IMG/VR virus record: IMGVR_UViG_3300025131_000070
Span: 1-48,253 of that record
Length of the DNA: 48,253 nt
Strand: one strand, 5' to 3'
DNA from: a virus
Shown: piece after piece, positions 1-48,253 of the stretch
How positions within the stretch are numbered: the stretch's first letter is position 1
How the letters are laid out: each line of letters starts with the position of its first letter
Made by a program: the position numbers and the translations under genes
The notes under the pieces: generated by a model
What the model saw: the letters and a program-made list of their open reading frames with translations, nothing else
The model's database searches: none
What the model was told of the DNA's origin: nothing

Positions 1-1
1 C

Positions 2-1213
2 ATCGACGGGCCGCGGGACGACGGTGCTTCAGTGGCGCTCGTGCGTCAGTGCGAGGCCGTGGCGCGTCGAGCCGTGCCGGCAGGGCGCCTCGTCGTGCGC
101 GGCAAGAATCTCGGTGTCGGCCTGCACCAGACTGGCGCGCGGCGCTTCCTGTTCGAGGAGCAAGGCTACGACGAGGTGATTCAGGCCGAAGACGACGTCG
201 AGCTCGCGCCGTGCGCGCTCACAGCGCTAGGCGCGCTGCACCATGCGCGGCCGGGCCTGATCGGGCACAGCTTCATGGACACGCGCTCGCATGACGACAA
301 GCTGCGCGCGCTGCACGACGTTCGTCCGGGGACCGCGCTGGTCTGCGCGCTGATCACTGGCGCGGTGTACGACGCGACGGCCGAGGTCATGGACACGTAC
401 GCCGAGCGGTTCCTCATGCCGCTGCACCAGCGCGGGCGCGCGTACAAGTGGCGCGACGATGACGCCATCCGCGCGTTCCTGTCAGACCTCGTCGGGTTCG
501 ACGTCACACCGCTGTACCCGACGAGCCAGGACGCAACCCTGCTTGCTGCGTGCGTCGCGGCCGGCGTGCCGACCTGGTCGCCGACCGTGAACCACATCCG
601 GCACGTCGTGGACACCGGCGAGCACGTGCTGCCCAGCTCGCGCGTCGGTGTCGCCTGTCGAGAGACCAAGCTGCATAAACTCCCGGGCGCGGCCGTAGTC
701 ACCGCGCTGTCCGACCCGCGGATGGACGACACGTCGCCGCCGCTGGGCAGCTCGCGCAGTTACCCAGCAGCAAGCCTGCTGCGGCTGTACACGGAGGCGC
801 GGCCGAAGACCGCCATCCAGTACGGCATCACGCCCGCGACGCCTGCGCTGCTCGGGTTGACCGAGGGCGAGCTTCACACGGCCGAGGTCGAGCGGGCGTG
901 GCTGGAACGTGTTGCGTTTGACGTGGCCGCGACAGCCTTCCGCGAGCGCTGGCGTCCGTACGGGCACCGCCCATTCGCGGCCGTCGCGCGCCTCGACGAC
1001 GCGCTCGCGCTGACGCCGGGCTTGCCTGCTGCGGCGGACCTGGTGCTCGTGAACGCGCCGGCCGGTGGCGCGAGCGCTCGAGCAGGCGCGCGTCGAGTGG
1101 CGCCCGGTGGGTTGCTGCTGATCGATGACCCGCACGCGCGCCCGCCTACAGGGAACTGGCAGCGTGTCGAAGCAGACGGCGCCGCGGCGTTCCGTCGAGG
1201 AGGTACGACATGA
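2..1213 (+). CDS. Glycosyltransferase (GT-A type) with C-terminal Rossmann-like domain, 5' partial
   Basis: The frame is open to the left edge, so the true start is outside the window; the GTG at 32 is read here as an internal Val. The first readable residues (IDGPRDDG) and the later NLGVGLHQTG and QAEDDVELAP segments match the layout of GT-A glycosyltransferases, where an acidic EDD-type motif binds the metal and nucleotide sugar. The last 120 residues carry a different pattern, DLVLVNAP followed by RVAPGGLLLIDDPH, which resembles the final strands of a class I methyltransferase-type Rossmann fold, although no clear SAM-binding glycine loop is visible. The product could decorate a virion protein or DNA, but the target cannot be told from sequence. 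It ends in an ATGA overlap with the next gene, so it belongs to the head/tail operon. Confidence 0.6.
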   Translation: MDGPRDDGASVALVRQCEAVARRAVPAGRLVVRGKNLGVGLHQTGARRFLFEEQGYDEVIQAEDDVELAPCALTALGALHHARPGLIGHSFMDTRSHDDKLRALHDVRPGTALVCALITGAVYDATAEVMDTYAERFLMPLHQRGRAYKWRDDDAIRAFLSDLVGFDVTPLYPTSQDATLLAACVAAGVPTWSPTVNHIRHVVDTGEHVLPSSRVGVACRETKLHKLPGAAVVTALSDPRMDDTSPPLGSSRSYPAASLLRLYTEARPKTAIQYGITPATPALLGLTEGELHTAEVERAWLERVAFDVAATAFRERWRPYGHRPFAAVARLDDALALTPGLPAAADLVLVNAPAGGASARAGARRVAPGGLLLIDDPHARPPTGNWQRVEADGAAAFRRGGTT

Positions 1214-1716
1214 ACAACGTGGACGAGGGCGGACGGCGGCTGGCCGAGGGACTCCGGAAACAGCGCAGAGCGGAAGCCGCTGTCCGTCGACGCGCAGCCG
1301 CCAAGGCGCGGCCGCCGGCGCCCCCGCCGGACGCCGAGCAGGTCGTCGCGGTAGCAGCCGAGGACATGGCGCGGTTCGCCGAGCTGCACCAGCAGTCGCA
1401 GACCGAGCGCCTGCGCTTCGCGGACATGGCGGCGCAGGCGATGCAACAGCTCGCGCCCCAGCTCGTGACAATGGGCACGGCGAACAAGGACGTCCGGGAG
1501 GCGATCGAGCACCTCGCGGAGAAGTACCAGATCGCGCCCAAGGTGGAGGGTACGGACGCTGTGTGGGAGCTGCTGCCATCCAAGGGCGGCTTCGTACGCC
1601 GCGAAGACGTGCCGGCCGAGACCGTGCCCACCGCCGAGGTCCCCGCTGCTGACCCCGAGCCCGACCCGGACAAGATGCACGGGGCCGGCGACGGGCAAGG
1701 CGGCTCTGATTACTGA
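1210..1716 (+). CDS. Unknown protein, Ala/Arg/Glu-rich, probably helical
   Basis: I do not recognise this 168-residue protein. A strong GAGGAGG ribosome binding site lies 6 to 12 bases before the ATG, which overlaps the stop of the glycosyltransferase (ATGA). The first 45 residues are basic and Ala/Pro-rich. Residues 45-120 look like continuous amphipathic helix, and the tail from about 135 is acidic and Pro-rich and likely disordered. It has no membrane segment or signal peptide. Its place just before connector genes is compatible with a minor head or scaffold-like protein, but this is position only. Confidence 0.5.
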   Translation: MNNVDEGGRRLAEGLRKQRRAEAAVRRRAAAKARPPAPPPDAEQVVAVAAEDMARFAELHQQSQTERLRFADMAAQAMQQLAPQLVTMGTANKDVREAIEHLAEKYQIAPKVEGTDAVWELLPSKGGFVRREDVPAETVPTAEVPAADPEPDPDKMHGAGDGQGGSDY

Positions 1717-1736
1717 TGTGATAGGCTAGGCTCGCC

Positions 1737-2810
1737 GTGTCAGGGCCGGCCGTACTCAACTTCGTCGTCCAGAACCTGCGGGCCGTCCGCCAGTTCTACG
1801 ACGAGATCCGCGTACACCGCTCCACGACAGGCCGCAACGGCGCCTACGCCGAGGTCACGGGCGCCGGCGCCGCGGAGTACCCGCGCATCCCGCTCCGGGA
1901 CGACCGAATCGTCTACGAGTTTGCCCACCGCCAGGGCGACCCCACGGACTGGTACCGGATCACCTACAGCCTCTCCACCGACAACACGGTGGAGTCGTCG
2001 ACGTGCGACCCCATCCGCGCCGATCTCGAGCAGGTGCGGGACGTCATTACCGCGCAGGAGATCAAGACCAATTACCTGTTCGGGCTCGACCTGACGGACG
2101 ACTTCGGCAACGAACTGCCCGACAGCGTCTTCGAGTGGTACGCGCTGGCCGCGGTGGACCTGCTGGAGTCGCAGATCGACACGGCCATCCGCACGAGGGT
2201 CATCGACAGCTCCGCGACGGATGGCGGCATCTCCACACCGGGCGACGAGTTCCACGACTTCTTGGTGCAGGAGTACTACAAGTTCATCTGGCTGCAGGTG
2301 GACCGGTACCCAATCATCAGCGTGGACCGCCTGCGCCTGGTGCTGCCGAACGGCCAAGAGGTCATCAACTTCGACCCGAGCTGGTTCAAGGTGAACAGCG
2401 CCAAGGGCCAGATCATGATCATCCCGAGCTCGGGCTCGGTCGCGACGATCACGCTTGGGCAGTCCGGTGCGTGGCTCCCGCTGGTGTACGGCTGGACGGA
2501 CTTCATTCCGGAGGTCTTCGAGATCCGCTACACCGCCGGCCACGCCAACGGCGTGCCGGCCGCGCTCAAGAACCTCGTCGGCAAGATGGCCGCGATCGGC
2601 CCGCTGGCGATTCTCGGTGACCTGATCATCGGGGCCGGTATCGCCGAGCAGAACATCTCGATGGACGGGCTCATGCAGGGCGTCCGCAGCACCGCGTCGG
2701 CGACCAACTCCGGCTTCGGTGCACGCGTCCGGCAATACCTCGCCGAGATCAAGCAGGAGCGCAAAGACCTCTACCGCTACTACCGCGGTATCCCGATGCA
2801 GGTGGCGTGA
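1737..2810 (+). CDS. Putative head-tail connector (adaptor) protein
   Basis: This 357-residue protein begins with GTG after a 20-base gap that contains only a weak AGG-type ribosome binding site. Its C-terminal third (YTAGHANGVPAALKNL, then helices with MAAIGPLAILGDLI and a basic ERKDLYRYYRG end) resembles the helical adaptor proteins that sit under the portal ring: a YTAG-type turn, then helices packing against the portal. The middle is beta-rich (DRYPIISVDRLRLVLPNG). It is followed by a Cys-rich neck-type gene and tail completion genes, the usual connector order. The adaptor call is inferred from this layout and weak motif likeness. It could also be another neck or collar component. Confidence 0.45.
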   Translation: MSGPAVLNFVVQNLRAVRQFYDEIRVHRSTTGRNGAYAEVTGAGAAEYPRIPLRDDRIVYEFAHRQGDPTDWYRITYSLSTDNTVESSTCDPIRADLEQVRDVITAQEIKTNYLFGLDLTDDFGNELPDSVFEWYALAAVDLLESQIDTAIRTRVIDSSATDGGISTPGDEFHDFLVQEYYKFIWLQVDRYPIISVDRLRLVLPNGQEVINFDPSWFKVNSAKGQIMIIPSSGSVATITLGQSGAWLPLVYGWTDFIPEVFEIRYTAGHANGVPAALKNLVGKMAAIGPLAILGDLIIGAGIAEQNISMDGLMQGVRSTASATNSGFGARVRQYLAEIKQERKDLYRYYRGIPMQVA

Positions 2811-3616
2811 TGGCGGCGGCCTCGGACGTCGTTGGGCTGCCGTACAAGCTCAACCCGCGGGTGGACTTCGACATCACGCGGTTCGAGAAGCTCATCGAGC
2901 GGAGCCCGCGCTTCGTTTGGGAGCGCAGCTCGTTGTGCCCGTGCGCGGACAACAACACGCAGACGCAGCAAGCCGACGCGACCTGCGCGCTGTGCAACGG
3001 GACCGGCTACTTCTGGTTCGGCCCCAACGGCTACGTCGTGGACGAGGACATCGTCGGCGAGCTCACTCAGGCACAGAAGAGTGTGCAGTCCCGCAATGGC
3101 GGCGCGGTCATCCGCGGCTTCATGGCCAGCTCTCAGATGATGCAGACGGGTCGCGATCGGCTCGGTGTGTGGTTCTGGGGTCAGATGCGCGTTACCGTGC
3201 GGCCCGAGAACAAGCTCGGGTACTACGACCGCCTCATCAACCTCGACGAGTCCATCGTGTTCACCGAGACGCTGGCGTTGGACGGCACCGCGACGTCCCA
3301 GCTCCGCTACCCAGCCATCGACGTGTACGAGCTGCGCAGCCTCACGACGCGCTACACATGCGGCGTACACTTTGACCTCGTCGACGGGGACGTCTCGTGG
3401 CTCGGCGGACAGGAGCCCGACGCCGACACGCGCGTCGCGGTGCACTACCTCTGCCACCCCGCGTGGATCGTCATCAACTTCCCACACGTCGACCGCGCGT
3501 CGACCACGCGCGCGAAGACGCGGACCGCAGCTGGGCAGCCGTCGCCGCCGCCAGTGCCGCAGTCGCTGCCAGTGCAGGCCGACGTGAAGCTCGAGTTCGA
3601 GCGGGAGGGCGACTGA
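2810..3616 (+). CDS. Neck/head-closure-type virion protein with zinc-binding Cys cluster
   Basis: The start is taken as the ATG at 2810, which overlaps the previous stop as TGATG; a GTG one codon upstream is possible. Residues 43-62 hold CPC and CALCNGTG, a four-Cys cluster that probably binds zinc, similar to Cys clusters seen in head-closure proteins of many tailed phages. The rest is mainly beta-structure (GVWFWGQMRVTVRP, VAVHYLCHPAWIVINFPHV), with a Pro-rich linker near 235-250 and an acidic end. Position between the connector-like gene and tail completion genes supports a stopper or head-closure role. Exact function is inference. Confidence 0.45.
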   Translation: MAAASDVVGLPYKLNPRVDFDITRFEKLIERSPRFVWERSSLCPCADNNTQTQQADATCALCNGTGYFWFGPNGYVVDEDIVGELTQAQKSVQSRNGGAVIRGFMASSQMMQTGRDRLGVWFWGQMRVTVRPENKLGYYDRLINLDESIVFTETLALDGTATSQLRYPAIDVYELRSLTTRYTCGVHFDLVDGDVSWLGGQEPDADTRVAVHYLCHPAWIVINFPHVDRASTTRAKTRTAAGQPSPPPVPQSLPVQADVKLEFEREGD

Positions 3617-3651
3617 TGCTGGACACTGGGGAGGGCGACTGATGCTGGACA
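3603..3651 (+). repeat. Tandem direct repeat of 23 bp at a gene junction
   Basis: Bases 3603-3625 and 3629-3651 are identical, with a period of 26. The unit spans the end of the upstream gene, the TGATG stop/start junction and the first codons of the next gene. The first copy carries the stop of the neck gene and the second carries the start of the following gene, so neither reading frame is damaged. Confidence 0.9.
3616..3642 (+). other. Eight-codon minicistron created by the duplication
   Basis: An ATG at 3616 overlaps the stop of the upstream gene. It reads MLDTGEGD and stops at 3640-3642, where the A of the TGA is the first base of the next ATG. A coupled chain of two TGATG junctions therefore survives the duplication. 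Whether it is translated as a distinct peptide is unknown; its main effect may be to pass terminating ribosomes to the next gene. Confidence 0.5.
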
Positions 3652-4334
3652 TCAGCTTCGATGGCGGACCGCGCTACGCCGACAGCATGGAAGAGGCCAC
3701 GACCGGTGTGCGTCGGGACATCCTCGAGAGTGTCGGCCGCGAGCTGCGCGAGCGCTGGGTGCAGATGGTCGAGCGCGAGGTCTCGCCAGAGATCGCCGCG
3801 ATCTACGTCGAGGCGATCTCCGAGCCGATCATCATCGGCGACAGTGTGTCCGTGGAGCTGAACGAGGACCACCACGTCGTCGTCCGCACCGTCGAGCACG
3901 GCCAGCGAAGCGCGGACCTCAAGGAGTCGTTGCTCCGCTCGCCCAAGGCCAAGGTCTCCAAGGAGGGCAACCGGTACATCGACGTCCCGCTGGTCTACAA
4001 GGACCCGCGCATGGTCGCGCAGCGGCGCGTCTTCCCGTCTCAGCTGCTCCCGTTGTTCCGGGCGGCCAAGGACCCGCGTGCGACCATCATCCCGCGCAAT
4101 GCGGACCACGGGCTCGCGCGGCTCCGCAAGGACCCGCCAGAGTGGAAGAAGCGCCACAACACGCCGATGAACCGCTTCCAGGGTGTGAAGTTCCGGCGCG
4201 TCTCGGACAAGAGCACCAGCTGGATCTCGCAGACCACGTCGGCGCACAACTTCGCTGATCGCATGCAGCACGTCGTGGCCCAGGTCGTCGACAGCGCGAT
4301 CGACAAGGAGCTGAAGAGGGGCCGCCTCGCATGA
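3642..4334 (+). CDS. Putative tail-completion/neck protein
   Basis: The protein has 230 residues. The ATG is the second of two identical junction copies and carries its own GGGAGGGCGACTG upstream sequence as ribosome binding site. It is mixed and basic, with a helical first third (MEEATTGVRRDILESVGRELRERWVQ is broken into two helices), a beta segment (EPIIIGDSVSVELNEDHHVVVRTVE) and a basic RRVFPSQLLPLF to C-terminal half. This layout and the position before the terminator-like gene fit the HK97 gp10-like or other neck proteins. I see no catalytic motif. The function is inferred from order only. Confidence 0.4.
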   Translation: MLDISFDGGPRYADSMEEATTGVRRDILESVGRELRERWVQMVEREVSPEIAAIYVEAISEPIIIGDSVSVELNEDHHVVVRTVEHGQRSADLKESLLRSPKAKVSKEGNRYIDVPLVYKDPRMVAQRRVFPSQLLPLFRAAKDPRATIIPRNADHGLARLRKDPPEWKKRHNTPMNRFQGVKFRRVSDKSTSWISQTTSAHNFADRMQHVVAQVVDSAIDKELKRGRLA

Positions 4335-5050
4335 TCGAACGGTTCATCTACACCGCGCTCGCCGACGGCATCGCCGAGCTCACCGACGAACCCGTCCGCC
4401 TCGAGCGCATCTTCGACTTCTTCCAAGGGCTCGACGACGAGGAGGTCGCCAAGATCCGGACGTACTTCGCGAGCGACCCGCCGAACGTCATCCACAACTT
4501 CCCGCGGGAGAACAGCCCGTTCCCGCTGTACGCCATCGTCCTCAAGAACGAGTCGGAGCCGACCAAGTTCCTCGGCGACTTCGCCGGCCAGATCACCGAT
4601 CTAGACCTGGAGGCGTACGAGGGCTTCGAAGCCGACGGCGTCGACGGCTCCGAGGTGTTCGGCTCCATCTACCAGCACGCGTTCAACATCATGGTGTACG
4701 CGAAGCACCCTGATGTGTGCATCTGGTACTACCACATCGCCAAGTACCTCATGACGCGCGCGCGCGCCTTCTTCGTGGACTGCGGCCTGTTCGACATGGA
4801 GCTGGGCGGCCAGGACGTGGCGCCCGATCCTCGCTACACGCCGGCCTTCCTGTTCGCGCGCACCCTGCGCTTCTCCTGCCAACGCCAGTTCGAGGTCGTG
4901 GGCGAGCCCGCAGCGTCCGACGCCGAGGGCGGTGGCCGCGTCCGGGCGGTGGCCGGCATTCACGTCGCCGGCGGCTCGAACACCACCGCTGACGGCGACG
5001 ACCCGGTGCCCGGGGTCAAGACACTCGTCACGCCCTACAATACAGAGTAA
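4331..5050 (+). CDS. Putative tail terminator / tail-completion protein
   Basis: This 239-residue acidic protein overlaps the previous gene by ATGA. The first half reads FDFFQGLDDEEVAKIRTYF then PRENSPFPLYAIVLKNESE and FLGDF, a pattern I associate with proteins encoded just before the sheath in myoviruses. The middle (YQHAFNIMVYAKHPDVCIWYY, helix, then a beta hairpin) fits the small alpha/beta fold of tail terminators, which cap the tail tube and join it to the neck. From about residue 190 it becomes Gly/Ala/Asp-rich and probably flexible. It stands two genes before the sheath, where a terminator is expected. Confidence 0.45.
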   Translation: MIERFIYTALADGIAELTDEPVRLERIFDFFQGLDDEEVAKIRTYFASDPPNVIHNFPRENSPFPLYAIVLKNESEPTKFLGDFAGQITDLDLEAYEGFEADGVDGSEVFGSIYQHAFNIMVYAKHPDVCIWYYHIAKYLMTRARAFFVDCGLFDMELGGQDVAPDPRYTPAFLFARTLRFSCQRQFEVVGEPAASDAEGGGRVRAVAGIHVAGGSNTTADGDDPVPGVKTLVTPYNTE

Positions 5051-5062
5051 AAGGGAGGGGAC

Positions 5063-5317
5063 GTGGCTACGAGACGAACCAGACGACGAGCTCCGTCGAA
5101 GCCGGTCACGCCCGAAGTGGCACCAGCGCCGGTCGCGCCGCCCGAGCCCGAGCTCCCCCGCGTCAAGCTCGTCGTGTTCACCCAGAACTCCGGCGTCCAC
5201 CCGGTCCGCATGGCCGGCTTCATCCGCAAGATGAAGGGGATCAAGCCCGAGCGGCGAACGATGGTAGAGTGGCGGCAGACGTATGAGGCGTTCCTACGCG
5301 CCCCCATCGTAGGATAG
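5063..5317 (+). CDS. Small basic protein of unknown function
   Basis: The GTG start has a very strong GGGAGGGGAC ribosome binding site. The protein has 84 residues. The first 30 are an Arg-rich then Pro-rich disordered tail (ATRRTRRRAPSKPVTP). The remaining 50 form a compact basic segment with VKLVVFTQNSGVHPVR and FIRKMKGIKPERR. It lies directly before the sheath gene and shares its strand and spacing. I do not recognise a family. A minor tail or assembly factor is possible. Confidence 0.5.
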   Translation: MATRRTRRRAPSKPVTPEVAPAPVAPPEPELPRVKLVVFTQNSGVHPVRMAGFIRKMKGIKPERRTMVEWRQTYEAFLRAPIVG

Positions 5318-5329
5318 AGGTACTGAGAG

Positions 5330-8053
5330 ATGACGGCGACCACGATCTTCTTCGACGGACGACTGACGGCGGTTCCCGGTGTCGAGACGCGCGTGGACGC
5401 GTCTGCGCTCGAGCAGGTGGGACTGGGCGCGAGCGGCGTGGTGGGGCTCATCGGCACAGCCGTGGGCGGCCGGCCCGTCAGCTCCTCGATTACCCTCGAC
5501 CAGTTCATCCAACTGAACAGTCCGCGAGCAGCTCGGGACACCTTCCGCAGCGGCGACTTGCGCGAGGCGTGCTCGATCGCGTTCGAGCCCTCGACCGACG
5601 CGGCCATCCCGGGCGGCGCGCAGTCGATCATCGCGATGAAGGTCAACCAGGCCACGCAGTCCACGCTGGTCCTGTCGAACGGCATCGGTGATGCGCTCAC
5701 CTTGACCTCCGAGGACTGGGGCGCGTTCACCGAGCAGATCAGCGTCTCGGTCGCCACTGCCAGCGCAGGCGCCTTCGGGCGGCTGCTCACCGTCGTCTTC
5801 GAAGCGACGACCGAGTCCGGCGACGGCGTCGGGCAGGTCGACAGCACACTCACCGGCGAAGAGACGGCGATGTTCCAGCTCGACTACGAGCCCACTACGG
5901 GCGAGGGCGGCTGGGAGACGATGACAGCCGATGCGCTGCCCGCCGGCACCGTGCGCTGCTACGGCACGCGCGAGGACGAAGGGCAGTCGGACGAGGTCGC
6001 CGACGTAGCGCCTGGCGCATTCCCTGCGACCATCGAGGCGGTCTCGTCGGCCGCCGGCGACACCACGCAGACCGTCACGGTGTACGGGCTCGACAACTCG
6101 GTGACGCCCGTAGCGATCACCGAGACCCTCCAGCTCAACGGCGTGGTCGCGTCGCCGGCGAGCGCGCAGACCTTCAGCAAGGTCCTCGGCGCGACCATGA
6201 GCGCGGCGGCCGTGGGGACCGTCACGGTGGACGTCTCCGGCGGCGGTGCGACCTGCGTGTCGTTCGGGATCGGCGTGACCGCTCGAGGCGTGACGCAACC
6301 TTCGGGCATGTTCGTCGGCAACGCCGCGATCGTGCTGACCACGAACGACGCGACGCCGAATCGTGACGGCGCGACGGCCACGGCTGACGTGGTGGTGAGC
6401 GGGCTGGCCGCCAATGGCGCGGCGCAGGTTGTCCGCGTGCAGGTCAACGCACAGACCTTCATCCTGTCGAGCGTCACGTGGTCGCGCATCGACCTCGTCG
6501 CCTACGGCGAGATCGATCAGGCAACCGGCGTGGACACCACGATCCACGCCATCGCAGCCCAGACGAACAGCGCGCACGACACGCTGACGAAGGTGCAGGA
6601 CTACTTCAACGCCCGGCAGGTCGACAACCCGACCCTCGGTGCGCAGGAGTACGGCTTCACGTTCACGATGCGGTCGGCGAGCACGGGTCTCGACCCGGCG
6701 CTGCTCGACTGGACGAACACGCCGACGAACATCTTCAACCAGACCACGCACGCCGGCTTCAGCGCCGTGCTCAACGCGATGGTCAACTACTACAACACGA
6801 GCTCGGACCTCGTGACGGCGGTCCGGACCGCGTTCACCGCGAAGGTGTACACGCTGCAGGTGCTGACCAACGCAGCGGGCAGTTGGGTCGTCAACGTCGA
6901 CGGCACAGCCGTGACTGGCGCGGGTGGGGCCGATGCAGACGCGACGGCTGCGGCCATCGTCGCGGCGATCAACACGCACCCGACGGTCTCGCAGCTCGTC
7001 ACGGCCGTGGCGACCAGCACCGCCGGCGGCTTCACGATCACCGGCGACACAGCGCGGACTGCGCCGGGCTACGTCGTCACCGTGGATGCCGCGCCCGGCG
7101 TCGGCGCGTGGGGTGCAGCGACGCCGGCGCTGACGACGGCACAGGCCGGTAGCGGCCAGGCGCCGGACAACGTCACGAACCAGTTCCTCGCGGGTGGCAG
7201 CGAGGGCGCTGCGACCTTCGACGACTACCAGGAGGCGCTCGACCAGCTCCGCAAGGTGGACTGCAACACCATCGTGGTGCTCACGGGCGATCCGTCCGTG
7301 CACCTCGCGCTCGAGGCGCACTGCGCGTACATGGGCGGCGCCGGCAAGTCGGAGCGCGACGGCATCGTGGGTTTGTCTGCCTTGGACGCGAGTGAGGACC
7401 CGACCGGCGTGCTGCCGGCCAAGGCGAGCATCAAGTCGCAGATCCTCTCGATCAACTCCCGACACGTCCGGGCCTGCGCGCAGACCATCGACCGCCCGAA
7501 CACGGCGGGCGTCTCGACGACGTTCATGCCCTGGTTCCAGGCCGTGGGCGCTGCGGGCATGCAGGCCGGCTCGCCGGTGGGCACCAGCCTCACCCGCAAG
7601 ACCATGAAGGTCACGTCGCTCGGGCAGGACAGCTCGTGGGACCCGGTCGAGGACGCGCACGAGATGATCCTCTCGGGGCTGTGGTTCATGGAGGCGCACC
7701 GGACCGGTCGGCGCTGCGTCCGGAACATCACGACGTACCTGCAGTCGGTCAACCTGGCCTTCGTCGAGGCGTCGGTGAACGAGGCAGTGAACTTCACCGT
7801 GTTCAACTTCCGGAACGCCATGGAGACGGTGGTCGGGGAGCCAGGCTTCGCGGGCACGCTGGCGGCCGGCAAGAGCGCGGCGCAGACCATCCTCAACCTG
7901 CTGCTGCGAGAGGGCACCATCGTCCAGTGGCGGGCGCTCTCGCTGACGCTCGCGGCGGATGTGATGGACGTGAGCGTGGAGGTCGCGCCCATCATCCCGG
8001 TCAACTTCGTCCGGGCAACGGTCCACCTGGTCACGTTGTCCCAGGCGGCGTAA
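5330..8053 (+). CDS. Contractile tail sheath protein, enlarged
   Basis: The last 280 residues are typical of phage sheath subunits: FDDYQEALDQLRKVDCNTIVV, a DGIVGLSALD segment, SRHVRACAQTI, VTSLGQDSSWDPVEDAHEM, then a helix and a beta-strand end (VNFVRATVHLVTLS) used for sheath-sheath and sheath-tube contacts. At 907 residues it is much longer than the usual 400-700. The extra length is in the middle, where two beta-rich modules can be seen at about residues 235-310 (TTQTVTVYGLDNS to GTVTV) and 500-600 (YTLQVLTNAAGSWVVNVDG to VVTVDAAPG). These are probably surface domains inserted between sheath core elements. AGAGG nine bases upstream supports the ATG. The tube gene follows after ten bases. 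Confidence 0.92.
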   Translation: MTATTIFFDGRLTAVPGVETRVDASALEQVGLGASGVVGLIGTAVGGRPVSSSITLDQFIQLNSPRAARDTFRSGDLREACSIAFEPSTDAAIPGGAQSIIAMKVNQATQSTLVLSNGIGDALTLTSEDWGAFTEQISVSVATASAGAFGRLLTVVFEATTESGDGVGQVDSTLTGEETAMFQLDYEPTTGEGGWETMTADALPAGTVRCYGTREDEGQSDEVADVAPGAFPATIEAVSSAAGDTTQTVTVYGLDNSVTPVAITETLQLNGVVASPASAQTFSKVLGATMSAAAVGTVTVDVSGGGATCVSFGIGVTARGVTQPSGMFVGNAAIVLTTNDATPNRDGATATADVVVSGLAANGAAQVVRVQVNAQTFILSSVTWSRIDLVAYGEIDQATGVDTTIHAIAAQTNSAHDTLTKVQDYFNARQVDNPTLGAQEYGFTFTMRSASTGLDPALLDWTNTPTNIFNQTTHAGFSAVLNAMVNYYNTSSDLVTAVRTAFTAKVYTLQVLTNAAGSWVVNVDGTAVTGAGGADADATAAAIVAAINTHPTVSQLVTAVATSTAGGFTITGDTARTAPGYVVTVDAAPGVGAWGAATPALTTAQAGSGQAPDNVTNQFLAGGSEGAATFDDYQEALDQLRKVDCNTIVVLTGDPSVHLALEAHCAYMGGAGKSERDGIVGLSALDASEDPTGVLPAKASIKSQILSINSRHVRACAQTIDRPNTAGVSTTFMPWFQAVGAAGMQAGSPVGTSLTRKTMKVTSLGQDSSWDPVEDAHEMILSGLWFMEAHRTGRRCVRNITTYLQSVNLAFVEASVNEAVNFTVFNFRNAMETVVGEPGFAGTLAAGKSAAQTILNLLLREGTIVQWRALSLTLAADVMDVSVEVAPIIPVNFVRATVHLVTLSQAA

Positions 8054-8063
8054 GGAGTAGTTC

Positions 8064-8543
8064 ATGGCGGCACCGGCTTCACAACGCGCAGGCATCACGA
8101 AGGGCAAAGTCGCCACCGGCGCACGCGTCCACCTGGCGATCAAGCAGAAGCCGGTGGGCTACGCGACGATTGCTTCGTACAGCGAGACGATCGGCTACGA
8201 CCCCGTGGCCGTGCTCGACCAGATGGAGATCGCCGAGCACGTGCCGGTCAGCTACGACGTCACGTTCACCGCGGCGCGGCTGTACATCGTCAAGAAGTCG
8301 CTCAAGGAGATCGGCTTCATGCCGCAGTGGCCGTCCGGCCAGGGCAGCGACCAGCTCCTGCTGAACATCCTCGCGCTTGGCGAGATGACGGCCGACATCA
8401 TCGACCAGCAGGAGAGCACGCTGGTCAGCCTCGAGGGCGTGCGGGTCACCTCGCACAACCTGACGTTCGGTGCCCGGAGCATCGTCGGCGAGGACGTCGC
8501 GTTCGTCGCCATCCGCGCCATCGACGCGGTCGAAGCCCCGTAG
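8064..8543 (+). CDS. Tail tube protein
   Basis: The protein has 159 residues, the usual length for a myovirus tube subunit, and its gene directly follows the sheath with an AAGGAG ribosome binding site. The sequence is a run of short beta-strands around one helix (SYSETIGYDPVAVLDQM, YDVTFTAARLYIVKKSLKEIG, SLEGVRVTSHNLTFGARS), as in the tube fold that stacks into the rigid channel inside the sheath. The sheath-tube-chaperone-tape order makes the call firm even without a sequence search. Confidence 0.85.
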   Translation: MAAPASQRAGITKGKVATGARVHLAIKQKPVGYATIASYSETIGYDPVAVLDQMEIAEHVPVSYDVTFTAARLYIVKKSLKEIGFMPQWPSGQGSDQLLLNILALGEMTADIIDQQESTLVSLEGVRVTSHNLTFGARSIVGEDVAFVAIRAIDAVEAP

Positions 8544-8583
8544 GTTACTGTCCGTACAGCCCCAGTTCTGGTAGAACGCGGAC

Positions 8584-9108
8584 ATGGTCCGCAAGCGAAC
8601 GCCCGCCAAACCGTCTACCACCGCAGCTGCTGCGGCCGACCTCCGCGCCCAAGCGGCCGATCTGGCCCGCACGCCGCTCGTCGCCGCACCCGATCCAGAA
8701 GACGAAAAGGACGCGGCCGAGGCCGAGCTCGACGCGACCGAGGTCACGTTCGACTTCAAGCACGTCGACCGGCGCGGGAACACGCACGAGGGTGTGTTCA
8801 CCAATCGCATCCTGACCGTCGGCGAGCAGCAGGCCGCGGCCGCGACGGCTGCGCGGCTGGCTGGCGGTCTGCCGTTCGAGTCGCTGGACCCCGGCTCCGC
8901 GGCGCTCAACGACGCCATCGCGCACATGGCGCTGTCGTTCACCGACGCCAAGACCGGCGACTTCCGCGGTCCGAGCTGGGCACAGGACCTCCGGACGCTC
9001 TACGAGCAGGAGATCATCCTCGAGCTGTGGAAGAAGGTGGTGGCGCACGAGCGCCGTTTCTTTCGACTGGACGAGGTTGCAGAATCTGGCCAAGAACCCG
9101 CCGAATGA
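8584..9108 (+). CDS. Tail assembly chaperone, zero-frame product (gpG-like)
   Basis: This 174-residue protein stands between tube and tape measure, the standard place of tail assembly chaperones that coat the tape measure before tube polymerisation. It has an Ala-rich disordered start, then TFDFKHVDRRGNTHEGVFTNRILTVGE, two helical segments and an acidic end. The last 16 codons overlap an open +1 frame that continues to 9412. The sequence before the stop contains TTC TTT CGA at 9058-9066, a plausible +1 shift site. The 40-base gap before the ATG has only a weak GGTAG ribosome binding site. Confidence 0.7.
   Translation: MVRKRTPAKPSTTAAAAADLRAQAADLARTPLVAAPDPEDEKDAAEAELDATEVTFDFKHVDRRGNTHEGVFTNRILTVGEQQAAAATAARLAGGLPFESLDPGSAALNDAIAHMALSFTDAKTGDFRGPSWAQDLRTLYEQEIILELWKKVVAHERRFFRLDEVAESGQEPAE
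9061..9066 (+). other. Candidate +1 ribosomal frameshift site (TTT CGA)
   Basis: In the chaperone frame the codons are TTC TTT CGA CTG. A tRNA-Phe on TTT could re-pair one base to the right on TTC while the slow Arg codon CGA waits in the A site. This would move ribosomes into the frame that is open to 9412. The joined product would read ERRFF then DWTRLQNLAKNPPND. It is the best slip site I can find in the overlap; the shift itself is inference. Confidence 0.5.
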
Positions 9109-9412
9109 CGACCTCGGCGCACTTCAGCGCTGGTGGTCCGACAAGTACAAGCTGCCGCCGAACGACCCCCGGTTCATGGACCGGCCGTTCGCGATGCACG
9201 TCCGAGACTTCCTCGAGGACCTGACGCAAGTCCTGGGGCGCGTCGAGCAGCAGCTGCGCATGGGCGAGGCTGGTGAGGACCAGACCGAGTTGGAGGAGAC
9301 AAAAGAGACCATTCAGCGCATTCTGGGCATCGACACCGACTCCGCAGCCGCGTGGCAGGACGAGGTCGAGAAAGCGCTCGAAGAAGGTAGAATGCCGAAC
9401 TGGGGCGCATGA
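9065..9412 (+). CDS. Tail assembly chaperone, frameshifted extension (gpT-like)
   Basis: The +1 frame relative to the upstream chaperone stays open until 9412 and ends just before the tape measure gene. A separate start is unlikely: the first possible one is TTG at 9077, with GACGAGG directly against it and no proper spacing. The sequence (LGALQRWWSDKYKLPPNDPRFMDRPF, then an acidic coiled coil with ETKETIQRILGID) resembles the second domain of gpG-gpGT chaperone pairs, which binds the tape measure. I read it as the C-terminal part of a fusion made by frameshifting in a minor share of translation events. An independent TTG-started protein of 111 residues remains possible. Confidence 0.6.
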   Translation, partial: DWTRLQNLAKNPPNDDLGALQRWWSDKYKLPPNDPRFMDRPFAMHVRDFLEDLTQVLGRVEQQLRMGEAGEDQTELEETKETIQRILGIDTDSAAAWQDEVEKALEEGRMPNWGA

Positions 9413-9420
9413 GGCAGTAG

Positions 9421-11925
9421 ATGACAGGCAAAAAAGTCGACGTCGAGCTCATCTACAAGGCCAAGCTGCGCCGTGCTGACCTGCTGGAAATCCAGAAGCT
9501 CTCACAGACTGTCGGCGCCGCCATGGGCGCCCGCGAGCTGGAGAAGGTCAGCCGCGTCCTCAAGGAAATCAAGAGCACCGTCGTCGACATCCACAGCGTC
9601 GGCGGCGGCGTCCAGAACGCGATAAGCGGATCGGTCCGAGCGTCCAGCTTCACGCGCGCAGGGCGGCCGGGCACCAACTATTACATCCCCGGACGCAAGG
9701 GTACTGCGTCGCTGGGCGCTGCGATGGCGCACCAAACTGCATACCTCTCGCAGATTTCGGCGGCGGGTGGGACGCCGCAGGCGATCGGCGAAGCTGCGGG
9801 GCTTCTGCAGGGAATGATCGGGCACCAGGCGCAGCGGACAGCCACCCTGCAGGCTGCGCAGCAAGCTCGGCATGCTCGCATGCAGATGATCCCGCACCCG
9901 ACGCTGTACGGCGGGGGCGGTGCCGTCATGACACCAGGCGCGCAGGCTGGAGGCTCGGCTGCGACTCGCGCTAGCTTCGCGGGTCCGGGGTGGGGCTGGA
10001 CGCGGTCGCTAGGCGGCTGGGCGGGCGGTGGCAGTGGTGGTGGTGTGCCGTCGCGGTTGCAGCTCACTGCGCAGGCTGGACCTTGGGCCTACGGGTCAGG
10101 CGCGGCTTATGGCCCTGCGCGCGCCAGCTCGGATCTGCTCGACCGCGGCCGCTTCGCGCCGAGTCTCAGGGCGACGCCGACTGCGGTGCACGGTCCTGCT
10201 GCCGGTGGTCCACAGCTGCAACTAACTGCGTGGGCCACCTCGCTGGGCGCGCCGTCGATTCGAGGTGCGCAAGGACTCCGGAACGAACGCGGGCAACTGC
10301 TTCTACCTGCGTACACGAGCATGTCTGGTGGTTGGTCGCAGCAGTACGATCGAGTTGGACCGGGTCCTCTGGGCGGCGCGGGGCACGGCTCGTGGCCTGC
10401 GACAGCCAACCCGCGTACAGCCGGCACCGGCGGAGGCAATGGTGCGTCGTGGCAGCTGTACCGCGCGTCGCTGCGCGCAGGCGTTCCAGCTCAGCAGGCG
10501 GCCGCTGCTTACCGCGCCGGTGACGACTCGGCGCAGATGAGTCTGGCCGATGCTGCGGCAGCCGGCGCAGGCGCTGGCGGCGGCGCTGGTGGCGCGCTTG
10601 GTCGACTGGCCGGCAAGGCCGCAATAGTTGGGTACGCGCTGCGCCGCGCGCCCCAGATGGCCAGCGGTGCTACGTGGGGCATGGGCTTTGGCGAGGCTGC
10701 CTTCGGGGGCGTGGGCGCTTTTCTAGGCGGAGCGTTGGGGCTTGCCATGGGTCCGCAGTTCCGCGCGGTCGGTCAGCGCATGATGAAGGACGCGGCCGGA
10801 ACCAACCAGTACCGACTCGCAGCGCAGGGCTTCTACAGCATCGCAGGCGAGCCGGGCACGCAGTACGGCAGCGAGATTGGCGGCCACCTCCGAGGCGCGG
10901 GCGCCGCTCTTGGCTTCGACCCGGCACAGACGGCGCAGATCGCGGCCCGCACGGCACGCGGCGCGGGCGGGTGGGCTGGTCCTGGGATGGACCAGAACGT
11001 CATGCTCGGCCTCTTCGGTGCACGTATGGGCTTGTCCAACAAGGCCGTGGGTAATCTCAGCTTTGCAGGTCGCCGAGGCGGACTCGGCATGAGCGGTCGC
11101 ATGTTCGCTGAGCACGCGTGGATGGGCGGCTTGGGATCAGGCCTCGAGGGGGGCGAGCTTGTCGACCTGCTAGAGACGGCAGGCCGGGACGCCAGCGTGT
11201 TCCGGTCAACGGGTATGGGGACGAGTCGCAGCGGCTTCCAGGGTGCGACCGGGGCCAGCCGCGGCCTGGGCATCGACACGTTCCAGGGCTCGCGCATTGG
11301 CCACGGCTTGCGCCAGTCCGGGCGCTCGCGGTCGCTCCGCGGCCCGCAAGGCTTCCTCGACGTGCTGATGTTGCAGCAGTTCGGTGGGCTCGGGCGTCTC
11401 GGCAGCGGCGTGTCCTTCAGCGCGCTCCGCAGCGCGCGGAAGCGGATGGAGTCCGGCGCAGGCTTCACGCCAGGCAACATAGGCAGCTTCGTCGACCGTC
11501 TGATCCAGATGGGCGGCGGCGGCGCCGGCGGTGAGTACCTCGCGCAGCAGTCACTGCTGGAGCTCGGCGTCCCGGTGGGCACTGGTCTCATGGAGGAGAT
11601 CGGCCAGTACCGCTCGACGGGTCAGATGCCGCAGGGCGTGGTCGACGCGTTCCGGAAGGGCGGCGCCAAGGCCGGCGGCTTCGCGGCCGGTGGCGGGCTC
11701 GCCGGGCAACTCGAGGGCACGACCGACTCGCAGCTCGGGCAACTCGCCGCGGCGGCGAACCGCGTGCATGAGGCCGCGATGCAACTCGAGGGCGGACTCG
11801 TCGCCATGCAGAAGGCGCAGGCGCGGATCACCGAGAGTCTCGTGTTTTACGACGGCGCCGTGCAACGCGCAGCAGCAGGACTGACGCGCGTTGGCGACAT
11901 CGTTGAGGGGATCGGGGCGTTCTAG
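9421..11925 (+). CDS. Tape measure protein
   Basis: The gene is the long ORF after the tail chaperones, which is where the tape measure sits in essentially all long-tailed phages. The ATG has GAGG six bases upstream. The 834-residue product starts with a helical segment (IYKAKLRRADLLEIQKLSQ, LEKVSRVLKEIKSTVVDIH), then a long Gly/Ala/Ser-rich low-complexity stretch to about residue 390. A hydrophobic region near 400-450 (GFGEAAFGGVGAFLGGALG) may insert in the membrane during DNA ejection, and the C-terminal end is helical (AAAANRVHEAAMQLEGGL). The protein is short for a tape measure and unusually rich in Gly, so the coiled-coil part is small. Confidence 0.75.
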   Translation: MTGKKVDVELIYKAKLRRADLLEIQKLSQTVGAAMGARELEKVSRVLKEIKSTVVDIHSVGGGVQNAISGSVRASSFTRAGRPGTNYYIPGRKGTASLGAAMAHQTAYLSQISAAGGTPQAIGEAAGLLQGMIGHQAQRTATLQAAQQARHARMQMIPHPTLYGGGGAVMTPGAQAGGSAATRASFAGPGWGWTRSLGGWAGGGSGGGVPSRLQLTAQAGPWAYGSGAAYGPARASSDLLDRGRFAPSLRATPTAVHGPAAGGPQLQLTAWATSLGAPSIRGAQGLRNERGQLLLPAYTSMSGGWSQQYDRVGPGPLGGAGHGSWPATANPRTAGTGGGNGASWQLYRASLRAGVPAQQAAAAYRAGDDSAQMSLADAAAAGAGAGGGAGGALGRLAGKAAIVGYALRRAPQMASGATWGMGFGEAAFGGVGAFLGGALGLAMGPQFRAVGQRMMKDAAGTNQYRLAAQGFYSIAGEPGTQYGSEIGGHLRGAGAALGFDPAQTAQIAARTARGAGGWAGPGMDQNVMLGLFGARMGLSNKAVGNLSFAGRRGGLGMSGRMFAEHAWMGGLGSGLEGGELVDLLETAGRDASVFRSTGMGTSRSGFQGATGASRGLGIDTFQGSRIGHGLRQSGRSRSLRGPQGFLDVLMLQQFGGLGRLGSGVSFSALRSARKRMESGAGFTPGNIGSFVDRLIQMGGGGAGGEYLAQQSLLELGVPVGTGLMEEIGQYRSTGQMPQGVVDAFRKGGAKAGGFAAGGGLAGQLEGTTDSQLGQLAAAANRVHEAAMQLEGGLVAMQKAQARITESLVFYDGAVQRAAAGLTRVGDIVEGIGAF

Positions 11926-11926
11926 C

Positions 11927-13693
11927 GTGCCAAAGCCGAGCCACAACGCCACGGGCAACCGCTCCGGGACGTTCCGCGGGTCCGAGGCCAGCGGCGCGAA
12001 GGTGAGCGTCTACGGCCACGCCGATGAGCCCGGGATGCCCGAGGCGCGGAAGCACGCGCTGCACTTCGACTCGCGCGTGCCCGGCGTCAGCGACGACCAC
12101 TTCCGTCTGATCGCGTGCGAGACGCGCAAGCGCGTCGACGGCAGCGCAGGCACGTTCACGTTCGCTGTGAAATCGCGCGACCCGAACGTGGACCTGCGCG
12201 ACCTCATCGTCGACGACGACTGGGTCGACATCTCATTCACGCGGCACGACCGGAGCTTCCACGTCATGCGCGGCTTGGTCGACGTCGTCGCGCCGGCCAT
12301 CTCGGCTTCAGGCACTGGCGCAACCGAGACGGTCTACGTCGTGTCCGGGCGCGACTTCACCAAGATCTTCGAGCTGACACCGGTGTGGTTCGACCGCATC
12401 ACCGACGGCGACTACGCCGGTGCGGCGCTCACGCGGATCATGGAAGAGACCGAGGGCGTCTTCGGCAACGTCGCGAAGGTCGTCTCGAATGTCCTCGGCG
12501 GTTTCCTGCAGGAATTCGATAAGCTGGGCCGCGCGACGTGGGTGCTGCCGCCTTCGATGCCGGGCGGCCAGGCGACCTTACAGGTCACGCAGTTCGGCAA
12601 GCCGTTCCTCAACAAGACGCTGTTGAAGCCGCCGCCGACGACATTCCAGCTCCAGATCCCGCAGACGGCGGCCATCCAGACACCCGCGGTGTCAATCCCC
12701 ACTGGTGGCCGCAACTTCCTCAACGACCTGGTGTACTTCACCGAGCACTGGATGAACGACCCGCCGCGTGCGAGCTCGCTCAACCCGGTCTACTTCGACC
12801 CGCAGAACACGTACCTGTGGCCGCTTGCGCAGCACTACTCGGACCCGGCGCTGTGCGAGCTGTACTGCGACCTCGTGTCTGCCGACTCGCCCAACACAGT
12901 CGCCTACTTCCACGATGACCAGGCGAGCACGCCCGACACGACCAAGATGGCGCTGATCCTCCGCGACCGGCCGTTCCTGACGGCAGCCCGGCACGAGGTC
13001 GGCGCGAACGTGAACGAGCCGGATCCCAAGAAGCCCGAAGCGCTGTCGTCGGGCCCATGGTTCAACCGCATCCCGATGTACACGGTCGACCGCGGTGACT
13101 GCGTGGCCATCCAAACAGCGCGGAGCGGAGCTGAGCGCAAGAACATGTTCATGGCGGCGCCCGCGATCTTCCAAGAGAGCCTGAAGGCGTGGCCCGAGCT
13201 CCAGACGCCGCTCATCAGCGTGAACGACGTGAGCCGCCACGGCGTGCGGCGCATGGACGTGATCACGAACTACGCGACGTCATCGACTGATGTGGACTTG
13301 GGCGGCTCGCCGCTGGGCCTCGCGCTCAACTACCGCGAGCGCATCCGCGACTTCCACTGCATGAACCACCTGTTCTACAGCGGCAACGTGCCGCTAGCGA
13401 TCGGGCGCCCGGACATCCGCGTCGGCGGCCGACTGCGCATCCGTGGCGATGACCCCGAGCGCGACGAGACGTACTACATCGAAGAGGTGCGCAACGCCTG
13501 GCAGGCGCCGGAGAGCCTCTCGCGCGCTGGCGGGCTCAACACGACGATCGGCGTGACGCGCGGCTGGCGCGGTACCGACCGGTCGCTCACGAAGACGTTC
13601 ACGACGGTGCGCGACGAGTACAACGACGCGGCGATCCAGAAGGAGCTCAGGGACCATCAGGACGCGATCAAGGCGCGCGGGGAGGACAGCTGA
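11927..13693 (+). CDS. Baseplate hub protein (gp27/gpD-like)
   Basis: The GTG at 11927 is preferred: it follows the tape measure stop and has GGGG ten bases upstream, while the TTG at 11891 has no ribosome binding site. The 588-residue protein contains a beta-barrel-like pattern with YVVSGRDFTKIFELTPVWF, the GRDxT-type element common in phage hub proteins. A middle region with LYCDLV, VAIQTARSGAERK and LRIRGDDPERDETYYIEEV gives a second barrel. The trimer of such proteins holds the spike and closes the tube. The next gene encodes the spike and overlaps by TGATG, as expected for hub-spike pairs. Confidence 0.65.
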   Translation: MPKPSHNATGNRSGTFRGSEASGAKVSVYGHADEPGMPEARKHALHFDSRVPGVSDDHFRLIACETRKRVDGSAGTFTFAVKSRDPNVDLRDLIVDDDWVDISFTRHDRSFHVMRGLVDVVAPAISASGTGATETVYVVSGRDFTKIFELTPVWFDRITDGDYAGAALTRIMEETEGVFGNVAKVVSNVLGGFLQEFDKLGRATWVLPPSMPGGQATLQVTQFGKPFLNKTLLKPPPTTFQLQIPQTAAIQTPAVSIPTGGRNFLNDLVYFTEHWMNDPPRASSLNPVYFDPQNTYLWPLAQHYSDPALCELYCDLVSADSPNTVAYFHDDQASTPDTTKMALILRDRPFLTAARHEVGANVNEPDPKKPEALSSGPWFNRIPMYTVDRGDCVAIQTARSGAERKNMFMAAPAIFQESLKAWPELQTPLISVNDVSRHGVRRMDVITNYATSSTDVDLGGSPLGLALNYRERIRDFHCMNHLFYSGNVPLAIGRPDIRVGGRLRIRGDDPERDETYYIEEVRNAWQAPESLSRAGGLNTTIGVTRGWRGTDRSLTKTFTTVRDEYNDAAIQKELRDHQDAIKARGEDS

Positions 13694-14949
13694 TGCCGCG
13701 TATCGGTGCGCAACCCCGCTTGCAGTCGAGCACGCAACGATCTGGCGGCATCCCGCTGGTACGCTCCGCGCGCGGCGTGCTGATGCGCGGCGTGATCGTC
13801 CGTACGCACTCATTCGATGCCGACCCACAGGTCGCCTGCATGGATAGGCGTACGCCACCCGTCGCGCAGTACGCCGACGTGCTCTGCTACACGAGCATGC
13901 GCGGCGGCCGCTACCATTACTTGCCGCGGTGCCTGGTCACACGCGAGTCGGGGGGCGTGCACGACGGTGACATCGCCGCGCCACGGCCGAACAAGCACGG
14001 CTTCGGGCGCCTGACGAGCGGCAACGACTTCGTCAATACAAAGACGAGCCCCGCGATGATGGACGGCGATCACGTGCTCGTTGGCTTTCTCGACGACCGT
14101 TGCGAGCAGGGCGTGATCCTCCGGCACTTGCCGCACCCCCGCGCCGACACCGGCAAGGCGGCCGACGCCGAGCTGGGAGACCGACTCCGGATCACAGGCG
14201 ACGGCGAAACCGGCGACGGGACGCCGCGTGCGATCAAGCACCAGGGCGTGGTGGTTGGTGTCACCGCGAACGGCGGGTGGCTCCTCGACGCGCGGCGCGC
14301 ACATCGCGGCTTTGCCGGCGACGGCACGGCTGGTGGCGGCGGCGGCTACGACGCCAAGACTGGCGACGAGGTCGCGAGCACGCAGATCGACCCGGCGACG
14401 AACTTCGCAGCGGCCGGCAACGTGCGCATCCGCATGCCGGACAACGCGCCGTTCGCCGTCGAGTATCCGCCCGTCGGTAACCAGGACGCGGCCGAGCGCT
14501 TCCGCATGCTTCAGCGTGCGGGTTCGGAGTCGACGGCAGAGCTGATGTCCGACCTCGTCCGCATCGGGTCGCCGGTCGTGGGCGTCGACGCTGACGAGGC
14601 AGCCGTGCTCGGGACGACGTGGGGCGACGCCCGGAACACGCTGAATCGCGACGTCGACACCCGGCTCGAGAACATTGCGAACGCTACGGCCACACTCGTG
14701 ACGAAGACAGCCAACTATGCTGGGGGCAGCGGCGTAACGGCGCCTGGAGGCGTTGCTACAGCGTTGGCCGACACTAAAACCTTCGCGATCGCTGTGGGCG
14801 AGTTCCTCGCCGAGTTGCTCATTCAGATCTCCGCCATCCGCCTGTCGATCGACTCGTTCGAGCGGCCCACGACAGGCGCCGACCCCTCGTCCGAGGAGGC
14901 CAACGCCTACCTGTCGAACCACGTATACTTCGTGGAGGAGACGACGTGA
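13693..14949 (+). CDS. Baseplate central spike / gpV-like protein
   Basis: Residues 30-155 have an OB-fold layout typical of spike proteins: RGVIVRTHSFD, YADVLCYTSMRGGRYHYLPRC, then MMDGDHVLVGFLDDRCEQGVILRHLPHP, where the GDHVLVGFLD strand and the VILRHL end are the clearest signs. A Gly-rich loop (GTAGGGGGYDAKTGD) follows. The second half is helical with an acidic end, which may attach the spike to the neighbouring LysM/gp25-like protein. It overlaps the hub stop by TGATG and the next gene by GTGA. There is no lysozyme domain, so it is not a T4 gp5-like enzyme. Confidence 0.6.
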   Translation: MPRIGAQPRLQSSTQRSGGIPLVRSARGVLMRGVIVRTHSFDADPQVACMDRRTPPVAQYADVLCYTSMRGGRYHYLPRCLVTRESGGVHDGDIAAPRPNKHGFGRLTSGNDFVNTKTSPAMMDGDHVLVGFLDDRCEQGVILRHLPHPRADTGKAADAELGDRLRITGDGETGDGTPRAIKHQGVVVGVTANGGWLLDARRAHRGFAGDGTAGGGGGYDAKTGDEVASTQIDPATNFAAAGNVRIRMPDNAPFAVEYPPVGNQDAAERFRMLQRAGSESTAELMSDLVRIGSPVVGVDADEAAVLGTTWGDARNTLNRDVDTRLENIANATATLVTKTANYAGGSGVTAPGGVATALADTKTFAIAVGEFLAELLIQISAIRLSIDSFERPTTGADPSSEEANAYLSNHVYFVEETT

Positions 14950-16832
14950 TCCAGCTCATCCCCACAACGGCGGCCGACGTCACCGAGCAGGCACGCCAGG
15001 CGGCAGACGATAAATACTGGAAGAAGTTCCTGTACTTCTTCGAGCTACGCATCCCCAAGGTCGCATTCGAGGGCCGGAGGGGCGCAGCGATGATGCCGCT
15101 GGTCCTCGCGCCGCAGCGCATGACGATGGGCGAGCCCTTCGCCGTGCGGACCACGCCCACACTCGGCGGCGGTCTGTACGTCGAAGAGAGCGGCATCATC
15201 GCCCGGACGCTACAGATTGCCGGGACGACTGGCTTCGCGCCGCGCGTGCTCGATCGCATCCCGCTCGGGTCGAAGCGCGTGCGCAACGAGCTCCGATCGT
15301 ACGTGGATCGGACGACCGACCGGAACGACACAATCACGCGACTGTCGGGGCAGAAGCAGCTGCAGATGCTGCAGGACCGCATCTTCAGGCTCTACGCCGA
15401 CCTCAAGCGGAACCCGGAGACGTCAGCCGGGACCGAGCTGATCTGGCACAACGTCAAGGACGACGAGCACTGGCGCGTCATCCCCCAGAGCTTCGAGCTG
15501 CGCCGCGCGTCCCCGCGCAGCACGATGTACTTCTACGCGATCCAGATGCTCGCGGTGGAACCCGACGCGCATCGCCAGGTCTTCACGTCCGAGGACCGCG
15601 ACCTCTTCGACGAGATCGGCGACGCCGCCCGCTCCATCCGCGAGGGTATCGACCTCGTCAGCGGCACGCTGGACAACGTCGGCGGTCTGGCCCGAGACAC
15701 TGACGACTCCATCCGGAACTACGTCGGCGCGGTCCGGTCGGTCACCGAGATCGGCGCGTCGGCCGCCAACATCGCCGCCGCGTCGTCCGACTTCGTCAAC
15801 GGCCGGACCGACGAGATCCGGGGCGTCACGTCCGAGGGGCTCCTGGGCCTGCTCGCCGACACCGAGAACATCCTGGACGCCATGGACTCGTCGTTGGTCG
15901 CTGTCGGCACGCTGCCGGCCTCTGTACGCGCCGACTGGGCCGACCTGGAACGGGGCCTCCACCGTATCGCCGCCTGGCCCGACCGGCTTCAGACGGCGCT
16001 CCAGGCCCGCGTGGAGGCTCTGGACGTGGTTGCCTCGACCTCGGCCGCCGAGTCGGCCGCCGTGACGGCCCAGGTGACGTTCCGGAGCGTCCGGGCGGCC
16101 GGGACACGACCACGGGTCGGCGACGCCCGAAAGCAGCAGGCATCGAGGTTGCAGACTCGCCGGCGCGCCCTCGCGGTCGCAGGCCTGACGGAGCGCACGG
16201 TCGGACAAGGACAGACCATTCACGACATCGCCTCCGAGTACCTCGACGACGCGTCCCGCTTCCGCGAGATCGCGGCGATCAACGACCTCCGGTCGCCCTA
16301 CATCCACCCAGCAGGACTCCCCGGCACGCTCCGGCCCGGCGATCAGATCCTGATCCCGTCCCGCGCGTCTCGGCAGGCGGCCCGCACACTGCCCGTCGTG
16401 CGGGGTACAGACCTCCTCGCGCCCGAAGAGCATCGCCTGTTCGGCGTGGACTGGCGCCTCGAACCGTCCTCGGACGGGAGCGGTTTGTACGATATGGTGC
16501 TCGACGAGGCGAACAACGCAGGTAAGGACGTGAAGCGCGTCGCGGGGATCCCCAACTTGGTGCAGGCCGTCGGCACCCGTCTCCGGACGAACAAGGGGGA
16601 CAGCGCGATGTATCGTGAGCTGGGAACGAACGTGGTGGTGGGCATGGGCAACAAGGTCGTGGACACGGAGACCGCGCGGCTGCACGTGACGTCGGCTGTG
16701 CAGGACGACCCGCGCATCGTGGCCGTGTCCGGCATCCAGCTCGCGCCGCAGTCGCCGGACATCGTCGACGTGGAGTTCAACGCCTCGGTGTACGGACTGT
16801 CTGACCGGGTAAACATCACGTCGCGGACGTAG
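14946..16832 (+). CDS. Baseplate adaptor with LysM domain and gp25-like C-terminal domain
   Basis: Three parts are visible in 628 residues. The N-terminal 215 residues form an alpha/beta domain (YFFELRIPKVAFEGRRG, HWRVIPQSFELRRASPR). A long helical linker of about 200 residues follows. A LysM-type module at about 416-472 (TVGQGQTIHDIASEYLDD, then LRPGDQILIP) is expected to grip the tube-hub junction, as gpX or gp53 do. The end (about 511-628) resembles the gp25 wedge domain: DVKRVAGIPNLVQAVGTRL, ELGTNVVVGMG, then DPRIVAVSGIQL. These roles are usually on two or three separate proteins. GTGA overlap with the spike gene supports co-assembly. Confidence 0.65.
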   Translation: MIQLIPTTAADVTEQARQAADDKYWKKFLYFFELRIPKVAFEGRRGAAMMPLVLAPQRMTMGEPFAVRTTPTLGGGLYVEESGIIARTLQIAGTTGFAPRVLDRIPLGSKRVRNELRSYVDRTTDRNDTITRLSGQKQLQMLQDRIFRLYADLKRNPETSAGTELIWHNVKDDEHWRVIPQSFELRRASPRSTMYFYAIQMLAVEPDAHRQVFTSEDRDLFDEIGDAARSIREGIDLVSGTLDNVGGLARDTDDSIRNYVGAVRSVTEIGASAANIAAASSDFVNGRTDEIRGVTSEGLLGLLADTENILDAMDSSLVAVGTLPASVRADWADLERGLHRIAAWPDRLQTALQARVEALDVVASTSAAESAAVTAQVTFRSVRAAGTRPRVGDARKQQASRLQTRRRALAVAGLTERTVGQGQTIHDIASEYLDDASRFREIAAINDLRSPYIHPAGLPGTLRPGDQILIPSRASRQAARTLPVVRGTDLLAPEEHRLFGVDWRLEPSSDGSGLYDMVLDEANNAGKDVKRVAGIPNLVQAVGTRLRTNKGDSAMYRELGTNVVVGMGNKVVDTETARLHVTSAVQDDPRIVAVSGIQLAPQSPDIVDVEFNASVYGLSDRVNITSRT

Positions 16833-16841
16833 AGGACGGCA

Positions 16842-18530
16842 ATGCCCAAGCTGCAGATCAAGACCAAGCAGGAAGTCCAGCGCGACATCATCAATGCGGT
16901 CGTGGCGCGCACGTCGCTGTCCGACGTCACCGACAGTTCCACACTCAAGCACTTCATCACGGCGGTCTCGACGGAGGTCGCCGAGGTCTACTTCCAGTTC
17001 ACGCGCATCGCCGAGCTCTTCGACTTCCGCAAGGCTGCAGGGCTCGACCTGGACGAACGCGCCAAGGAGATCCTCGGCGGCACGGTCGAGCGCTTCGAGG
17101 CGCGGCGCTCCGTCGGTCAGCTCGAGTTCACGCGCGCCGTCGCGACCGCCTCGCCCGTGACTATCCCGGCCGGGACGATCGTCGAGACGGCTGACGGGTT
17201 CGCGGTGGAGACGACCGAGGACGGCACCATCGCCGCCGGCGCGACGGGCTCAGTCCCCTTCGTCGATGCTCGCGCCTCCGAGGTCGGCGAGGTTGGGAAC
17301 ATCGGCGTCGACACGGCCAAGGTCTTCCGGACCAAGCCGGCCGGCGTCAGCACGGTCACCAACCCCGCGAGCTTCGGACAGGGCCGCGACCGCGAGTCCG
17401 ACGACAGCTTCCGCTCTCGCATCTTGGACCTGATCGCGACGCTGCCCCGCTGTACGCCCGAGGCGCTGACCTTCATCGTGCTCGGCGTCGAAGACCCCGC
17501 AGGGAGCGGCAAGACGATCGTCTTCTCGCACACGTTCGAGGACGCGAACGCGCCAGGCACGGCCGTTGTCTACGTGGATGACGGCACCGGCAAGGCGGCG
17601 GACTACGCACGCAGGCGAAGCGCTGCAGCTCTGGTCGCTCCGGGCGCCACGTCGCTGAGCGCGCTCGTCGGTACTACCCAGACACTGACGCTGGCCGGCG
17701 CGTTCCCTGCGACGGCTGCCGAGCGGGCCGAGCTGCTCGGCGGCTACATCGCGATCACCAAAGCGACCAACCCGACGGAGAACAACGGCCTGTTCCCTGT
17801 CCTCTCGGTCCCGGACGCCGACACGATCACGTACACCAACGCGGGCGGCATCGCCGAGGGTGCCGGCGCGCTGTTCGCCGTGGGCGAGCCCCTAACGCTT
17901 GGCCTGAACGGCCCGCCGACCGACAGCGCCGTGGGCGGTGAGGAGTTCCTCGACCACAACGACTTCCCGATGGTGGCCGGAACGGACTTGCTCTATCTCG
18001 TCCGTGGCAACGCGGTCACGCTGCTGACGCGCGACACCGTCGCCGGCGGCGACTACGACGTGAGGCTGTCGAACGGCCGCACGTTCTTCTCGGGCACGGC
18101 GGGTCCATTGCAGACGGGCGACCGGATCATCTCTGGCTACCAGTACTTCACGGGCGTCGTGGCCGAGGCGCAGAAGGTCATCGACGGGGACATCGATGAC
18201 CGCCTGAACTATCCCGGCTGGCGCGCCGCCGGCGTCGACGTTCGGGTCCTGCCACCGACGCCGCAGCAGCAGGCCGTCATCGCGCGACTGACGGTGCTCG
18301 AGGGCTTCGAGCGCACGACGGTCGTGGCCGATGCCGAGACCGCGATCAGCGACTACATCAACAACCTCGGCATCAGCGGCGACGTCATCTACCACGAGCT
18401 GGTCGAGCGCGTGATGGGCGTGGACGGCGTCTATGACCTGACGTTGAAGCTCAACGGGACCGAGGCCAACAGGACCATCGACGACCACGAGCTGGCTCGT
18501 ATCACCGCGCTGAACATCGACGTGGCGTAG
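16842..18530 (+). CDS. Baseplate J-like wedge protein (gp6-like)
   Basis: The N-terminal 200 residues are characteristic of the baseplate J family: LDLDERAKEILGG, an ARRSVGQLEFTRA strand, the SPVTIPAGTIVET turn, EVGEVGNIGVDTAK, then GQGRDRESDDSFRSRIL. Such proteins form the ring that links central hub and fibres and starts sheath contraction. The middle (about 255-420) has an extra beta-rich insertion with PVLSVPDADTITYTNAGG. The C-terminal part (VDVRVLPPTPQQQAVIARL, VYDLTLKLNG) has the usual last domain. The protein is 562 residues, somewhat longer than the minimal family. Ribosome binding site GAGG precedes the ATG. Confidence 0.85.
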   Translation: MPKLQIKTKQEVQRDIINAVVARTSLSDVTDSSTLKHFITAVSTEVAEVYFQFTRIAELFDFRKAAGLDLDERAKEILGGTVERFEARRSVGQLEFTRAVATASPVTIPAGTIVETADGFAVETTEDGTIAAGATGSVPFVDARASEVGEVGNIGVDTAKVFRTKPAGVSTVTNPASFGQGRDRESDDSFRSRILDLIATLPRCTPEALTFIVLGVEDPAGSGKTIVFSHTFEDANAPGTAVVYVDDGTGKAADYARRRSAAALVAPGATSLSALVGTTQTLTLAGAFPATAAERAELLGGYIAITKATNPTENNGLFPVLSVPDADTITYTNAGGIAEGAGALFAVGEPLTLGLNGPPTDSAVGGEEFLDHNDFPMVAGTDLLYLVRGNAVTLLTRDTVAGGDYDVRLSNGRTFFSGTAGPLQTGDRIISGYQYFTGVVAEAQKVIDGDIDDRLNYPGWRAAGVDVRVLPPTPQQQAVIARLTVLEGFERTTVVADAETAISDYINNLGISGDVIYHELVERVMGVDGVYDLTLKLNGTEANRTIDDHELARITALNIDVA

Positions 18531-18540
18531 GAGAGAGCGC

Positions 18541-20346
18541 GTGCCCGTCGTCAACCAACAAACGCTCACCTCGCACGCGACGTTCACCGCGGCGATCGCC
18601 GGCATCCCTGCGGGCGCGTGGCCCGTGGGCGGCTACGAGCTGCGCGCGGACGACGACGGCCCGTACGCCGAGACGATCACCGTCAGCCCCGCGACAGTGA
18701 CGATCGCGGACAAGGGCAACGAGGAGCTGACGCTGTCTGGACGCCTCGCTGGTACGTTGGTCCCAACGACCGTCGTGGACGCCGACCCCGCGCCGGCGGC
18801 CGGCGACGGTGTCTACGTCTGGGGCGTCAATGACGTCACGATCAAAGAGCTGCGCTTCAGCGACGTCCACTCGTCCAATACGTTCACGAACGCCGCGGTG
18901 CGTATCGGTGAGCGCGCTGGCGGGACCAATCTGCCTGCGCACCGGATCACCGTCACCGGTTGTATTCTTGGCCAGCTCACACTGCCGGCCGCCAACGCCG
19001 GTGTGTACGTCGCAGGTCAGGGCGTCGCGTGCGACGACATCCAGATCCTCGGCGGCGACCCGACAGTCGACATCGTCCCGCGCACACAAGTCTCGGGCTC
19101 CCGAAGCTGGGCGGTCTACGCGCAGAACGTCACGCAACTGACGATCGAGTACGTGAGCTTCCTGCAGCACTCCGGGACGCTCAGTAGCGCGGCCGCCATC
19201 GAGCTCATCAACACGGACGACGTGTTCCTTCACCGGATGTTCCACCGTCTGCATGAAACGCAGGCGCTCCGGGTCGAGGCGTCGGACCGCGTGCGCGTCG
19301 TCAACTCCCAGTTCCAAGAGTGCAACGATGCCGACACCAACGATGAGTACATCGAGCTGGACAACGTCGACGGGTTCGCGGCCTGGAACAACACATTCGC
19401 GCACCTCGACGGCGCCGACCCGCTCCGCGCGCTCATCTACGTCCACAACTCGACGGCGGGCAGCGTCGTCCACTGTGAAGGGAACATCTTCTATCTCGCA
19501 GGGACGGGCGCAACGCACGACGTCTACCGGTTCGGTAACGCCACCGATCTCGGCGCGCTGCAGACCGGTGACTCGAGCAGCAACTGCTTCCATCTAGTAG
19601 ACGCGGCCGAGCCTGCACCGAACACGCCAGGCATCGCGCGTATCGATGGGTCAGCGACCGACTTCGAGACGCTGACGGCGTGGCGCGCCGGCGCGTCGCT
19701 GGACCCGTCCGGCAGCATCGGCGCCGTGCGGTCGGTCGACGCCGACCCTCAGTTCGAGGACGTCACGCCCGGGAGCGGCGCGGACCTCCGCATCGGCACG
19801 GGCAGCGGCGCCTTCGGCATCGCGGCCAAGATCTGGTCGGCATCGTTTGGCGAGGCGACCGTCACGCAGCCGATGCTCACCGACTTCTTCGGCAGCTCGC
19901 GCTCCGAGGCGTTGAACGACGCAGGCTTCCACGAAGTCATCACGATCACGACGGTCGTTGTGCCAGCGACCGTGGAGAAGAACGGCGGGTATCGGGTCGG
20001 CATCACGGGCTTGTCGATCCCAGACGGTAGCTACCGCTTCCACCTCGGCCCCAAGGGCACAGTCGCTGACCCGATCTGCTACGCCGGCAGCTATGGCGAC
20101 GTGAACGACGTCGCCGTCGCTGGTGGTTCGGGCGTCTTCGTCACGCCGCCGCTGCCCTCGGGTGGTCCGTACAGCGTCTACATCGACGGGTTCGACGCGA
20201 CGTCCGGCAGCGCTGAGCTCGTCTCCGGTGCGGTGACGTACGTGCACAAAAACCACCGCAGCAGTTTGTACGCGCTGCGCTCTCTGCTACTTCCGTGGTG
20301 GAAGACCGGGCCGCGCCAGGTCGAGAAGGAGCCGCTGCAGTCATGA
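18541..20346 (+). CDS. Right-handed beta-helix protein, baseplate or tailspike component
   Basis: The GTG start has AGGAGAGAG upstream. The 601-residue protein shows repeated short strands and turns of a parallel beta-helix between about residues 60 and 460: GVYVWGVNDVTIKELRFSD, GVYVAGQGVACDDIQI, AAIELINTDDVFLHRMF, RVRVVNSQFQECND, NVDGFAAWNNTFAH. This fold is used for carbohydrate binding and cutting by spikes and lyases, but I cannot point to catalytic residues. After the helix comes a beta domain (GYRVGITGLSIPDGSYRF) and a basic tail. Its place between the J-like protein and the gpI-like protein makes a fixed baseplate part as likely as a detachable spike. Confidence 0.6.
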   Translation: MPVVNQQTLTSHATFTAAIAGIPAGAWPVGGYELRADDDGPYAETITVSPATVTIADKGNEELTLSGRLAGTLVPTTVVDADPAPAAGDGVYVWGVNDVTIKELRFSDVHSSNTFTNAAVRIGERAGGTNLPAHRITVTGCILGQLTLPAANAGVYVAGQGVACDDIQILGGDPTVDIVPRTQVSGSRSWAVYAQNVTQLTIEYVSFLQHSGTLSSAAAIELINTDDVFLHRMFHRLHETQALRVEASDRVRVVNSQFQECNDADTNDEYIELDNVDGFAAWNNTFAHLDGADPLRALIYVHNSTAGSVVHCEGNIFYLAGTGATHDVYRFGNATDLGALQTGDSSSNCFHLVDAAEPAPNTPGIARIDGSATDFETLTAWRAGASLDPSGSIGAVRSVDADPQFEDVTPGSGADLRIGTGSGAFGIAAKIWSASFGEATVTQPMLTDFFGSSRSEALNDAGFHEVITITTVVVPATVEKNGGYRVGITGLSIPDGSYRFHLGPKGTVADPICYAGSYGDVNDVAVAGGSGVFVTPPLPSGGPYSVYIDGFDATSGSAELVSGAVTYVHKNHRSSLYALRSLLLPWWKTGPRQVEKEPLQS

Positions 20347-23297
20347 CCGAGGGGCCGATCGAAGGACTGACGGGTGCGGTCGGCGATGAGCTGTCGCGAC
20401 TTGCTGGCTTCCGGTCGACGCGCGTGCGCGTTCAGCTCACGCCGCAAGCGACGGTCGTCGACTATGGTGCGGCGTTCAACCCGAACGCCGACACGGCGCA
20501 GCCGTGGAACCTGGATCCGCATCAGGGCGCCGTGTCGATCGACGCGACGGGGGCGACGGCCACGCTGACGATCGGCGCCGAGCGCGGTTTCAGCCTGGAC
20601 ATCACCGCAGCCCACAGCTTCCGGATCCTGTCGCCGCTGCTTGCGGCGCCGACGCTTGTCGACGCGATCGTGTCGCGCGACTCCGCGACGCAGCTCACGC
20701 TGGGCGGCGGCGTCTTCGACGAGAAGGACGTCAACGCTTCCTGGGAGGTCTACGACGCCACGCTCATTCACCACTTGAAGGTCGAGACGACCTTCGGGTG
20801 GGAGAGCAGCGGGATGTTCGTCATGGCGGGCGGCCTGTACCGGTACACCGGCACGACGCCTGTCCAGCTCCGGAACATCGAGTACTTCAACGGCGAAGTC
20901 TGGACCTATCTGCTGCCGCAAGATCTCATCTTCGAGGTCGGCGACGAGGTGGTCGACTTCACGCGCGCCTTCTCGGCGATGGACACGATGTGGCGGTCGT
21001 TCCTCGTCGACTACGCGACCGGAACGGACCTGGACACGCTCGGGTACAACCTCGGTGTACGTCGTGTCCCCTCGAGCCTCGACGCGGTCTACCGCGCGGT
21101 GATCAAGGCCATCGCCTACGTGCCTCGCGGCACGATGTGGGTCATCGAGCTGCTGCTCGACGCGCTCGTGGGCGAAGGCAACTACGAGGTGTTCGAAGAC
21201 CTGACGCAGCGGGTCCCGACTGCTGCGGAGGTCGCTGCGGGCGCGCACTTCCGCTACAGCGCGAACCACCCCGCGCAGATCTTCATCCGCACGACGGTCG
21301 CGTCCGGCGCCGAGGGCAAGACGTTCGTCGAGGACGTCGAGCGGCGCCCGCTCCTGGCCGGCAGCACGGTGACGATCAGCGAGACGCCGATCCGGGTCGT
21401 CGGCGTCGAGCTCGCGCGCGAATGCTTCGAGCGCCTCGTCGCCTCGGGCGAGAGCGCGACGGGAACGGTCACCGCGACGACCGGCCCCGACGCCGACGCC
21501 ACCACGCTGTCCGTCGAGTACGACAGCGCGGCCGGGCTGCTGTCTGGCGAGGTGCTCGTCGGCGACGACTTCCACATCACGTCGCCAGGTCTGCTCGGGC
21601 GCGTCGGTCCGATCTCCGCGGTGTCCGGAACCACGCTCACGATCCGCGACGTCGAAGGCGCGGCGGGCATGCAGCTGCGGCGCGCCTGGACCGGCCTCGC
21701 GTGGAAGATCACGCGCGAGAAGACCGGCATGCTGCACGGCTACCGGCCGTCCGAAGACCTGCAGATCGAGTACACGGGCGGCCCGCTCCGGCAGATGTGG
21801 GTCTACGACGGCCTCGACCTCGGCGACCCCGTCACGTGGCCGGCAGCCGAGACGACGTACGCCACGCTGGTCACCGAGGCCGGCGTGGGCACGTTCCTGC
21901 GCATCGCCGAGCCGCCCTCGATGGACTCGCGGGCCTACTACGATTTGCGGTCGCGCGTCGTGGAGCAGAGCTACGCGACGTTCGAGCTGTTGACGAGGAT
22001 CAACGGCGCGACGGGTCCGGACACAGGCGACTTCGCGACGGACAAGGGTCAGTTCTCGATGCAGCTCGAGGACGGCCGGCGCCTCATGGCCGTCGGTGTC
22101 CTCGCGTCCGGCGTCGGCGGCGACAGCCGCTTCGGGTTCTTCGACCCGGACGGCTCCGCGCCGTGGCTGACGTCGGGCGGTGCCGTGACCGTCCCCTCCG
22201 GTGAGTGGGTCACGCTCCAGATCCGGAAGTGCCGCAACGACAACGTCCAGCTCTACGCGGACGGCCGGCTCGTTGAGGACGTCCCGTACGGCGACTTCCC
22301 GTCAGGTGGCGCTTTCCGCCGGCGCTTCGGCAACGTCGTCGGGCCGCAGACCGGCGTCCTCATCGACGTCAAGCACGCCGACTGGTCAGCGCGCACGCCC
22401 CGCGACTACTGGAACCACCACGTCCCGACGGGCGACGCGGCGAATGTGGGTCCGGACGTGACGGACTCCGGTGGCAGTGGCGCGTTCGGCAACGCCGTCG
22501 TGGGCGACCTCATCCGCATCCACCGACACTCGGCGCTGAACGCTTCCGGCGGCGATGCACGCGGCGAGTGGGTGATCGATAGCGTCGTCGGGGCCGACGT
22601 GGCGCAGGCAACGTACGGCCGCACGCACAACGACGGCCAAGTCATCGCGGGGCAGCTGCTGCAGTTCCGAAGCGAGGATGACCCCCGCGCGTTCACGTTC
22701 CCAACGGACCTCGGGAACCAGATCGAGATGGTCACTGGCGCGAACGCCGGGACGGTGTGGTCGATCGATCAGCTCCTCGACCCGATCACCGGCCGCGACC
22801 TCGCGACGTTGGCCGACGGGACGACCGCGGTGGAGCACAACGTACCGACGGTGACCAGCGTCGCGGCCGTGTCGCCCGTGCCGCCATCGGCCGCGACGTT
22901 CACGGCGCAGAGCCGATCGCAGTGGCGGAAGATGTTCACCGCGCAGCCGCTCGCGTCCGACCCGGACGTCGGCTTCGAGGTCGTGGCGCAGGGCACCCGG
23001 ATCGCCACGACGCTGACGCTGCCTCAGACGTTCCCGATCGCGCTGTACCCGGTGGCCGAGCCGGACGGCCCGCTGCTCGAGGTCCACTACACGCGGCTGC
23101 TTTCGGCGCAGGTGGTCGAGAACACCGACAACGTGGTGAACGTGACCAACGCGAGCCCTGGGTACGCCTACTACCCGTTCTACCTCGCGGACGGCTTCGG
23201 CTGGACGAAGAGCATCCTCGACGTGATCACCGCAGCCGGTGTGCACGTGGACCTGCGCAACTTCTTCCGCGACACGGCAGGGCCGCACATCCGCTAG
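20343..23297 (+). CDS. Baseplate/tail protein with gpI-like segment and LamG-like domain
   Basis: The ATG at 20343 overlaps the previous stop (ATGA); a GTG 48 bases upstream has no ribosome binding site. Of 984 residues, about 200-286 resemble gpI/DUF2612-type tail proteins: FLVDYATGTDLDTLGYNLG, AVYRAVIKAIAYV and RGTMWVIELLLDALVGEG. Residues about 485-680 look like a concanavalin/LamG fold (ESYATF-like strand pairs, GQFSMQLEDGRRLMAVGVL, VTVPSGEWVTLQIRK, NVQLYADGRLVEDV), often used for sugar binding. It likely joins the wedge to the fibres and may also touch the host surface. It is much larger than usual gpI proteins because of these added domains. Confidence 0.6.
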   Translation: MTEGPIEGLTGAVGDELSRLAGFRSTRVRVQLTPQATVVDYGAAFNPNADTAQPWNLDPHQGAVSIDATGATATLTIGAERGFSLDITAAHSFRILSPLLAAPTLVDAIVSRDSATQLTLGGGVFDEKDVNASWEVYDATLIHHLKVETTFGWESSGMFVMAGGLYRYTGTTPVQLRNIEYFNGEVWTYLLPQDLIFEVGDEVVDFTRAFSAMDTMWRSFLVDYATGTDLDTLGYNLGVRRVPSSLDAVYRAVIKAIAYVPRGTMWVIELLLDALVGEGNYEVFEDLTQRVPTAAEVAAGAHFRYSANHPAQIFIRTTVASGAEGKTFVEDVERRPLLAGSTVTISETPIRVVGVELARECFERLVASGESATGTVTATTGPDADATTLSVEYDSAAGLLSGEVLVGDDFHITSPGLLGRVGPISAVSGTTLTIRDVEGAAGMQLRRAWTGLAWKITREKTGMLHGYRPSEDLQIEYTGGPLRQMWVYDGLDLGDPVTWPAAETTYATLVTEAGVGTFLRIAEPPSMDSRAYYDLRSRVVEQSYATFELLTRINGATGPDTGDFATDKGQFSMQLEDGRRLMAVGVLASGVGGDSRFGFFDPDGSAPWLTSGGAVTVPSGEWVTLQIRKCRNDNVQLYADGRLVEDVPYGDFPSGGAFRRRFGNVVGPQTGVLIDVKHADWSARTPRDYWNHHVPTGDAANVGPDVTDSGGSGAFGNAVVGDLIRIHRHSALNASGGDARGEWVIDSVVGADVAQATYGRTHNDGQVIAGQLLQFRSEDDPRAFTFPTDLGNQIEMVTGANAGTVWSIDQLLDPITGRDLATLADGTTAVEHNVPTVTSVAAVSPVPPSAATFTAQSRSQWRKMFTAQPLASDPDVGFEVVAQGTRIATTLTLPQTFPIALYPVAEPDGPLLEVHYTRLLSAQVVENTDNVVNVTNASPGYAYYPFYLADGFGWTKSILDVITAAGVHVDLRNFFRDTAGPHIR

Positions 23298-23315
23298 GAT
23301 GAGGAGAGACACCCA

Positions 23316-25115
23316 ATGAGCGACACCAAGAAGTACCTGCGCACTGAGGACGGCGAGCGGATCGACCAGCCGGACTTCCAGCACGCAGCTGAGCGCTCCC
23401 AGCTCAACGGCCTAACGCAGCTGGGCGACTCGGTGCTGGTGGGCGTCGACCGCGAGCGCGCAACGACGGGCGACCCGGCGCAGCTGAAGCACTACGTGCT
23501 CGAAGGCTTCGAGGTCACGGCGCAGGCGAGCGGCACGATCGTCGAGGTCAGCGGCGGCGTCGCGCTCATGGGCTACCGGCACGAGCACCAGGTCCAGTAC
23601 GGCGCCGTCAGCTCCGGGCCGACGATGCAGCTGCACGACATCGGCGGAGCGTCGAGCCCTGGCCTTATCCACACGATCTGGGTGAGGTTCAACCTCGCCG
23701 ACGAGGACCCCGGCAACCGCGCCTTCTGGAACAGCGCCGGCGCGCCGCCGGTCGAGATCGTCCGCAGCATCCCAACGCGACTCGCCGAGGAGTGGCAGAT
23801 CACGCACACCGTGGGCGACTGGGCGGACCCGCTGACCGTGACGCCCGGCGACGAGTGGATGCCGATCGCGACGGTCACACCGTCGAACATCTCCGGGACG
23901 CTTACCGGAACGCGCGTCTTCTACTTCGAGGGGCGAGAGACGTCGACGAACTGGCTCCTCGAGGACGAGGACTGGGGCCACGCGACGGACCGCGGACTAA
24001 CGCGTGCGACGGGCGGTGTCTTCGGCTTCCGGCGCTTCGCTGTGGGCGTGCTGCGCCAGCTGCAGGACATCATTCACGGCTCCGGCTCCGCGACGATCGG
24101 GGCTCGGAACTGGTTCACCGACGTGAGCACGGCAGCAGCCGCTGGCGACGAGCTCGGTCTGCGAGAACTGCTCAACAACAAGCTCGACATGCGCGGGCGC
24201 ACGGTAGGCACGCCCTACGGCGAGATGACGGGGCACCTGGATCCTGAAGCGGCCAGCGACAACGACCTGGACGTCGGCAGCCTGACGCAGCGCTGGCGGG
24301 ACTTCTTCGGCAAGAGCGTCCAGCTCGGCGCAGGCTACATCGCCTCGCAGGCGAACGCACTCCTACCGCGCATCGCGATGCCTGTGCGCACGACCGCCGG
24401 CGACCGGACGCTGTTGTGGGAGGTTACCGACTCGTCGTATTTGCCGGGTACGTTGCGGGTCTACGCAGCCAAGCCTGCAGGGACGGGCTTGGGTTATGAG
24501 GCGACGCTCAATGCGGTCTGGAACCCCGCTACGAGTAAATGGGATCGGGACGCTGCTCCTCCTTCTGTTGACGCATTAATCATCCAAGCGTCGCCCGCAT
24601 CAAGCGTCCTTACTATCGGGCGGCATGATGCGTCGCTTGCCGCGTCGTGGGACCACAACTACGCGGCGGGGGGCAGCGACTGGGCGATCGTCTTCCGCGG
24701 ACCCGACAGCGGCACCAACCTGTCACAGCTCGACTCGATCGAGGTCACGAACAACGCCGGCGCGACAATTGCAGGCGCCGGTATCATCTACGCCAACTCG
24801 GTGTGCGCAGCGTGGGGCATGGTGCAGACCGACGGCGCGGGACTCATCTCGACACGACGGGGGTTTGGCTACGATCAAGCCGGCCTAGTTCTTACGGGGC
24901 CTGGCGGTCTGCAGGTAGACATTATAAGCAGCCCGATCAGCACGTTCGACTACGCGGTCGTCGCCAACGTGGTCAACGCAGCGACCGGGACGCCAGCCGT
25001 CGTGGGCGCCCTGCCCGACGCCGCGCTTGCTGACCGCTTCGTGCTCAACTCGACACTGAACTTCAACACCGTCTCCGTGAAGATCTTCTTCCAGGTGTTC
25101 GCGCGGCAGTCGTGA
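23316..25115 (+). CDS. Tail fibre / receptor-binding protein
   Basis: The ribosome binding site GAGGAGAGA is ideal. The 599-residue protein starts with a short attachment region (KKYLRTEDGERIDQPDFQ), followed by a beta-rich body (VEVSGGVALMGYRHEHQVQYG). A repeat-like fibre section near 285-345 (GEMTGHLDPEAASDNDLDVG, LTQRWRDFFGKSVQLG) resembles phage fibre elements that precede a tip. The tip (about 360-599) is coded with more A/T-ending codons than the rest, including TTA and ATA. The fibre is the last large tail gene and precedes the small membrane-protein genes, as is common. The host receptor is unknown. Confidence 0.65.
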   Translation: MSDTKKYLRTEDGERIDQPDFQHAAERSQLNGLTQLGDSVLVGVDRERATTGDPAQLKHYVLEGFEVTAQASGTIVEVSGGVALMGYRHEHQVQYGAVSSGPTMQLHDIGGASSPGLIHTIWVRFNLADEDPGNRAFWNSAGAPPVEIVRSIPTRLAEEWQITHTVGDWADPLTVTPGDEWMPIATVTPSNISGTLTGTRVFYFEGRETSTNWLLEDEDWGHATDRGLTRATGGVFGFRRFAVGVLRQLQDIIHGSGSATIGARNWFTDVSTAAAAGDELGLRELLNNKLDMRGRTVGTPYGEMTGHLDPEAASDNDLDVGSLTQRWRDFFGKSVQLGAGYIASQANALLPRIAMPVRTTAGDRTLLWEVTDSSYLPGTLRVYAAKPAGTGLGYEATLNAVWNPATSKWDRDAAPPSVDALIIQASPASSVLTIGRHDASLAASWDHNYAAGGSDWAIVFRGPDSGTNLSQLDSIEVTNNAGATIAGAGIIYANSVCAAWGMVQTDGAGLISTRRGFGYDQAGLVLTGPGGLQVDIISSPISTFDYAVVANVVNAATGTPAVVGALPDAALADRFVLNSTLNFNTVSVKIFFQVFARQS

Positions 25116-25450
25116 TGATGCCCACGATGAAGCAAGCCAAGAACTGGCTCAAGTGGCTCGGCGGCCTGGTGCTGTTCGTGCTCGTCGCCGTCGGCGCGCG
25201 GGCGCTGTTCATGCGTCGCGGGCGTCCGGTGCTGCCGGACGTGAAGCACGAGCTCGCCGCGATCGCTGCCGAGCGGCAGACGGCGAAGCTCGAGGCGAAG
25301 CAGGGGCATGCAGTGGCACTCGCGGCCGTGTACCGCGACCACGCGGTGGAGCTGGCCAAGCTGGACGACGCCGCGGCGGCCCAGGCAGAATCGCTGAGTG
25401 CCGATCCTCAAGCGCTGGCTGGCTTCCTGGTGCGTGCTGCTCGCGGGTAG
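25115..25450 (+). CDS. Small membrane protein with coiled coil, i-spanin-like (Rz-type)
   Basis: The ATG at 25115 overlaps the fibre stop by TGATG. The product has about 111 residues: a basic start, one membrane helix (about 14-33, WLGGLVLFVLVAVGARALF), then a helix-forming charged stretch (LAAIAAERQTAKLEAKQGH, DHAVELAKLDDAAAAQAE). A short inner end, one membrane pass and a periplasmic coiled coil is the design of inner-membrane spanins, which help break the outer membrane of Gram-negative hosts. Overlap with the next, signal-peptide-bearing gene strengthens this. A membrane-anchored holin accessory is the alternative. Confidence 0.5.
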   Translation: MMPTMKQAKNWLKWLGGLVLFVLVAVGARALFMRRGRPVLPDVKHELAAIAAERQTAKLEAKQGHAVALAAVYRDHAVELAKLDDAAAAQAESLSADPQALAGFLVRAARG

Positions 25451-25859
25451 CGCGCACGCTGCCGTCGAGTGCGACCCCGACTTCCCTGACCGCTGCTCCG
25501 CGCCGATCGAGGCTGGCGCGCCGGCACCCTACGCCGGGCAGGTGCTGACGACCGAACTGGCAAAGACGCTGGGGCAGAAGGCGAGCGCCGCGGCGGCTCG
25601 GCAGGCGCTCGCGGTGCGTACGGCGACGCGGGCGGCCGCAGTAGACCACCGGTACCAGCTGGACCTAGTCGCGGCCGACACTCGAGCGTGCGAGCAGCGC
25701 GAGCTCGTGCAGCAGGACCGAGCGGAGCGGGCAGAGCAGGCCGTGAAGGACGCCGAGCCGGGCGTGCTCGATCATCCCCTGTTCTGGGCGCTGATAGGCG
25801 TGAGTGTGATGGCCGGCGCCTTCGCGCTGGCTGCGGGCGAGATCAAGGGCCTGAAGTGA
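25398..25859 (+). CDS. Exported membrane-anchored protein of the lysis region
   Basis: A GTG start lies inside the preceding gene in another frame (53-base overlap), an arrangement common for spanin pairs. The 153-residue product has a signal peptide (LKRWLASWCVLLAGSAHA, cleavage after AHA), a short Cys-containing region (ECDPDFPDRC), the segment APYAGQVLTTELAKTLGQKA, a charged helix (QQDRAERAEQAVKDAE) and a C-terminal membrane helix at about 127-146. No lipobox is present, so it is not a classical outer-membrane o-spanin lipoprotein. I have seen similar small phage proteins with a PAPYAGQLLTTELA-like core of unknown mechanism next to lysis genes. Confidence 0.5.
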   Translation: MPILKRWLASWCVLLAGSAHAAVECDPDFPDRCSAPIEAGAPAPYAGQVLTTELAKTLGQKASAAAARQALAVRTATRAAAVDHRYQLDLVAADTRACEQRELVQQDRAERAEQAVKDAEPGVLDHPLFWALIGVSVMAGAFALAAGEIKGLK

Positions 25860-25875
25860 AGCGCCGCGAGGCGCT
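25860..25875. terminator. GNRA-tetraloop hairpin between converging operons
   Basis: AGCGCC GCGA GGCGCT forms a perfect 6-bp stem closed by a GCGA (GNRA-type) loop. It starts one base after the plus-strand stop and ends six bases before the minus-strand stop. It can end transcription in both directions, although there is no T-run on either side. Confidence 0.5.
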
Positions 25876-25880
25876 CCGGC

Positions 25881-26273
25881 TTACAGGAAGCGCTGCAGCA
25901 CTTCGACCGAGCTGACGAGGTCGCGGGTGGCCGCGTCCACGTTGTCGCCGGTCTGCGCTGTGATGATGTCACCGGGCTCGACGTCGATCGACAGGCTGAG
26001 CGTGTCCTGCGACGTCGCGGCGATCGCCTGCGTCGCCTGGGCGCCGCTGTTGATCGTGCCGTTGACGGCGACCGCGGTGTCCTGCACGCCGGCGGCCGGC
26101 GCGACGCGGGTCGCCACGCGGTGCGCGACGATGCGGCCACGGATGCCGATGACGGCCCCGCCGAAGCGGGTGTTGGCGGCGGTCGGCGTCGCGGAGAACG
26201 AGTCGACGCGCATGGTGTTGCGGAACTGACCCGCGATGTTTGCCCAATCGCTCGGGCTGTTCGGCGTTACCAT
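25881..26273 (-). CDS. Small unknown protein, possibly structural
   Basis: This is the last gene of the minus arm. It has 130 residues and no Cys or membrane segment. It is rich in Ala, Thr and Val, with strands such as GAVIGIRGRIVAHRVATRV and TLSLSIDVEPGDIITAQTG, then a helix TRDLVSSVEVLQRFL. This looks more like a small beta-sandwich virion or fibre-associated protein than an enzyme. The ATG is preceded by CTTCCTT, which is not a ribosome binding site, so translation may rely on readthrough from upstream or an unleadered transcript. I do not recognise a family. Confidence 0.5.
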   Translation of the reverse strand: MVTPNSPSDWANIAGQFRNTMRVDSFSATPTAANTRFGGAVIGIRGRIVAHRVATRVAPAAGVQDTAVAVNGTINSGAQATQAIAATSQDTLSLSIDVEPGDIITAQTGDNVDAATRDLVSSVEVLQRFL

Positions 26274-26289
26274 AAGGAAGGTGTAGCAT

Positions 26290-26315
26290 AGCCCCCGCAG
26301 TGACGGCTAGGGGCT
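26290..26315 (-). terminator. Hairpin after the endolysin gene
   Basis: AGCCCC at 26290-26295 pairs with GGGGCT at 26310-26315 around a 14-base loop, starting at the endolysin stop codon (26314-26316). There is no T-run. It may reduce transcription into the last gene. Confidence 0.3.
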
Positions 26316-27057
26316 AGGGCTGCAGGCTGATGAAGTCCAGTCGGCTGTAGGACCTGCGCCGGGCGCACACCTCGTAGCCTTCCCGACTACCCTCGTCGTT
26401 CGTGTTGCCCTCGATGGTGACTACCACACTGGGTGTGGCGTCGGTGACGATGCCGGTGTGTGCCCAGTCGTCGTCGCGGCGGTAGACGAGGAAGAGGTCG
26501 CCAGCTCGAGGCTGCGGCAGGCGCCGAGTCGACCGAGACGCGGAGGCGTAGCGCACGAGCTGACCCTGCTGCTCGGCCGCGAGCGCGAGCACGTCGCAGC
26601 TGACGGTGCTCCGGATCGGCCTGGTCGCGCCTGTCGCCTCGCATGCCTGCCCGATGATGTAGCTGACGAAGCCCGCACACCAGGCCCACACGTCCCCGTC
26701 GCGGCCGCTGCAGTACAGGCGCACCCACGGGCCGCGGTTCTGGCCGCCGACCTCTCGGGGATGCTGCGCGAGGTGCTGCTTGGCGAAGTAGACGATCGCC
26801 TCGGGGAGCGTCATGCCGACGGCGGCCGCACGGTCGATCGCTGTCGCGCGCTCTATCGGTCTGTGGAGCAGCTGCCAGGTGGACGCGTCGACCTCGCCGA
26901 ACTGCACCGGCGGCTGGTTCATGTTGAGCTGGAAGGCCGTCACGGCCGCTTCAGTGGCAGGGCCGAAGTCGCCATCGATGCCGCAGCCGAAGTCGTGGAG
27001 GTTCAACCACTCCTGCAGATCCCTGACGTCAGTTCCCCTGCTCCCCTTCCGCAGCAT
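26314..27057 (-). CDS. Endolysin: peptidoglycan-binding domain plus CHAP-type amidase/peptidase
   Basis: The protein has 247 residues. Residues 4-65 are a PG_binding_1 domain (GSRGTDVRDLQEWLN, GIDGDFGPATEAAVTAFQ). Residues 85-245 resemble a CHAP domain that cuts peptide or amide bonds in peptidoglycan: Cys127 in WAWCAGFVSYI is the likely nucleophile, His200 in DDWAHTGIV the base, and EGNTN (216-220) supplies the third polar residue. There is no signal peptide, so release probably depends on a holin not identified here. The ATG lies 29 bases inside the preceding gene, with no clear ribosome binding site. A modular two-domain enzyme is common for phage of Gram-negative hosts with an N-terminal binding domain. 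Confidence 0.85.
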   Translation of the reverse strand: MLRKGSRGTDVRDLQEWLNLHDFGCGIDGDFGPATEAAVTAFQLNMNQPPVQFGEVDASTWQLLHRPIERATAIDRAAAVGMTLPEAIVYFAKQHLAQHPREVGGQNRGPWVRLYCSGRDGDVWAWCAGFVSYIIGQACEATGATRPIRSTVSCDVLALAAEQQGQLVRYASASRSTRRLPQPRAGDLFLVYRRDDDWAHTGIVTDATPSVVVTIEGNTNDEGSREGYEVCARRRSYSRLDFISLQP

Positions 27058-27781
27058 GCGCCGAGGATGGCACGGGGCTCGGCGCGACGTCTATGGTGAC
27101 GCCGGCGGGCGCAGGCAGCGCTGTAGGCGCGGGTGCGACCCGTGCATCAGCCAGATCCACGTCCTCGTCCTCCTCCTCGTCGGCCGCGGCGAGCGTCGCC
27201 TCGAGATCGGCACGGCGGTGGGCGAGCGCGGCGCGAGTCATCGCTTCGAGCTCGTCTGCGGTCATGCCCTCCGGGAGCGCGTCGTGATCGATGCCGTCGT
27301 CGGCGCGCATGCCGCCAGGGACCAACCGGTCGGCGCCCTCCCGCGCGATCTCCTCCACGCGCCGGGACATGTCGACGAAGCTCCGCATGAGCCCTTCGTA
27401 GGACCGCGGTAGTACGCCGTCGGGGTCCATGAGCATCTTGTACGCCTGGGCCCGGACGTCGATGAGCATCTTCACGTCGGCGACCAGCGCCTGCGTGAGC
27501 GTGTCGGCCGCGCGCCGGCGCATCTCCTTGAACGTCTCGGCGAGGAAGCGCTGGCGCTCGATCACCCAACTGTCGTGGGTACACCAGCGCTCGAGCGTGC
27601 GCCGACTGACGCGGCCCTCGAACTTCGGGTGCTTGGCGAGCTTGTCGAGCGAGTCGCAGGTGGGGTCGGTGATGTAGGCGATCGCGGCGTCGCGTCGCAG
27701 CTGCTCCTTGCGAACCGCGACCTTGGCTTTCTTGAGCTCCACGACGTCCGCCTTGACGTCTGTGTCTTCCTCGTCGCCCAT
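27029..27781 (-). CDS. Putative terminase small subunit-like HTH protein
   Basis: In 250 residues, the clear element is a helix-turn-helix near 42-75: SLDKLAKHPKFEGRVSRRTLERW, followed by THDSWVIERQRFLAETF. This is the usual pattern of TerS DNA-binding domains (start of helix, VSRRTLERW recognition helix, W-containing next helix). A long helical middle (TLTQALVADVKMLIDVRAQAYKM) could give oligomerisation. The last 80 residues are acidic then Pro/Ala-rich and disordered. It overlaps its upstream gene as TGATG. No large terminase follows, which is unusual and leaves open that this is another HTH protein. Confidence 0.5.
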   Translation of the reverse strand: MGDEEDTDVKADVVELKKAKVAVRKEQLRRDAAIAYITDPTCDSLDKLAKHPKFEGRVSRRTLERWCTHDSWVIERQRFLAETFKEMRRRAADTLTQALVADVKMLIDVRAQAYKMLMDPDGVLPRSYEGLMRSFVDMSRRVEEIAREGADRLVPGGMRADDGIDHDALPEGMTADELEAMTRAALAHRRADLEATLAAADEEEDEDVDLADARVAPAPTALPAPAGVTIDVAPSPVPSSAHAAEGEQGN

Positions 27782-28080
27782 CAGTCCTTCTTCCCGAAGC
27801 CGCGATTCGCCATGGACCCGCCCCAGCTCCCCTCGACCCGGCGGCCGTCGGTGAGGATGGCGGCCGGCGTGAAGCGCTTGTCGCGGGCTGCGCCGGTCGT
27901 GTCTGGAATCAGCCGCTCCAGACTCGCGCCGCAGATCAGGTACTCGACGGAGCGCGGGCCGAGATCGTTCACCACGCGCACGGGTCCATCACAGACTTGC
28001 GGCGTGCCGCAGTCGGCAATACTGTGCTGGCGTTCGGTTTCGGCACCGCATTGCGGGCAGCGGTAGTCGTATCGAGGCAC
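27781..28080 (-). CDS. FmdB-type zinc-ribbon protein
   Basis: The 99-residue protein begins MPRYDYRCPQCG, the standard start of FmdB-like zinc ribbons, with two Cys pairs (CPQC and DC...VC) within the first 32 residues. The remainder is an unstructured tail. The GTG start has no ribosome binding site; a TTGACG-17-GACAAT promoter ends seven bases upstream, so the mRNA may begin at the start codon itself. Such small zinc proteins are often regulators or protein-interaction modules in phages, but its role here is unknown. It is the first gene of the probable packaging/lysis transcript. Confidence 0.65.
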   Translation of the reverse strand: MPRYDYRCPQCGAETERQHSIADCGTPQVCDGPVRVVNDLGPRSVEYLICGASLERLIPDTTGAARDKRFTPAAILTDGRRVEGSWGGSMANRGFGKKD

Positions 28081-28086
28081 GCCGAG

Positions 28087-28115
28087 ATTGTCGGTGGAAC
28101 GTCGGTACCCGTCAA
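28087..28115 (-). promoter_or_regulatory. Sigma70-like promoter driving the packaging/lysis genes
   Basis: On the minus strand, TTGACG (28115-28110) is followed after exactly 17 bases by GACAAT (28092-28087). This matches five of six bases of the -35 consensus and four of six of the -10 consensus. Transcription would begin near 28080, at the GTG of the next gene. It lies directly after three hairpins that could end upstream transcription. Confidence 0.5.
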
Positions 28116-28125
28116 GTCATGACAA

Positions 28126-28149
28126 GCCCCGAAGCTCTGGACTCGGGGC
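28126..28149 (-). terminator. Hairpin 1 of a tandem set
   Basis: GCCCCGA at 28126-28132 pairs perfectly with TCGGGGC at 28143-28149 around a ten-base loop. On the minus strand it is followed by TTGTC, a weak T-rich end. Confidence 0.45.
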
Positions 28150-28150
28150 G

Positions 28151-28173
28151 CCCCAGCGTTTCGTACGTTGGGG
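28151..28173 (-). terminator. Hairpin 2 of a tandem set
   Basis: CCCCAGCGT at 28151-28159 pairs with ACGTTGGGG at 28165-28173; a single G-T wobble (in the plus-strand RNA sense) interrupts nine pairs. The loop is five bases. Confidence 0.45.
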
Positions 28174-28183
28174 ACCCTGGCGA

Positions 28184-28205
28184 AGTAGCGGAGACTTCCG
28201 CTACT
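28184..28205 (-). terminator. Hairpin 3 of a tandem set, overlapping a stop codon
   Basis: AGTAGCGGA at 28184-28192 pairs perfectly over nine bases with TCCGCTACT at 28197-28205, with a four-base loop. The TAG stop of the upstream gene is inside the stem, so translating ribosomes would unfold it. Confidence 0.5.
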
Positions 28206-28593
28206 CGCCGAGTTGCTCGGTGATCCAGGCACGGACGGCGCGTAGCTCGTCAGGCTCCAAGGCGTCCGAGAGCGCTCGCTGCGTCTTGCCGGCCCCCGAG
28301 CACGCCGAGCAGGCGGGAGCGCTCTGGTCGAAGCGCTGGGGCGGCGCGCCGCCGCATCGAAGACAGGGCTCCTCGACCGGCGGACAGCGCGTCATACGCC
28401 ACTCCCGGAGGTACTGGGCGAGCGCCTGGAACCACCGGGCGCCCATCGGCCAGCCGAGCCCCTTCTCCAGCGCGTCGACGAGCTGGATGGCGTCGATGAT
28501 GATGTAGCGGCGGTTGTGCTGCAGCAGGAACCGCTTCAGGTGCTTCGGCGACTGCAGCGAGATCTGGTCGCGTTGTTCGGCAGACAGCGGCAT
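28201..28593 (-). CDS. Small protein with DnaJ-like zinc motif, unknown
   Basis: The protein has 130 residues. The N-terminal 70 residues are helical (QISLQSPKHLKRFLLQHN, IDAIQLVDALEKGLG). Residues 77-100 contain CLRCGGAP and CSACSGAGK, two CxxCxG-type pairs as in DnaJ zinc fingers, and the end is helical and acidic. It overlaps the gene before it by TGATG. I do not recognise a named family. A nucleic-acid- or protein-binding adaptor is plausible from the zinc pair. Confidence 0.55.
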   Translation of the reverse strand: MPLSAEQRDQISLQSPKHLKRFLLQHNRRYIIIDAIQLVDALEKGLGWPMGARWFQALAQYLREWRMTRCPPVEEPCLRCGGAPPQRFDQSAPACSACSGAGKTQRALSDALEPDELRAVRAWITEQLGE

Positions 28594-28907
28594 CAGATGC
28601 TCCCCACGAGCGTCGGCGCCGCGGTCGCGCGGACACGCAGCACGAACTCGTTGTACGCGACCGGCGTCAGGAGCTGGGCGCGCAAGAAGCCGTCACAGAC
28701 ACCGAGCGCGTGCCCATGCCGCACGAGGAACGCGGTGAACGTCCGCTGCTGCATCAGCGCGTTGAGCTGCGCAGCGCCCGGAACGGCGACGTCGCAGTTG
28801 CCGCGGACCTCCTCCAGCCTGGTGATGAGCCCCTCGACGTAGTTCGTCGCGGCTTCGGTCGTCTCGATGACGGGCGGCGCATTGGGCGCCTCGACCTCGA
28901 AAGTCAT
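28593..28907 (-). CDS. Unknown small helical protein
   Basis: The 104-residue protein is largely helical (NYVEGLITRLEEVRGN, AAQLNALMQQRTFTAFLV, AYNEFVLRVRATAAP). It has no zinc pair, membrane segment or known motif. It is coupled by TGATG to the next gene and lies two bases after the previous one. It may act with its neighbours, as these three small genes are tightly packed. Confidence 0.5.
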   Translation of the reverse strand: MTFEVEAPNAPPVIETTEAATNYVEGLITRLEEVRGNCDVAVPGAAQLNALMQQRTFTAFLVRHGHALGVCDGFLRAQLLTPVAYNEFVLRVRATAAPTLVGSI

Positions 28908-28909
28908 GG

Positions 28910-29128
28910 TCAGTCCTCCAACCGGACGGCCGTGGCGCCGTCCGGCATCCGCTCGAGGAACGCGAGCAGCTGCTCATCGTCCTCGGGCACGGCGAAGTCG
29001 ACGAGGTACTCCGCGCCGTCTTCGTCCTCGAAACCGACGCGGACGGTGCCCGGCTCGCCTACCCAGTCTTGAACCGTCACAGGGTTCATGTGCGCATCGA
29101 ACCACTCGCCTTCGTCCTTGCCGATCAT
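28910..29128 (-). CDS. Unknown small acidic protein
   Basis: This is a 72-residue, strongly acidic protein with an alternating strand pattern (GTVRVGFEDEDGAEYLVDFAV) followed by a short helix (DEQLLAFLERM). The charge could suggest a DNA-mimic type of inhibitor, but this is only a property, not evidence. A 14-base spacer separates it from the upstream gene. Confidence 0.45.
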   Translation of the reverse strand: MIGKDEGEWFDAHMNPVTVQDWVGEPGTVRVGFEDEDGAEYLVDFAVPEDDEQLLAFLERMPDGATAVRLED

Positions 29129-29142
29129 GGCGCGATACTACG

Positions 29143-29892
29143 CTACGGTGTCTCGGCCGCGACCTCGTCGGTCCCCACGTGCGTGAGGTCCGGTTCCGGC
29201 TCCCACGCACGCACCTCCACGTCGTGGCCGAAGCGGAGCACGAGCCAGTGGAAGACGTAGTCGACCACCGAAGTCGCGCCCGTGATCTCCGAGCAGCCCG
29301 TCGTTACGCCCTGTGGCTCGAACCGGGCGTACCGGAACTTGTCGGCGATGGAGTCGATCGGGACGCCGAACTGCAGCAGTAGGCTCGTCAGCTTGGCGAT
29401 GGTGTCCATCAGACCGCGCACGGTCGACCCAGCCTTCGACATGGTGACAAACACCTCGGCCGGTGCCCGATCGCTGTACAGGCCGACGTTGATGTAGCCC
29501 TCGTGACCGCCCACCGCGAACTTGTGGTTGATGGCCTCGCGCTCGTCCGGGAGCTTCCGCCGAATAGGTCCGAGCCTGGAGACGAAGACCGGCAGCCATG
29601 TGTCCAGGTCGGGGTGCAGCGTCGACGGGAACGCGGGCGGATAGCCCGTCGCGGCCAGCCGTTGGTGGATGCGGTCCCCGATCGCGAGCTGCAACGTGTC
29701 CTTGTCGTGTCGCAGCTTGATCGGCGCTGGTACAGGCGGTGGTGCGACGGGCCCATCCTTCTCCAGCCGATCCGCGAAGTCGCGGAGGAACTGTGGCAGG
29801 CCCTCCACGAGCAGCGCTGCGCAGTTGGCCTCCTCGGCCGCCAGCGTCTCCTCAAGCGTCTTGGTCGCTACTGCATTCGTCTTCACTTCCAT
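29143..29892 (-). CDS. Orphan TSCPD-domain protein (C-terminal part of class II ribonucleotide reductase)
   Basis: Residues about 110-215 follow the C-terminal domain of adenosylcobalamin-dependent ribonucleotide reductase closely: RRKLPDEREAINHKFAVGG, HEGYINVGLYSDRAPAEVF, VTMSKAGSTVRGLMDTIAK, LLLQFGVPIDSIADKF, RFEPQG, then SVVDYVFHWLVLRFG. The N-terminal 100 residues are helical and unlike the reductase barrel, and no catalytic subunit is found in the window. It could regulate the host or a phage reductase elsewhere, or have a new role on its own. It is one base away from the methyltransferase-ATPase gene, so the two are probably co-translated. Confidence 0.75.
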   Translation of the reverse strand: MEVKTNAVATKTLEETLAAEEANCAALLVEGLPQFLRDFADRLEKDGPVAPPPVPAPIKLRHDKDTLQLAIGDRIHQRLAATGYPPAFPSTLHPDLDTWLPVFVSRLGPIRRKLPDEREAINHKFAVGGHEGYINVGLYSDRAPAEVFVTMSKAGSTVRGLMDTIAKLTSLLLQFGVPIDSIADKFRYARFEPQGVTTGCSEITGATSVVDYVFHWLVLRFGHDVEVRAWEPEPDLTHVGTDEVAAETP

Positions 29893-29893
29893 C

Positions 29894-32671
29894 TCAGCCT
29901 CCCACCCGGATCACGTTCCAGCTCTCGGGGATGTCGTCGACGTGGTCGATGCGCGCCGCGGGCCAGGCCGCGAAGACCTGGTCGACCGTGCCGTCCGCAA
30001 CGTGCGCCTCGACCTGTTGCAACATGAGTTGCAGGTTGTCCGGCTCGAGCATGGCGAGGTCCTCGTCGTCGAGGAGCAGCACCCGCGTCGGCGCGTCTTC
30101 GGTCCACGCGAGCGCGAGCGCGACGATGATGGACGACTTCTCGCTGCCGCACATCGTGTGACGGCTGTGCGGGCGCTCGTCGTCGCCGACAGTACGCCAC
30201 TCGCACGCCTTGTCGGACAGCGTCAGCTGCGCCGTGAAGCCCGCCGGCATGTACCGGTTCACCGCCTCTTCGGCCTTCTTCTTCGTACGGCGCAGCGCGG
30301 CGGTCATCGCCTTCTTCGCCTCGGTCTTGAGCGTCTTGGCCGTCTCGGCGCGACGGCGCAGGACGCGGACGTCCGTCTCCATACGCTCCAGGTTGATGCG
30401 CGACGCTTCAGCGTTCCGGAGCTGGGCGATCTGCGCCTCGATCTCGGCGCTGGTCTGGCCCTCATAGTCTGCCACGTCACCGAGCGCGGCTTGCAGCGCG
30501 TCGATGTTCGCTTTGATGCTCTGCGCAGACACCTTGAGCTTGGCGCGGTCGTGCTTCGCCGTCGCGAGGCGCTGCTCTGCCTGCGCGACGAGCGCCTGGC
30601 CCGCATCGACGATCGACTGCGCCTCCTGCCGCTTCACCTCCGCGTTGTACGCAGACGCCTCCGCGTTGTTCTTCCGGAGCGCGACCATCTCGTTGATCTG
30701 CTGCAGACGCGCGTGCCATGCGACACCGGCCGTCGCGCAGAAGGGGCACGGCACCTCGTGCGGCGCAGGCTGCAGCATCACGCGCGCCAGCAGACTCTGG
30801 GCGTCGAGCCCGCGCTGATACAGAGCCTGCTCTTCAGCAGCCTCATCGAGCATCTGCCGCGCCGCGGCGAGCACCTGCTCGGACGAGGCGGTGGCTGCGT
30901 CACGCTCGCCTTGGAGCCGTGCGAGGTCGCTCTCGGCAGCCGCCTGCTCGGCGATGATGGCGTGCGCCTGCGGCTCCACGTCGGCCATCTGCGCCTCGGC
31001 GGCCGCGAGCGCGGAGCGGTTGGTCGCTTGCTGCTCGAACGCCCGCGCCTTGTCCCGCTGCGCCTCGAGCTCGGGTAGGAGCTCGACACCGGCGAGGTCG
31101 AACGCGATGTCGCGTGCGGTCTCCAGGTCCCGCTCCTTGCCGTTCGCTTCGGTGTTGGCGGCGCGCTGCGCGCGGTCGAGCCAGGACTGCATCCCGGCGA
31201 GGATCTCGGCCGCAGGCATCTGCTCGACGGCCGAAGCGACCAGCGCATCGGCCGACGCGAATGACGGCACGCCGGCGACGGCGCCGATGGCCTCGCACCA
31301 CAGGTCGCGCTGTGCCTCGTCGAGCGCCTTGGGGATCGGGATGGTCTTGAGCCCGCCGAAGCGGCGCATGATCGACTCGCGCGCCTTCTCCGCGCTCTTG
31401 CTGAGTAGGTCCCGAAGCGTCACCGACGGCAGCACGTGCTCGTAGTCCGCGACGCGCGCCGCGAGGTCTGGCGAGAACGTCGACGCCCCTGGCAACTTCT
31501 TGCCGGCCTCGGCCGAGTAGGCCGCAGTGAGCGAGCCGTTACTCAGCTCGGACGACAGGTGCTTGACCCCGTCCGGGACGAACTCGGCGACGTCCTTGCC
31601 GTGCACCAAGCCGGGGAGCTTGCCGGTCCACGCGAGGCGCACCGCCTCGATGCCCGCGCTCTTGCCCTTGCGGTTGCCGCCGACAAAGATGTTCAGCGCG
31701 CCCAGCTCGGCGGTGATCGGCACCTTCACGTTGGCGTTCATCCGCTCGAAGCGGACGGGTGTGGGATCGGGCGTCTCGGTCTTCGCGGTCTTTCGTCTCG
31801 TTGCCATGGCACGGGCTCCTGGTAGTGCATCGACGAGCAACTCCGTAGTGCGTCCCCGATGCTTCGGGTCGGCAGCGACGTTGCGGTCGACGGTGAGTTG
31901 ACGAGCTTCAGCGGCGGGCCAGTGTTCGGACAGCCACTGCGCGACGGTCGGCTCGTCAGCGTTGGAATAGATGACATGCGCACCCGCTTCGGTCCAGCGG
32001 GCGCACTGCTTGATGAGGTCTGTTTGGTCGTCGGCCGTGAAGCCTTCGGCCGTGTAGCTGACGAAGCCGCCGGACTCACTCCAGTACGGCGGATCGAAGT
32101 ATGCGACGTCGCCTTTGCCGACCTCGAACTCACGGTCGAACTGGCGGTAGTTGAGGTTCTGGATGTCGACGCCTGCAAGCGCGGTTGCGCACGCCTCGAG
32201 GTGCTCGAGGCTCGGCAGGTTCAGCTTGCGGAGCTGCTTGGTCGGGCGCGGCGGCACGTTCATCTGGCCGGACTTGTTCACGCGCCAGGTGCTGTTCAAC
32301 AGCACCTGGCGCAGCACGAGCTGCAGGCCGGCGTTGCTCCGTCGCGGGCCGTTGAACAGCTCGCGGAGCTTGAAGTACGTCGCCTTGGCGTCCTTCGCCT
32401 CCTTGAGCATCGTGTCGTAAGTCTGCGCCGCCTCGAAGACAGACAGCGGGTCTTGCTGCACGGCGACGAGGAGGCTCACGAGCTCGGGGTTCGCGTCCGC
32501 GATGACGGCGCTCTTGCCGTCGAGGAGCCCGGCTGCTTGCGCGGCGAAGAAGACCGACGCGCTGCCGCACATCGGCTCGACGTAGCACGAGAAGTCGGCC
32601 GGGAACCGTTCGAGGATCGAGGCGGTGAGCGCGCTCTTGCGCCCAATGTAGTAGACGAACGGGTCAGCCAT
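29894..32671 (-). CDS. D12-class adenine methyltransferase fused to Rad50/SbcC-like ATPase
   Basis: One frame of 925 codons carries two enzymes. Residues 1-285 are a Dam-like N6-adenine methyltransferase: YYIGRKSAL, YVEPMCGSASVFF (SAM binding) and YFDPPYW (193-196 DPPY, catalytic). Residues 289-925 are an SMC-type ATPase: Walker A GGNRKGKS at 331-338, two coiled-coil arms around a CPFC zinc hook at 642-645, a signature near 840 (CGSEKSSIIVALALAW) and Walker B TRVLLLDDEDLAML near 860. An internal ATG at 31807-31805 (codon 289) has AGGAG eight bases upstream, so the ATPase may also be made alone. No Mre11/SbcD nuclease is seen nearby. The start overlaps the previous stop by eight bases. Confidence 0.85.
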   Translation of the reverse strand: MADPFVYYIGRKSALTASILERFPADFSCYVEPMCGSASVFFAAQAAGLLDGKSAVIADANPELVSLLVAVQQDPLSVFEAAQTYDTMLKEAKDAKATYFKLRELFNGPRRSNAGLQLVLRQVLLNSTWRVNKSGQMNVPPRPTKQLRKLNLPSLEHLEACATALAGVDIQNLNYRQFDREFEVGKGDVAYFDPPYWSESGGFVSYTAEGFTADDQTDLIKQCARWTEAGAHVIYSNADEPTVAQWLSEHWPAAEARQLTVDRNVAADPKHRGRTTELLVDALPGARAMATRRKTAKTETPDPTPVRFERMNANVKVPITAELGALNIFVGGNRKGKSAGIEAVRLAWTGKLPGLVHGKDVAEFVPDGVKHLSSELSNGSLTAAYSAEAGKKLPGASTFSPDLAARVADYEHVLPSVTLRDLLSKSAEKARESIMRRFGGLKTIPIPKALDEAQRDLWCEAIGAVAGVPSFASADALVASAVEQMPAAEILAGMQSWLDRAQRAANTEANGKERDLETARDIAFDLAGVELLPELEAQRDKARAFEQQATNRSALAAAEAQMADVEPQAHAIIAEQAAAESDLARLQGERDAATASSEQVLAAARQMLDEAAEEQALYQRGLDAQSLLARVMLQPAPHEVPCPFCATAGVAWHARLQQINEMVALRKNNAEASAYNAEVKRQEAQSIVDAGQALVAQAEQRLATAKHDRAKLKVSAQSIKANIDALQAALGDVADYEGQTSAEIEAQIAQLRNAEASRINLERMETDVRVLRRRAETAKTLKTEAKKAMTAALRRTKKKAEEAVNRYMPAGFTAQLTLSDKACEWRTVGDDERPHSRHTMCGSEKSSIIVALALAWTEDAPTRVLLLDDEDLAMLEPDNLQLMLQQVEAHVADGTVDQVFAAWPAARIDHVDDIPESWNVIRVGG

Positions 32672-32966
32672 CGCCAGGCTCGAATGGTGCGTGCGCGACG
32701 CAAGCGGCGTTGCCGTTTAGCGGACACGTGCAGACCAGCCGGTAGACGTGCCCGAAGCGTGAGTCGTCGACGATCTCGGCGTGGCCGGCGTCGATGTACA
32801 GGCGCAGTAGCTTGCGGTCGATCGTCTTGATCTTGCTGGTCCGAAGGCAGCCGTTCACCGACTTCTGCAGGCGTTCGATGACGCGCATCGCTGCCAGGAG
32901 CATCTGCGCCTGCGCCGGTGCATCCATCTCGGCAATCACCTCAGCTACCTTGTACGGGTACTTCAT
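32664..32966 (-). CDS. Unknown protein, possible winged-helix or zinc-containing fold
   Basis: The ATG at 32966 overlaps the stop of the upstream gene (ATGA), so longer frames reaching to 33431 are rejected. The 100 residues begin MKYPYKVAEV with a helical first half (APAQAQMLLAAMRVIERLQ), then KTIDRKLLRLYIDAGHAEIV. The end contains CTCPLNGNAACVAH. Three Cys and His residues might bind a metal. The family is not recognised. It is coupled by eight bases to the methyltransferase fusion. Confidence 0.5.
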   Translation of the reverse strand: MKYPYKVAEVIAEMDAPAQAQMLLAAMRVIERLQKSVNGCLRTSKIKTIDRKLLRLYIDAGHAEIVDDSRFGHVYRLVCTCPLNGNAACVAHAPFEPGDG

Positions 32967-33157
32967 CCCAGGCCGCCTTGCTTCGCCCACCACGCCTTCA
33001 CGACGACCTCGCCTGTCGCGTGCTCCTTGTCGTCGTAGACCTCGCTGTCGTCGTGGATGACCGACAACGGGATCCAGAGCTGCTTGTTGTAGTCCACGAG
33101 CTGGACCAGGAGCGCCCTCTTGGTCGCGCGCCGCACTGTGCCTTTGCCGAGCTTCAT
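32963..33157 (-). CDS. Small conserved-looking phage protein
   Basis: The 64-residue protein has the pattern RALLVQLVDYNKQLWIPLSVIHDDSEVYDD then VVKAWWAKQGG. I have seen short phage and prophage proteins with such an LWIPxSVIHDDSEV core, which are probably a compact beta fold. No function is established. It is coupled to both neighbours by one- to four-base overlaps. Confidence 0.55.
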   Translation of the reverse strand: MKLGKGTVRRATKRALLVQLVDYNKQLWIPLSVIHDDSEVYDDKEHATGEVVVKAWWAKQGGLG

Positions 33158-34329
33158 CAGTTCGGGTCCCGCGCCTTGATCGGCGCGCCGTTGAGCCGCG
33201 CTTCGATGCGTCCCTGCTCCTGTACGCGCTCCAGCTCGGACGCGGCGACCTGGTGGCCGGCTTGCCGCAACAACGCGATGGCGACGGTGCGAGCGACGCT
33301 GTCGATGATGCCGAGCGTCGTGGGCGAGGCGCCCCCGATCTGTCCCTGCCCGCTACCGATGAGCGCGCCGATCGCGGCCGCCTTGAACGCGCCCTCGCGG
33401 TCGCTGCCCGCACCCCAACGGTCCCGCGCATGCTTCTCGACGGCGCCCATGATCCGCGTCGCCTCGGTCGCGACGACGTTCGTCGCCATCTGCAAGATCT
33501 CCTGCAGCTCGAGGCCCTGCAGCGGCGGCTCGGACGCGGTCAGCCCCTCCAACGTCAGCGCGACCTGGTGCCGGTTGACGACAAGCGGTGTGGACAGGAC
33601 CGGCGCTTCGGGCGGCACGTGCGCTAGGTCGTGCGGGGCCTCTGCTTCGTACGCGGCCTTCGCCGCCTCGTACGTGGCCTGCGTGGCGTTCTCGGCTTCG
33701 AGCTGCTCGGCGAACTTCACGAGGATGAGCTCGCCCTGGTCCTCGATGACGACGCCCTCACCGATGCTGCCCTCGTCCGAGCGCAGGAACACGAACGCGC
33801 CCTCCTCGTACTTGTCGAGCTGCGTCGGCTCGGCCTCGACCTCGGGCAGCGGCGTGGCGCCGGGCCTGCGGTTATCACGGGCGCGCTGCTCGACGAGTGC
33901 TGGCGGAACGCCGGCCCAGTACGTCGGCGCGACGTAGTCCTCGCCAGCGACGTCGTCGTACGCCATGGCGCCGAACTCGTTCCAGACCTCGGCGTACGAG
34001 CACGACTCATCGACATACGGCGTAAGCCAGTCGATGAGCACCTCGGCCGCTTCCGCTTCGTCGCCCCGCATCTTGATCGACGAGTCCAGCTCGTAGTGCC
34101 GTCGGCCCTCCTCGTCCGTGCTCGCCTCGGAGCTATCGACGCCGGAGCACAGCAGTGTGGTCCAGTGCTCCATGAAGTCGGTGAACAGCGCGTGCTCCGG
34201 GATTTGCAAGTCAGCCTGCGCCGCTGGGTCAGCACCTGGGTCCGCCATGAAGTTGACGACCGCGATGATCTCGTCGGGCGTGTCCGCCTTCAGGCGGAAG
34301 TCGAGGGTGATGTCGAGGTAGTGTCCCAT
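33157..34329 (-). CDS. Unknown two-part protein
   Basis: The start is the ATG at 34329 (MGHYLDITLDF), coupled to the upstream stop as TAATG; an in-frame extension to 34458 is a shadow. In 390 residues, the N-terminal 145 form an alpha/beta domain (GHYLDITLDFRLKADTPDE, HYELDSSIKMRGDEAEAAE). The middle is acidic and helical with an Ala-rich part (ATQATYEAAKAAYEAEAP). The last 110 residues are a helical bundle (LQGLELQEILQMATNVVA, SVARTVAIALLRQAG). I recognise no catalytic motif. Its place in the accessory island beside a Tad2 homologue makes host interaction possible but unproven. Confidence 0.5.
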   Translation of the reverse strand: MGHYLDITLDFRLKADTPDEIIAVVNFMADPGADPAAQADLQIPEHALFTDFMEHWTTLLCSGVDSSEASTDEEGRRHYELDSSIKMRGDEAEAAEVLIDWLTPYVDESCSYAEVWNEFGAMAYDDVAGEDYVAPTYWAGVPPALVEQRARDNRRPGATPLPEVEAEPTQLDKYEEGAFVFLRSDEGSIGEGVVIEDQGELILVKFAEQLEAENATQATYEAAKAAYEAEAPHDLAHVPPEAPVLSTPLVVNRHQVALTLEGLTASEPPLQGLELQEILQMATNVVATEATRIMGAVEKHARDRWGAGSDREGAFKAAAIGALIGSGQGQIGGASPTTLGIIDSVARTVAIALLRQAGHQVAASELERVQEQGRIEARLNGAPIKARDPN

Positions 34330-34652
34330 TAGTTCTCTCCGATCGTTCGGTATTCGATGGTGCAGCCGGAACCGACAGCGTGGTCGATGCCGTACTGCAT
34401 GCCGCCGCTGATGCCGTAGTCGGTGTACACGGCGATGACGTGCGCGACGTTCTGCCACGCGAATCCGGCGTGGATACCAAGCTCGCGCTCGACGGGATCA
34501 GCGTCGTCGAGCACGCCTGGCTGCGTGTACAGCCCGTGACTCGCGAACGGCGCCTCGTTGCGCTTCAGGCAGTCGCTCATGCACCGCCGCAGGTACGTCA
34601 GGTTCCGCTCCACGTCGCCGGCGTACGGTGACTCGATGATGACGCGCTTCAT
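34329..34652 (-). CDS. Deoxyribosyltransferase-like Rossmann-type protein (DUF4406/DUF7768-like)
   Basis: The ATG at 34652 overlaps the upstream stop (ATGA). The 107 residues read MKRVIIESPYAGDVERNLT, a helix, EAPFASHGLYTQPGVLDD, GIHAGFAWQNVAHVIAVYTD then YGISGGMQYGIDHA. This matches small phage proteins related in pattern to nucleoside 2-deoxyribosyltransferases: a PYAG loop, a central YTD strand and GISGGM before a helix. In the transferases those loops bind nucleoside or NAD-type ligands. A role in nucleotide metabolism or in meddling with nucleotide signals is inference. Confidence 0.55.
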   Translation of the reverse strand: MKRVIIESPYAGDVERNLTYLRRCMSDCLKRNEAPFASHGLYTQPGVLDDADPVERELGIHAGFAWQNVAHVIAVYTDYGISGGMQYGIDHAVGSGCTIEYRTIGEN

Positions 34653-34942
34653 GTTCGGGCGCTCCTGACCTGCTCGTGCAGGTGTGCCGGTGAGTAGCCG
34701 AACACGTCGGCCAGCACGCGCCAGGAGAGCCCGGACGCGCGCAGGTCTCGAACGTGCGCGACGTCGAGCGCCGAGCGTTTGCCGGAACGTGCCGCGCTTC
34801 GGTGCCCGTGCTTGCGCGCCCAGTTCACGATCGTCTGCCGATCGCGGCCGAGATCCTCGCCGATCTCGCGGTACGACCGGTTGCCCGCGAGCAGCTCGAC
34901 GATGCGCGCCATCTCGTGCTCCTGCAGATGCCGATAACTCAC
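34649..34942 (-). CDS. Small DNA-binding protein with two helix-turn-helix segments
   Basis: The protein has 97 residues. One HTH lies at about 10-45 (ARIVELLAGNRSYREIGED then LGRDRQTIVNWARKHG), like the resolvase or HTH_7 type. A second, shorter one lies near 62-90 (VRDLRASGLSWRVLADVF then GYSPAHLHEQ). The linker is basic. Two HTH units in a small protein suggest a transcriptional regulator or a site-specific binding subunit. No catalytic domain is attached, so it is not a recombinase. It overlaps both neighbours by ATGA-type junctions. Confidence 0.6.
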   Translation of the reverse strand: MSYRHLQEHEMARIVELLAGNRSYREIGEDLGRDRQTIVNWARKHGHRSAARSGKRSALDVAHVRDLRASGLSWRVLADVFGYSPAHLHEQVRSART

Positions 34943-35160
34943 TGCAGCACCTCGGCCGGGACGAGCTGGACCGCCGTGGCGTAGCGCTCGCTGATGTTGA
35001 CATGCGCCGCGCGCCAGGCGCGAAGCCGCGCGTGGGCAACGGCGAACGCATCGTCGAGGTCGTCGACCGTCACGGTTCCCAGCATGAGGTCAGGGACCCG
35101 CCAGCGCGTGGCCTGCGCGGTGGCTTCGAAGGTCGTGGGGCGGCCAAGTGGGATCGTCAT
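34939..35160 (-). CDS. Unknown small protein
   Basis: The protein has 73 residues and is mostly helical (DDLDDAFAVAHARLRAWRAAH), with Trp/Arg in the first third and no Cys. It overlaps the gene after it by four bases and follows the Tad2-like gene with a single-base gap. No family is recognised. Confidence 0.45.
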   Translation of the reverse strand: MTIPLGRPTTFEATAQATRWRVPDLMLGTVTVDDLDDAFAVAHARLRAWRAAHVNISERYATAVQLVPAEVLQ

Positions 35161-35161
35161 C

Positions 35162-35389
35162 TCAGTCGACCTCCATCCAATCAGTCGCGAGCAGGTCGGC
35201 CTGCGAACAGAGCCACGGCACCAAGTCGGCCTGCGCCGTGTACATGTAGACGTACGGCAGCGTCATCTTCGAGTGGGCGTCAGGCACCTGCAACTCCAGG
35301 TACATCCCCTTGCCGTTCCATCCGGGGCGGGTGACCTTCTTGCCGTCGCGCATCTGCCGTACGGCCCATCCGATGTCAGTGATTGGCAT
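35162..35389 (-). CDS. tad2: Tad2-like anti-Thoeris protein (DUF2829)
   Basis: The 75 residues match the DUF2829 pattern throughout: GWAVRQMRDGKKVTRPGWNG then KGMYLELQVPD, LPYVYMYTAQADLVPWL and CSQADLLATDWMEVD. DUF2829 proteins include Tad2, which forms tetramers that trap glycocyclic ADP-ribose signals made by ThsB and so block the Thoeris defence; this is known for the family. Here it is slightly shorter than typical members. It directly follows the polymerase gene and starts a row of small accessory genes, a usual place for such inhibitors. That it acts against Thoeris in this phage is inference. Confidence 0.75.
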   Translation of the reverse strand: MPITDIGWAVRQMRDGKKVTRPGWNGKGMYLELQVPDAHSKMTLPYVYMYTAQADLVPWLCSQADLLATDWMEVD

Positions 35390-35395
35390 CTCTCG

Positions 35396-38308
35396 TCAGC
35401 CTTGCTCTGCCCAAGTTTTGGTCGCGAGGACCTCGTCGCCGGGCAGGGGCAGCCCGTCCAGCTCCGCGTACATGGCGTCCTCGATGATGGCCTTTGCTTC
35501 GTCGGCGCGTGACTCCGGGACGTAGACGCCGAGGTAGTCGTGGACCTGCAGGCATAGACCGGTCCACCGCGACCACTTCCCGAACGGGATCTGGTCGGCG
35601 ACCTTCAAGATCGCGTCGTTCATGAGCGCCGCGGCCGTGCCCTGGATCGTGTGATTCGGCGGTGCGTTCTTCTTGCTAGGTCCGCCGGGGAAGAAGCGCT
35701 TGCGCAGGTGGATGCGGTCCGCGACGTAGCCGAACTCGCGGACCGCCGACGCGATCGTGTGCTGCCAGATCTTCGTCTCGGGGTGGAGCTGGTGCCAGCG
35801 CTTGTGCCAGCGCTCCGCGTCGGCCGGTTGGATCGTCGGGAACGTGCGGGCGCCGGTCGCCTTGTCGCGCTCGCTGAACATGGTCTGGAACAGCTTGTCC
35901 TCTTCGCCGCCGTACGCCTCGAGGTACTGCACGCGCTTGGCCACCGTGCGCACGTACTTCTTCTTGCCCTTCGGGAGCTTCTTCAGGACGTGGTACGTGT
36001 CCATGATGTCGGCGTCGGTCGGGTTGGCGGCTTCGCAAAACAGCGTCGCGGCGTTCAGCAAGTGCGGGTCCATCGGGACGCCGTCGCGGTCCTTGCCGCC
36101 GAATGCCCGGAGCAGGAACTGATCGCGGGCGAAGAGCGCGTAGAGCCGCTGCTCGATCTGTGCGAGGTCACTGCCGACGATGACGTGCCCTGGGGGCGCC
36201 ACGACCAGCTCGCGCAGGTTCGTCGGGACGCCCCGCAGCGGCAGTCCGGTCTTCGGGTCCTGCACCCAGCCCTGCCCCGCCTCGTCGTAGATGTAGGGCG
36301 CGAAGGCGCGCGCGGGCCAGTTCTGCGCGTTGGGTGAGCTGGCCCAGCGGCCGGACGGCACGACGTGGATCTTCCACGTGACGTTGAGCAGCGAGAGCGC
36401 AGGGCGTCGACTGAGGATCGTCTCGCCGTCGAGCATCACGGCATCGGCGTAGCCGTTGCCGGCCAGGTCCTTGACGTTCCGGACCTTGGCGTTGTCGATG
36501 TACGAGCCGCGGAGCTTGTCACAGCTCCGGAACTCGATGAGCGCGTCGATGGCCTTCTCGACGTTGGCGGCGACGCCCTGGTCGAGCAGCTGCAGCAGCG
36601 CGGGCGTCGACACCGAGATGTCGTCGCCCTCTTCCCACTCGTGACCCTGCGGCGTCATCACTGGCGAGTAGGACAGGTCGTCGAAGAGCCACGTCCCGAC
36701 CTGCTGCGGCGAGTTGGGGTTGATCGGCTTGCCCGCCGTGTCTTGGAACTTCTTGGTCAGGTCACGGCAGAGCCGGTTGAACGTCAGGCTCAGCTCACCG
36801 CGACGGCGCTCGTCGACGACCAGGCCGAGGTCGCCCATCTGCGACGCGACGGGCGCAAGGCGCGAGTCGACCATGAACTGCTGCTTGGTGCCGCACGCGA
36901 GCACGTCGTCGCGGAGCAGTGGCCACAAGCGCCCGGTCACGAGCACGTCGTCCCCGCAGTAGAAGTGCAGGTCGAAGTCCTCGTCGACGTTGTCGGCCGC
37001 CTTGTGGTCGACGTCGTGCTTGTGCATCGGCGCCTCGAACTTGCGCCGCATGCAGAAGCCGAGGTCGTGCGGCAGGTCGTTCTCCATCGTGTCGTGATGC
37101 GCGAGCATCGTGTCGAAGCAGATCTTGCCGCGGTCGGGGAACATGTCGTGCCGGTGGAGCACCGGGACGTCGAACCCCATGAAGTTGTGGCCGACGATGC
37201 GGCAATGCTGATTGACGCGACGGACGGCAGCGACGGCGCGCTGGTAATGAGACGACCGTACCCAATACGGCCGGCCATCACGCCACAGGAACGGCACGAC
37301 GATGACGAGCTCGTGGTCGTTGGTGATCGGGTTCACCTCGGGCGTCAGCATGTACATGCCCACGCAGCGGATCCGCGCGGTCTGCGTGTTCGCCGAGTCG
37401 GTCTCGATGTCCTCGACCACGCGGCACTCGCGGTCTTCCTTGTGCGCGATCATCCAATCCACGGCGCGCTCGATCGTGTCGATGTCCGGGAAGATGCTGT
37501 ACTGCGGACGCTCCCAGTCGATCTTGTTGCCGCGCGCGGCGATGCGCGCCGCCTTGGCGATGTCGTCGAGGATGACGTGCTTGAACGCGCGGTTGCCGCG
37601 CATGGCGAACGCGGGGTGCAGCGTGGGCGCGATGATGACGCCGTGCTTCTCGCGCAGGTCGATGGGGCTGCCGTGTTGGTTCTTGATCGTGGCGACCGTC
37701 GGGACGCCGCGCTTGTCCTTGGCTTTGCCGTAGTGCAGGCCGTAGCGCTCGGCGGTCATGCGCAGCGCGTAGCCACCGACGGCGAGGATGGTCGACGCGT
37801 TCGCCTCCTCGATGTCGAGGTCCAGTCGCGGCCGGCAGCAGTCGAGCGGCGTCGGCTTGGGCCGGTACGTGGCGAGCGCTTCCTTCTTTGACAGCGTCCG
37901 GTTGCCGACGATGACAGGCCCGGCCTTCAGCGCCGCCAGCTTGCGCTTCTCTTCGCGGCCGAGACGCTCGATGTAGCTCTTGAGCCCTTCGGGCGGCTGA
38001 CACAGCAGCGTGTTGGTGATCGAGGTGTGGTCGCGGGTCAGGCCACCACGCGCGAGTCCTTCAGCGAGGTCTGCGCCAGAGCGGCCGACGAACGGGCGAC
38101 CCTGCGCGACCTCATGCTTGCCTGGCGCCTCGCCGATGGCGATGAGCTGGGAGTCGCGTCGAATCTCGCCGAGCACCGGACCGCGGTGGCACCCGAAGAG
38201 CGGGCACTCCGTGCAGCGCGCGCCGCGTGCGATGGCGCCGGCGTGCGCTTCCTCGGCGCTGTAGGGCCGAACGATGGGTCCGTCGTCGAAGATGCGCAGG
38301 TCAGCCAT
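35396..38308 (-). CDS. Family A DNA polymerase fused to family 4 uracil-DNA glycosylase
   Basis: The ATG at 38308 is chosen; a GTG at 38341 with GGAG close upstream is an alternative. Residues 30-270 are a family 4 uracil-DNA glycosylase with the four FeS-type Cys (C32, C35, C103 and one in LDCCRP), GEAPGKHE at 59-66, GRPFVGRSG and APTLHPAFAMRG. About 300-480 is a DEDD exonuclease (VVEDIETDS, IVGHNFMGFDVP, YCGDDVLVT). Polymerase motifs follow: A (GSDLAQIEQR, near 712), B (AKRVQYLEAYGG) and C (QVHDYLGVYV, near 920). Motif C keeps the Asp but has Tyr in place of the usual Glu. SPO1-type phages also carry UDG-like parts on their polymerase. Confidence 0.88.
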   Translation of the reverse strand: MADLRIFDDGPIVRPYSAEEAHAGAIARGARCTECPLFGCHRGPVLGEIRRDSQLIAIGEAPGKHEVAQGRPFVGRSGADLAEGLARGGLTRDHTSITNTLLCQPPEGLKSYIERLGREEKRKLAALKAGPVIVGNRTLSKKEALATYRPKPTPLDCCRPRLDLDIEEANASTILAVGGYALRMTAERYGLHYGKAKDKRGVPTVATIKNQHGSPIDLREKHGVIIAPTLHPAFAMRGNRAFKHVILDDIAKAARIAARGNKIDWERPQYSIFPDIDTIERAVDWMIAHKEDRECRVVEDIETDSANTQTARIRCVGMYMLTPEVNPITNDHELVIVVPFLWRDGRPYWVRSSHYQRAVAAVRRVNQHCRIVGHNFMGFDVPVLHRHDMFPDRGKICFDTMLAHHDTMENDLPHDLGFCMRRKFEAPMHKHDVDHKAADNVDEDFDLHFYCGDDVLVTGRLWPLLRDDVLACGTKQQFMVDSRLAPVASQMGDLGLVVDERRRGELSLTFNRLCRDLTKKFQDTAGKPINPNSPQQVGTWLFDDLSYSPVMTPQGHEWEEGDDISVSTPALLQLLDQGVAANVEKAIDALIEFRSCDKLRGSYIDNAKVRNVKDLAGNGYADAVMLDGETILSRRPALSLLNVTWKIHVVPSGRWASSPNAQNWPARAFAPYIYDEAGQGWVQDPKTGLPLRGVPTNLRELVVAPPGHVIVGSDLAQIEQRLYALFARDQFLLRAFGGKDRDGVPMDPHLLNAATLFCEAANPTDADIMDTYHVLKKLPKGKKKYVRTVAKRVQYLEAYGGEEDKLFQTMFSERDKATGARTFPTIQPADAERWHKRWHQLHPETKIWQHTIASAVREFGYVADRIHLRKRFFPGGPSKKNAPPNHTIQGTAAALMNDAILKVADQIPFGKWSRWTGLCLQVHDYLGVYVPESRADEAKAIIEDAMYAELDGLPLPGDEVLATKTWAEQG

Positions 38309-38327
38309 GGTCGAATGTGCCGGCCAC

Positions 38328-38386
38328 GCGTGCGCATGCACGCTTCTCCCACGGGCATGAGGGAGGGTAGGGCCGGCGGGCTACCC
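38328..38386 (-). other. Spacer with two hairpins upstream of the polymerase gene
   Basis: The 104-base gap 38309-38412 holds two inverted repeats: GGGTAG at 38365-38370 with CTACCC at 38381-38386, and GCGTGC at 38328-38333 with GCACGC at 38338-38343 (four-base loop). The second covers the alternative polymerase GTG. They may attenuate transcription or hide that start. I see no clear promoter. Confidence 0.4.
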
Positions 38387-38412
38387 GTCTTCTGACGAGC
38401 CTTCGCGTGCTG

Positions 38413-39072
38413 CTACAGCAGGTCGGTCGCGGCCTGCGACGCTGCGGGCGCTGCCGCCGCTGCGACGTGCGCCGCCGCGCCGTTGGTGCCAGCGGCCGGA
38501 GCCGCGACGGCCGCGGCAGAGCCACCACCACGCTGCGCCGCCCACGCCGCCGCCTCGGGCGGCAGTGCGGTGCGGTGCGCGTTGATCGCCTTGTTCGCCT
38601 CGTAGCGCTCCTTGCTCAAGAAGAAGCCCGCCTTCGACGACCAGTTGCCCGTCTTGTCGTACAGCTCCGCACGCGCGGTGACGTAGCAGGTGCGGCCCTT
38701 GAGGGTCTCGCAGATCTGCTCGATGGGCATCTTGCCCACGGCCTCGAGCTTCTCGCGCTTCTCCTTGGTGGTGCCGGTCGAGTCCAGAACCTCGAAGAGC
38801 CGATGCGCGTTGGGACGGGGCGGGTCGCTCTTCGCCATGCCGGTGTACGGCACGTACGTGACGAGCTTCTTGCCCTTGTTGTCGTCGTCGCTCACGACCA
38901 GCGTGAAGATCACCTGGTAGTTCTCGCTGCTCTTGCTCTTGCCGGCGACGGCGTCCGCGATGGTCACCTCGAAGTCACCGTCGTGCGACAGCAGCTGCGA
39001 GGACTGGCCACCTTGCGGGCGCTCCCACGCGCCGGCACCAGAGAAGTCGAGAGGGGGAAGTGTGTCTGCCAT
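38413..39072 (-). CDS. SSB-like protein (DUF669-type)
   Basis: The protein has 219 residues. A strand-rich first 150 residues start with FEVTIADAVAGKSKSSENYQ, continue with IFTLVVSDDDNKGKKLVTYV, RLFEVLDSTG and GRTCYVTARAELYDKTG, as in DUF669-like phage single-strand binding proteins. The last 55 residues are Ala-rich and disordered, ending in ATDLL rather than the acidic tip of bacterial SSB. It lies between the polymerase and a recombinase-type ATPase, which fits a role on single-stranded DNA. AAGGA five bases before the ATG supports the start. Confidence 0.6.
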   Translation of the reverse strand: MADTLPPLDFSGAGAWERPQGGQSSQLLSHDGDFEVTIADAVAGKSKSSENYQVIFTLVVSDDDNKGKKLVTYVPYTGMAKSDPPRPNAHRLFEVLDSTGTTKEKREKLEAVGKMPIEQICETLKGRTCYVTARAELYDKTGNWSSKAGFFLSKERYEANKAINAHRTALPPEAAAWAAQRGGGSAAAVAAPAAGTNGAAAHVAAAAAPAASQAATDLL

Positions 39073-39091
39073 GTTGTCCTTGATTCCTTTT

Positions 39092-39101
39092 GCTAGCTAG
39101 C
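39092..39101. promoter_or_regulatory. Perfect 10-bp palindrome GCTAGCTAGC
   Basis: The palindrome lies 20 bases before the start of the SSB-like gene, between a strong hairpin and the ribosome binding site. It could be a protein-binding operator. There is only one copy that I noticed, so this is tentative. Confidence 0.25.
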
Positions 39102-39122
39102 TTCGGTCGGGCAGGTTGTCTT

Positions 39123-39162
39123 GCCGCGCGGTGCTCCCCCCTGCCCCCAGGGTGCGCGCGGC
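39123..39162 (-). terminator. Strong GC hairpin after the Sak4-like gene
   Basis: GCCGCGCG at 39123-39130 pairs with CGCGCGGC at 39155-39162, and inside it CCCTG (39139-39143) pairs with CAGGG (39148-39152). It begins at the base next to the TAG stop of the upstream gene. There is no T-run, so it may pause or attenuate rather than fully stop transcription. Confidence 0.45.
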
Positions 39163-40242
39163 CTACAAGAGCGCGGCCGGGCTACTGCCGCTCGCAGCGA
39201 CAGTGAGGTCCGGCATCTCGCCCAGTGGTCGGGGGACGCTGTAACCAGCTCGGTACAGCGCCCAATGGAATTGGTCGATCGCGATGGACTCACCGACGCC
39301 GAAGTCCCGGAACTTCCGGAAGTGCGTCTCGGTGAGCTTGGTCATCAGCTTGCGGTTACCGAGGTTGTCGATCACGCCCTCGAGTACGGCGTCGGCGATC
39401 GCGCTGACGGCGGTGCGCAACGGTCCCGTCGTGAGCTGGGGTCCGCCGCGATACTTGAGCTCGCCCATGCGCTGCGGTGGATCGGTCTTCGCCTGGCCGA
39501 AGTACGCCGGGTCCGCGCGGTGGCAGACCAACGCCATGAAGCACTCCAGTGAGCGCGGGACGTTGGTGAACCAGTCGACGAACTCGTTCATGCCGACGCG
39601 CCGGGCGAAGCCGGACTTGCGTAGGTCAGCGAGGCTCGTCTTGATCGCGCCGACGTTGGCGACCCAATCCTCGACGTCTTCGATCTCGCCAGCCCATCGG
39701 CGGAAGAACTCGGTGCCTTCGTCCCAGACCAAGCCGGAGTACGGCACGACACCCTTAGCGGCGCCGGCGCTGTACGCGTTCACGATGCGATAGGCCAACT
39801 CGAGGTTGGGCGCGCGGGAGCCGACATCGGCCGGCTTCAACTTCGGGATGACCTTGATGGCCACGCCGCCCTTGGCGTAGGGACGCTGCACGACCTTGAC
39901 GCCGGCCAAGCCGTCGAGGAACGGCGGCAGGTCGAGGATGCTCTTGTCCTTGGCGGCCGCGGGCGTCCATGCTGGGTTCCACGCGAACACGGTCCGCATG
40001 TTGAGCCCGAGCACCTCTTCGGGGTTCTCTCGACACCACGAGGCGTACGGCCGCAGCACCTGCTTGTTGGTGAGCAGGAACAGCGCGCCCGGCTTGTCGA
40101 CCTGGCCGCCGAAGCTCCGCGCAAGCAGGGTTGACTTGCCCCAACCAGGGTCGGCGGTGACGATGATGAATGGCCACTCGGTCATCATTCCGGTGGTGTC
40201 GGTCAGCGTCAGACCGATCTCGTCCTTCAGGATGCTATTCAC
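39163..40242 (-). CDS. RecA/Sak4-like ATPase
   Basis: The GTG at 40242 is preferred because GGAG lies nine bases before it. The 359-residue protein has a Walker A at 31-38 (DPGWGKST in IIVTADPGWGKSTLLARSF) and a likely Walker B in SGLVWDEGTEFF near 180. A middle segment (PRSLECFMALVCHRAD) resembles sensor strands of RecA-fold AAA_24 proteins. Such proteins, called Sak4, anneal or exchange DNA strands and are usually coded beside an SSB and a nuclease, as here. It lacks a helicase signature. A packaging-type ATPase is unlikely because no nuclease domain follows. Confidence 0.55.
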   Translation of the reverse strand: MNSILKDEIGLTLTDTTGMMTEWPFIIVTADPGWGKSTLLARSFGGQVDKPGALFLLTNKQVLRPYASWCRENPEEVLGLNMRTVFAWNPAWTPAAAKDKSILDLPPFLDGLAGVKVVQRPYAKGGVAIKVIPKLKPADVGSRAPNLELAYRIVNAYSAGAAKGVVPYSGLVWDEGTEFFRRWAGEIEDVEDWVANVGAIKTSLADLRKSGFARRVGMNEFVDWFTNVPRSLECFMALVCHRADPAYFGQAKTDPPQRMGELKYRGGPQLTTGPLRTAVSAIADAVLEGVIDNLGNRKLMTKLTETHFRKFRDFGVGESIAIDQFHWALYRAGYSVPRPLGEMPDLTVAASGSSPAALL

Positions 40243-40270
40243 AGGCACGGGCTCCAGCGCGTCGGCGCGG

Positions 40271-41239
40271 TTAGGCTTGGGTCGGAAGTTGTACGAGCTC
40301 CGGCGCGGAGAACTCGCCGGCGAGCACACGGGCCTGCTGATCTTTGGACCGCGCCGCGCACACGTTGAAATAGTCGCACTTGCCGTAGCGGCCTTCGCAC
40401 GCCGCGTAGTTCGGTGTCGGCTTGCCGCCGGCTTCGATCTTCTTGGTCACGGCGGCCTCGCGGCGCACGGCTTCGACCATCATCAGCTTGCTGTCGTTGT
40501 ACGCCAACTCGGGCGGCCGTAGTGCGTGTCGGTCGCCGTCGTACGGCAGCGTCCGCTTGATGCGGTTGATCGCGAAGCCGCGGAGCGGATACTTGATGGG
40601 CAGCTCGTCCTGGTTCCGGCAGATGTGCAGGTTCTGAAACACCTGGAAGGACAAGCCGAAGTCGCCGTCCTCCTTCCACTTGGCCAAGCGCCCGCTGTTC
40701 GCACCGCGCTGCGTCTTGTGGTCGACGATCCACGCCTCGCCGTTCCACACGACCACCAGGTCGTTGCGGCAGGTGATGACCTCGTCGCGCAGATCCGGTG
40801 GGCACGCGTCGCCGACGATGCGTCCCAGCGTCGACCGGAACTCCTCCTCGACGTACAGCGGGTGCCAGTGCTCGGCCGCGTACCGGCGTTTGCACCACTC
40901 CCCGATCTCCTTCGCCTGGCGAATGAGGTCCGGGTAGCCCTTGCCGTCCTCGAGCAGCGCCGTCTCGACGTCCGGCTTCTCCACGTACCAGTCCGGCGTG
41001 ACGTCGACCTTCTCGGCGAACCAGTAGGCGAGGATCGTGTGCACCAGCGTTCCCAGGAGCTGGTACGACTTCTGCGCCTTGGGGCGGATGTACATGTGGT
41101 AGCGGAGCGCCCAGAGGCGCTCGCAGGTCAGCACGGCCGCGAGTCGGTGCGAGCCGCGGGCTGAGCTGCCCGAGACGCCCGAGGTCGAGGGGCGCGCCGA
41201 GAGCTTGGACGGCGACGCGCCTAGTGATGAGTCGAGCAC
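40271..41239 (-). CDS. Cas4/RecB-like PD-(D/E)XK nuclease
   Basis: The start is the GTG at 41239, with GGAGG five bases upstream; a longer frame to 41335 runs through the tRNA-like element and is rejected. In 322 residues, Cys39 (LTCERLW) and three later Cys (YAACEGRYGKCDYFNVC) make the Fe-S cluster pattern of Cas4 and AddB nucleases. His67 in GTLVHTILAYW, the Asp in CRNDLVVVW and the Asp/Lys of WIVDHKT form the metal-binding nuclease core. It probably trims DNA ends for the adjacent Sak4-like protein. There is no helicase domain on the same chain. Confidence 0.8.
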   Translation of the reverse strand: MLDSSLGASPSKLSARPSTSGVSGSSARGSHRLAAVLTCERLWALRYHMYIRPKAQKSYQLLGTLVHTILAYWFAEKVDVTPDWYVEKPDVETALLEDGKGYPDLIRQAKEIGEWCKRRYAAEHWHPLYVEEEFRSTLGRIVGDACPPDLRDEVITCRNDLVVVWNGEAWIVDHKTQRGANSGRLAKWKEDGDFGLSFQVFQNLHICRNQDELPIKYPLRGFAINRIKRTLPYDGDRHALRPPELAYNDSKLMMVEAVRREAAVTKKIEAGGKPTPNYAACEGRYGKCDYFNVCAARSKDQQARVLAGEFSAPELVQLPTQA

Positions 41240-41285
41240 GGTGCCCTCCGTTTTCCCCCGTACGGACAGCGCCGTCAAGAAGGTG

Positions 41286-41366
41286 GGCGCAGCGGAGGAC
41301 TCGAACCTCTGGTGCCGTCGCACCTCGCCAGGCACGGGCGCCGTCGCGCTCCATGACTCGCTGCAC
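41286..41366 (-). tRNA. tRNA-like element, atypical, isotype uncertain
   Basis: Minus-strand bases fold as a tRNA. GTGCAGC (41366-41360) pairs with GCTGCGC (41293-41287), with one wobble. A T arm carries AGAGG TTCGAGT CCTCC, including the invariant GGTTCGA. A short D arm is GTC/GAC with GG in its loop, and a variable arm GGTGC GACG GCACC resembles class II tRNAs. The anticodon stem-loop is weak: GCGCC/GGCGA with loop CGTGCCT, lacking U33, and position 8 is G instead of U. A G before position 1 can pair with the C at 73, as in tRNA-His. It may be a degenerate or specialised tRNA. CCA is not encoded in the correct register. Confidence 0.5.
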
Positions 41367-41371
41367 CACAG

Positions 41372-41584
41372 TCACGATGCGTCCTCCTCGGGGACGTACG
41401 GCTCGTTGAGGTGCGTCCCGACGTGGCCGGCGCAAGCGATCACCGGAACGCCGCAGCAGGTGTCATACTGGTAGTAGTCGACGATCTCGACAGCGCCCCA
41501 GCATGGCTCCTCGGCCGTGCCGTAGTCACAGTCGCCGAGGTACGACGGCGTGTACGAAGCGCTGCAGTGCTTGGGATACGTCAC
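41372..41584 (-). CDS. Small Cys-rich protein
   Basis: The GTG start overlaps the helicase stop as GTGA. The 70 residues have six Cys (KHCSAS, GDCDYG, EEPCWGAV, DTCCGVP, IACAGH) and a His (AGHVGTH), which suggests one or two bound zinc ions. The pattern of CxxPCWG then CxGH occurs in small phage proteins without known role. It ends six bases before the tRNA-like element. Confidence 0.55.
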   Translation of the reverse strand: MTYPKHCSASYTPSYLGDCDYGTAEEPCWGAVEIVDYYQYDTCCGVPVIACAGHVGTHLNEPYVPEEDAS

Positions 41585-43548
41585 GCTGCGTCCTCCCAGT
41601 CCTCTCCGATGTGGCCAGCCAGGCGCTCCAGCGTCTCGGCCAACGACTCCTTGACCTCTTCCTTGGTCATGGTCGCGCGGAGCTGGACGGCGCCCTCTTC
41701 GTCGGTGACGCGCGCGAGCGCGTCGACCTTCGGCAAGAACCGAGCTTCGCGGTGCTCATCGATCGTGCCTTTGACGACGTAGTACACCAGCGACAGGCCG
41801 CGCTCGTCGTACTTGCCGGTCTTGGGGTCGGGCTCGTACGGGCGGTCTTCGGCCTGCAGCATCGCGGACGGGTCGTGGTGCATGTCGATCCAGTGCTCGG
41901 TGACCGCGCCGCGGAGCGATACGCCGACCTGGAAGGCGCCGATGGTCATCACGAAGACGCCAGCGCCCTGATGCTCCCGGAACGCCCGCCCCATCTTCCT
42001 GCGCGCGTCGATGGACACCTCGCCGTGCGCACACCAAACCTGGCAGCGGACGTCGGCGAGGCGCCGCTTGTACTCGCGCTTCTTGCACTGCTTCTTGAAC
42101 GCGTCCGCGTAGAGCTCGGCCGAGTCGGGGTTGAAGCACACGACCATGATCTTCAGGCCCTCGATCAGCTCGGGCGTCGTGTTCTCGAGGACGTGCGGGA
42201 GCTTCACCTTGGCGGTCTGCGCCATCAGCTTCTTGGTCTTGTCGCCGATGTCCATCTTCCCGCGGAGGATGCGGCGCACGGCCGACATGGCCACGTCGGC
42301 CTCGATGCGCAGCACCTGGCGTTGCTTCTTCGGCAGGTCCGGCAGGATCTCCGAGCGCGGACGCATGATCGCGAAGTGCTGGATGCGCTGGTGCAGCTCG
42401 GTCTCGGCGTACTGCGACGAACCGCTGTTCTCCCAGCCGTACTCCCCCATGTCGCCGTTGCAGTAGCGCCTGTCGAAATCGAAGAAGAGGCGGTCATCGC
42501 TCCACGAAGTCGCCGCACCACACGACGCCGCGTCGAGCTGGCCCCACCAGTCCCGGACGTACGAGAACTGCGGCGTGCCGCCCACGAGCCAGCAACGGTC
42601 GATCGTCTCGGCGAGCGCGTTGAACTTCTCGCGCCGGGTCTGGCCCTTCTTCGTCTCGTCGGTGTTGCGCCCGCGGAGCATGTGCGCTTCGTCCGCGATG
42701 ACCAGGTCGAAGTGATAGCGCGCGAGGTGCGGCACCCAGCCCAGCAGGTCCGGACGGATGTACTTCACGCCAGCGGCGTCCTTGGCCTGCTGCGCGACGA
42801 TCAGCTCGTAGTTCACGATGACGTAGCGCGCCCGGTCGATCGTCTCGTGTAGCTCTTTGGCGCAGGCGGGGCAGGTCGTGTCGTGCTTCGTGCACGTGCC
42901 GTGGCCGGCGTCGATGAGCCTGAGCCCGTTGCTCTGCCCATTGAGGAGCTTGCACGCGTCGCACTGCGAGCCGTCTTCGGCGTGGAAGCCGCGACCCGCA
43001 CACTGCTTGCAGAACACGCGCGCGACTTTGCCGGCGCGGCCGTAGAGGATGACGGCCTCTTCGTCACACCACGCCGCGATCTCTTCGGCCCAGCCGAGCT
43101 TCGGGAGTGCGGGCACGACGCACAGGATCTTCTCGGCGCCGACCAGCTCGGCCGCGGCGAGCGTGATCGGCGTCTTCCCCGACCTCATAGGCTCGGCCAG
43201 GAAGCCCCAGTGCCACAGCGCGAGCTGGAGCGCGTCCTCCTTCTGGTAGCCCCGGAGCTTCTGCGCGAAGCCGAGCTCGCGATAGCGCGCGAGTCCCGGC
43301 ATCTGCATGACAGCCGCAACCCGGCTTGCTTCGTCTTGCAAGGGGAGTTGCGGAGCTGGCACGCCGGCCAGCGCGGCGACGGCCCACGCGATGTCCCACG
43401 TGCAGTTGAATCCGCCAGTGGCGCGTTGCACGCCGGGGATGGCGAGGATCTCGTCGGCCAGCGGGCCGTAGGCGTCCGCGCTGATGAAGCACGGGCGTTC
43501 GCCGCGGCGGCCCATGGACGGCATGATCTCTTGCGGCGAGAGCGTCAC
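41581..43548 (-). CDS. SNF2/SF2-type helicase with zinc clusters
   Basis: The GTG at 43548 overlaps the upstream stop (GTGA). The 655-residue protein shows superfamily 2 motifs: LRGYQKEDALQLAL and AEPMRSGKTPITLAA (motif I, near 115-125), VIADEAHMLRG (DEAH, near 285), GGTPQFS (III) and QAEDRPYE (VI). Between I and II are two Cys groups (CKQCAGRG with CDAC, and CTKHDTTCPAC), which likely bind zinc and DNA. The architecture resembles annealing helicases of the SMARCAL1/HARP type, so it may remodel replication forks. It is the second gene of the minus arm. Confidence 0.8.
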   Translation of the reverse strand: MTLSPQEIMPSMGRRGERPCFISADAYGPLADEILAIPGVQRATGGFNCTWDIAWAVAALAGVPAPQLPLQDEASRVAAVMQMPGLARYRELGFAQKLRGYQKEDALQLALWHWGFLAEPMRSGKTPITLAAAELVGAEKILCVVPALPKLGWAEEIAAWCDEEAVILYGRAGKVARVFCKQCAGRGFHAEDGSQCDACKLLNGQSNGLRLIDAGHGTCTKHDTTCPACAKELHETIDRARYVIVNYELIVAQQAKDAAGVKYIRPDLLGWVPHLARYHFDLVIADEAHMLRGRNTDETKKGQTRREKFNALAETIDRCWLVGGTPQFSYVRDWWGQLDAASCGAATSWSDDRLFFDFDRRYCNGDMGEYGWENSGSSQYAETELHQRIQHFAIMRPRSEILPDLPKKQRQVLRIEADVAMSAVRRILRGKMDIGDKTKKLMAQTAKVKLPHVLENTTPELIEGLKIMVVCFNPDSAELYADAFKKQCKKREYKRRLADVRCQVWCAHGEVSIDARRKMGRAFREHQGAGVFVMTIGAFQVGVSLRGAVTEHWIDMHHDPSAMLQAEDRPYEPDPKTGKYDERGLSLVYYVVKGTIDEHREARFLPKVDALARVTDEEGAVQLRATMTKEEVKESLAETLERLAGHIGEDWEDAA

Positions 43549-44273
43549 GGTATTGGTGCCTCGCCAGACGCCCAGCGCCGCATCAGCTCGTTGACGATCT
43601 CGTCGTCGGTACGTGTGTTCCATTCGGGCTCGAGCTGCCCAAGGTCGCTGGCTGGCCCGTCACAACTGTTGACCACGGGACCTGTCCCGTAGTCCGGGTC
43701 GTTAACATAGCGGAGCACGTCGTAGCGCATCTGCCGGATGTCTGGCACAGCGTCATCCTCGGTCTCGGCGTGCTCCCAGTAGCGCTCCAGCTCGATCTTG
43801 CGGATGTGCTTGCCGGTGACACCGTACTTCTCGCCGAGCGCTTCGTAGTCAGGCGCGACGTCGGCCTCTTTCGCCTTGCGCAAGTCGAGTTGCAGTTGCA
43901 GCGCGCGGGCGGTCGTCAGCACGCGGGTGCCGGGGTCGTCCGGGCGCACGAGGTAGCGCTGCGCGTTGACGACGTAGGTGACGGGCTCGAGGTGGTGCGG
44001 CGCGACGCAGAGCTTGTTCATGCAGAGGTGGTCGACGACCAGGTCCGGGTCGGTCCAGTCGTCGTGGTAGATCGCCACGCTGATCCGGTGCACGGGGTAG
44101 TTGCTCCCCTGGATGCGCATCGTCCCGTAGGGTCCGCTCTTGGCGCCGGTCCAGACCCAACACAGGCCGAGGTGCCGAACGGCCTCGGGGGTCTCTTGAA
44201 GCGACGCCTCGCGCCACTTCTTGTCGAAGCGCCGCTTCACGCCGCGCACGACAGGTACTGCTCGGTTCCGCAC
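43545..44273 (-). CDS. HNH endonuclease
   Basis: Residues 36-105 match the HNH_3-type motif: CWVWTGAKSGPYGTMRIQG, PVHRISVAIYHD, then VVDHLCMNKLCVAPHHLEPV followed by N. The His of VDHLC, the Asn of MNKLC and His of HHLE are the metal-bound residues. The second half is a helical, basic region with a likely HTH (YEALGEKYGVTGKHIRKIE), as in homing-type nucleases, and an acidic end. The GTG start has only a weak upstream AGGC. It is the first gene of the minus arm; a free-standing homing endonuclease or a replication nuclease are both possible. Confidence 0.75.
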   Translation of the reverse strand: MRNRAVPVVRGVKRRFDKKWREASLQETPEAVRHLGLCWVWTGAKSGPYGTMRIQGSNYPVHRISVAIYHDDWTDPDLVVDHLCMNKLCVAPHHLEPVTYVVNAQRYLVRPDDPGTRVLTTARALQLQLDLRKAKEADVAPDYEALGEKYGVTGKHIRKIELERYWEHAETEDDAVPDIRQMRYDVLRYVNDPDYGTGPVVNSCDGPASDLGQLEPEWNTRTDDEIVNELMRRWASGEAPIP

Positions 44274-44385
44274 GGGAATGGGAGATTCGCCTAAGCCGAT
44301 CTGGAGGTCAAGCCCCCCGCACCCACTTTTTTACGTGTAAATCTGCCGGCGCTCTCGGCCTGTCTTTTGTGCGTTGACGTTGGGG
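44274..44385. promoter_or_regulatory. Divergent control region with operator-like palindrome
   Basis: The gap between the divergent HNH and DUF927 genes is less GC-rich than its surroundings and contains the perfect inverted repeat TTTAC GT GTAAA at 44330-44341 next to a T6 run. On the minus strand, TTGACC lies 17 bases before GAATCT, a weak sigma70-like pair upstream of the HNH start. A promoter for the plus gene is not clear. This is the best place in the window for an early regulatory site or a replication origin. Confidence 0.45.
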
Positions 44386-46281
44386 ATGGCTTGGGTCAGG
44401 CTCACCAGCGTGCCAGAGGTCAATGCGTCCGCTCCGTTCTCAGTCATCGAAGGAGGGGCAGAGCCTGTACCACGTGAGCCCTCGGGCCGCCAAACCCTGG
44501 GCGACTTCCGCGTTCCGTACGGATATGAAATCTGGGGCGACGGCACGTACAAGATCGAGGAGGCGCCCGACGACGAAGAAGAGCGCCGCCGCGAGCCCAG
44601 CCTGAGCACTACGCCCACGAGCGCGCGCCGTCGCGGCCTGCGCATCGTCACGCGGCGACCGCTGTGGATCCGCCAGTTCGGCCAGACCGTCGACACCGAA
44701 GACGAGCTTGTTCAGCTCGCGTTCTTCGACGCGTTCGGTTCGAGTCCGCGCCTCGAGTGGGTGACGCGCGCACAGATGAGCGACCGGCGACAGATCGTGG
44801 CGCTGGCCAACCTCGGCCTGCCTGTACGGACGGGAAACGCCCAGATCGTCGAGGAGTATCTCGACAAAGCGCTGCACGAGAACGCCCCGGCGCTGCCGCG
44901 CGTCCTGATGGGCACGCGGTCCGGTGCGTACGAAGTCGAGCTGGACGACGGCCTCGGACAGAAGGGCTGGGGCTGGCTGCTCGGCCGCTCATGGATCGGA
45001 CCGGCCGGAACGGGCGTCGAGCCCGACCCGCGCGCCGACGGGGGACACTCGAAGGGCTACAGCCTGTCCGGCCTCGAGGATGCGTGGTTCGCCAAGTTCC
45101 GCGACGTCGTGAGCGCCGGACCAATCCCCCGCTGGCTCTGCTTCTCGACCTTCGCTGCACCACTGCTCCGCTTCATCAAGCACCGCACCTTCATCATCCA
45201 CCACTGGGGTGACAGCGGCTCCGGCAAGACGGCGCTGATGAAGTTCGCGATGAGCGCGTGGGGCGACCCGCACACGCTGACCGCGACGTTCAACCGAACC
45301 GACAAGAGCTTCACCGAGATCTTCAAGTACTCTGACGATCTCACGGTCGCGTTCGACGAGCTGCAAGCCAGCACCAACGACGACCACGCGCAGGTCATCT
45401 ACGCGCTGTGCCTGGAGAAGGGTCGCGGCCGCGCGATGAAGGCCGGCGGCCTGCACAGTGAGATCGACAGCTGGCGCGCCGTCATCCGCATGACCGGTGA
45501 GGAGCCGATCATCGGCAACGGCCGCATCGACCTCGGCGGCCAGTCCAACCGCGTGCTCCAGCTCAACGCGCCCGCGCTCGACAGCGCGTCGGCCGAAGCC
45601 ATTCACCAGTGGATGGAGGGGCATCATCACGGCTGGGGCGGCTTCCGCTTCATCGAGCACCTGCGCGACCTCGTCCGTGACCCGCGCGCTGTTCATCTGC
45701 TCTGTGAGCGGCACCGGGCCATCCGCGACAAGATCAACAAGAACACCGAGGGGCTCCGCAGCCGCAGCTCGGCGCTCGCTGCAATCGCGCTTGCGCAGAT
45801 GCTCGCGGCGCAGTGGTTCTTCGGCGCGACCCGCGACCAGGCGCTGCACGGCGCTATCGCTGATGCAATCCACGTCGCGCAGCTCATCGCGGCCGACCAA
45901 GAAGAGCAGATGACCGTGGTCGAGCGGGCGCTCCAGCTCTTCCGCGACCATCGCGAAGCCAACCGCAAGCGCTGGATCGACGCGGGCAACGACGCCGGGC
46001 GCAGCGTGATTTATCAGAAGACCTACCAAGAGCTGTTCGGCATCGAGAGCGCCGGGCCCAACGCCGACGAGCTCTGGCTTGTCGGCACCGAAGCGAACAA
46101 GCTCCTGCGGAAGGAGGGCTTGCCGCCGAGCCGCGTCTGGGTCGACATGCGCCGCGAGGGTGTGCTCCGTATCGGCGACAAGGGCACGGCCGCGCGCCTG
46201 TCCCCCGTCCGCAAGTTCGGCAAGTTCCGGAACCGCGTGTACGTCATCCGCCAGGACCGCTTCGACCTCGCGGACGAGTAA
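44386..46281 (+). CDS. DUF927-type primase/helicase-related ATPase
   Basis: The ATG at 44386 is chosen; a TTG four codons earlier and a GTG at 44410 are alternatives, as no good ribosome binding site is seen. The 631-residue protein has the DUF927 ATPase pattern: GWGWLLGRSWIGPAG, APLLRFIKHRTFIIHHWG, then the Walker A GDSGSGKTALM near 275-285, AMSAWGDP, SDDLTVAFDELQAS (Walker B near 320) and IYALCLEKGRGR. The C-terminal 120 residues contain a winged-helix-like end (LLRKEGLPPSRVWVDM). Such proteins act as replicative helicases or primase partners in phages. It is the only plus gene in the right half. Confidence 0.75.
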   Translation: MAWVRLTSVPEVNASAPFSVIEGGAEPVPREPSGRQTLGDFRVPYGYEIWGDGTYKIEEAPDDEEERRREPSLSTTPTSARRRGLRIVTRRPLWIRQFGQTVDTEDELVQLAFFDAFGSSPRLEWVTRAQMSDRRQIVALANLGLPVRTGNAQIVEEYLDKALHENAPALPRVLMGTRSGAYEVELDDGLGQKGWGWLLGRSWIGPAGTGVEPDPRADGGHSKGYSLSGLEDAWFAKFRDVVSAGPIPRWLCFSTFAAPLLRFIKHRTFIIHHWGDSGSGKTALMKFAMSAWGDPHTLTATFNRTDKSFTEIFKYSDDLTVAFDELQASTNDDHAQVIYALCLEKGRGRAMKAGGLHSEIDSWRAVIRMTGEEPIIGNGRIDLGGQSNRVLQLNAPALDSASAEAIHQWMEGHHHGWGGFRFIEHLRDLVRDPRAVHLLCERHRAIRDKINKNTEGLRSRSSALAAIALAQMLAAQWFFGATRDQALHGAIADAIHVAQLIAADQEEQMTVVERALQLFRDHREANRKRWIDAGNDAGRSVIYQKTYQELFGIESAGPNADELWLVGTEANKLLRKEGLPPSRVWVDMRREGVLRIGDKGTAARLSPVRKFGKFRNRVYVIRQDRFDLADE

Positions 46282-46290
46282 AGCGCGGCT

Positions 46291-47028
46291 TCACAGGCGG
46301 CACACCCGGCAGGAGTCGGCGGCGTCTTCCTCTTCCTCGTCTGGCAGTATGCCGTCCTTCGGGATGCCGCGCGGCGTGTCGCCGTCGGCGAAGCGGCGGC
46401 GGAGCTGGACGAGCTGCGCCGGCCACGTGTCCCTTCGCGGTGACCGGAACGTGGCGCCGATGCGCTCTTCCTGCTGCACCGCGTCCTCGTAGAGCTCGGG
46501 GTGCCGGACCCACAGCTTGTACCAGTCGGAGAGGCGCTGGCCGTAGCAGCGGGCGCAGTCCGTCCGCTCCGGGATCTTGATCCCCTTGTCCTTCAGGTAG
46601 CCGACCACGTCTTCGAGGCCCCAGTCCCACTCACGTAGCGGGAAGCGCGTGGTGACCTGCTCGCTGTAGATGTCCTGGCGAGCCTCTTCGTCGGCGCGAA
46701 GCCCGACGTACAGGATCGGGTCTTCGAGCTTCGACAAGTAGGCTAGCGTCGGCTCGATCTTCAGCAGCCTGGTGCACCAACGCTGCCGCCAGTTCGGCAG
46801 CGCGTCGAAGTGGTCGATCCACGCGTCCAGCGTCCGGTTGCGCAGCCGCACGATCGGCTTGCCGAGGATGCCCTCGAGCTTCGTCCAGTGCGCTTCCATC
46901 ACGGGCAGCTCGTCGCCGGTCGGCGTGCACAGGTACACGTAGTCGTCCCGGGGCTCGACTTCGGCGAGCCGGAGGGCCAGTGCGGTGCTGTCCTTGCCGC
47001 CCGAGAGGCCGATGACGTGCGCGCTCAT
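46291..47028 (-). CDS. PAPS reductase-like / DndC-type nucleotide alpha-hydrolase
   Basis: The ATG at 47028 overlaps the upstream stop (ATGA); longer frames are shadows. The 245 residues start MSAHVIGLSGGKDSTALAL, where SGGKDS (9-14) is the PP-loop that binds ATP or a nucleotide. Further features are WCTRLLKIEP near 90, DPILYVGLRADEEAR and DCARCYGQRLSDWYKLW. The acidic tail ends in DSCRVC. This family includes sulfur-transfer proteins such as PAPS reductase and DndC, which adds sulfur to DNA backbones. Whether it acts on DNA, tRNA or a metabolite is not known. It converges on the DUF927 gene with only nine bases between. Confidence 0.75.
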   Translation of the reverse strand: MSAHVIGLSGGKDSTALALRLAEVEPRDDYVYLCTPTGDELPVMEAHWTKLEGILGKPIVRLRNRTLDAWIDHFDALPNWRQRWCTRLLKIEPTLAYLSKLEDPILYVGLRADEEARQDIYSEQVTTRFPLREWDWGLEDVVGYLKDKGIKIPERTDCARCYGQRLSDWYKLWVRHPELYEDAVQQEERIGATFRSPRRDTWPAQLVQLRRRFADGDTPRGIPKDGILPDEEEEDAADSCRVCRL

Positions 47029-47285
47029 TCGGCGTCGCCCTCGGTTGTCCCGTCGATAGCCGCGCGCCGTCCAGGGACGATCACGAAGTCCCACTCGGCC
47101 TCGACCTCGTGATCGGCCCATTCGGCATCATCCGGCGTCACCATGTAGCCGGCCCGGCAATCGTCTTTGAGCCCATCGCACGGCCCGAGGTCATCGAGGC
47201 GGCAGGCGCACTCGCAGTCCACCTCGACGAGCCCGTCGTAGCCCTCGCGCTTGAGGTGCGCCTCGACAATTTGATGTACGTTCAC
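47025..47285 (-). CDS. Small Cys-rich protein ending in IDGTTE
   Basis: The GTG overlaps the upstream stop (GTGA), and GGGAGGTG lies five bases before it. The 86 residues read MNVHQIVEAHLKREGYDGLV, then VDCECACRLDDLGPCDGL and DDCRAGYMV, with five Cys between 24 and 43. The tail has RRAAIDGTTEGDAE, similar in sequence and DNA to the end of the next gene upstream. Likely zinc-binding; role unknown. Confidence 0.6.
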   Translation of the reverse strand: MNVHQIVEAHLKREGYDGLVEVDCECACRLDDLGPCDGLKDDCRAGYMVTPDDAEWADHEVEAEWDFVIVPGRRAAIDGTTEGDAE

Positions 47286-47320
47286 GAGTCACCTCCCGCA
47301 GGTTCGGTTGTCCCGTCGAT
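47041..47320 (-). repeat. Direct repeat coding for IDGTTE at two gene ends
   Basis: The 17-base sequence TCGGTTGTCCCGTCGAT occurs at 47041-47057 and 47304-47320, in the same frame of two adjacent small genes. Each copy lies near the 3' end of its gene and close to the next ribosome binding site. It may be a recombination linker or a duplicated gene end. Confidence 0.7.
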
Positions 47321-47554
47321 TACCGTTGTCCGGGCCGGGCGGCGAGCCCAGTCCCGCGCGGCGGCCTCCACCGCCGAGGCGACCTCGGCGTGCTGGCCCA
47401 GTTGTTGGGCGACGTGCTCGGTCATGAACTCGCCATCCACGCAAGCAGGCCAGTCCATCGCCTCATCCAGCCACTCGCACACCAACTCATAAGCCGGATC
47501 GGCGCCGCCACAGCTCGGGCAGTAGGTGTCGCCGCACAGGCAGGGACCCGTCAT
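47282..47554 (-). CDS. Small zinc-motif protein ending in IDGTTE
   Basis: The ATG at 47554 has GGAGG seven bases upstream. The 90 residues begin MTGPCLCGDTYCPSCGGADP, with two Cys pairs that should bind one zinc ion, followed by an acidic helical body (ELVCEWLDEAMDWPAC, VAQQLGQHAEVASAVEAAA) and the tail RTTVIDGTTEPAGGDS. No family is known to me. Shared tail with the downstream gene suggests joint evolution by duplication or recombination. Confidence 0.6.
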   Translation of the reverse strand: MTGPCLCGDTYCPSCGGADPAYELVCEWLDEAMDWPACVDGEFMTEHVAQQLGQHAEVASAVEAAARDWARRPARTTVIDGTTEPAGGDS

Positions 47555-47591
47555 GTTTCGCCCTCCTCGACGGTTGTGTGGGGCATAACCG

Positions 47592-48253
47592 TCACGCTGA
47601 CCTTGTGAAGCCGGCCGCGCCTCGGTGACCGCCGCCGCCGAAGCTCGCAGCGATAGCCCCCACGTCTTCGCCGTCGTCGGATGACCGCAGCGAATAGGCG
47701 ACAGACCCATCCTCTTTGACGACCCAGATCGCGGCGAACGCCTCGCCCTTCGCCAGCCTGTGGCCAAGGTCGGAGACCAGCTCAATGTTGGGACACTGGA
47801 TCGACGGGACGTCGAACCCTGCGATCGTCTCCCGCTGCGCCCACTGCGCAGCGCTTTCCACCAACCTGTCGTGGTACCTGAGAATCGCCCGGCCTTCAGT
47901 GACCAGGCCTTCGATGTCTCGACCCATGAGAATGGCCCGTTGTTCGAGGGTCAACGGGTAGCTATTGCACGCAGCGTGGACTTCGCGGCAGTTTGGCAGC
48001 GAGAAGCGCCACAAGTCGCGGTCCTCGACGTAGTCGATGAGGCGCGGGCGTTCGCCGCCGACAAGCTCGTCCCACGCCAGCCCGGCGCCGCTGCGTTCCA
48101 TATCGAACACGCAGAAGTCCAGCCCATCCAGTTCGACCTGCGCCGTCTTGTGGTGATCGAGCACCTGAATCGAGGCCGACGCATCGGCCACAGCCAGCAG
48201 CGGTCCGCGCTTCCACGAGAAGTCGACGATGACGACATCTCGCCCGCGGAGTC
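47592..48253 (-). CDS. DHH-family phosphoesterase, 5' partial
   Basis: The frame runs off the right edge; codons there read LRGRDVVIVDFSW, so the start lies outside. The DHH motif is in VLDHHKTAQVEL, and DVVIVDFSW is the preceding metal-binding Asp motif. The body (FDMERSGAGLAWDELV, YVEDRDLWRFSLPN) and the end GGGGHRGAAGF (DHHA1, substrate binding) are typical of a widespread bacterial and phage subfamily related to nanoRNases and cyclic dinucleotide phosphodiesterases. The substrate cannot be predicted. It may recycle small RNA or remove nucleotide signals. Confidence 0.85.
   Translation of the reverse strand, partial: LRGRDVVIVDFSWKRGPLLAVADASASIQVLDHHKTAQVELDGLDFCVFDMERSGAGLAWDELVGGERPRLIDYVEDRDLWRFSLPNCREVHAACNSYPLTLEQRAILMGRDIEGLVTEGRAILRYHDRLVESAAQWAQRETIAGFDVPSIQCPNIELVSDLGHRLAKGEAFAAIWVVKEDGSVAYSLRSSDDGEDVGAIAASFGGGGHRGAAGFTRSA

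Follow-up and report, generated by a model that had tools for sequence, protein, structure and literature searches.

Background

Rad50-type ATPases are known in company with nucleases, and Dam methyltransferases of phages are commonly taken as protective enzymes. For jumbo phages SbcC and SbcD have been described as an almost universal pair (PMC7824862). Adenine methylase-SNF2 proteins of the DarB-like kind, found in phages and conjugative elements, are large and multidomain and are thought to be delivered together with the element (PMC5512222), while LmuB is a small Rad50-like ATPase of about 650 amino acids with a CPxC hook, in which the Glu of Walker B is usually replaced by Gln (PMC10586767).

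Here we analysed a 48-kb virus record (48,253 nucleotides, hereafter the window; the record is probably incomplete) in which an adenine methyltransferase is followed in the same reading frame by a Rad50/SbcC/gp46-like ATPase. As in the DarB-like proteins, an adenine methyltransferase of a phage is joined to an ATPase that works on DNA, but their partner is an SF2 helicase, whereas that of the window fusion is of the ABC/Rad50 type and lies in a replication module. Compared with LmuB, the window ATPase has Asp instead of Gln at the Walker B position and differs in its replication-module setting.

Results and discussion

The fusion gene and its family

The gene is a single open frame of 925 codons from ATG to TGA, in which residues 1-281 are a Dam-type adenine methyltransferase and residues 289-925 an ATPase that bears a CPFC hook on coiled-coil arms (Table 1). 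An earlier note on this DNA had claimed an in-frame fusion with the catalytic motifs of both halves preserved, and both points proved right: the frame of 925 amino acids is uninterrupted, each half was identified, and EPMCGS, DPPY, Walker A, CPFC and the signature-like MCGSEK are all present. The same uninterrupted fusion, 79% identical to that of the window, was found in IMGVR_UViG_3300008954_000025 (G001), an 88-kb record that is related to the window genome-wide, with conserved gene order and most proteins 70-90% identical. G001 has no stop at the junction either, and a sequencing or assembly error as the origin of the fusion is ruled out by this independent contig. The two fusion genes differ at 25% of their synonymous codons, so that the junction has stayed open while the sequences truly diverged.

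Table 1. Features of the fusion gene and of the surrounding replication module, with positions in the window.
Feature	Position	Strand	Basis
Whole fusion gene, adenine methyltransferase + Rad50/SbcC-like ATPase, 925 aa	29894..32671	-	ORF; same fusion in IMGVR_UViG_3300008954_000025
Dam/D12 (PF02086) adenine methyltransferase domain, residues 1-281	31829..32671	-	Pfam, NCBIfam, PDB comparison
EPMCGS motif (SAM-binding), residues 32-37	32561-32578	-	sequence; kept in G001
DPPY catalytic motif, residues 193-196	32084-32095	-	sequence; kept in G001
AGGAG, Shine-Dalgarno-like, within the frame, 8 nt upstream of the codon-289 ATG	31816..31820	-	sequence; identical in G001
Internal in-frame ATG, codon 289, putative start of free ATPase	31805..31807	-	sequence; 5/5 fused loci
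Rad50/SbcC/gp46-like ATPase, 637 aa, residues 289-925	29894..31807	-	profile, AlphaFold, Foldseek, hhalign
Walker A GGNRKGKS	31658..31681	-	sequence; core residues invariant in family
Coiled-coil arm 1, residues 529-632 (ATPase helix 241-344)	30776..31087	-	AlphaFold models
CPFC zinc-hook-like motif, residues 642-645 (ATPase 354-357), turn between arms	30737..30748	-	AlphaFold model
Coiled-coil arm 2, residues 652-729 (ATPase helix 364-441)	30485..30718	-	AlphaFold models
ABC signature-like MCGSEK, residues 840-845	30137..30154	-	family alignment, hhalign
Walker B-like LLLDDED, residues 865-871	30059..30079	-	family alignment
Small upstream gene, stop overlaps fusion start by 8 nt	32664..32966	-	ORF list
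TSCPD-domain gene, immediately downstream of fusion	29143..29892	-	Pfam match
UDG-PolA DNA polymerase, module anchor	35396..38341	-	Pfam, tree
DUF669-like gene of module	38413..39072	-	weak match + shared order
AAA ATPase gene of module, weak AAA_16/AAA_24 match	39163..40329	-	profile + shared order
PD-(D/E)XK exonuclease gene, candidate nuclease partner	40271..41335	-	profile + shared order
SNF2-type helicase gene of module	41581..43623	-	Pfam + shared order

The ATPase family is rare, with seven loci, five of which carry an adenine methyltransferase fused to the N-terminus of the ATPase; four of the six homologues of the window gene are thus fused rather than being two separate genes. When viral contigs were searched with a single ATPase sequence or with three, G001 alone was returned; loci L019 and L020 were reached through a UDG-PolA profile, and L026 and L029 then through a five-sequence ATPase profile. 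The match in L004 was rejected as a chance match of 20 residues in an unrelated ORF, and neither L021, where the contig ends inside PolA, nor L022, which has no ATPase match, was counted. Besides the window, G001 carries a methyltransferase of the D12 family (PF02086), while those of L020 (E 7e-27), L026 (E 3e-34) and L029 (E 4e-35) are phage N-6-adenine methyltransferases of PF05869, which take the same position in the fusion as D12 but belong to an unrelated Pfam family of about 145 amino acids with an NPPY motif. The linker between the two halves comprises 8 residues in the window, is almost lacking in L026 and L029 and is long and of low complexity in L020. Even between the window and L029, which are about 37% identical, the frame stays open. 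The L029 contig was binned with a Gemmatimonadota genome and the start codon of its methyltransferase is uncertain; because the same replication module is present, it is probably a phage contig.

In the two remaining loci the ATPase is unfused. Virus Rctr197k (197 kb) has a stand-alone ATPase gene immediately behind polA, 31% identical in tblastn, and the sole D12 methyltransferase gene of this virus lies 15.7 kb from it on the opposite strand; in L019 the ATPase gene overlaps the end of PolA. A fusion covering both halves was found neither in 50,697 phage records searched for both fusion types nor in 72,556 plasmid records searched for the PF05869 type, and the literature searched contained no report of such a methyltransferase-ATPase fusion. 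Both halves are of known kinds; new, as far as tested, are their combination, the second start within the frame and the exchange of the methyltransferase.

Replication module and history of the fusion

One gene order recurs at the loci, namely SNF2 helicase, PD-(D/E)XK exonuclease, AAA ATPase, DUF669-like gene, UDG-PolA and (methyltransferase-)ATPase, as far as their flanks reach and the genes are recognisable; the Rctr197k gene at the AAA ATPase position matches AAA_24 with E 2.3e-9. Since the unfused ATPase adjoins or overlaps PolA in Rctr197k and L019 and the order of the module is otherwise unchanged, the ATPase is native to the module and the methyltransferase has come between. This position of the unfused ATPase, together with the interchangeable methyltransferase half, makes a role in replication or recombination likelier than that of a stand-alone anti-restriction device.

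The PolA tree sets the fused loci apart from the two unfused ones (branch support 100/100), and among the fused loci the window and G001 group with L026 and L029 (98/97), with L020 outside. The D12 fusions are thus nested among the PF05869 ones, which suggests that the methyltransferase was swapped within an existing fusion or that fusion took place more than once. Read simply and provisionally, the sequences suggest one ancestral PF05869-ATPase fusion, in which the D12 domain would later have replaced the first methyltransferase while fused. Two or three independent fusions may have occurred instead, given that resolution is lower in the ATPase tree and that the PF05869 domains of L020 and L026/L029 resemble one another (47-48% identity) barely more than they do the best phage Dam outside the family (46%). 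This history is drawn from seven sequences, some of them on long branches.

The methyltransferase half

Residues 8-250 of the window protein match Pfam MethyltransfD12 (PF02086; E 1.4e-29, 104 bits against a cut-off of 22) and residues 3-280 match the NCBIfam family dam (TIGR00571; 135.4 bits against the curated cut-off of 114.85), while the PDB search gave DpnM as the closest solved structure. The domain is whole and, in EPMCGS and DPPY, like the phage methyltransferases of the Dam/DpnM type (D12, PF02086), from which it differs by the ATPase fusion. The target site is uncertain, because the window enzyme departs from E. coli Dam at the Lys of the KWxGGK start and at further positions that we take to read GATC. 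GATC occurs 305 times in the window, where 328 occurrences are expected; being neither avoided nor enriched, it does not point to strong selection by a GATC restriction system. No cognate restriction endonuclease was recognised among the neighbouring genes scanned, and the PD-(D/E)XK gene of the window falls in the exonuclease families phrog_1218 and phrog_69.

The ATPase half

The ATPase half possesses features typical of Rad50, SbcC and gp46, namely the head motifs (Walker A, signature and Walker B), whose core residues do not vary within the family, and, in the model, an antiparallel coiled coil with CxxC at its tip. Against family libraries it gave weak matches to AAA_23 (E 0.05) and to the SbcC-like phrog_77 (E 0.003), and the L026 ATPase scored above the AAA_23 cut-off (27.3 against 27 bits). 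The profile of the family aligned with T4 gp46 over its full length (hhalign probability 94%), and the CPxC motif of the family fell on the CPxC of E. coli SbcC. Sequence searches of the PDB returned no significant relative of the ATPase. An AlphaFold model of the ATPase, built with six family members (pLDDT 72.6), places CPFC between two long helices and has an N-terminal lobe of low confidence; a model of the full fusion, built with two sequences (pLDDT 43.8), is usable for the hairpin only. In the Foldseek search of the PDB the best match was Rad50 of the Chaetomium MRN complex (E 5e-6), followed by LmuB of Lamassu (3e-5) and SMC, with low TM-scores of about 0.2, for which the length and flexibility of the arms and the poorly predicted N-terminal lobe probably account. 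Fold matches among viruses include recombination endonuclease subunits and phage proteins named SMC.

The CxxC hook is retained in six of the seven family members and absent from L020. At Walker B, Asp replaces the usual catalytic Glu, and LDD is found in all seven; it is because of this missing Glu after the Walker B Asp that we call the protein Rad50-like and not Rad50, and ATP hydrolysis is possibly slow. In common with T4 gp46, SbcC and Rad50 it has ABC heads at both ends, coiled-coil arms, a CxxC tip hook and a place in the replication-recombination module of a phage. It differs from them in the N-terminal methyltransferase, in the Walker B Asp and in that no gp47/SbcD/Mre11 gene was found, and it is very distant from them in sequence.

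Search for an Mre11/SbcD partner

The earlier note had also remarked that no Mre11/SbcD nuclease is visible, and for the window, a record that is probably incomplete, neither the Pfam search nor a motif scan revealed one. Metallophos had no match in the window, G001 or Rctr197k, nor had Metallophos_2, whose sensitivity is limited, as it also missed the divergent L026 enzyme. Scanning for metallophosphoesterase motifs, which detected the controls E. coli SbcD, T4 gp47 and the L026 and L029 enzymes, gave no hit in the window, G001, the first 50 kb of Rctr197k and the L019 and L020 loci; some of the records searched may be incomplete. In L026 and L029 an HTH-metallophosphoesterase is encoded shortly downstream of the fusion, but it is absent from the other five records and thus ruled out as a family-wide partner. 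The most constant nuclease candidate is the PD-(D/E)XK exonuclease of the module.

A putative internal start for a free ATPase

A Shine-Dalgarno-like stretch followed by an in-frame ATG at the start of the ATPase is present in all five fused loci (AGGAG in the window and G001, GAGAGGG in L020, AAAGGA in L026 and L029), in line with the internal start that the earlier note had proposed. Ranked by Shine-Dalgarno strength among all in-frame ATGs, this codon stands second of 18 in the window, first of 18 in G001, first of 23 in L020, second of 8 in L026 and first of 9 in L029, the strength in the last two being ordinary, since 20% of in-frame codons are equally strong. L026 and L029 share 11 identical codons around the ATG, the longest run in the gene (the next comprises 5; P 0.013 for such a run anywhere in the gene), while their synonymous codons agree at 43% overall. 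Between the window and G001 nine junction codons are identical, a run that by length alone is not remarkable (P 0.04 for the junction itself, 0.997 for any place in the gene). The window junction uses rare codons (CCA 9%, GGA 6%, GCA 9% and AGA 0.4% of their synonymous families), identical in G001, which fits a translation start rather than ordinary coding. From these sequence features we therefore favour as plausible that the gene yields both the fusion and a free ATPase translated from codon 289. A similar arrangement is known from phage T7, where gene 4, a single replication gene, yields a fused two-enzyme protein of 63 kDa and a shorter 56-kDa form without the N-terminal part; the working would be alike, while the enzymes are unrelated.

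Proposed function and alternative explanations

We tentatively propose, at a little under an even chance, that the Rad50-like tether of the module brings the fused methyltransferase to phage DNA and that free ATPase is made as well. A gp46-like coiled-coil ATPase of the replication-recombination module would have gained an N-terminal adenine methyltransferase; the ATPase would most likely dimerise through its heads and the CPFC hook and so hold replicating or recombining phage DNA, and the methyltransferase, presumably active, would thereby reach new or broken phage DNA and methylate its target on site. Free ATPase from codon 289 could form mixed dimers with the fusion, which would contain fewer methyltransferases than ATPase heads. 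As no Mre11/SbcD gene was found, end processing would be left to another nuclease, be it the exonuclease of the module or one of the host. The occurrence of two unrelated methyltransferase families in the fusion suggests that joining both jobs matters to the phage, and the fusion points to a direct link of DNA-end handling or replication with adenine methylation in phages. A further-reaching version, in which a Mre11-less Rad50-like tether carries an exchangeable methyltransferase to sites of replication and recombination, the internal start sets the ratio of methyltransferase to tether in mixed dimers, and the coupling rather than the enzyme is what selection keeps, an unrelated family having replaced the methyltransferase within the fusion, appears doubtful to us. 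Of the earlier note, the fusion, the lack of a visible partner and the internal start were upheld, and the two findings that it named as refuting, a stop at the junction and homologues always in two separate genes, were not borne out; its suggestions of a device that marks and tethers phage DNA or of an anti-restriction system were neither supported nor contradicted.

The short linkers, the Shine-Dalgarno-like site with ATG in all five fused loci and the overlapping genes common in this genome would also fit an accidental loss of the stop codon between coupled genes for an orphan phage Dam and the ATPase, in which case the ATPase from the internal start would be what matters and the fusion would have no particular function of its own. 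We regard this as unlikely, as the frame has remained open over the long divergence between the window and L029 and with two unrelated methyltransferase families; a neutral event repeated at the same place is improbable, yet one ancestral event followed by a swap needs only one. There is a similarly small chance that the fusion mainly methylates phage DNA fast enough to escape host restriction, the ATPase holding the DNA or moving the methyltransferase along it, in the manner of the DarB-like methylase-SNF2 pair of other phages. The usual protective reading of phage Dams favours such anti-restriction, exchangeable methyltransferase families would suit changing host restriction, and invading elements often carry methylase-ATPase pairs, though with an ATPase of another class (PMC5512222). 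However, the ATPase gene lies in a replication module and not among genes for virion or injected proteins, there is no known restriction target, and GATC is not depleted, although a protected phage need not deplete it.

Far less probable is a phage-borne sensor of the Lamassu/LmuB kind directed at rival phages or plasmids, in which methylation would serve as the mark of self. The LmuB profile of PADLOC does match the window (E 7e-11) and L029 (1e-13), mostly in the coiled-coil region, LmuB structures are among the best Foldseek matches, and the small size, the CPxC hook and the altered Walker B Glu are as in LmuB (PMC10586767), but neither LmuA nor LmuC was found among the ten proteins scanned, and the gene order is that of the replication module common to the relatives. 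We give no more credence to a normal SbcCD or gp46-47 complex, whose Mre11/SbcD would come from the host or from an unsampled part of the phage, with the methyltransferase as an added passenger. While the full-length gp46-like alignment, the HTH-metallophosphoesterase near the L026 and L029 fusions and the perhaps incomplete records speak for it, the partner gene was found neither in the window, the 88-kb G001 and the 197-kb Rctr197k nor by motif at L019 and L020, and the metallophosphoesterase of L026 and L029 is confined to these two of the seven records.

Genes next to the fusion

Through its 8-nt overlap with the small upstream gene, the main start of the fusion is probably coupled translationally to that gene. 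The TSCPD gene is found directly behind the fusion in G001 and L029 as well. Gene overlaps are frequent in the window genome.

Genomic context of the methyltransferase-ATPase fusion

The polymerase that anchors the replication module (UDG-PolA) has a Pfam-detected uracil-DNA glycosylase domain in the window, in Rctr197k, where the ATPase is unfused, and in L020, L026 and L029, where it is fused to a PF05869 methyltransferase. The L020 PolA carries an insert different from that of L026 and L029, located within the UDG domain and containing a weak LAGLIDADG match, and the L020 fusion has a long Gly/Ala/Pro-rich stretch separating the methyltransferase from the ATPase. For the HTH-metallophosphoesterase of L026 and L029, no counterpart was found in other records of the ATPase family.

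The TSCPD domain is otherwise familiar from ribonucleotide reductases; a TSCPD-domain gene directly behind the fusion is also present in the close relative IMGVR_UViG_3300008954_000025 and in L029. The family matched by the DUF7768 protein, phrog_355, comprises phage nucleoside 2-deoxyribosyltransferases. The PAPS-reductase family protein also weakly matches DndC, and these profile similarities may reflect a role in DNA sulfur modification or mere family resemblance. The tail sheath gene makes a contractile tail probable for this phage.

Features of the window and related loci
Feature	Position	Strand	Remarks
Tail sheath protein	5330-8053	(+)	
TSCPD-domain protein, stand-alone	29143-29892	(-)	directly downstream of fusion gene
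DUF7768 protein	34329-35051	(-)	between PolA and fusion gene; matches phrog_355
UDG-PolA	35396-38341	(-)	DNA polymerase, N-terminal uracil-DNA glycosylase domain (Pfam)
PAPS-reductase family	46291-47121	(-)	PADLOC SspD profile, strong match, E 5e-42
PolA with intein-like insert	L026:2503-5709; L029:4908-8114		in exonuclease region; Intein_splicing, weak, E 0.01-0.03
HTH-metallophosphoesterase	L026:8545-9837; L029:11552-12826		short way downstream of methyltransferase-ATPase gene
L020 fusion	L020:13605-16265		without CxxC (zinc-hook-like) motif
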